Source: Oscillospiraceae bacterium (lineage in GTDB: Bacteria > Bacillota > Clostridia > Oscillospirales > Ruminococcaceae). From it: a stretch of DNA of 28,907 nucleotides. The notes under the pieces are model-generated. The model saw only the letters and a program-made list of their open reading frames with translations, did not search any database and was not told the origin of the DNA. A program made the position numbers and the translations under genes. Of this stretch, positions 1-28,907 are shown piece after piece; positions within the stretch are counted from its first letter, which is position 1, and each line of letters begins with the position of its first letter. The stretch lies in the NCBI GenBank assembly GCA_018110855.1, contig JAGBFZ010000373.1, positions 1 through 28,907 of the forward strand, given 5' to 3'.

Positions 1-2732
1 GCACGCTTTGCGATATATGCGGCATAATTTCCGTAGCATACCAGCATATCAATGCCCTTTTCGGCGGCGTATTCGCCTACCCGCTCGTGAAGCTCGGGTG
101 ACATGGCTCCAAGCTCAAGCATATCGCCGAGAACTGCCACTCTTTTTCCGCCAGAAGCGGGCTTTATGTCGCAGAGGACGTCAATAGCAGCCATCATGGA
201 ATCGGGAGCGGCATTGTAGCAGTCGATAATAAGGGTCTGACCCTTTCTTTCCTCTATGTGCTGCCTTAAACCGTCAAGGCGGAAGCCTTCAAGCTTTTTG
301 CATACGGCATGACCCTCGCAGCCTGCCTTTACTGCCGCTGCATATGCTATAAGCGAGTCTATGACATGATGTGCTCCGGGGCAGGGAAGGCATATCTCAT
401 CCAGCTTCTGTCCGTCCTTTATTATATCAAAGCGGACGGAGCTGTTATCTGTAACGATATTCTCTGCAGTATAGGTGCAGCCTTTGTTCTTAACGCCGCA
501 GGTGATGACCTCTCTGTCGGTTATCTTTTCGGTAAGAGGATATAGAAGCCTGTCGTCACCGTTGATAATAAGAGGCGCGCTCGGCTCTGCTCCCGAAAGT
601 ATCTCAAGCTTTGCCTTGAGTATGCCTTCCTGAGAGCCTAAATTCTCCGCATGAGACCAGCCGATATTGGTTATAACTGCAATGGTGGGCTGACAGGTCT
701 TTGAAAGCCTTTCGATCTCCCCGAAATGGGACATTCCCATTTCAATAACAGCCGCCTTGTGATTGGGCGAGAGCTGAAGAAGGGTAAAGGGCATACCAAT
801 CTCATTATTGTGATTCCCCTCGGTCTTGAGAGTGTTGTATTTTGAGGAAAGGGCAAGGGCGATCATTTCCTTGGTGGTAGTTTTGCCCACGCTGCCTGTT
901 ACGCCTACCAGCTTGGGGGTGAATTTTCTTCTGTAATGAGCGGCGAGCTGAAGTATTGCCTTGCGGGTGCTTTCCACCACGATACAAGGCTCATCGCCCA
1001 CAGGATACTCGGTTATGGCGGCAGCAGCACCCTTTACCACTGCGTCATGGACGAAATTATGCCCGTCAAAGCGGTCTCCCTTGAAGGCAATGAATATGCT
1101 TCCGGGAATTATTGTTCTTGTGTCGCTGCTTATCTGCTCGGCGTTTATAAACCTTGAGCTTGAGGGAATGTGATATTTCTTTCCTCCCACAGCGGTGCAT
1201 ATCTCGTCAATGCTCATACCGCTGCAAAGGGAGGTGCTTTCCTCGATCTTGGGCTTAACAAGGCTTGCAAGAGCCTCGGCGCATATCTCACGCTCGTCAA
1301 AATGGATATGAACATTGTCCTTGAGTACCTGATAATCTTCATGCCCCTTGCCTGCGAGGACGATAACGTCACCCTTTTCGGCTATCTTCACCGCATGGAA
1401 TATTGCGCTGCGGCGGTCTGTTATCCGCTCATAGGGGGTGTTTGAGCCGTCAAGCCCTGTGATTATCTCGTCAATAATGGCGTCAGGCTCCTCATTTCGG
1501 GGATTATCCGAGGTGATGATAAGATAATCGGCAAATTTTGCTGCTGCCTTTGCCATAAGGGGACGCTTTGTTCTGTCTCTGTCGCCGCCGCAGCCGAAGA
1601 GACAGATAAGCCGTCCCTCGGTATTTGCCTTTATTGCAGGCAGCATATTTTCCAGCGCGTCGGGAGAATGGGCATAGTCGCAGACAATGTAGAAATTACG
1701 TCCTGTGGGGATATTCTCGCATCTTCCTCTTACGCCGTTGAAGGAATTGACCGCTTCGGTAATAGTACCGATGGGAACGTTCAGCTTTGAGCATACAGCT
1801 ATTGCGGCAGTTGCATTTGCCACATTGTAGCTGCCCATCATTTTAAGGCTGAAGGGAAAGCTCTTGCCGGGTATGCAGAACCAGAAATGAGCTGCGCCGC
1901 CGCTGTATTTTATATGGCTTGCGTAAACCGATGTGCCGCCCTGAATGCCGTAGGAGTATTTTGAGCAGGGAGTTTCCTTATAAAGCCTTGCGCCATATTC
2001 GTCCTCGGTGTTGATAATGGCGATCTTGCAGTGGTCGGTGAACAGCTTTTTCTTGGCATTGTAATAATTTTCCATAGTGCCGTGGTAATCGAGATGATCT
2101 TCCGTTAAATTGGTGAACACTCCGCAGGTGTACACCGCAGGACCTATCCTGTTCTGCTCGAGAGCAAAGGAGGATACCTCCATAACGCAGTATTTGCAGC
2201 CCTTATCTGCCATTGTGCGGAATATCTCATAAAGCTCAAATACCTTGGGGGTGGTGGGGGTGGAATCGTCTCTCTCGAGAGGCTCTTTTCCGCAGAGAGT
2301 TCCCGCGGTGCCTATAAGTCCTGCCTTTCCCCCCGCACAGGTTATGATGTGGTGTATCATGGTCGCCATGGTGGTTTTGCCGTTGGTGCCTGTGATGCCC
2401 ACAAGGATAAGCTCCTTTTCGGGGTGATCGAACCACTCGGCAACCAAAAGACCATAGAATTTCCTTGTATCGGCAACGATTATCTGCCTGTCCTTTAAGC
2501 CCAGATCCCTGTCGCATACGACTGCCGCAGCGCCCTTTGAGAGCATATCAGCCGCTGCTGTGTGACCGTCAAATTTATTTCCCTTGACGCAGACAAAGAT
2601 ATTTCCCTCGCTCACATTTCTTGTGTCATCGGTAATGCCTGTGATAAGGCAGTCCCTGCCCTTGTATTTGTAAGAGGCGGTCTGTCCCGCACCGTTCAGA
2701 AGATTTGAAAGCTGCCTGCTGTTCTTGCCCAT
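1..2732 (-). CDS. murE-murF: Bifunctional MurE-MurF fusion (UDP-MurNAc-tripeptide synthetase / D-Ala-D-Ala adding ligase), 3' end cut by window
   Basis: Two successive cytoplasmic Mur ligases of peptidoglycan precursor synthesis are encoded in one frame. I read every codon from the ATG at 2732 to the left edge (910 codons) and found no stop. Residues about 1-490 are MurE: the ATP loop TGTNGKTT is at about 114-121, and DNPR at 409-412 is the signature for meso-diaminopimelate addition. A short linker follows, then MurF from about residue 506 (MSIDEIC), with its own ATP loop TGSVGKTTTKE near 606-616 and the N-terminal substrate-domain motif SSDTRT. About 405 residues of MurF are present, so roughly 50 are missing at the edge. 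The internal Met506 lacks a well-spaced ribosome binding site, so separate MurF translation looks unlikely. An AAGGA site precedes the start, which lies 25 nt after the PBP stop codon. Fused MurE-MurF is known in Bordetella; here the fusion is read directly. Confidence 0.93.
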   Translation of the reverse strand, partial: MGKNSRQLSNLLNGAGQTASYKYKGRDCLITGITDDTRNVSEGNIFVCVKGNKFDGHTAAADMLSKGAAAVVCDRDLGLKDRQIIVADTRKFYGLLVAEWFDHPEKELILVGITGTNGKTTMATMIHHIITCAGGKAGLIGTAGTLCGKEPLERDDSTPTTPKVFELYEIFRTMADKGCKYCVMEVSSFALEQNRIGPAVYTCGVFTNLTEDHLDYHGTMENYYNAKKKLFTDHCKIAIINTEDEYGARLYKETPCSKYSYGIQGGTSVYASHIKYSGGAAHFWFCIPGKSFPFSLKMMGSYNVANATAAIAVCSKLNVPIGTITEAVNSFNGVRGRCENIPTGRNFYIVCDYAHSPDALENMLPAIKANTEGRLICLFGCGGDRDRTKRPLMAKAAAKFADYLIITSDNPRNEEPDAIIDEIITGLDGSNTPYERITDRRSAIFHAVKIAEKGDVIVLAGKGHEDYQVLKDNVHIHFDEREICAEALASLVKPKIEESTSLCSGMSIDEICTAVGGKKYHIPSSSRFINAEQISSDTRTIIPGSIFIAFKGDRFDGHNFVHDAVVKGAAAAITEYPVGDEPCIVVESTRKAILQLAAHYRRKFTPKLVGVTGSVGKTTTKEMIALALSSKYNTLKTEGNHNNEIGMPFTLLQLSPNHKAAVIEMGMSHFGEIERLSKTCQPTIAVITNIGWSHAENLGSQEGILKAKLEILSGAEPSAPLIINGDDRLLYPLTEKITDREVITCGVKNKGCTYTAENIVTDNSSVRFDIIKDGQKLDEICLPCPGAHHVIDSLIAYAAAVKAGCEGHAVCKKLEGFRLDGLRQHIEERKGQTLIIDCYNAAPDSMMAAIDVLCDIKPASGGKRVAVLGDMLELGAMSPELHERVGEYAAEKGIDMLVCYGNYAAYIAKR

Positions 2733-2757
2733 AAAAATACCATTCCTTCTTACTGAA

Positions 2758-5073
2758 TTATCCCTCGTTCTTGACTCGGAAGGATACCTCTACCACTGTT
2801 CCCACAGGAACTATGGTGCCTTCAAGGTAATTCTGCTGATATGCAACGGCTCCTGCGTGTTCTGTTGCGCCGTCGCCTGCTTTGAAGTTAATATTGACCG
2901 ATGTGAGCAGTTCATTCACCTCTGAAACGGTATGCCCCAGAACGTTCGGAACGGTGGTATATTCCGTTTCGTAATTCTCCTCGGTGTAAAGCACTACCTT
3001 GCCGTTTCTCGGAACAGAGGAGGAGCGTGAGGGAACCTGAGATACCACCGTATCTCCCTCGCCTACCACATAATAGCGAAGCTCCAGATTCTCAAGAGTG
3101 GTCTTTGCAGCCTCCACCGACTGCCCCTCAACGCTGGGAACGGTAACGTCAAGAGCTGCAAGCTCTGCTTCGGTATATTCGGGATAATAGCCCAGATAGG
3201 GAAGTGCGTCCTTGAAAACCGCAGAAATAACGGGAGCGGCTACAAGGCTGCCGTAATAGATCTGAGCGCCGTTGTGATCCTTGCCCTGAGGCTCGTCTAC
3301 CATGCAGAGCATGATTATCTCAGGGTCGTCTGCGGGAGCGAAGCCGCAGTATGAGCCTACATAAAGGTTATCGACTCCCAGCTCAAGGTTTTTCTTCTGC
3401 TTCTGAGAGGTTCCCGATTTGCCGCCGATACGGTAGCCCTTTATGTATGCGTTTGAACCGCCGTTGTTGTTTACAACGCTTTCGAGGACCTGTCTCATCT
3501 GAGCGGAGGTCTCCTCGGATATTACCTGACGGCGGACGGTTCTTTCCTTGGTCTCGATGATATTGCCGTTGCTGTCAACAATTTTGCTTACAACATGAGG
3601 CTGGAGCAGATAGCCGCCGTTTACTACTGCGGCATATGCTGTTATCATCTGAATTGGTGTAACAGTGTTTGACTGACCGAAGGAGCAGGAGGCAAGCTCT
3701 ACTATGCCCATGTTCTCCTCAGCAACATACAGACCTGCGGATTCTCCGGGCAGATCTATTCCCGTAGGCTCGGTGAAGCCGTATGCCTTGAAATACTGAC
3801 AGAAATTTTCTATTCCCAGCCGCTGTCCTATCTGAATGAAGGCGGGGTTGCAGGAATTTGTCATTGCGGTGGTGAAATCCTGCGTGCCATGGTCGCCTCT
3901 TGTCCAGCAGTGGATAGGCCAGTCTGCGACCTGCATTACGCCGTTGCAGGTAAAGGTGGAGTTAAGGTCGATGACCTTCTCTTCAAGAGCAGAGGAGCCT
4001 GTGACTACCTTGAATACGGAGCCCGGCTCATACAGCTCGGTGATCGCTTTATTTTTCCACTGCTTTTCTCTCAGCTCCGCATATTTTTCGTTATAAGCCT
4101 CCTCGTCCTCGGTCTCCTCCTTCAATGCGGCGAGAACGGCTCTGTCCTTGGGAGCGTATATCTCACCCTTGTCGTTGAGGTCGAAACCTGGGGAGGTAGC
4201 CATTGCCAGTATCTCTCCCGTTTTTGCGTTCATCATTATTGCGCAGGCGCGGTTATCCACATTATTCTGCTCAACGCACTTTGCAAGCTCTCTTTCGCAG
4301 TAATACTGAAGTGTGGAGTCGATAGTGAGATAAATGGAATTTCCATCCTTTGCGGCATATATCTTGTCATTCTTGTAGGGCATTTCGTTGCCCTGAGCGT
4401 CATTGGCGGAGATGATCTTGCCGTCAACGCCTGCAAGGTAATCATTGTAATAGGCTTCTACGCCGTAAATGCCGTCTCCCTCGTAATTGGTGAAGCCGAT
4501 AACTGCGGCAGCCATATCTCCTTGGGGATAATAACGCTTTGTGTCCTCCTCGGTGTCAAGGAGATTTGTGGGGAGTCCCATTTCGCCCGCACGGGTGAAT
4601 ATATTGGTGACAACCGATTTTTCCACCTTTGAGGAAACCTTTTTATACTGCTTGTCTTTGGTTTTGGGATCGGTGAAAACGTCTGCTATTTCGCTGTATT
4701 CCACGTTTAATTCCTCGCTGAGGATAGTGGAAACGTCCTTTATCATCTTCTCCTTATCCTCGGGCGAATACTTTTCCTCGTTGAGACCTGTGATGGCAAG
4801 AGGATTTACGATAATGTTATAGACCGTTGCGGACTGAGCAAGAATTTTTCCGCTTGAATCGAATATGCTTCCCCGATGGGCTTCAACAGTGGTGCTTCTG
4901 AACTGGCTGTCGTTTGCCATAGCTGCGAAGCGGTCATGCTGTGTGACTGAGGTGTTGAATAGCTTGACAAATATAACTGCCGAGCCTGCAAGAATGAGCC
5001 AGGTGGCAATATTCAGCCCTCGCTTCATTGATTTTGTGGGCTGATAGTGTGAGGCATTTTTGTTTGACGGCAA
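2758..5073 (-). CDS. ftsI: Class B penicillin-binding protein with two PASTA domains (FtsI/PbpB/SpoVD type)
   Basis: Membrane-anchored D,D-transpeptidase that cross-links septal peptidoglycan. The protein has a short cytoplasmic tail, one membrane segment at about residues 17-38, a PBP dimerisation domain, and a transpeptidase domain with SVFK at 352-355, SCN at 407-409 and KSG at 552-554. Two PASTA repeats follow (about 625-760). I chose the TTG at 5073 because AAGGAGGG lies exactly 8 nt upstream. The in-frame ATG at 5151 would add 26 residues of non-family sequence, has no good ribosome binding site and sits inside a hairpin. The product is 771 residues. Two PASTA repeats and its place after ftsL favour the vegetative division enzyme (PbpB/FtsI) over the sporulation paralogue SpoVD, but with only one such gene here the distinction is inference. 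Confidence 0.93.
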   Translation of the reverse strand: MPSNKNASHYQPTKSMKRGLNIATWLILAGSAVIFVKLFNTSVTQHDRFAAMANDSQFRSTTVEAHRGSIFDSSGKILAQSATVYNIIVNPLAITGLNEEKYSPEDKEKMIKDVSTILSEELNVEYSEIADVFTDPKTKDKQYKKVSSKVEKSVVTNIFTRAGEMGLPTNLLDTEEDTKRYYPQGDMAAAVIGFTNYEGDGIYGVEAYYNDYLAGVDGKIISANDAQGNEMPYKNDKIYAAKDGNSIYLTIDSTLQYYCERELAKCVEQNNVDNRACAIMMNAKTGEILAMATSPGFDLNDKGEIYAPKDRAVLAALKEETEDEEAYNEKYAELREKQWKNKAITELYEPGSVFKVVTGSSALEEKVIDLNSTFTCNGVMQVADWPIHCWTRGDHGTQDFTTAMTNSCNPAFIQIGQRLGIENFCQYFKAYGFTEPTGIDLPGESAGLYVAEENMGIVELASCSFGQSNTVTPIQMITAYAAVVNGGYLLQPHVVSKIVDSNGNIIETKERTVRRQVISEETSAQMRQVLESVVNNNGGSNAYIKGYRIGGKSGTSQKQKKNLELGVDNLYVGSYCGFAPADDPEIIMLCMVDEPQGKDHNGAQIYYGSLVAAPVISAVFKDALPYLGYYPEYTEAELAALDVTVPSVEGQSVEAAKTTLENLELRYYVVGEGDTVVSQVPSRSSSVPRNGKVVLYTEENYETEYTTVPNVLGHTVSEVNELLTSVNINFKAGDGATEHAGAVAYQQNYLEGTIVPVGTVVEVSFRVKNEG

Positions 5074-5124
5074 ATCCTTACCCTCCTTATTATGGACATG
5101 GACTGATTCCCATAAGTGCAAGAA

Positions 5125-5154
5125 CGCATGAGCCGTTGTTTGAGCGGTCATGCG
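5125..5154 (-). other. Intercistronic hairpin between ftsL and the PBP gene
   Basis: Arms CGCATGA plus CCG pair with CGG plus TCATGCG, with one bulged base and a 9-nt loop. No T-run follows, so it is not a standard terminator. It lies in a 106-nt spacer between the ftsL stop codon and the TTG start of the PBP gene, long for this tightly packed cluster, and it buries an alternative ATG. A role in mRNA processing or in tuning PBP translation is inference. Confidence 0.45.
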
Positions 5155-5179
5155 TCAAGTGCTGTTATATCATATTTCC

Positions 5180-5659
5180 TTAACCCTTGAGGTATTCCAC
5201 CAGGTTGTCAAAAGTGTTCTTGATTTTTTGGAGAACGCCTGCTTTCTGCTCGGGTATCTCCACCTTGTTTCCGCTTTCGAGGCTTATGTACTCCACCTGA
5301 GCGTTATCGAGCTTCTGCATTCCCAGTACGTTTTCGGCATAATCCTCAACTACCTTCTGAGAGCTTTTCTGCTCAAGCCTTGTAGCCATGCTCACGTTTT
5401 CCTGTCTGAGAACGCTGACGTTTGTCTCCTCCTGAACTACAGCTGCGTGGATAGCTGCAATATTCGCCTTGGAGGTAACGCAGAAGGTAAGCATTACTCC
5501 TGCAACGATTATAAGAAGTACAAGAGAGGGAGTTGCAACAGCAGGTTTGGGCTTTGCGGCGCTGCGGGACTTTATATTCTCCTGACGGCGGCTTGCCCGC
5601 TCCTCATAATTTTCATATCTTGAAAGGTCATAAGCAAGATTAGAGTTTCTGTCTGCCAT
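5180..5659 (-). CDS. ftsL: FtsL-like division protein
   Basis: Small bitopic membrane protein of the divisome, expected to act with DivIC/FtsB and the septal PBP. The 159-residue product has a basic cytoplasmic N-terminus (about 1-45), one transmembrane segment (about residues 46-63, rich in L, V and I), and an extracytoplasmic stretch with heptad-like leucine/valine spacing typical of a coiled coil. FtsL proteins are poorly conserved in sequence, so the call rests on topology and on position between rsmH and the PBP gene, where ftsL lies in most Firmicute dcw clusters. The long N-terminal tail is usual for Gram-positive versions. Confidence 0.8.
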   Translation of the reverse strand: MADRNSNLAYDLSRYENYEERASRRQENIKSRSAAKPKPAVATPSLVLLIIVAGVMLTFCVTSKANIAAIHAAVVQEETNVSVLRQENVSMATRLEQKSSQKVVEDYAENVLGMQKLDNAQVEYISLESGNKVEIPEQKAGVLQKIKNTFDNLVEYLKG

Positions 5660-5687
5660 TTTTATGACCGCCTTTCCTTTTAACGTA

Positions 5688-6617
5688 TTACAGCTTTTCG
5701 ATTATCCTGAGCTTTGCGCTCCTGCTTCGGGGATTGGCTTCAAGCTCCTCCTCGGAGGCTTCAATGGGCTTCCTGCTAACAAGCCTTGCCTTTGGCTTGT
5801 TCCCGCAGACGCATACGGGGAAATCGGGGGGGCAGGTGCAGCCCTTGCACCATCCTGCGAAGCGCTGCTTCACGATCCTGTCCTCAAGGGAATGGAAGGT
5901 GATAACGCAGAATCGTCCGCCCGTTTTTAATATCTCAAAGCCCTCGTCGAGAGCCTTGTCCAAGTGCTCAAATTCGCAGTTGACTGCGATCCTTATTGCC
6001 TGAAAGGTCTTTTTGCAGGGGTTTTTCTCCCGTCTGAACTTAGCGGGAACGCCCTCTCTCACTATATCTGCAAGCTCGCCTGTGGTCTCGATGGGCTTTT
6101 CTCCTCTGCGCTTTATTATTGCGTCAGCGATACGGGGAGCGAATTTCTCCTCGCCGTATTCGTAAAGGATCTTCACAAGCTGCTCTCTTGAATAATCATT
6201 CACGATATCCCTTGCGGAAATGCCCTCCTTTGACATTCTCATGTCGAGAGGAGCGTCTGCGTGATAGGAGAAGCCTCTTTCTGCGGTATCAAGCTGATAG
6301 GAGGAAACGCCTAAATCAAGAAGAATACCGTCCGCCTTGTCAATTCCAAGCTCTGCGGCAGCTGCCTTCATATCCGAGTAATTTCCTCTTATTACCTTAG
6401 CGTTCAGTCCCTTGAGCCTTTCCGAAGCGGTGATAACGGCGTCGGGGTCTCGGTCGATGCCTATGAGCAGCCCCGAGCTGAGCCGCTTTGCTATCTCACG
6501 GGAATGCCCCGCTCCTCCGCAGGTTCCGTCGATGTATGTCCCATCGGGCTTGATGTCAAGACCCTCAAGGCATTCGTTCAGCATAACGGGTATATGATTA
6601 AATTCCATATTCTGCAA
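5688..6617 (-). CDS. rsmH: 16S rRNA (cytosine-1402 N4)-methyltransferase RsmH (MraW)
   Basis: S-adenosylmethionine-dependent enzyme that methylates N4 of C1402 in the decoding centre of 16S rRNA. The 309-residue length is standard. The N-terminal HIPVMLNE block, the SAM-binding loop GTCGGAGHS, the LDLGVSSYQLD motif and the C-terminal ITFHSLEDRIVK block are all present. The first possible start is TTG at 6617, 5 nt after an AAAGGA site. The ATG at 6608 (third codon after it) fits the usual family N-terminus (MEFNHIP) but is 14 nt from that site, so the start is uncertain by three codons. It lies between mraZ and ftsL, the classic dcw order. Confidence 0.96.
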   Translation of the reverse strand: MQNMEFNHIPVMLNECLEGLDIKPDGTYIDGTCGGAGHSREIAKRLSSGLLIGIDRDPDAVITASERLKGLNAKVIRGNYSDMKAAAAELGIDKADGILLDLGVSSYQLDTAERGFSYHADAPLDMRMSKEGISARDIVNDYSREQLVKILYEYGEEKFAPRIADAIIKRRGEKPIETTGELADIVREGVPAKFRREKNPCKKTFQAIRIAVNCEFEHLDKALDEGFEILKTGGRFCVITFHSLEDRIVKQRFAGWCKGCTCPPDFPVCVCGNKPKARLVSRKPIEASEEELEANPRSRSAKLRIIEKL

Positions 6618-6632
6618 ATGTTTCCTTTATAA

Positions 6633-7061
6633 TCAGAATGCAAGGGAGTCGATTGCCGCCGAAAGCTCCTCATCGGAGAACTTAGCGTTGTTCTCCTCAT
6701 AGCGGGCGGTGTCCCATATCTCGGCACGGTTTAAGTTGCCGATAACGGTGATGTCGTGGTCGAGAGCGGCATGATCTCTGAGATTCTGGGGGATAAGAAT
6801 TCTTCCCTGCTTGTCGGTCTCTGCGATAATGGCGTTTGCGGCGTATTTTCTTATTGCTGCCTTTGCCACGGGACCCGAAAGAGTTCTGAGCTGCTCTGTG
6901 AATTTCTCCCATTCCTCGCTTGAATAAACGTAAAGGCAGCCCTCAAGACCGATGGTGATGACGAAATTCACGCCGAGCTGCTCTCTGAGCTTGCCGGGGA
7001 ATGCCATTCTGCCCTTGGCGTCCATGGTATGGTTGTAGGTTCCCATAAGCGGAGCGTGCAT
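6633..7061 (-). CDS. mraZ: Transcriptional regulator MraZ
   Basis: AbrB/SpoVT-fold DNA-binding protein that controls the dcw operon from its first position. It has the two family half-repeats, each with the DxxxR signature: DAKGR near the N-terminus and DKQGR in the middle. The 142-residue length is normal. I prefer the ATG at 7061, which is 9 nt from AAAGGA. The ATG two codons upstream (7067) is only 3 nt from it. The upstream DNA carries GTGGTGA boxes directly after the predicted -10 element, matching the known MraZ operator type (tandem GTG-containing repeats at 10-bp spacing), so autoregulation is expected. Conserved family similarity begins at MGTYNHT, a few residues into the reading frame. 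Confidence 0.95.
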   Translation of the reverse strand: MHAPLMGTYNHTMDAKGRMAFPGKLREQLGVNFVITIGLEGCLYVYSSEEWEKFTEQLRTLSGPVAKAAIRKYAANAIIAETDKQGRILIPQNLRDHAALDHDITVIGNLNRAEIWDTARYEENNAKFSDEELSAAIDSLAF

Positions 7062-7110
7062 TGTCATCAGTCCTTTCGTTTATATTTTCGGGCGGGGGAT
7101 TCAACACGTC

Positions 7111-7129
7111 TTTCAACAGCCTGTTGAAA
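7111..7129. promoter_or_regulatory. Perfect 9-bp dyad in the mraZ leader
   Basis: TTTCAACAG and CTGTTGAAA flank a single central base. With only one base between the arms this resembles a dimeric regulator's operator more than an RNA hairpin. It lies about 40-58 nt downstream of the predicted mraZ transcript start and beyond the MraZ boxes. The cognate factor is unknown. Confidence 0.45.
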
Positions 7130-7130
7130 A

Positions 7131-7168
7131 TCACCACTTTTCACCACAAAATGGGTTTAATTCACCAC
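7131..7168 (-). promoter_or_regulatory. MraZ box array controlling mraZ
   Basis: On the minus strand GTGGTGA occurs three times (7168-7162, 7147-7141, 7137-7131), spaced 21 and 10 bp, about one and two helical turns. The array begins 7 bp after the -10 element, where bound MraZ would block initiation. This matches described MraZ operators of tandem GTG-containing repeats. Occupancy is inferred. Confidence 0.8.
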
Positions 7169-7175
7169 TATGGTA

Positions 7176-7204
7176 ATTATACACTATTTGTAACCGAATT
7201 GCAA
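7176..7204 (-). promoter_or_regulatory. Predicted sigma-A promoter of the dcw operon
   Basis: On the minus strand TTGCAA (7204-7199) and TATAAT (7181-7176) are separated by 17 bp. The predicted start is near 7169, giving a leader of about 108 nt to mraZ. Confidence 0.7.
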
Positions 7205-7296
7205 CCTTTTCGGGGCAACTTAAAGGACAAATAAATTAAGAAATTTACCCTGTATATTTGAGCATATTGACGAAAATAACATACCAAAACGTATAA

Positions 7297-7324
7297 TTTA
7301 CGCATTTTCTGCTATGGGTATAAT
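7297..7324 (+). promoter_or_regulatory. Possible forward promoter upstream of the second MraZ box array
   Basis: TTTACG and TATAAT with a 16-bp spacer. Transcription would start near 7331, just before forward-facing MraZ boxes at 7344-7377. The -35 match is weak. Confidence 0.4.
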
Positions 7325-7343
7325 ATTTTGAGAACACCTGTTT

Positions 7344-7377
7344 GTGGTGAAAAGTGGTGAAGATCTTCTCAAAGTGG
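7344..7377 (+). promoter_or_regulatory. Second, forward-facing MraZ box array
   Basis: GTGGTGA occurs at 7344-7350 and 7354-7360, and GTGG again at 7374-7377. The repeats are exactly 10 and 20 bp apart, the last two within AAAGTGG. The array mirrors the one at mraZ and points towards the HD-domain gene. Confidence 0.7.
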
Positions 7378-7509
7378 CTGTAACCAAAATGTAATTCTTG
7401 TGACCGTTTTGAAACCAATTAAATGACAAAAACAGGAAATTTTGCCTTATTCCAAAAATATTCTTTAATTATACCCAACTATTTTCATTAAAAATGTGCA
7501 TAATAGCTA

Positions 7510-7538
7510 TTGCAAAATCTCTGCGGTACTGTTATAAT
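7510..7538 (+). promoter_or_regulatory. Predicted sigma-A promoter of the HD-domain gene
   Basis: TTGCAA and TATAAT with a 17-bp spacer, the same hexamers and spacing as the mraZ promoter. Predicted start near 7545, about 60 nt before the ATG. Confidence 0.65.
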
Positions 7539-7604
7539 TAATTTGTGCTTTGAATATCAGACTATTCATTATCATATATAAATTTTAAAGGAAGGTTTTT
7601 ATTG

Positions 7605-8150
7605 ATGTTGAATGCGATCGGCTCAAAAATAGATCTGTCGGTTCCCGACAGCGAATGCGGCTACTACGACCTTGTTTCCGACCTGCTTGACAGCGATGTG
7701 GTAATGCAGATGCAGCAGTATATGCACCACGGTCACACTACCTGCTTTCAGCATTGCCTGAATGTTTCCTATTATAATTATCTTATCTGCAAGCTGCTTT
7801 CCCTCGATGAGAGAGCGGGTGCGAGAGCGGGGCTGCTCCACGATCTTTTCCTTTATGACTGGCATGATTATGTCCGCGAGAAGGGTCAGAAGCTGCATGG
7901 CTGGACTCATGCCTCCACTGCCCTTGCAAATGTTAACAAGTATTTTGAGATCACTCCCGTTGAGGCGGATATCATCAAGAAGCATATGTTCCCCATGAAC
8001 ATTGCCCTGCCCAAGTACAAGGAAACTGTGGTCATCATTTTTGTTGACAAGATCTGCGGCGCATGGGAGGTAATGGCGCACTGGGGATATCTGGTTTCCA
8101 GACTTGTTACATTCCCTGCAAGAAAGATCAAAGAGCGCAAGTCGGCGTAA
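7605..8150 (+). CDS. HD-domain metal-dependent phosphohydrolase family protein, substrate unknown
   Basis: The 181-residue product has an HD-superfamily pattern: an early His-rich helix (HHGHTTCFQHC, about residues 46-56), the diagnostic HD pair in LLHDLFLYDWHD (about 84-95), a later helix with His (HGWTHAS) and KKHMFP, and a distal Asp in FVDKICG. These residues normally bind one or two metals and hydrolyse phosphomonoesters or nucleotides. No second domain is attached, so the substrate cannot be named. It is read divergently from mraZ as a single gene. The GGAAGG site suits the ATG at 7605; a TTG one codon upstream is also possible. The upstream MraZ-like boxes suggest a link to division control, which is inference. 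Confidence 0.8.
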   Translation: MLNAIGSKIDLSVPDSECGYYDLVSDLLDSDVVMQMQQYMHHGHTTCFQHCLNVSYYNYLICKLLSLDERAGARAGLLHDLFLYDWHDYVREKGQKLHGWTHASTALANVNKYFEITPVEADIIKKHMFPMNIALPKYKETVVIIFVDKICGAWEVMAHWGYLVSRLVTFPARKIKERKSA

Positions 8151-8164
8151 TAAAAAATCAGACG

Positions 8165-8192
8165 AGCTGTTCCGAAAGGGGCAGCTTTTTTT
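8165..8192 (+). terminator. Rho-independent terminator of the HD-domain gene
   Basis: A 9-bp stem AGCTGTTCC / GGGGCAGCT (two G-T pairs) with a GAAA loop, followed by a run of T, starts 14 nt after the stop codon. Confidence 0.88.
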
Positions 8193-8237
8193 ATTTTGTC
8201 AAAAGGCTTATAAAGCAAAACGAATGTGCTATAAGAT

Positions 8238-8273
8238 AAAAAGAAAAAAGCCCGAGAGCTTTATGCTTCGGGC
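8238..8273 (-). terminator. Rho-independent terminator of the fab operon (after acpP)
   Basis: On the minus strand GCCCGAAGC pairs with GCT-TCGGGC (one bulge) and is followed by TTTTTTCTTTTT. It lies 22 nt past the acpP stop codon and converges with the HD-gene terminator. Confidence 0.88.
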
Positions 8274-8295
8274 AGACTTTTCGTGATCTTTAAGA

Positions 8296-8523
8296 TTACT
8301 GATTGTCCTCGATATACTTAACGATATCGCCTACAGTCTTGAGAGTCTGAACGGTCTCGTCAGAGATCTCAAGGTCATACTCGTCCTCGATAACGCCGAT
8401 GAGATCAACGATATCAAGAGAATCTGCGCCCAGATCGTCCTGAATGTTAGCGTCCTCAACAACCTTATCTTCGTCAACTGAAAGCTGATCTGCTATAAGT
8501 TCCTTAACCTTATCAAATACCAT
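8296..8523 (-). CDS. acpP: Acyl carrier protein
   Basis: Small acidic carrier that holds growing acyl chains on a 4'-phosphopantetheine arm. The 75-residue sequence has the attachment motif ADSLDIV with Ser35 as the modified residue, and the usual abundance of Asp and Glu. A strong AAGGAGG site precedes the ATG. It is the last gene of the minus-strand fab/acc run, directly before a terminator. In most Firmicute fab clusters acpP lies near fabH or fabK, so the terminal position is unusual. A 47-nt gap with a hairpin separates it from accA, which may let it be expressed at a different level. Confidence 0.97.
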   Translation of the reverse strand: MVFDKVKELIADQLSVDEDKVVEDANIQDDLGADSLDIVDLIGVIEDEYDLEISDETVQTLKTVGDIVKYIEDNQ

Positions 8524-8552
8524 TTGATTTTCCTCCTTGTGATTGTGTATAA

Positions 8553-8573
8553 TAAAGACTGTTGCGGTCTTTA
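8553..8573 (-). other. Hairpin between accA and acpP
   Basis: Arms TAAAGAC / GTCTTTA form a perfect 7-bp stem with a 7-nt loop. The stem starts at the accA stop codon and ends about 20 nt before the acpP ribosome binding site. The following T-run is poor, so processing or partial attenuation is likelier than full termination. Confidence 0.45.
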
Positions 8574-9458
8574 CTTAGTAGGTTCATCGGCAGTCTGCGG
8601 CTGAACGGATGCCTGTTCACGGAACACGCCGATTTTTCTAAATTTATTATACCGTTCATTAAGCAAAACGTCAATATCTTTTTTCATTTTGTTATTCAGC
8701 GATTTTACCAAAAAATCAGCAATATTTTCGGCAGTCGTTTCGGGATCGTTATGAGCGCCTCCCTCAGGCTCGGATATTATCGCCTCTGCAATGCCCAAAT
8801 TAACGGCATCCTGAGCGGTAACACGCATAATATTGCAGGCTTCCTTTTCCTTTGAAGCGTCCTTCCACAAAATGGAAGCAAAGCCTCTGGGGGATATTAC
8901 CGAATAGATGGAGTTTTCAAGCATGGCAAGCTCGTCGCACACGCCAAGCGCCAATGCGCCGCCGCTGCCGCCTTCACCAAGCACCACCGATACAACAGGG
9001 GTCTTTAAGGTCATGAATTCCGCTAAATTCCGTGCGATCGCCTCTCCCTGTCCTCTTTTTTCCGCAGCCACTCCGCAGAATGCGCCGGGGGTATCTATAA
9101 AGCAGATAACGGGGCGGTGGAATTTCTCCGCCTGACGGGCAAGACGCAGTGCCTTGCGGTAGCCCTCGGGGTGGGGCATGGCGAAGTTTGAAGCCTTGTT
9201 TTCAAAGACATCTCTGCCCTTGACCTCGGCAATAACTGTAACGGGAAGCTTGCCCAGCCTGCCTATGCCGCCGAGAATCGCTCCGTCGTCTCCGAAAAGG
9301 CGGTCGCCGTGAAGCTCGAAGAAGTCGTTGAAAATAAGGGGGAGATAGTCCCTGATGGTGGGGCGGTTCTTGTTTCTGATTATCTCAAGCCGTTCAAAGG
9401 GGGTAAGCTCGCCGCTTGCGGCTGTATCCTCGTTTTCCTTTATGATCTCTTCAGACAA
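8571..9458 (-). CDS. accA: Acetyl-CoA carboxylase carboxyltransferase subunit alpha
   Basis: Alpha half of the carboxyltransferase that moves CO2 from biotin on AccB to acetyl-CoA, giving malonyl-CoA. The crotonase-fold core is clear: RPTIRDYLPLIF near the N-terminus, GDRLFGDD, the FIDTPGAFCG block, GEGGSGGALAL in the oxyanion region and SVISPRGFASILWKD. The 295-residue length is slightly short of E. coli AccA (319) but complete. The start is TTG at 9458, 9 nt after a GGAGG site. The frame overlaps the end of accD by 8 bp, implying translational coupling of the two carboxyltransferase subunits, which work as an alpha2-beta2 complex. Confidence 0.96.
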   Translation of the reverse strand: MSEEIIKENEDTAASGELTPFERLEIIRNKNRPTIRDYLPLIFNDFFELHGDRLFGDDGAILGGIGRLGKLPVTVIAEVKGRDVFENKASNFAMPHPEGYRKALRLARQAEKFHRPVICFIDTPGAFCGVAAEKRGQGEAIARNLAEFMTLKTPVVSVVLGEGGSGGALALGVCDELAMLENSIYSVISPRGFASILWKDASKEKEACNIMRVTAQDAVNLGIAEAIISEPEGGAHNDPETTAENIADFLVKSLNNKMKKDIDVLLNERYNKFRKIGVFREQASVQPQTADEPTK

Positions 9459-10320
9459 TGATATCCACCTCCCTGAACGGCTTATGGAGACGGATAAGGT
9501 GGGCTATGGTCCTGCGGAGATTCTTTCTCTCCACGATCATATCCGCAAATCCGTTTTCAAGCGTAAATTCCGCAGACTGGAAATCCTCGGGGAGCCTTTG
9601 CTTTATGGTTCCTTCGATAACACGTCTGCCTGCAAAGCCAACAAGCACCTTCGGTTCTGCGATAATAATATCTCCCAGCGAGGCAAAGGACGCTGTAACG
9701 CCGCCTGTGATGGGGTCTGTGAGGACGGTGATGTAAAGCCCGCCTGCCTGTGAAAGCCTTGCAGCTGCGCCGCTGGTCTTTGCCATCTGCATAAGGGACA
9801 CAAGCCCCTCCTGCATACGGGCGCCTCCCGAGGCGGTAAACAGTACCAAGGGGAGCTTTTTCTGAGCGGCGGCTTCAAAGGCTCTTGTTACCTTTTCGCC
9901 TACCACGCTGCCCATGGAAGCCATCATAAAATGAGAATCCATAATGCCGATAATGCAGCGCTCGCCCTTTATGGTACATTCACCTGTTATAATAGCGTCA
10001 TTAAGCCCTGTTTTCTTCCGCAGTCCTTCGATCTTTTCCTCATAATCGGGGAAATCTATGGGATTAAGGCTTGTCATGTCCTTGTCGTATTCGATAAAGC
10101 TGTCCTTATCCACGGTTATGGAAAGGCGTTCTGCGGCACTTATCCTGCTGTGATAGCCGCATGAGGGGCATACCCATTTATTATCCTCAAGCTCGTCCTG
10201 AGTGCAGCTTTCGGAGCAGCGGGGGCATTTGAACTGCTTCTCCGGGGGAACGTCGGGGGCTTTCTCGCCGTCGTCCAGATTAAAGCGGGCGGTGACGACC
10301 TTGAACAAATCCTCTAACAA
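9451..10320 (-). CDS. accD: Acetyl-CoA carboxylase carboxyltransferase subunit beta
   Basis: Beta half of the carboxyltransferase. The N-terminal zinc ribbon is intact (CPRC about 20 residues before CPSCGYHSR), followed by the crotonase-fold domain with FTASGGARMQEG and ITGGVTASFASLGD. The product is 289 residues, normal for the family. The start is TTG at 10320, giving the family-like N-terminus MLEDLF; the GAGG-type ribosome site is only moderate. It lies 27 nt after accC and overlaps accA by 8 bp, consistent with matched subunit production. Confidence 0.96.
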   Translation of the reverse strand: MLEDLFKVVTARFNLDDGEKAPDVPPEKQFKCPRCSESCTQDELEDNKWVCPSCGYHSRISAAERLSITVDKDSFIEYDKDMTSLNPIDFPDYEEKIEGLRKKTGLNDAIITGECTIKGERCIIGIMDSHFMMASMGSVVGEKVTRAFEAAAQKKLPLVLFTASGGARMQEGLVSLMQMAKTSGAAARLSQAGGLYITVLTDPITGGVTASFASLGDIIIAEPKVLVGFAGRRVIEGTIKQRLPEDFQSAEFTLENGFADMIVERKNLRRTIAHLIRLHKPFREVDIIV

Positions 10321-10347
10321 TCTTTTCGCCTCAATTCGTTAAAATTT

Positions 10348-11697
10348 TTATCCGTTTTCCGACAGCTTTCTTCCCAGATATCCGATATCGTAGGTTCCCT
10401 GCTCGAAAACGCTGTCTCTGATAAGGGCGAGCTGGAAATCAATATTGGTATCCACTCCCTCAACGATAAATTCCGCCAGCGCCCATTTCATCTTGGCAAT
10501 TGCCTCGGGACGGGTGGGGGCGTGGACAATGAGCTTGGCGATCATGCTGTCATAGAAGGGGGGGATAGTGTAGCCCTGATATACGGAGCTGTCCACTCTG
10601 ATACCCGGACCTCCCGGAATGTGGAGAGCGGTTATCTGCCCGGGGCTCGGACGGAAATTGAAGTCGGGATTCTCTGCATTTATACGGCATTCGATGGAGT
10701 GACCTGTCATGGAGATGTCCTTCTGTGTAAAGGGCAGCTCTTCGCCGTAAGCTATCTTTATCTGGTGCTTTACAAGGTCGATGCCCGTTACGGCTTCGGT
10801 GATGGGGTGCTCAACTTGTATTCTTGTATTCATCTCCATGAAGTAGAAACGTCTGCTGGAGTCCACAAGAAATTCGATGGTGCCTGCGTTTGTATAGCCG
10901 CAGACTCTTGCGGCAGTAACGGCAGCACGTCCCATTTTTTCACGAAGCTCCTTGCTCATAATGGGAGAGGGGGTCTCCTCTAAAACCTTCTGATTTCTCC
11001 TTTGCATGGAGCAGTCTCTTTCGCCCAGATATACGGTATTTCCGAATTTATCGGCGAGTATCTGCACCTCGATATGCTTGGGATTTACGATAAATTTCTC
11101 CATGTAGACGCTGTCGTCCCCGAAGAAATTCTTCGCCTCCTGCTTTGCGGCGATGATGGCGTCCTCAAGCTCCTCGGGACGTTCCACGAGACGTATGCCT
11201 CGTCCGCCGCCGCCTGCCGATGCCTTTACCATAAGGGGACAGCCGATCTCATTGCAGAGCCGCTTCGCTGTCTCCATATCAGGAACGGCGCCGTCGGAAC
11301 CGGGTATAACGGGAACTCCCGCAGCCTTCATGGCTTTCTTTGCCGCAGCCTTATCTCCGAGCATACTGATGGACTTAGGCTTGGGACCTATGAAAACGAT
11401 ATTATTTTCCTCGCACAGACGGGCGAAATCAGCATTCTCGGAGAGAAAGCCGAAGCCCGGGTGAACAGCCTCCGCACCTGTCATTTTGCAGGCTTCAATA
11501 ATAGCGGCAGCGTTTAAGTAGCTGTCCTTTGTTGCAGGGGGACCTATGCATATGGCTTCATCAGCGATCTGCGCATGGAGAGCGTGCTTGTCGGCGGTGG
11601 AATAAACGGTGACGGTGTGTATTCCCAGCTCACGGCAAGCTCTTATAATTCTTACCGCAATTTCTCCTCGGTTAGCAATAAGTACCTTTTTAAACAT
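10348..11697 (-). CDS. accC: Acetyl-CoA carboxylase, biotin carboxylase subunit
   Basis: ATP-grasp enzyme that carboxylates biotin on AccB using bicarbonate and ATP. All three domains are visible: the N-terminal fold (KVLIANRGEIAVRIIRA), the ATP-grasp glycine loop KASAGGGGRGIR, and the catalytic block EMNTRIQVEHPITE, followed by the C-terminal domain with PYDSMIAK-like PFYDSMIAK. At 449 residues it matches E. coli AccC length. It lies between fabZ and accD in the single minus-strand run, 21 nt from fabZ. Confidence 0.97.
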   Translation of the reverse strand: MFKKVLIANRGEIAVRIIRACRELGIHTVTVYSTADKHALHAQIADEAICIGPPATKDSYLNAAAIIEACKMTGAEAVHPGFGFLSENADFARLCEENNIVFIGPKPKSISMLGDKAAAKKAMKAAGVPVIPGSDGAVPDMETAKRLCNEIGCPLMVKASAGGGGRGIRLVERPEELEDAIIAAKQEAKNFFGDDSVYMEKFIVNPKHIEVQILADKFGNTVYLGERDCSMQRRNQKVLEETPSPIMSKELREKMGRAAVTAARVCGYTNAGTIEFLVDSSRRFYFMEMNTRIQVEHPITEAVTGIDLVKHQIKIAYGEELPFTQKDISMTGHSIECRINAENPDFNFRPSPGQITALHIPGGPGIRVDSSVYQGYTIPPFYDSMIAKLIVHAPTRPEAIAKMKWALAEFIVEGVDTNIDFQLALIRDSVFEQGTYDIGYLGRKLSENG

Positions 11698-11718
11698 TTT
11701 TACTCAGAGCCTTTCAGG

Positions 11719-12144
11719 TTACTTGATAGCGAAGGTTATCTCGGCGGATACTGCCTTTTCTCCGTTAACGGTGCAGATACCCTTGCCGTAGCCAACGGGA
11801 CCTCTTACCTTGATGATCTCCACCTCGATGCGAAGTCTGTCCCCGGGAACAACCTGTCTGCGGAATTTAGCTTCCTTGATGCCGCCGAAAAAGCCTATCT
11901 TGCCCTTGTTTTCGGGAAGAGTGAGCATGGCTGTGCAGCCTGCCTGAGCCATCATCTCTACCATGAGAACGCCCGGCACTACTGGATAATCGGGGAAATG
12001 TCCCTTGAACCAGAATTCCTCGGGAGTCATTGTTTTATACGCAACCACACGCTTTCCCGGCTCTAATTCCTCGATTTCGTCAATGAGAAGGAAAGGGTCA
12101 CGGTGGGGGATTATTTCCATTATCTGCTCTTTATTCATTAACAT
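11719..12144 (-). CDS. fabZ: 3-hydroxyacyl-ACP dehydratase FabZ
   Basis: Hot-dog-fold enzyme that removes water from 3-hydroxyacyl-ACP to give trans-2-enoyl-ACP. The substrate-channel block IPHRDPFLLID is at 12-22. Catalytic His49 lies in KGHFPDYPVVPG, with catalytic Glu63 in LMVEMMAQAG. The product has 141 residues, as expected. AAGGAGGT lies 6 nt before the ATG. The gene follows accB by 12 nt. No separate FabA, FabM or FabN isomerase gene is seen here, so the source of unsaturated acids is not shown by the window. Confidence 0.97.
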   Translation of the reverse strand: MLMNKEQIMEIIPHRDPFLLIDEIEELEPGKRVVAYKTMTPEEFWFKGHFPDYPVVPGVLMVEMMAQAGCTAMLTLPENKGKIGFFGGIKEAKFRRQVVPGDRLRIEVEIIKVRGPVGYGKGICTVNGEKAVSAEITFAIK

Positions 12145-12156
12145 GGGTAGACCTCC

Positions 12157-12636
12157 TTAACCGATTATCATTACGGGCTGATCGAATTCCACAGCGTCGC
12201 CGTTCTTTACAAGCAGCTTCTTAACTGTTCCGTCAACGGGGCAGGGAATTTCATTCATAATCTTCATGGACTCGATTATCATTATGATATCGCCCTTTTT
12301 CACCTTCTGACCCACCTGTACGAAGGGGGGCTTGTCGGGTGCGGGGGAGGAATAATATGTGCCTACAATGGGTGATCTCACCGTTTCGCCCTCGGGAAGG
12401 GAAGCAGGCTTGCTCTCGGGAGAAGCTGCAGGTGAAGCGGGTGCCCCTGCTGCCATGGGAGCGGCAAATGCTCCTGCCTGCATGGGAGGAGGGGGAGGAA
12501 CAGGACGGCTTTTAATAACCAGCTTTGCGCCGATATCGTCGTCCTCAAGGCATATCTCGCCTAAGTTTTTTTCATTTATCAGGTCCGCAAGAGCGGCAAT
12601 GTCCTCTATTTCAAGGTCAAAAGGAAGTGTGCCCAT
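12157..12636 (-). CDS. accB: Biotin carboxyl carrier protein of acetyl-CoA carboxylase
   Basis: Carries the biotin arm between AccC and AccA/AccD. The N-terminal helix region (about 1-45) is followed by a Pro/Ala-rich flexible linker (about 47-85) and a biotinyl domain. The biotin-accepting lysine is Lys125 in ESMKIMNE, so the residue after Lys-Ile differs from the E. coli AMKM form but resembles the MKLMNE form of Firmicutes. The 159-residue length is normal. A GAAAGGA ribosome site lies upstream of the ATG, 25 nt after fabF. Confidence 0.96.
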   Translation of the reverse strand: MGTLPFDLEIEDIAALADLINEKNLGEICLEDDDIGAKLVIKSRPVPPPPPMQAGAFAAPMAAGAPASPAASPESKPASLPEGETVRSPIVGTYYSSPAPDKPPFVQVGQKVKKGDIIMIIESMKIMNEIPCPVDGTVKKLLVKNGDAVEFDQPVMIIG

Positions 12637-12661
12637 TTTTATTCAGTCCTTTCGGGTTTGC

Positions 12662-13897
12662 TTATTCGGCGTATTTCTTGAAGCACAGAGTGGCGTTATG
12701 ACCGCCGAAGCCTAAATTATTGGTGAGAGCAGCATTTACGGTCATGCTTCTGTTGCCATCGGTGCAGTTGTCAAGGTCGCACTCGGGGTCGGGAACCTTG
12801 AAGCCCACGGTCTTGTGAACAAAGTCCTCCTTGCAGGAAAGGGCTGTTACAATGGCTTCAACTGCGCCTGCTGCACCTAAAAGATGACCTGTCATGGACT
12901 TGGTGGAGTTTACAACTACCTTCTTTGCAGCCTCGCCCAGAGCCAGCTTTATTGCTGTTGTCTCGCACATATCGTTAAGGTGTGTGGAGGTGCCGTGAGC
13001 GTTGATATAATCAATATCCTCGGGGGCAAGTCCTGCTTCCTCATATGCCATTCTGATTGCTGCTGCAGCGGCTTCGCCTGCGGGGTCGGGGGAGGTCATG
13101 TGGAATGCGTCTCCCGTTGCGCCGTAGCCTGCGATCTCGGCATATATCTTTGCTCCTCTTGCCTTGGCGTGCTCCATTTCCTCAAGAATGAGCATACCAC
13201 TGCCCTCGCCTAAGATGAAGCCGTTTCTCTCGGCATCGAATGGGATAGAGCATCTTTCAAGGTCTGTGGAGCGGGAAAGGGCTTCCATATTGTTAAAGCC
13301 TGCAAGTGCAAACTCGTTTACGCAAGCCTCTGCTCCGCCTGCAATGCACACGTCAAGATAGCCGTCCTTTATGCGTCTGAAGGCTTCTCCGATAGCATGG
13401 GTGGAGGAAGCGCAGGCAGTGGTGGTGCAGTAGTTTGCTCCCTTGAAATGGGTTTTCATGGAGATGGTTCCTGCCGCCATGTTTGCGATCATTGCGGGAA
13501 TGTAGAATACCGACACTCTGCCGGGACCCTTCTGCTGATATTTCTCGTATTCCTGCATGGTAAGGTCAAGTCCGCCTATTCCTACGCCTGCGATAACGCC
13601 TGCTCTGTAAGGGTCGATATCCTCAAACTTTGTGCCTGCGTCTTCCATTGCTTCAAGGGCTGCATAAACCGCAAACTGAGTGAAGCGATCCAGCCTTTTT
13701 GCGTCCTTCTTGTCAATGTGCTTTTCGGGGTCAAATTCCTTTACGGGTGCGCCTATCCTTACCTCAAAGTCCTCGCTTACAATATCGTCAAGGAAGCTGA
13801 AGCCCAGCTTGTTTGCCTTGATATTGCTCCAGAATTCATCAAGAGAGTTTCCTAAGGGGGAAACCACGCCCATTCCTGTTACTGCGACTCTTCTCAT
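12662..13897 (-). CDS. fabF: 3-oxoacyl-ACP synthase II FabF
   Basis: Condensing enzyme that extends acyl-ACP by two carbons using malonyl-ACP. It has the Cys-His-His triad of KAS I/II enzymes: Cys162 in TACASSTHAIG, the first His in INAHGTSTHLND and the second in STKSMTGHLLGAAGA. The C-terminal NNLGFGGHNATL block is present. At 411 residues it matches E. coli FabF. AAAGGA lies 8 nt before the ATG. It follows fabG in the operon. Confidence 0.97.
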   Translation of the reverse strand: MRRVAVTGMGVVSPLGNSLDEFWSNIKANKLGFSFLDDIVSEDFEVRIGAPVKEFDPEKHIDKKDAKRLDRFTQFAVYAALEAMEDAGTKFEDIDPYRAGVIAGVGIGGLDLTMQEYEKYQQKGPGRVSVFYIPAMIANMAAGTISMKTHFKGANYCTTTACASSTHAIGEAFRRIKDGYLDVCIAGGAEACVNEFALAGFNNMEALSRSTDLERCSIPFDAERNGFILGEGSGMLILEEMEHAKARGAKIYAEIAGYGATGDAFHMTSPDPAGEAAAAAIRMAYEEAGLAPEDIDYINAHGTSTHLNDMCETTAIKLALGEAAKKVVVNSTKSMTGHLLGAAGAVEAIVTALSCKEDFVHKTVGFKVPDPECDLDNCTDGNRSMTVNAALTNNLGFGGHNATLCFKKYAE

Positions 13898-13947
13898 ATA
13901 TCCGATCCTTTCGTGATTACAATTTGAATATCCGTTTTATGCGGAGC

Positions 13948-14685
13948 TTACATTGAGATACCGCCTGAAATTTCGATCACCTGTCCCGTTACATAGGAGG
14001 AATCCTCCGATGCAAGGAAGGATACCACGCCTGCGATCTCCTCAGGCTCGCCGTAACGCTTCATTGCGATCTGTGCAAGCATTGCAGCCTTCTGCTCCTC
14101 GGTGAGCTTGTCGGTCATGGGTGTGTGGATAAAGCCTGGTGCTACTGCGTTGCAGGTGACATTTCTTGAGCCGAGCTCCTTTGCAACGGTCTTTGTCATA
14201 CCGATGATAGCTGCCTTGGAGGCGCTGTAGTTTATCTGTCCGGGGTTGCCGTAAAGACCTGCCACGGAAGCAAGATTGATGATATGTCCGCTTCTCTGGC
14301 GCATCATAATATTGCCCACGAACTTAGTCATGTTGAAAACGCTCTTCTGATTTACGGCAATTACCATGTCGTACTGCTCCTCGGGCATTCTTGCCATAAG
14401 ACCGTCTCTTGTGATGCCTGCGTTGTTTACGAGAACGTCAATGGTGCCGAAACGCTCCTTTACTGCCTTTACCATTGCCTCACATTCAGCATACTTTGAA
14501 ACGTCTGCGCAGAAAACTTCCGCTTCAACGCCCAGAGCCTTTACTCTGTCAACGATATCGTTGTTCTCGAACATTGTCATATTGAGGTCGTTGAATGCGA
14601 TGTTCATGCCGTCCTTGGCAAGTCTCAGTGCAATTGCTGCGCCGATGCCTCTTGACGAGCCTGTGATTATAGCTGTTTTTGCCAT
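13948..14685 (-). CDS. fabG: 3-oxoacyl-ACP reductase FabG
   Basis: NADPH-dependent short-chain dehydrogenase that reduces 3-oxoacyl-ACP. The nucleotide-binding TGSSRGIG is at 9-16, NNAG at 87-90, and the catalytic Ser140, Tyr153 and Lys157 are in place. The product has 245 residues. I set the start at ATG 14685: it gives the canonical MAKTAIITG N-terminus and lies 9 nt after GGAGG. The frame is open for 21 more codons upstream, but that stretch overlaps a near-consensus promoter. Transcription can therefore begin between fabK and fabG as well as at fabH. Confidence 0.96.
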   Translation of the reverse strand: MAKTAIITGSSRGIGAAIALRLAKDGMNIAFNDLNMTMFENNDIVDRVKALGVEAEVFCADVSKYAECEAMVKAVKERFGTIDVLVNNAGITRDGLMARMPEEQYDMVIAVNQKSVFNMTKFVGNIMMRQRSGHIINLASVAGLYGNPGQINYSASKAAIIGMTKTVAKELGSRNVTCNAVAPGFIHTPMTDKLTEEQKAAMLAQIAMKRYGEPEEIAGVVSFLASEDSSYVTGQVIEISGGISM

Positions 14686-14719
14686 TTGTTCATTCCTCCG
14701 TATATGAGTTTTCGTATAT

Positions 14720-14748
14720 AGTATATTGACGGAAAATCTGTCTGTCAA
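14720..14748 (-). promoter_or_regulatory. Predicted internal promoter at the fabK/fabG junction
   Basis: On the minus strand TTGACA (14748-14743) and TATACT (14725-14720) are separated by exactly 17 bp. The -35 element abuts the fabK stop codon. The -10 overlaps ATATAGTAT (14716-14724), a 9-mer also present at the fabD promoter and before aroE. Confidence 0.72.
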
Positions 14749-15678
14749 TCAGAAATCTGTTCCGAGCAGCTTGCCTGCCTGCTCCGAAAGCTCTGCCATT
14801 ATATCCTTGACGGGCTTTACCTCGTTTATCATACCGGCGATAAGTCCGCAGAGCATGGAGCCTTCGTCTGTGTTGCCGTCAACAACAGCCTTTCTGAGAG
14901 AGCCGACGGTGAGAGCCTCGAAATCCTCCGGGGGAGCTGCCATTTTTTCCATTTCCTGAAGCTTCTTTGTGTATTTGCTCTTTATGCAGCGGCAGGGGCT
15001 TCCCGAATAAAAGCCTGTGATGGCATTATCGGTGTCCTTTGCCTTGATGACTGCATTCTTGTAATTTTCGTGTATCTGACATTCCTCGGAAGCAAGGAAA
15101 CGGGTTCCGATTTGAACGCCCTCTGCGCCAAGCATGAAGCTTGCTGCGATTCCTCTGCCGTCGGCAATACCGCCCGCTGCGATAACGGGAACGCTTACAG
15201 CGTCGACCACCTGAGGAACAAGGCACATGGTGGTGTTCTGACCGATGTGTCCGCCAGATTCGGTTCCTTCTGCGATAACGGCGTCTGCGCCTATCTTTTC
15301 AAGTCTCTTTGCAAGGGCAACGGAGGGAACAACGGGAATGACCTTAATGCCCGCTTCCTTCCATGCGGCAATGTACTGACCGGGATTTCCTGCGCCTGTG
15401 GTAACGAAGGAAACGCCCTCCTCGATAACCAGCTTTGCAAGCTCCTCCGCATTGGGAGACATGAGCATGATATTCACACCGAAGGGCTTGTCGGTAAGCT
15501 CCTTGCACTTTCTTATCTCGCTTCTGAGATAGTCAATGGGAGCGGAGCCGCCTGCGATAATGCCTGCGCCGCCTGCGTTCGATACTGCGGAGGCAAGAGT
15601 GCTTTCTGCTATCCATGCCATACCGCCCTGAATAATGGGTTTTTCGATTCCGAGAAGCTCGGTTACTCTGTTTTTCAT
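14749..15678 (-). CDS. fabK: Enoyl-ACP reductase II (FabK, FMN-dependent)
   Basis: Flavoenzyme that does the last reduction of each elongation cycle, replacing FabI. It is a TIM-barrel protein of the nitronate monooxygenase family with PIIQGGMAWIAE at the N-terminus, the catalytic His motif SGGHIGQNTTM, and the phosphate-binding GGIADGRGIAASFMLGA. The 309-residue length is typical of FabK. The fab context favours FabK over a nitronate monooxygenase. FabK enzymes are generally insensitive to triclosan (family knowledge). AAAGGA lies 9 nt before the ATG. Confidence 0.93.
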   Translation of the reverse strand: MKNRVTELLGIEKPIIQGGMAWIAESTLASAVSNAGGAGIIAGGSAPIDYLRSEIRKCKELTDKPFGVNIMLMSPNAEELAKLVIEEGVSFVTTGAGNPGQYIAAWKEAGIKVIPVVPSVALAKRLEKIGADAVIAEGTESGGHIGQNTTMCLVPQVVDAVSVPVIAAGGIADGRGIAASFMLGAEGVQIGTRFLASEECQIHENYKNAVIKAKDTDNAITGFYSGSPCRCIKSKYTKKLQEMEKMAAPPEDFEALTVGSLRKAVVDGNTDEGSMLCGLIAGMINEVKPVKDIMAELSEQAGKLLGTDF

Positions 15679-15701
15679 AAATGCGTTTCCTTTCGTGATT
15701 A

Positions 15702-15848
15702 TTATTTCTTGTTCTTAAAATGCCGTATCAGCAGAACTGCGGCGGTAATGACTGCTATTATGAGAATTACGGGAAGCAATAATCCTGCCGGGCTTATAGG
15801 CGGTATTGCTATAACGTCTGCAAATCGGGTAAAATTTAATCCGTTCAT
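15702..15848 (-). CDS. Small single-pass membrane protein, 48 residues, between fabH and fabK
   Basis: A short frame runs from ATG at 15848 to TAA at 15702. Only 3 nt separate it from the fabH stop codon, and it ends 23 nt before the fabK start, in the spacing of a real operon gene. The protein has a polar N-terminus (about 1-17), a long hydrophobic segment (about 20-41, rich in L, I, V and A) and a short basic tail ending FKNKK. This is the topology of a small bitopic membrane protein. No strong ribosome site is visible, so translation would depend on coupling to fabH. I recognise no family; a role at the membrane in lipid synthesis is inferred only from position. Confidence 0.6.
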   Translation of the reverse strand: MNGLNFTRFADVIAIPPISPAGLLLPVILIIAVITAAVLLIRHFKNKK

Positions 15849-15851
15849 GGC

Positions 15852-16850
15852 TTAATACTCGATTATAGCAGCACCCAAGGTAAGTCCTGCGCCGAAGCCT
15901 ACGAGACATACCTTCATGCCTCTCTTCAAAACGCCCTTTTCGGCAGCTTCGTTAAGCGCAATGGGAATGGAGGCGCTTGATGTATTGCCGTGCATATCTA
16001 TGTTGGTATAGAATTTATCCATGGAAACCCCAAGGTTCTTTGCGGCAGTCTCGATAATTCTTATATTTGCCTGATGGGGAATGAAAAGGTCGATGTCATT
16101 TATATCAAGACCAATCTTTTCGGCAGCGTTCTTTGCGGCAGTGGGGAGAGCCTTGGTGGCGAATTTATATACCTCCTTGCCGTCCTGAACGAGAAAACGG
16201 TGCTTTACTTCGGGGTCGGTCTGGTCATCTATGGTGAAATGCTCCTCGGTGGTAAAGGGGCTGTGAGCGTATTCATTCTTTGCATAAAGATACTTTGCGC
16301 CCGTGCCGTCTGCGCCCAGCCAGCTTGTGTAGAGCTTGTCCGATCTTTCAAGTATCACCGCAGCTGCGCCGTCTCCGAAAAGCACGCAGGAGGAGCGGTC
16401 GGTGAAATTCGTTATATACGAAAGGTTTTCATTGGCGGAGATAAGGACATATTTAAGGCTTTCGTCCGTTGCAAGGAAGCGGCAGGCGGTATCTACCGCA
16501 TACACAAAGCCGGAGCAGGCAGCGCCGAGGTCAAAAGCCGCTGCATTCACTGCGCCTGTTTCACGCTGGATAAGGCAGGAAGCGGAGGGGGTAACAAAAT
16601 CATTGGTGATGGTGGAGGAAATGATAAGACCTATTTCCTTGGGGTCGATACCCGCTCTCTCTATCGCCTGCTTTGATGCCATTGCGCCCATGTACCATGT
16701 AGGCTCGCAGTTTGACATACGACGTTCGGAAATGCCCGTGCGGGTCCTTATCCATTCGTCGTTTGTCTCCACAAGTCTTGACATATCATCATTGGTAACT
16801 GCAAGCAGGGGGGCATAGCCGCCTGTTGAAACAATATTTATTCCGCTCAT
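15852..16850 (-). CDS. fabH: 3-oxoacyl-ACP synthase III FabH
   Basis: Initiating condensing enzyme, joining an acyl-CoA primer to malonyl-ACP. Catalytic Cys112 is in GAACSGFVYAV, the His in FIPHQANIRII and the Asn in HGNTSSASIPIAL. From ATG 16850 the protein has 332 residues, matching the family, and starts MSGINIVSTGGYAP. The frame stays open up to 16976, but that would put the start codon at the predicted transcript start, so I reject the longer form. The nearest ribosome site (AAAGGA) is 15 nt from the ATG, which is long. It is the first gene of the minus-strand fab run. Confidence 0.95.
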   Translation of the reverse strand: MSGINIVSTGGYAPLLAVTNDDMSRLVETNDEWIRTRTGISERRMSNCEPTWYMGAMASKQAIERAGIDPKEIGLIISSTITNDFVTPSASCLIQRETGAVNAAAFDLGAACSGFVYAVDTACRFLATDESLKYVLISANENLSYITNFTDRSSCVLFGDGAAAVILERSDKLYTSWLGADGTGAKYLYAKNEYAHSPFTTEEHFTIDDQTDPEVKHRFLVQDGKEVYKFATKALPTAAKNAAEKIGLDINDIDLFIPHQANIRIIETAAKNLGVSMDKFYTNIDMHGNTSSASIPIALNEAAEKGVLKRGMKVCLVGFGAGLTLGAAIIEY

Positions 16851-16882
16851 TTTGTAAATAATCAATCCTTTCGGGTCTTTTG

Positions 16883-16895
16883 ACGGATTTTCCGT
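16883..16895 (-). other. Small hairpin in the fabH leader
   Basis: ACGGA and TCCGT flank a 3-nt loop shortly before the fabH ribosome site, inside a predicted leader of about 125 nt. It is short and could be chance. Confidence 0.25.
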
Positions 16896-16981
16896 TCGTT
16901 TACTATTGTAATTTACGAAAAAATGTGTTATTATAATTAGTGTGGCAAAAATGCATTTCCACATAATACAATACATTATAT

Positions 16982-17011
16982 ATTGTAATATATTTTAACG
17001 TCTCTTGTCAA
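16982..17011 (-). promoter_or_regulatory. Predicted promoter of the fabH operon
   Basis: On the minus strand TTGACA (17011-17006) and TACAAT (16987-16982) have an 18-bp spacer. An AT-rich dyad, ATATATT / AATATAT with a 2-bp centre (16978-16993), covers the -10, as an operator might. Low sequence complexity weakens the dyad argument. Confidence 0.68.
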
Positions 17012-17100
17012 CTGATATTTCAGTAATTTTGAAAAAATTTACCGATATAATGTTCAAGTGACACAAAGATACTTATCAAATTTCGTAATTTAACACAAAT

Positions 17101-17130
17101 TTGATACTATATGTAAATTTATATTATAAT
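17101..17130 (+). promoter_or_regulatory. Predicted promoter of fabD
   Basis: TTGATA (17101-17106) and TATAAT (17125-17130) with an 18-bp spacer, about 40 nt before the start codon. ATACTATAT (17104-17112) overlaps the -35 and is the reverse complement of the 9-mer at the fabG promoter. Confidence 0.68.
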
Positions 17131-17173
17131 AATACTTATTGTAATACACTTAATAATTTCGGAGGATTTGAAG

Positions 17174-18094
17174 ATGACAGCGGAAAAAACAGTTTTTTTA
17201 TTCTCGGGACAGGGTTCCCAGTATGCGGGAATGGGCGTTTCTCTTGTTGAAAAATATCCCGAGCTGAAGGAGATATTTGACGAGGCAAGCGATATCCTCG
17301 GCTTTGACCTTTTTGACAAATGCGCCAACGCTCCCGAGGAGGAGCTTGCAAAGACAGTTATTTCCCAGCCTGCTATCATGGCTGTGTCCCTTTGTGCGGC
17401 AAAGGCTCTTGAGATAAACGGCATAACCGCTTCTGCGGCTGCAGGTCATTCTCTGGGCGAGTATGCGGCAATGGTGTATACGGGCATGGTCTCCCGCGCA
17501 GACGGCTTCAGGCTCATCAAGGCGAGAAGCGAAGCAATGCAGAAGGCTGCGGAGAATAACAAGGGCGCTATGTACGCTGTTATCGGCAAGACTGTTGAGG
17601 AGATAGAAAAGGTATGCGCCGAGACTGAGGGCTATGTGCTCCCCGTAAACTACAATTCTCTTGCACAGACCGTTATCGCAGGAGAAGAAGAGGCTGCAAA
17701 GGCAGCTGCCGACACTCTTGCCGAAATGGGTGCAAGGGCTGTTAAGCTGAATGTGGCTTCCGCATTCCATTCAAAGCTCATGCAGAGTGCAGCTGATGAG
17801 TTCAAGCCTGCTGCAGAGAAGATAATATTTTCCGAGCCTAAGATAAGGATGTTCTCAAACATCACAGGCAAGGAGCTTGAGGGGATCGAAAATTTGCCCG
17901 AAAGACTTGCAAAGCACATCGTTTCCCCCGTTAGATTTACAGATGAGCTTGCTGATCTCTCTGCTCTGGGCTATGATACATATATCGAGTGCGGTCCCAA
18001 TAAGGTTCTGTCTGGACTTGTTAGAAAGACCCTCAAGGGTGTAAATATAGCAAATGTTCAGGACGCAGACAGCCTTGCGAAAATTCTCGGATAA
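17174..18094 (+). CDS. fabD: Malonyl-CoA:ACP transacylase FabD
   Basis: Loads malonyl groups from malonyl-CoA on to the acyl carrier protein. It has the QGSQYAGMG N-terminal loop, catalytic Ser93 in GHSLGEY and catalytic His199 in SAFHSKLM. From ATG 17174, 8 nt after GGAGG, it has 306 residues, normal for the family; a TTG two codons upstream is too close to the ribosome site. In most related operons fabD sits between fabK and fabG on the same strand. Here it is alone and divergent from fabH, sharing one regulatory region, so its level could be set separately. Confidence 0.97.
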   Translation: MTAEKTVFLFSGQGSQYAGMGVSLVEKYPELKEIFDEASDILGFDLFDKCANAPEEELAKTVISQPAIMAVSLCAAKALEINGITASAAAGHSLGEYAAMVYTGMVSRADGFRLIKARSEAMQKAAENNKGAMYAVIGKTVEEIEKVCAETEGYVLPVNYNSLAQTVIAGEEEAAKAAADTLAEMGARAVKLNVASAFHSKLMQSAADEFKPAAEKIIFSEPKIRMFSNITGKELEGIENLPERLAKHIVSPVRFTDELADLSALGYDTYIECGPNKVLSGLVRKTLKGVNIANVQDADSLAKILG

Positions 18095-18129
18095 GATAAA
18101 AATACCATATATAGTAAATTTTTACAGGT

Positions 18130-18148
18130 ATACTATTATATATAGTAT
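18130..18148. promoter_or_regulatory. AT-rich dyad between fabD and aroE
   Basis: ATACTAT (18130-18136) and ATAGTAT (18142-18148) form a perfect 7-bp inverted repeat around 5 bases. A further TATAGTA half-site lies at 18110-18116. It contains the 9-mer ATATAGTAT found at the fabG promoter. No clear promoter hexamers accompany it. Confidence 0.4.
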
Positions 18149-18172
18149 TTTAATGAAAGGATTGAAAATATC

Positions 18173-19012
18173 ATGAAGCATTACGGACTGCTTGGATTCC
18201 CCCTGAAGCACACTATGTCTCCCCCCATTCATCAGAGACTTTTCGAGCTTGAGGGCATATTGGATTTTGATTATACGTTAAAGGAATATTCTCCCGAGGA
18301 GCTTGGGGATAAGATAGATGATGTTCTCGCTCTTGACGGCTTCAACATCACCATTCCCCATAAGGTCGAGATAATTAAGCATATAGACGAGCTTGCGGAT
18401 TCCGCAAAGAGATATAACTCCGTAAACTGCGTTGTTAAAAGAGACGGAAAATATATAGGCTATAACACCGACTGCGACGGCTTTCTGCGTTCCCTTGAAG
18501 CGGCAGGAGCAAGGCTTGACGGCAGCGTTTTGCAGTGCGGCTGCGGCGGCGTGGGACGAATGATAGCTATTGAAGCTGTAAGACATGGCGCAAGGCTTAC
18601 CGTATCCGTTCCCGAGGGCTTTGAGGACACTGTGGAGCCTGTTAAGGAATATGCACGGGCAAACGGCTTTTCCGATGATATCAGGGTCGTTCATCCAAAT
18701 GAGATAGAGGGTAAATTCGACCTGCTCATAAACGCATCTCCTGTGGGAATGTTCCCCAAGGTGGATAACTGCCCCGTTTCCGAGGATATCATCAAAAACT
18801 GCGGCTTTGTATTTGACGTTATCTACAATCCCGAGCGGACAAGGCTTATGCAGACAGCCGAAAATCATGGCATCAAGACCTGCGGCGGAATGGCAATGCT
18901 CGTATGGCAGGCTGTTGTTGCCCATGAGATCTGGAGCGGAGCAAAATACAATGACAGCGACATTGCTGAGCTTATCTCCGATATGCACAGGCTGATGGCG
19001 GAAAAGGCATAA
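18173..19012 (+). CDS. aroE: Shikimate dehydrogenase
   Basis: NADP-dependent reductase converting 3-dehydroshikimate to shikimate in aromatic amino acid synthesis. The substrate-binding motif GFPLKHTMSPPIHQ starts at residue 6, the catalytic Lys is in TIPHKVEI, and NTDCDGF holds the conserved Asn-Thr-Asp. The nucleotide loop reads CGCGGVGRM rather than the common GAGGAAR, a mild departure. INASPVGMFP and the C-terminal GMAMLVWQA block complete the fold. At 279 residues it has normal length. Its stop codon is one base before the next start, so it leads a plus-strand operon. Confidence 0.93.
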   Translation: MKHYGLLGFPLKHTMSPPIHQRLFELEGILDFDYTLKEYSPEELGDKIDDVLALDGFNITIPHKVEIIKHIDELADSAKRYNSVNCVVKRDGKYIGYNTDCDGFLRSLEAAGARLDGSVLQCGCGGVGRMIAIEAVRHGARLTVSVPEGFEDTVEPVKEYARANGFSDDIRVVHPNEIEGKFDLLINASPVGMFPKVDNCPVSEDIIKNCGFVFDVIYNPERTRLMQTAENHGIKTCGGMAMLVWQAVVAHEIWSGAKYNDSDIAELISDMHRLMAEKA

Positions 19013-19013
19013 G

Positions 19014-19592
19014 ATGGGCAGGGTAGTGTTCAAAGGGGGAGCGCTTGTGGCTCCCGTTCCTGCGGCTCTCGTTACCTGCGGCAGCGAGGACGGAAAAAGA
19101 AATGTCCTCACTGCTGCATGGACAGGCATTGTCAACACTCGTCCGCCCATGGCATACGTTTCGGTCCGTCCCGAAAGATATTCATATAGTATCATAAAGG
19201 AAACAGGGGAATTTGTCATAAACCTTACCACATCCAAAATGGCAAGGGAAGTTGATCTCTGCGGCATGAAAAGCGGCGCAAAGCTGGACAAATTCGCAAA
19301 ATGCGGCTTTGAAACGGTGAAGGGTGAAACGGTGTCGTGTCCCGTTATTCTTGCTTCTCCCTTGTCCCTTGAATGCAAAGTAAGAAGCTGTCAGGAGCTT
19401 GGCAGCCATACCATGTTCATTGCAGATATAACGGGAATTACCGCAGATGAACGGTATATCGACAGCAAGGGCAAGCTGAATTTGCAGCAGGCAGGGCTTA
19501 TGGCGTATGCTCACGGGGAATATTTCGCTCTGGGCAGAAAGCTGGGGGATTTCGGATTCTCCGTTAAAAAGAAGGGAGCGGCGAAAAAATGA
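19014..19592 (+). CDS. Flavin reductase-like (FMN-binding split barrel) protein
   Basis: A 192-residue protein of the flavoredoxin / flavin reductase-like family. Diagnostic features are the N-terminal PVPAALVTCGS, then NVLTAAWTGIVNTRPPMAYVSVRPERYSYS and the later FVINL block, which in this family shape the FMN site. Such proteins bind FMN and move electrons in anaerobes; the physiological partner is not shown here. It begins one base after the aroE stop codon and overlaps tatD by 4 bp (ATGA), so it is translated as part of this operon. A short basic tail ends the protein. Confidence 0.82.
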   Translation: MGRVVFKGGALVAPVPAALVTCGSEDGKRNVLTAAWTGIVNTRPPMAYVSVRPERYSYSIIKETGEFVINLTTSKMAREVDLCGMKSGAKLDKFAKCGFETVKGETVSCPVILASPLSLECKVRSCQELGSHTMFIADITGITADERYIDSKGKLNLQQAGLMAYAHGEYFALGRKLGDFGFSVKKKGAAKK

Positions 19593-20341
19593 GGATAATC
19601 GATTCTCATGCTCATTATGATGACGCAGCCTTCGATATTGATCGCTATGAGCTTCTGGACGTGCTTTTTGCGGGGGGTATATGCAAGCTCATCAATGTGG
19701 GCTGCTCAGTGAAAAGCTCATATTCATCGGCGGAGCTTGCGGAGAGATATCCGAATATCTACGCATCGGCAGGACTTCACCCCGACGCAGCTGATGAAAT
19801 TGACAGGCTTGACGAGATAAAGGCATTATGCAGCCGAAAAAAGGTCGTTGCTGTGGGTGAGATCGGTCTCGATTATCATTATGAAAATCACAGCAGGGAG
19901 CTGCAGAAGCGTGCCTTTGAGGAGCAGCTCAGGCTTGCGGCAGAGGTTCGCCTTCCCGTGATAATCCATTCCCGTGACGCATGGGAGGACACTATGGATA
20001 TCCTTCGGAAATACCGTCCCAAGGGAGTTATGCACTGCTTTTCGGGGTCTGCGGAGATCGCTGAGGAGATCGTTAAAATGGGCATGTATGTGGGATTTAC
20101 GGGAGTTGTTACATTCAAAAATGCCAAAAAGGCTCTGAGGGCGCTTGAAGCAGTTCCGCTTGACAGGCTCCTTGTGGAAACGGACTGTCCCTATATGTCT
20201 CCCGAGCCCAACAGGGGAAAGCGGAATTTCAGCGGAAATCTGCCCTATACAATAGCTGCAATGGCGGCGGCAAAGGGCATATCTCCCGAGGAAGCGGCTG
20301 AGATCACGGCGGAAAATGCCGAAAGACTGTTTAATATCTGA
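19589..20341 (+). CDS. tatD: TatD-family metal-dependent DNase/hydrolase
   Basis: Amidohydrolase-fold nuclease of about 250 residues. The metal ligands are in place: HAHYDD at 7-12, the Glu in VGEIGLDYHY, His in VIIHSRDAW, His in MHCFSGS and Asp in LVETDCPYMSP. Family members have 3'-5' DNase activity and a quality-control role. The start overlaps the stop codon of the flavin reductase-like gene by 4 bp. Confidence 0.93.
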   Translation: MRIIDSHAHYDDAAFDIDRYELLDVLFAGGICKLINVGCSVKSSYSSAELAERYPNIYASAGLHPDAADEIDRLDEIKALCSRKKVVAVGEIGLDYHYENHSRELQKRAFEEQLRLAAEVRLPVIIHSRDAWEDTMDILRKYRPKGVMHCFSGSAEIAEEIVKMGMYVGFTGVVTFKNAKKALRALEAVPLDRLLVETDCPYMSPEPNRGKRNFSGNLPYTIAAMAAAKGISPEEAAEITAENAERLFNI

Positions 20342-20359
20342 TGAAAGGAATATATAATT

Positions 20360-21277
20360 ATGATAGGATTTCACATTGCGGAATCGACCAGAACGGTGAG
20401 TCTTAACATAGTCCTTGCCGACCTTATGAAGGAAAAGCCTGAATGCTTCAGAGATGATTTCAGAATAGCCTCCTATTTCGGAAGCCCTGCGGTCATCTGG
20501 AACGGCGGAAGAATGATACTCGGAGAATTTTATCCGGACAGGGCAAAGGCTGTTATTGATGGCTATAATGCAAGAGGCATCCCTTACAGATTCACATTTA
20601 CCAATCCCTCTGTCACTGAGAAGGAGCTTGGCGACAGGGACTGCAATTATCTTCTGGATATGGCGGACAACGGCATGAACGAGGTCATTGTAAATTCGCC
20701 CATTCTTGAGGATTATATCAGGCGGACCCACCCGGATATGAAGATAACCTCCTCCACCTGCAAATGCATAAGGAGCATAGAGGATGTAAAGGAGGAGCTT
20801 GCAAAGCCTTACAGCCTTGTGGTGCTTGATTACAATTTCAATAACGATTTTGAGGCTCTGGAAAAGCTCACGCCCGAGGAGAGAAAACGCTGCGAAATAC
20901 TCATAAATCCCCGCTGCGTTCCGAACTGCCCCAGACGAAAGGAGCATTATAAATATATCGGAGATGTGATGCTGAAGCTTAATGATCTCAGGACCATGTC
21001 TCCCGAGGAGAGACGAAAATATTCTGAGTGGGAATGTAAGTACAGAGCCTGCGATATTTATGAGGAGACCTTGTCTGAGAGGTATATCACTGCCGAGGGC
21101 GTTTTTGGAAAATATAAGGAAATGGGCTTCGAAAATTTCAAGATCGAAGGAAGAGCGACAAATCTTATGGTTCTCGGCGAGCAGCTTGCACTGTATCTTG
21201 CAAACCCTGAAAAGCGTGATCTGATGAGATATAAGCTGATGAATATTACCCTTGATTACGCCTATCTGAATTACTGA
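20360..21277 (+). CDS. U32-peptidase-like protein with clustered cysteines
   Basis: A 305-residue cytoplasmic protein without signal or membrane segment. The FKIEGR block near residue 258, and the alternation of EVIVNSP, KITSSTC and VLDYNF strands, resemble the TIM-barrel core of the U32 peptidase / UbiU-UbiV group. Cysteines cluster as TCKC (about 134), NPRCVPNC (about 190) and WECKYRAC (about 230), a pattern that could bind an iron-sulphur cluster, as in UbiU/UbiV. Substrate and activity are unknown, and the protein is shorter than typical U32 peptidases. AAAGGA lies 10 nt before the ATG, and the gene ends the aroE-tatD group before a terminator. Confidence 0.55.
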   Translation: MIGFHIAESTRTVSLNIVLADLMKEKPECFRDDFRIASYFGSPAVIWNGGRMILGEFYPDRAKAVIDGYNARGIPYRFTFTNPSVTEKELGDRDCNYLLDMADNGMNEVIVNSPILEDYIRRTHPDMKITSSTCKCIRSIEDVKEELAKPYSLVVLDYNFNNDFEALEKLTPEERKRCEILINPRCVPNCPRRKEHYKYIGDVMLKLNDLRTMSPEERRKYSEWECKYRACDIYEETLSERYITAEGVFGKYKEMGFENFKIEGRATNLMVLGEQLALYLANPEKRDLMRYKLMNITLDYAYLNY

Positions 21278-21280
21278 TAA

Positions 21281-21313
21281 AAAGGCTCTCAGCCGTTTGG
21301 ATGAGGGCTTTTG
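21281..21313 (+). terminator. Rho-independent terminator of the aroE-tatD group
   Basis: An 11-bp stem between 21281-21291 and 21302-21312, including G-T pairs, with a 10-nt loop, ends in TTTT. It begins 3 nt after the stop codon. Confidence 0.8.
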
Positions 21314-21384
21314 CAATTAATGAGCAGATATAGGGTGTACAAAAACATTGTGAAAAACAAGTGAAAGTTTGTGCATAAAATCAA

Positions 21385-21413
21385 TTGAAATTATTCTTTG
21401 AATGAGTTATAGT
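21385..21413 (+). promoter_or_regulatory. Upstream promoter (P1) of the surface-protein gene
   Basis: TTGAAA and TATAGT with a 17-bp spacer. A transcript starting near 21420 would carry the structured segment at 21429-21475 before reaching P2. Confidence 0.55.
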
Positions 21414-21428
21414 ATTATCATACCACGG

Positions 21429-21475
21429 AAACCAAGGTGCAGGGATGCCGAAAGAGTTGACCAAATCTGAGGTTT
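21429..21475 (+). ncRNA. Possible structured RNA element at the start of the P1 transcript
   Basis: Nested pairings can be drawn: AAACC/GGTTT outermost (21429-21433 with 21471-21475), GGT/ACC next, and GCA-GGGA-TGC innermost. It lies directly after the predicted P1 start. It matches no riboswitch class I can name, and the stems are short. Confidence 0.3.
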
Positions 21476-21535
21476 TTAGGCAAAAAGTGTGCATAAAGGA
21501 TAAAAACGTTTAAGGAAATTTGTTGTTTATGTACA

Positions 21536-21564
21536 TTGACATATCTGCCTTCAGGTGGTACAAT
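21536..21564 (+). promoter_or_regulatory. Main promoter (P2) of the surface-protein gene
   Basis: Consensus TTGACA and TACAAT with a 17-bp spacer. Predicted start near 21571, leaving a leader of about 104 nt. Confidence 0.78.
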
Positions 21565-21570
21565 AATATC

Positions 21571-21602
21571 GTGATATAACGTGAGCAGAAGCACGGTATC
21601 AC
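21571..21602 (+). promoter_or_regulatory. 5'-terminal mRNA hairpin of the surface-protein transcript
   Basis: GTGATA (21571-21576) pairs with TATCAC (21597-21602), and CGTG with CACG inside it, separated by a small internal loop. The hairpin begins at the predicted P2 start, the arrangement that protects long-lived mRNAs from 5' decay. Confidence 0.55.
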
Positions 21603-21674
21603 AGCTATATTTGATTTCCATACATATTTGGAAATAAATAAAGAAAACCAAAACAAAACAAGGAGGAATTTTTC

Positions 21675-23384
21675 ATGAACATGAAAAAGTCAATTGCCGG
21701 CGTAATGGCTGGCGCAATGGCCGTATCTGCAATGGCTACTGTTGTATCCGCTGATCAGGATGCAATCGCTCTTACTTATGACCTCAAGACCTATGTTGAG
21801 GACGCTAACGGCACTAAGGCTAAGGTAACACTCGTTGCTAACTATGAGAAGGTTCTCGTAGATGCTGCTGCAGACTACATCCAGTTCGGAAGCGACAACG
21901 GTTTCGTAATTAACGAGACTGTTTACGACAAGGGTCTCGCTATTTCCACCGGTGCTTCTTCCAGCCTTAAGGACCTCGAGTTCTATGCAGTACCTTTCAA
22001 GAACTACACACTTGAAACACCTGTTGCTGCTGCTGGTCAGACTGTAAAGCTCTCTGTAAACAACAAGACTGATGGTTCTACACAGGTTGCTGATGCTGGT
22101 AAGGTAAATCTCGTTGTTAAGTCCACAGATATCAATGACAAGAACCGTGGTGCACTTGTAGTTGGCGGTTATGATCTTAATGCTCTCGGTTATTCTAATG
22201 CTGCAAATGCAGCAGCAGAGGGTCTTTCTGCTGTTACCGGTACAGTATATGGCTTCGAGAAGGCTAACGTTAAGCTCACATACGAGGTTCCCAACATTGT
22301 AAAGGTTAACAACAGCAACTCCTGGGGCTGGACTTCTACAGATGCAGACGATGCACTTAAGTTCTTCGGTGATACTGCTTACACAGACACTGCTATGAAC
22401 GCTGAGCTCTTCTACAAGGGCTTCAACACCAAGGATGGAAACAAGAAGACCGGTGTAACAGCTAAGCTTTATGATGCAACTAAGGTAATTGGTTCTATCA
22501 CACCTGCAACATATGCAATCGGCTCCTTCGAGGCTGGTGCTAAGACTGAGAAGGTATATCCCTTCAAGACTACACTTAACCCCAAGAACAACGATAACAA
22601 CGTTGTAACAGCTCTCACATCCCGCAAGTCCGGCGGCAACTACTACACCAAGCCTAAGGCTGTTATCAACGACGCTATTGCTAACCACACTAACGTAACC
22701 TTCACATTCACTTCTTATGATGGATATGTTGGAACTACTAAGTCCCACATCTACTATCAGTGGGTAAATGAGGGCGAGGGCTTCGGCTATCAGGCAACTC
22801 CTTTTGACTGGCACAACCCCACCTTCGGTCAGCACCTCTACACCAATATCGATGATTCTTACAGCCTCTTCGATACAGATGATTACGATATGTACGGTTC
22901 TTACTCTTCTGCATGGGGCATCAACCTCTTCACAGGTGCAGTTGTAGTAAACAACGAGATCACAATGCAGCTCTCTGATGTTGACACCTTCAACTGGGGC
23001 AGCAACACCCTCACATTTGATTGGTTCGATATCACTGACGACGGCAAGATCACTGACGCTAAGACATTCCTCAACACCATGCTCCTCTACACTCCTGTAG
23101 ATTGGTACTGGGATAAGCTCACTGTTGTTGTAACAGATGAAGAGCGCGAGGATATCGACGCTGGCGCAGGTCTCGAGGACGAGGCTGAGGTTATCGAAGA
23201 CGAGCCCGAGGTTGAAGAGACCGAGATCGTTGAGGAGCCCGAGGTTGTTGAGACTGAGGCTGAGACAGAGGCTGCTCCCGTTGAGACAGCTCCCTCTCCA
23301 GCAACCGGCAACGCTCCTGTAGCTCTCGCAGTTATCCCTGTTGCTCTCGCAGCAGCTGCTGTAGTAGCTAAGAAGAGAGGCTAA
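21675..23384 (+). CDS. Abundant secreted, probably cell-wall-anchored protein of unknown function
   Basis: A 569-residue exported protein. Residues 1-26 are a signal peptide (cut after VSA), and the mature part is Asn/Thr/Tyr-rich and beta-strand-like with several Trp clusters (WGWTS, WYWDK). From about 485 to 540 it is a Glu/Val/Pro/Thr-rich spacer. The end is a sortase-like signal: PATGN at 542-546, a hydrophobic stretch and the basic tail KKRG. PATG departs from LPxTG at the first two positions. A strong AAGGAGG site, consensus promoter, 5' hairpin, strong terminators and uniform codon choice (AAC, AAG, GCT, CTC), unlike its neighbours, all indicate very high expression. I recognise no enzyme or S-layer family; a structural or carbohydrate-binding surface role is inference. 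Confidence 0.8.
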   Translation: MNMKKSIAGVMAGAMAVSAMATVVSADQDAIALTYDLKTYVEDANGTKAKVTLVANYEKVLVDAAADYIQFGSDNGFVINETVYDKGLAISTGASSSLKDLEFYAVPFKNYTLETPVAAAGQTVKLSVNNKTDGSTQVADAGKVNLVVKSTDINDKNRGALVVGGYDLNALGYSNAANAAAEGLSAVTGTVYGFEKANVKLTYEVPNIVKVNNSNSWGWTSTDADDALKFFGDTAYTDTAMNAELFYKGFNTKDGNKKTGVTAKLYDATKVIGSITPATYAIGSFEAGAKTEKVYPFKTTLNPKNNDNNVVTALTSRKSGGNYYTKPKAVINDAIANHTNVTFTFTSYDGYVGTTKSHIYYQWVNEGEGFGYQATPFDWHNPTFGQHLYTNIDDSYSLFDTDDYDMYGSYSSAWGINLFTGAVVVNNEITMQLSDVDTFNWGSNTLTFDWFDITDDGKITDAKTFLNTMLLYTPVDWYWDKLTVVVTDEEREDIDAGAGLEDEAEVIEDEPEVEETEIVEEPEVVETEAETEAAPVETAPSPATGNAPVALAVIPVALAAAAVVAKKRG

Positions 23385-23432
23385 TCTCTTAACTGAGATA
23401 AACCGAACTTCAGCGTAAGCTAAATAAGTTCA

Positions 23433-23465
23433 GCCGCCATCTGATTTCAGATGGCGGCTTTTTTA
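23433..23465 (+). terminator. Strong rho-independent terminator of the surface-protein gene
   Basis: GCCGCCATCTGA and its exact complement form a 12-bp stem with a 2-nt centre (closing pairs probably open), followed by TTTTTT. Confidence 0.92.
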
Positions 23466-23499
23466 TGCCTTGACTATATTGGGGTCAAGGCATATTTTT
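23465..23499 (+). terminator. Second, tandem terminator
   Basis: ATGCCTTGAC pairs with GTCAAGGCAT (10 bp) around a 9-nt loop, followed by ATTTTTA. It directly follows the first terminator, giving double insulation from the ABC importer operon. Confidence 0.78.
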
Positions 23500-23641
23500 A
23501 TACATATTGAATAATTTATATAAAGCATACATGGGCAAAAAAATATACTAGATGTAAATATTGACAATAACTTAATCGTTTAATTGTGCGAATTAGCTAA
23601 ATTTTCACGGGCAAATTATATACAAAAAAATGTATTTTGTA
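23500..23641. other. AT-rich spacer without genes
   Basis: No reading frame or clear signal is seen between the tandem terminators and the ABC operon promoter. A TTGACA at 23561 has no suitable -10 partner. Confidence 0.5.
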
Positions 23642-23670
23642 TTGACAACTGTTAGTGAAATTGATATAAT
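23642..23670 (+). promoter_or_regulatory. Perfect consensus sigma-A promoter of the ABC importer operon
   Basis: TTGACA (23642-23647), a 17-bp spacer and TATAAT (23665-23670). The predicted start near 23677 leaves a leader of about 178 nt. Confidence 0.85.
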
Positions 23671-23722
23671 TATTATACGGGTCCATAGATTTTCATTGTT
23701 CTCACTGATTATTTTTGTAAAA

Positions 23723-23785
23723 TTACCATAAAGCTGTCGCTTTGGTAAAAAGCAAGTTCGGTGGAAATCGTTTTTATAACGATCC
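23723..23785 (+). promoter_or_regulatory. Two hairpins in the long leader of the ABC importer operon
   Basis: Hairpin 1 (23723-23748) has stems TTACC/GGTAA and AAAGC/GCTTT around a TGTC loop with a 2-nt bulge. Hairpin 2 (23763-23785) has ATCGTT/AACGAT with a 5-nt loop plus an outer GG/CC. CGGTG(G)AAAT recurs before and after hairpin 2. A cis-regulatory role is possible; no known class fits. Confidence 0.45.
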
Positions 23786-23854
23786 ATAGCTCTCGGTGAA
23801 ATATGATTGAAAAATATAGGAAGTCCCTATTCTATACGAAAGGTGGTCTATCTT

Positions 23855-26788
23855 TTGTCAAGGAAATCAAGTCTAAAAAGACTGCTGTCAGGAATGATGG
23901 CTGTGATGATCTGTGCGACTGTGCTGCCCGCTTCTGCATTTGCCGACAGTAAGGTCCTCACAGACGCTGCTGATAAGTACGAAAATCCTGTTATTACTTA
24001 TGAGAAGCAGAAAACCTACAGCGAGTATTTCAACGAGAATTCTGACAAGGAACGTCCCAGAGCCGAGATACCGTTTGAGTATGTCTCCTGCTCCGACGGA
24101 GCTGAGGTCGAGGTTGGAAGTTTTGAAGGTAAAAACGATGTTATTATCTGGTCAAATGAGGACGGCTCCCTTGATTTCAGCGTAAATGTTGAAAAATCGG
24201 GAGCTTATAATGTCGAGGTGTGTTTCTTCCCCATCACAGGCGGTAACACTACCTCCGAAATGTCCATGCTCATAGACGGTGAAAGCCCGTTTGACACTGC
24301 TACCCGAATCAGCTTTCCAAGAACATGGAAGTCTGCATATCCCATCACACCCAATGAGCGTGATAACGAGACCCGCCCCCCTCAGATCGAAACACCGATG
24401 TGGATAACAACTCCCTTCAACGATGCTGATGGGCTTTTCAACGAGCCTCTCTATTTCTATTTCGATAAGGGCGAGCATAAGGTCACACTGACATCGGAAA
24501 AGGCTTCCGTTGCAATTGCTTACATAAAGCTCTATCAGTATGAGCCTGCTCCCGCATATACTGCCCCCTCCGATGAGGAGCTTCGCGCAAATGCAGGCGC
24601 AGAGCCTATCAGGATCCAGGGCGAGAATTATATTTATACTAACTCCCAGACTATATTCCCCACCTATGACCGCGGAACTTATCTCACCGAGGACCATACG
24701 GGAAATCAGTCCCATCCCGTCAAGGAGCGTTACAACACTGTAGGCGACGGAACATGGGACACTTCGGGTCAGAAGGTCACATGGGAAATGGACGTGGCTG
24801 TTGACGGTTATTATAAGATCGGCATCAAGGGCAGACAGGACGTTATGAGAGGTCTTTACTCCAACCGCCGCATTTACATTGACGGCGAGGTCCCCTCCGA
24901 GCCCTTCGAGCAGGTCAAGTTCCCTTATGATACAAACTGGCTGATGGTATCACCCACCGACAGCAGCGGCGAGGATGCTTATGTTTACCTCACTGCGGGC
25001 AAGCATACCATCACACTTGAGGCGATTCCCGGCGAGATCGGCGATTCCATGCGCCGTCTTGACGATATTGTCTATACCGCAAATCAGTATTATCTCAAGA
25101 TACTTATGATCACGGGCCCGAACCCCGATAAGTATACTGATTATTATGTACATAAGGAAATACCCGAGCTTATCGGTGTTTGCGTTGAGCTTTCGGAGCG
25201 TCTCAAGATAGAGCAGGAGACCATCGAGACCCTTTCTCAGCAGAAAGGCTCTGAGGCGACCGCTCTTGCAAGACTTGCAGATGTTTTCGACCGCTGCGTT
25301 GAAAAACCCAATAAGATACCTACTTATATTTCCAATTCCTCTATCAAGGATAATATCGCTTCCGTTTCCTCATGGATGAGAGAGTACAGAGATCAGCCCC
25401 TTGAGATCGACTTCATTGAGCTTATCCCTAAGTATGGCTCTGACGGAAAGGAAAATAAATTCACCCGTGTTAAAGAGAATTTCTTCAAGGCTCTGGGCTT
25501 CGGCATAAAGGGCTTTATCGGCTCCTTCTTCGAGGATTATACCGTACTTTCCGATTCCACCGCCGAATCCATTGTTGTATGGTGCGGCCTCGGACGTGAT
25601 CAGACTACTGTTGTAAAGCAGCTTACCGAGTCTGAATTTACTCCCGAAACAGGCGTTGACGTTTCCATCAACCTTGTTCAGGGTACCATCATGGAGGCGG
25701 TACTTGCAGGCAAGGGACCTGACGTTGCAATGTTCGTCGGCGGAGAATTTCCCGTAAACCTTGCTATCAGAGGACTCCTTGTTCCCCTTGATGATATGGA
25801 AGGCTTTGATGATGTTGCAAAGCGTTTCCAGGATAAAGCCCTCGTTCATTATCAGTACGACGGCAAAACATACGGCATTCCCATTCAGCGAACCTTCCCC
25901 ATGATGTTCTACAGAAAGGACACCCTTGCCGAGCTTGGCATTGAGAATCCTCCCGAGACATGGGACGATCTTATAGATATGCTTCCCGCTCTCCAGCGTA
26001 AGTATATGCAGCCCGGTCTTATCCTTCCCGGAAACGTAAACGGTACTGCCGTTGCTCCTTCCACCGAAGTCGGACATACCTTTGCGATGCTCATGCTCCA
26101 GTCGGGTCTTAACTATTACACTTCCGACCAGACAATGACCAATTTCGATACCGTTGCAGCAGTTGATGCATTCGATATGTGGACAAGGTTCTATACAACG
26201 TATAATTTCGATCAGGCATATGATGCATTCACACGTTTCAGAACAGGTGAAGCCCCTATTGTTATCCAGAACTACTGCGGTTTCTACAATCAGCTTAATG
26301 TTGCCGCACCCGAGATCAAGGGCGCATGGGATTTCTGCCCCGTTCCCGGAACAAGACGTGAGGACGGCACCGTTTCCCACGCTGCAAACTCCTCAGGTTC
26401 AGGCTTTATTGTCCTGAAGGACTGCAAGAATGTTGAAGGCGCATGGAAATACATTGACTGGTTCACCTCCACCGGAACAATGGTTGAGTACGGTCAGAAT
26501 GTTGAAGGCGTAATGGGACCTCTCGGAAGATTTGAGTCCGCAAACGTTGAGGCACTCCAGAAGCTCAACTGGTCCAAGTCTGACCTTTCAAAGATCAATG
26601 CTCAGCTTGCCGAGCTGGACGAGATACCCATCATTCCCTCGTCCTATGTTGTAACAAGAAGTATTATGAACGCATTCCGTGCCGTTGTAAATGACTATGA
26701 CAACGCCCGCGAGACACTGCGCTGGTACAACAAGGACATCAACGCCGAGATAACTCGTAAGCGCAAGAACTTAGGTCTTGACGATTAA
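23855..26788 (+). CDS. Extracellular sugar-binding protein of an ABC importer, with two N-terminal carbohydrate-binding-like modules
   Basis: Extracytoplasmic binding component of a carbohydrate ABC importer. I chose TTG 23855 (977 residues), 8 nt after AAAGGTGG; upstream in-frame starts lack such a site. Residues 1-30 are a signal peptide ending ASAFA, with no lipobox Cys (the only nearby Cys follows Met-Ile). Two beta-sandwich modules resembling CBM6/CBM35 follow, at about 70-230 and 250-415. They share GAYNVEV/GYYKIGI, LIDGE/YIDGE and KGEHKVTL/AGKHTITL at matching places. A helical linker (about 430-560) leads to a family 1 solute-binding domain (about 570-960) with GKGPDVAMFVGGEFP, FYRKDTLAELGIENPPETWDDL and SSGSGFIVLKDCKNVEGAWKYIDW. 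Typical solute-binding proteins have about 430 residues. The permeases follow within 20 nt. Confidence 0.87.
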   Translation: MSRKSSLKRLLSGMMAVMICATVLPASAFADSKVLTDAADKYENPVITYEKQKTYSEYFNENSDKERPRAEIPFEYVSCSDGAEVEVGSFEGKNDVIIWSNEDGSLDFSVNVEKSGAYNVEVCFFPITGGNTTSEMSMLIDGESPFDTATRISFPRTWKSAYPITPNERDNETRPPQIETPMWITTPFNDADGLFNEPLYFYFDKGEHKVTLTSEKASVAIAYIKLYQYEPAPAYTAPSDEELRANAGAEPIRIQGENYIYTNSQTIFPTYDRGTYLTEDHTGNQSHPVKERYNTVGDGTWDTSGQKVTWEMDVAVDGYYKIGIKGRQDVMRGLYSNRRIYIDGEVPSEPFEQVKFPYDTNWLMVSPTDSSGEDAYVYLTAGKHTITLEAIPGEIGDSMRRLDDIVYTANQYYLKILMITGPNPDKYTDYYVHKEIPELIGVCVELSERLKIEQETIETLSQQKGSEATALARLADVFDRCVEKPNKIPTYISNSSIKDNIASVSSWMREYRDQPLEIDFIELIPKYGSDGKENKFTRVKENFFKALGFGIKGFIGSFFEDYTVLSDSTAESIVVWCGLGRDQTTVVKQLTESEFTPETGVDVSINLVQGTIMEAVLAGKGPDVAMFVGGEFPVNLAIRGLLVPLDDMEGFDDVAKRFQDKALVHYQYDGKTYGIPIQRTFPMMFYRKDTLAELGIENPPETWDDLIDMLPALQRKYMQPGLILPGNVNGTAVAPSTEVGHTFAMLMLQSGLNYYTSDQTMTNFDTVAAVDAFDMWTRFYTTYNFDQAYDAFTRFRTGEAPIVIQNYCGFYNQLNVAAPEIKGAWDFCPVPGTRREDGTVSHAANSSGSGFIVLKDCKNVEGAWKYIDWFTSTGTMVEYGQNVEGVMGPLGRFESANVEALQKLNWSKSDLSKINAQLAELDEIPIIPSSYVVTRSIMNAFRAVVNDYDNARETLRWYNKDINAEITRKRKNLGLDD

Positions 26789-26808
26789 AAAGAAGGAGGG
26801 CAATTACT

Positions 26809-27771
26809 TTGGCTGACAATACCGTAAAAAAAGAAATTCTGCTCCCTTCGGAGAGAAAAATGTCGAGAAAGGAAAGACGGGATTATACCCTTCATGAGAT
26901 GAAGCGCAACTATATGTGCTACCTTATGCTTGCGCCCTTTATGCTGCTTTTCCTTGTATTTACCATAGTCCCTGTTATAATGTCGCTGCCTATGGGCTTT
27001 ACCGACTTCAACATGGCAAGTCTCCCCAAGTGGGTAGGTTTCCAGAATTTCTACACCATGTTCCTTGAGGACGATGTATTCATTCAGTCCATCAGAACTA
27101 CACTGATCTTCGCAATATTCACAGGACCTCTCAGCTATGCAATGAGCTTCCTGCTCGCATGGCTCATCAATGAGCTTCATCCCACGCTCAAGACTCTGTT
27201 CACTCTGATATTCTACGCTCCCTCCATGGCAGGTAATATCTACTTTGTATGGCAGCTTATTTTCTCGGGCGACCAGTACGGATATCTCAATGCCTTCCTT
27301 ATGGAGCTTGGAATCACCTCCAGCGCAATTCAGTGGCTTACCGACGGCAACTATGTTCTTCCCTGCGTAATCGTAGTTCAGCTGTGGGTATCCATGGGTG
27401 CAGGCTTCCTTGCAATGCGTGCGGGCTTCCAGGGAATCGACAAGTCCATGTACGAGGCAGGAGCTATCGAGGGAATCAAGAGCCGCTGGCAGGAGCTTAT
27501 CTACATCACGATCCCCGCAATGGGACCCTCACTCATGTTCGCAGCAGTAATGCAGATCGTTTCCGCATTTACCGTTGATATCGTGGGACGTATGCTGGCA
27601 GGCTTCCCCTCCACCGATTATAAGGTACATACTATTATGACTCACGCCTTCGACTACGGCTGGGTAAGATACGAAATGGGATATTCCTCCGCCGTATGCT
27701 TTGTATTATTTGTCGTAATGCTTGTGTGCAATAAGCTTGTGGGCAAGCTCCTCGGCAAATATGTTGACTGA
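26809..27771 (+). CDS. Sugar ABC transporter permease, MalF/LplB type
   Basis: First membrane subunit of the importer, 320 residues with six predicted transmembrane segments after a charged cytoplasmic N-terminus of about 40 residues. The EAA loop that docks the ATPase is EAGAIEGIKSRWQELIYITIP, near residues 222-242. The TTG start lies 8 nt after AAGGAGGG. It follows the binding-protein gene by 20 nt and precedes the second permease by 16 nt, so the three are clearly one operon. The large periplasmic insertion of E. coli MalF is absent, as in Gram-positive members. Confidence 0.92.
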   Translation: MADNTVKKEILLPSERKMSRKERRDYTLHEMKRNYMCYLMLAPFMLLFLVFTIVPVIMSLPMGFTDFNMASLPKWVGFQNFYTMFLEDDVFIQSIRTTLIFAIFTGPLSYAMSFLLAWLINELHPTLKTLFTLIFYAPSMAGNIYFVWQLIFSGDQYGYLNAFLMELGITSSAIQWLTDGNYVLPCVIVVQLWVSMGAGFLAMRAGFQGIDKSMYEAGAIEGIKSRWQELIYITIPAMGPSLMFAAVMQIVSAFTVDIVGRMLAGFPSTDYKVHTIMTHAFDYGWVRYEMGYSSAVCFVLFVVMLVCNKLVGKLLGKYVD

Positions 27772-27787
27772 GTAAAGGGGTGAGCAA

Positions 27788-28768
27788 ATGTTAAAGAAAA
27801 ACAAAAAGAATCTCAAGCCCTCAGAGCTTGCCGCTTTGCAGGCGGAGGAAAATGCCGCCGCTCTCGAAGCGCTCAGAAAGCGCCGTGAGAAGGAGCATAA
27901 GAAAATGCTCAAATCCAAGGGCTCAAATAAACGGGTAGGCAAATCGTGGAAAAACGATATCGGAATATTCCTGCTGCTCACATTTATGGGACTTTTCATG
28001 ATATTCCCCATCTATCTTGCAGTAGTAAACTCCATCAAGCCCGTGCAGGAGGTATTCCTCATGCCTCCTAAGCTCTACGCAATGGATCCCACGCTCAATA
28101 ACTTCCAGGATCTGTTCAAGATCGCAAACAACTCATGGGTGCCTTTCTCAAGAAACGTGTTTAACAGTATCATGGTAACAGTTGTAGCAACTGTGTTCCA
28201 CGTTCTGTTTGCGTCCACCGCAGCGTTTGTGCTTTCCAAGTGCAGATTCCCCGGAAATGCACTTCTGAATGAGATCGTAGTCGTTGCCCTCCTTTTCAAC
28301 TCCACCGTACTTTACATTATGCAGTACATGGTAATGGCGACTCTGGGCATGATTAACACCTATTCCGCACTTATCCTGCCCATCATCGCAACGTCAATGG
28401 GACTTTACCTCATGCGTCAGAGTATGTCCACCATTCCCGACGCAATGATCGAAGCCGGCAAGATAGACGGCGCAGGACTCATGCGCATATGCTGGGGCAT
28501 AGTAATGCCCAACTGTAAGCCTGCTCTTATGACTATCATCATCTTTGAATTCCAGACCTCATGGAATCAGGCTGGAGGCGGCCTTGTATATGACGAGGCT
28601 CTCAAGACGATCCCTGTAGTAGTACAGCAGATCGCCGCAGCAGGTATCGCACGTCAGGGTGCAATAGCCGCATCGGCAGTTGTACTGATGATACCTCCTC
28701 TGCTGGTATTCGTTCTGGCACAGAGAAACGTTATGGAAACAATGGCTCACGCAGGTATGAAGGACTGA
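27788..28768 (+). CDS. Sugar ABC transporter permease, MalG/LplC type
   Basis: Second membrane subunit, 326 residues. The first 55 or so residues form an unusually long, highly charged Lys/Glu-rich cytoplasmic tail, longer than in most MalG-type permeases, followed by six predicted membrane segments. The EAA loop is EAGKIDGAGLMRICWGIVMP near 218-237. AAAGGGG precedes the ATG. No ATP-binding subunit gene follows, so an MsmX-like ATPase shared among importers is likely (inference). The substrate cannot be read from the permeases; the carbohydrate-binding modules on the partner protein suggest an oligosaccharide. Confidence 0.92.
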   Translation: MLKKNKKNLKPSELAALQAEENAAALEALRKRREKEHKKMLKSKGSNKRVGKSWKNDIGIFLLLTFMGLFMIFPIYLAVVNSIKPVQEVFLMPPKLYAMDPTLNNFQDLFKIANNSWVPFSRNVFNSIMVTVVATVFHVLFASTAAFVLSKCRFPGNALLNEIVVVALLFNSTVLYIMQYMVMATLGMINTYSALILPIIATSMGLYLMRQSMSTIPDAMIEAGKIDGAGLMRICWGIVMPNCKPALMTIIIFEFQTSWNQAGGGLVYDEALKTIPVVVQQIAAAGIARQGAIAASAVVLMIPPLLVFVLAQRNVMETMAHAGMKD

Positions 28769-28805
28769 TATCATGCTGCGAAAACTTAAAGAAAAGGGTG
28801 ATGAT

Positions 28806-28907
28806 ATGAAAGGCTTGAAAAAGCTGATCGCCGCAGCAGGTGCGGGTCTCATGCTCGCAGGAACGCTTTCGGCGAATGTTTCCGCTATGGAAAGCTACGA
28901 CCCTTAC
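28806..28907 (+). CDS. Start of another exported protein (3' end beyond window)
   Basis: An AAGGGTG site precedes the ATG at 28806, and 34 codons are visible. They encode a basic start (MKGLKKL), a hydrophobic core rich in Ala, Gly and Leu, and a likely signal peptidase I site after NVSA. No lipobox is seen. It lies 37 nt after the permease gene and is probably in the same operon, so a surface hydrolase or second binding protein is possible, but the visible part does not show function. Confidence 0.7.
   Translation, partial: MKGLKKLIAAAGAGLMLAGTLSANVSAMESYDPY

Follow-up and report, generated by a model that had tools for sequence, protein, structure and literature searches.

A likely inherited fusion of murE and murF in one Oscillospiraceae-type family of Bacillota

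Introduction

The stretch of DNA analysed here (the window, 28,907 nucleotides) comes from an Oscillospiraceae bacterium (GenBank assembly GCA_018110855.1, contig JAGBFZ010000373.1). At its left edge the genes of two consecutive Mur ligases, MurE and MurF, appear to be joined in one reading frame. Is this a genuine gene fusion, how did it arise, and what does its product do? The data below point very strongly to a genuine, vertically inherited fusion that would yield one bifunctional protein with tethered halves and that arose, most simply, once.

The fused frame

On the minus strand, positions 3-2732 form a single stop-free frame of 910 codons, which opens with an ATG at 2732 and runs into the contig end. 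The frame is truncated because the window is an entire contig (G000:C83). The MurE part comprises residues 1-490 (1263..2732, minus strand) and is followed by a linker some 15 residues long (491-505; 1218..1262, minus strand). The MurF part (3..1217, minus strand) starts at residue 506 and continues to residue 910 at the contig end. A full-length copy, protein P0002, is encoded on a contig of 13,239 bases. It is 100% identical to the window protein across all 910 residues and has 961 amino acids, and therefore the last 51 residues of MurF are missing from the window. The order MurE first, MurF second in one uninterrupted frame is thus seen at full length in P0002.

All three Mur ligase domains of Pfam are present twice in the frame. 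The MurE part aligns to solved MurE chains and exceeds the cut-off of the NCBIfam murE family TIGR01085 (591.8 bits, cut-off 257). The MurF part, complete in P0002, aligns to solved MurF chains and exceeds that of the murF family TIGR01143 (523.7 bits, cut-off 289). The MurE part also scores above the cut-offs of two diaminopimelate-ligase equivalogs, NF001126 (663 bits, cut-off 373) and NF001124 (571 bits, cut-off 476). Together with the tetrapeptide DNPR at residues 409-412 (1497..1508, minus strand), which we take to be the meso-diaminopimelate signature of MurE, these scores assign the MurE part to the meso-diaminopimelate-adding enzymes. DNPR is also found in solved diaminopimelate-adding MurE chains.

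Conservation of motifs was considered in 45 aligned fused proteins, hand-picked from the best 120 of 8000 matches. In this set DNPR is invariant (45 of 45), and the MurE ATP loop GITGTNGKTT (residues 112-121; 2370..2399, minus strand) is invariant or nearly so. Positions T612, G613, S614, K617 and T618 of the MurF ATP loop TGSVGKTT (residues 612-619; 876..899, minus strand) are the same in all 45 proteins. The ATP loops and ligase motifs are intact in both halves, as judged from these proteins and from the alignments to solved chains. The original prediction, made from the sequence of the window, had proposed a true MurE-MurF fusion with no stop across the boundary. It placed both ATP loops, DNPR and a linker of that length in one frame; the loops read GTNGKTT and TGSVGKTT. 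The translation from the ATG at 2732 and the scores of both halves, above their NCBIfam cut-offs, confirm all of this.

Neighbouring genes

Upstream of the fused frame, on the same strand, lie further genes of the dcw cluster. The nearest (2758..5151) encodes a penicillin-binding protein of the SpoVD/FtsI type with Transpeptidase, PBP_dimer and PASTA domains. It is followed by a frame for a small FtsL/DivIC-like protein (5180..5659; a weak DivIC match, below the cut-off), by rsmH (mraW; 5688..6617; PF01795, 391.5 bits) and by mraZ at the cluster start (6633..7067; PF02381, 116 bits).

The near relative L018 (94% identical) contains the complete fused gene within a dcw cluster. Three ORFs there match the lengths of mraZ, rsmH and the ftsL-like gene of the window and were assigned by position and length. 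They are followed by a SpoVD-like penicillin-binding protein gene (nearest family TIGR02214, below its cut-off), murE-murF, mraY, an FtsW/SpoVE-like gene (which reaches neither cut-off), murG (just short of its cut-off) and murA. In positions 8557-14344 of L018, no murD-sized frame was found from mraY to the FtsW/SpoVE-like gene or to murA among ORFs of at least 130 amino acids.

A fatty-acid synthesis block adjoins the dcw cluster of the window (8571-16976, minus strand). It contains acetyl-CoA carboxylase subunits, biotin carboxylase, a biotin carrier, and FabZ-like, FabF-like, FabG-like, NMO/FabK-like and FabH-like genes. A FabD-like acyltransferase gene (17168-18094, plus strand) is divergent from this block. 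Further on, a frame of 993 residues (23807-26788, plus strand) has a solute-binding domain confined to residues 604-893, and its first 600 residues have no Pfam match at 1e-5. The same is true of three other sizeable frames on the plus strand, 20360-21277, 21675-23384 and 26809-27771. The window contains no Rfam match at gathering scores, and tblastn matches in a plasmid collection (174 records) are all below 60% identity.

Known MurE-MurF fusions

Among solved chains, the whole protein scores best with 8f5d, presumably that of Bordetella pertussis MurE-MurF. That a fused MurE-MurF is documented in Bordetella, as the original prediction stated, is correct. PMC6420597 describes the B. pertussis protein as one active bifunctional enzyme, 945 residues long, whose linker has about 20. 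The molecule is elongated and flexible, and its active sites are put at a distance of about 35 angstroms. The same text also names Pseudovibrio, Desulfobulbus and Desulfobacula.

In the Bordetella fusion and in that of the window alike, MurE precedes MurF in a single frame, and the linkers have about 20 and about 15 residues, respectively. However, they belong to different phyla, and the window protein scores 425 bits with 8f5d, whereas read-through separate pairs from its own family score approximately 600-1150 bits. Since the nearest outside relatives are unfused and score far above 8f5d, the fusion in the window is probably independent of that in Bordetella, a conclusion drawn from these comparisons.

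The family of bifunctional MurE/MurF proteins NF008896 (PRK11929, PRK11929.1) is matched almost end to end: residues 30-956 of the 961 in P0002 align with profile positions 29-954 of 965. However, the scores of P0002 (874.4 bits), P0117 (877.8 bits) and P0030 (910.7 bits) fall short of the curated cut-off, which is 1023 bits. Thus the window adds a member to the known MurE-MurF architecture but lies outside the NF008896 equivalog.

The separate murE and murF genes of neighbouring Oscillospiraceae and Ruminococcus have the same order and the same domains and are the nearest sequences. They differ in having at least one stop codon between the genes and sometimes a frame shift. Several source records name the product as MurE ligase alone, and so annotators should be warned; one record (JGI) names both enzymes.

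Predicted function and the role of the linker

The genome of the window contains five Mur_ligase_M matches. Two of them are within the fusion, and none of the other three matches the fusion protein strongly. No stand-alone murE or murF was found elsewhere in this genome, which is 95% complete, so that a second copy could have been missed. With the motifs intact in both halves and no strong second match, the fusion should carry out both steps, barring another copy in the missing 5% of the genome. The product would be one bifunctional protein of 961 residues. Its MurE part would add meso-diaminopimelate, and its MurF part would then add D-Ala-D-Ala, to the UDP-MurNAc peptide.

One possibility is that the fusion is kept because UDP-MurNAc-tripeptide is handed from the MurE site directly to the MurF site. 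Indeed, the two enzymes catalyse consecutive steps, the fusion is common to six genera, and channelling has been raised as an idea for Bordetella (PMC6420597). However, the linker is conserved neither in sequence nor in length. The mean share of the commonest residue in the 45 fused proteins is 0.25 in the linker, against 0.73 in MurE and 0.67 in MurF, the lowest conservation among the segments compared. The span from FDER in MurE to SDTR in MurF is anywhere between 45 and 60 residues long across the scored rows (25 of the 40 fused ones), and in some fused members MurE passes almost straight into MurF. Besides, the distance of about 35 angstroms between the active sites of the elongated, flexible Bordetella molecule, as given in the same text, argues against direct transfer. 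The suggestion of the original prediction that the fusion could channel the tripeptide is thus not borne out, and we consider this explanation of its retention unlikely. Similarly doubtful is the reading that in this Bacillota fusion, of independent origin and retained throughout a clade of six genera, the halves have become kinetically interdependent, through channelling or a fixed mutual orientation, so that neither works well alone.

Since the linker is poorly conserved in sequence and variable in length, it fits the role of a tether, not of a conserved tunnel. It would hold two complete enzymes at a one-to-one ratio and prevent their separation within the cytoplasmic Mur complex.

Possible internal start

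Another possibility is that one frame gives two products, a free MurF being formed by internal initiation or by cleavage at the linker. In the clade of the window there is an ATG near the start of MurF; in the window itself it is codon 506 (1215..1217, minus strand), close to the MurF start of separate relatives. Candidate starts were scored in fused and separate genes, with 15 of 40 fused and 17 of 41 separate rows missed by the motif patterns. Of the 25 fused genes scored, six show a Shine-Dalgarno-like match ahead of an in-frame start near the junction, and in four of these six fused rows the match occupies one place in the end of MurE. Two of the six are in the genus of the window, and none is among its six nearest genes. 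On the other hand, the internal ATG lacks a Shine-Dalgarno-like match in all six nearest fused genes, and the methionine at the junction is not kept across the fused genera. Among separate MurF genes, a match of at least four bases was seen at the best start in 19 of 24 scored; for these genes the highest-scoring of several candidate starts was used, a choice that makes a match likelier. An internal start for free MurF thus finds no support in the six genes nearest to the window, while some additional free MurF may be formed from certain fused genes elsewhere. As a general account of the fused frame, two products seem slightly less probable still than channelling, and a single tethered protein is preferred.

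Distribution

In the family sample, 28 of 396 genomes contain a stop-free match spanning both halves, with E up to 1e-150, the weakest matches being unlisted and the match in G294 starting at residue 109. These genomes fall into six genera: g1 (7 genomes), g3 (6), g116 (6), g142 (2), g46 (2) and g146 (5). Two further g142 genomes are cut by contig ends and are ambiguous as to the fusion. In the class sample (391 genomes, E up to 1e-130) and the phylum sample (398 genomes, E up to 1e-120), the fusion was found in one genome each, namely that of the window. The family, class and phylum samples overlap, and very divergent fusions could miss these E limits. Thus the fusion, seen in six genera of the family sample, is rare on the wider scale, within the family too, and the original statement that it is not the usual Firmicute arrangement agrees with the single occurrence in the phylum sample. 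In many relatives murE and murF lie head to tail and share a frame; the read-through match is then mostly interrupted by one to three stops.

A paper by Shirakawa et al. 2023 (PNAS) reportedly treats the architecture of MurE-MurF and its arrangement in genomes. No fusion in Ruminococcus or Firmicutes was found among the titles and abstract openings listed, a search covering few subscription journals. The available part of PMC8657477 contains nothing about a MurE-MurF fusion.

Within the genus of the window the junction is stop-free in 19 of 20 genomes examined, the genome of the window included. The exception, G010, has a MurE fragment only; in G018 the first 101 residues sit on another contig. 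Of 79 named loci in public genomes, the 43 with both halves within 500 bases were kept and the other 36 left out. Among those kept, 15 are fused and 28 are separate. The fused ones are records of Oscillospiraceae and Ruminococcus assemblies. Huintestinicola, an Oscillospiraceae genus, is among the sources named for homologues at 62-85% identity. The organism behind the window is probably Huintestinicola-like and of the same family. The window does stop at a contig end of a genome fragmented into 455 contigs, but a stop codon deleted by an assembly or sequencing error is excluded for practical purposes, because the identical stop-free junction is shared by these 19 genomes and by 15 named loci from several sample sets, and the full-length copy P0002 lies on a contig of a different size.

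Origin of the fusion

For the phylogenetic analysis 79 stretches were fetched and 87 loci were used, of which 81 entered the trees: 40 fused and 41 separate. In the separate relatives murF is in the frame of murE in 31 rows and in a different frame in 10; these rows were chosen among listed near relatives in a way that favours full-length, same-frame matches.

The trees of MurE, of MurF and of both combined require two changes of state each. In the MurE-MurF trees the separate genus g135 falls inside the fused clade, and the fused rows together with g135 cluster to the exclusion of all others (SH-aLRT 100; 54 of 81 rows). However, an exclusive fused clade without g135 is not rejected by these data (AU p 0.34), nor on the RpoB tree (AU p 0.30; 24 rows, including an aberrant long one). 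A tree of four markers (RpoB, GyrB, IF-2 and ValS; 22 genomes, 3646 columns, with markers incomplete in some genomes and the genome of the window left out) requires one change of state. The branch in it that would unite all fused rows has support below 80, and three rows are long.

Two departures from a single origin were considered. Firstly, the MurE-MurF trees hint that the fusion may have been re-split in g135, but the AU tests and the single change in the four-marker tree are compatible with no such event. Secondly, a separate fusion in g146 is not needed, since g146 groups with the other fused genera (SH-aLRT 100, four-marker support 99). One fusion event followed by vertical inheritance is the simplest and best supported account, the deepest branches being weakly supported. 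The genes murE and murF, neighbours in relatives, would have become one gene when the intervening stop was lost, in the simplest case a single time, in the common ancestor of six genera belonging to one Oscillospiraceae-type family. Translation as one protein, the two activities, a benefit by proximity and the single origin are all what we infer from sequence comparison.

In g44, no murF was found beside murE in five stretches (L155, L158, L161, L163, L164); there the pair may have come apart. The two g135 genomes (L127, L154) have separate murE and murF and branch within the fused clade or immediately next to it.

The results add a clade of gut Bacillota to the carriers of the MurE-MurF fusion, with closely related unfused genera alongside. 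The fused and unfused genera thus offer a natural comparison of what, if anything, is gained by fusing consecutive ligases.
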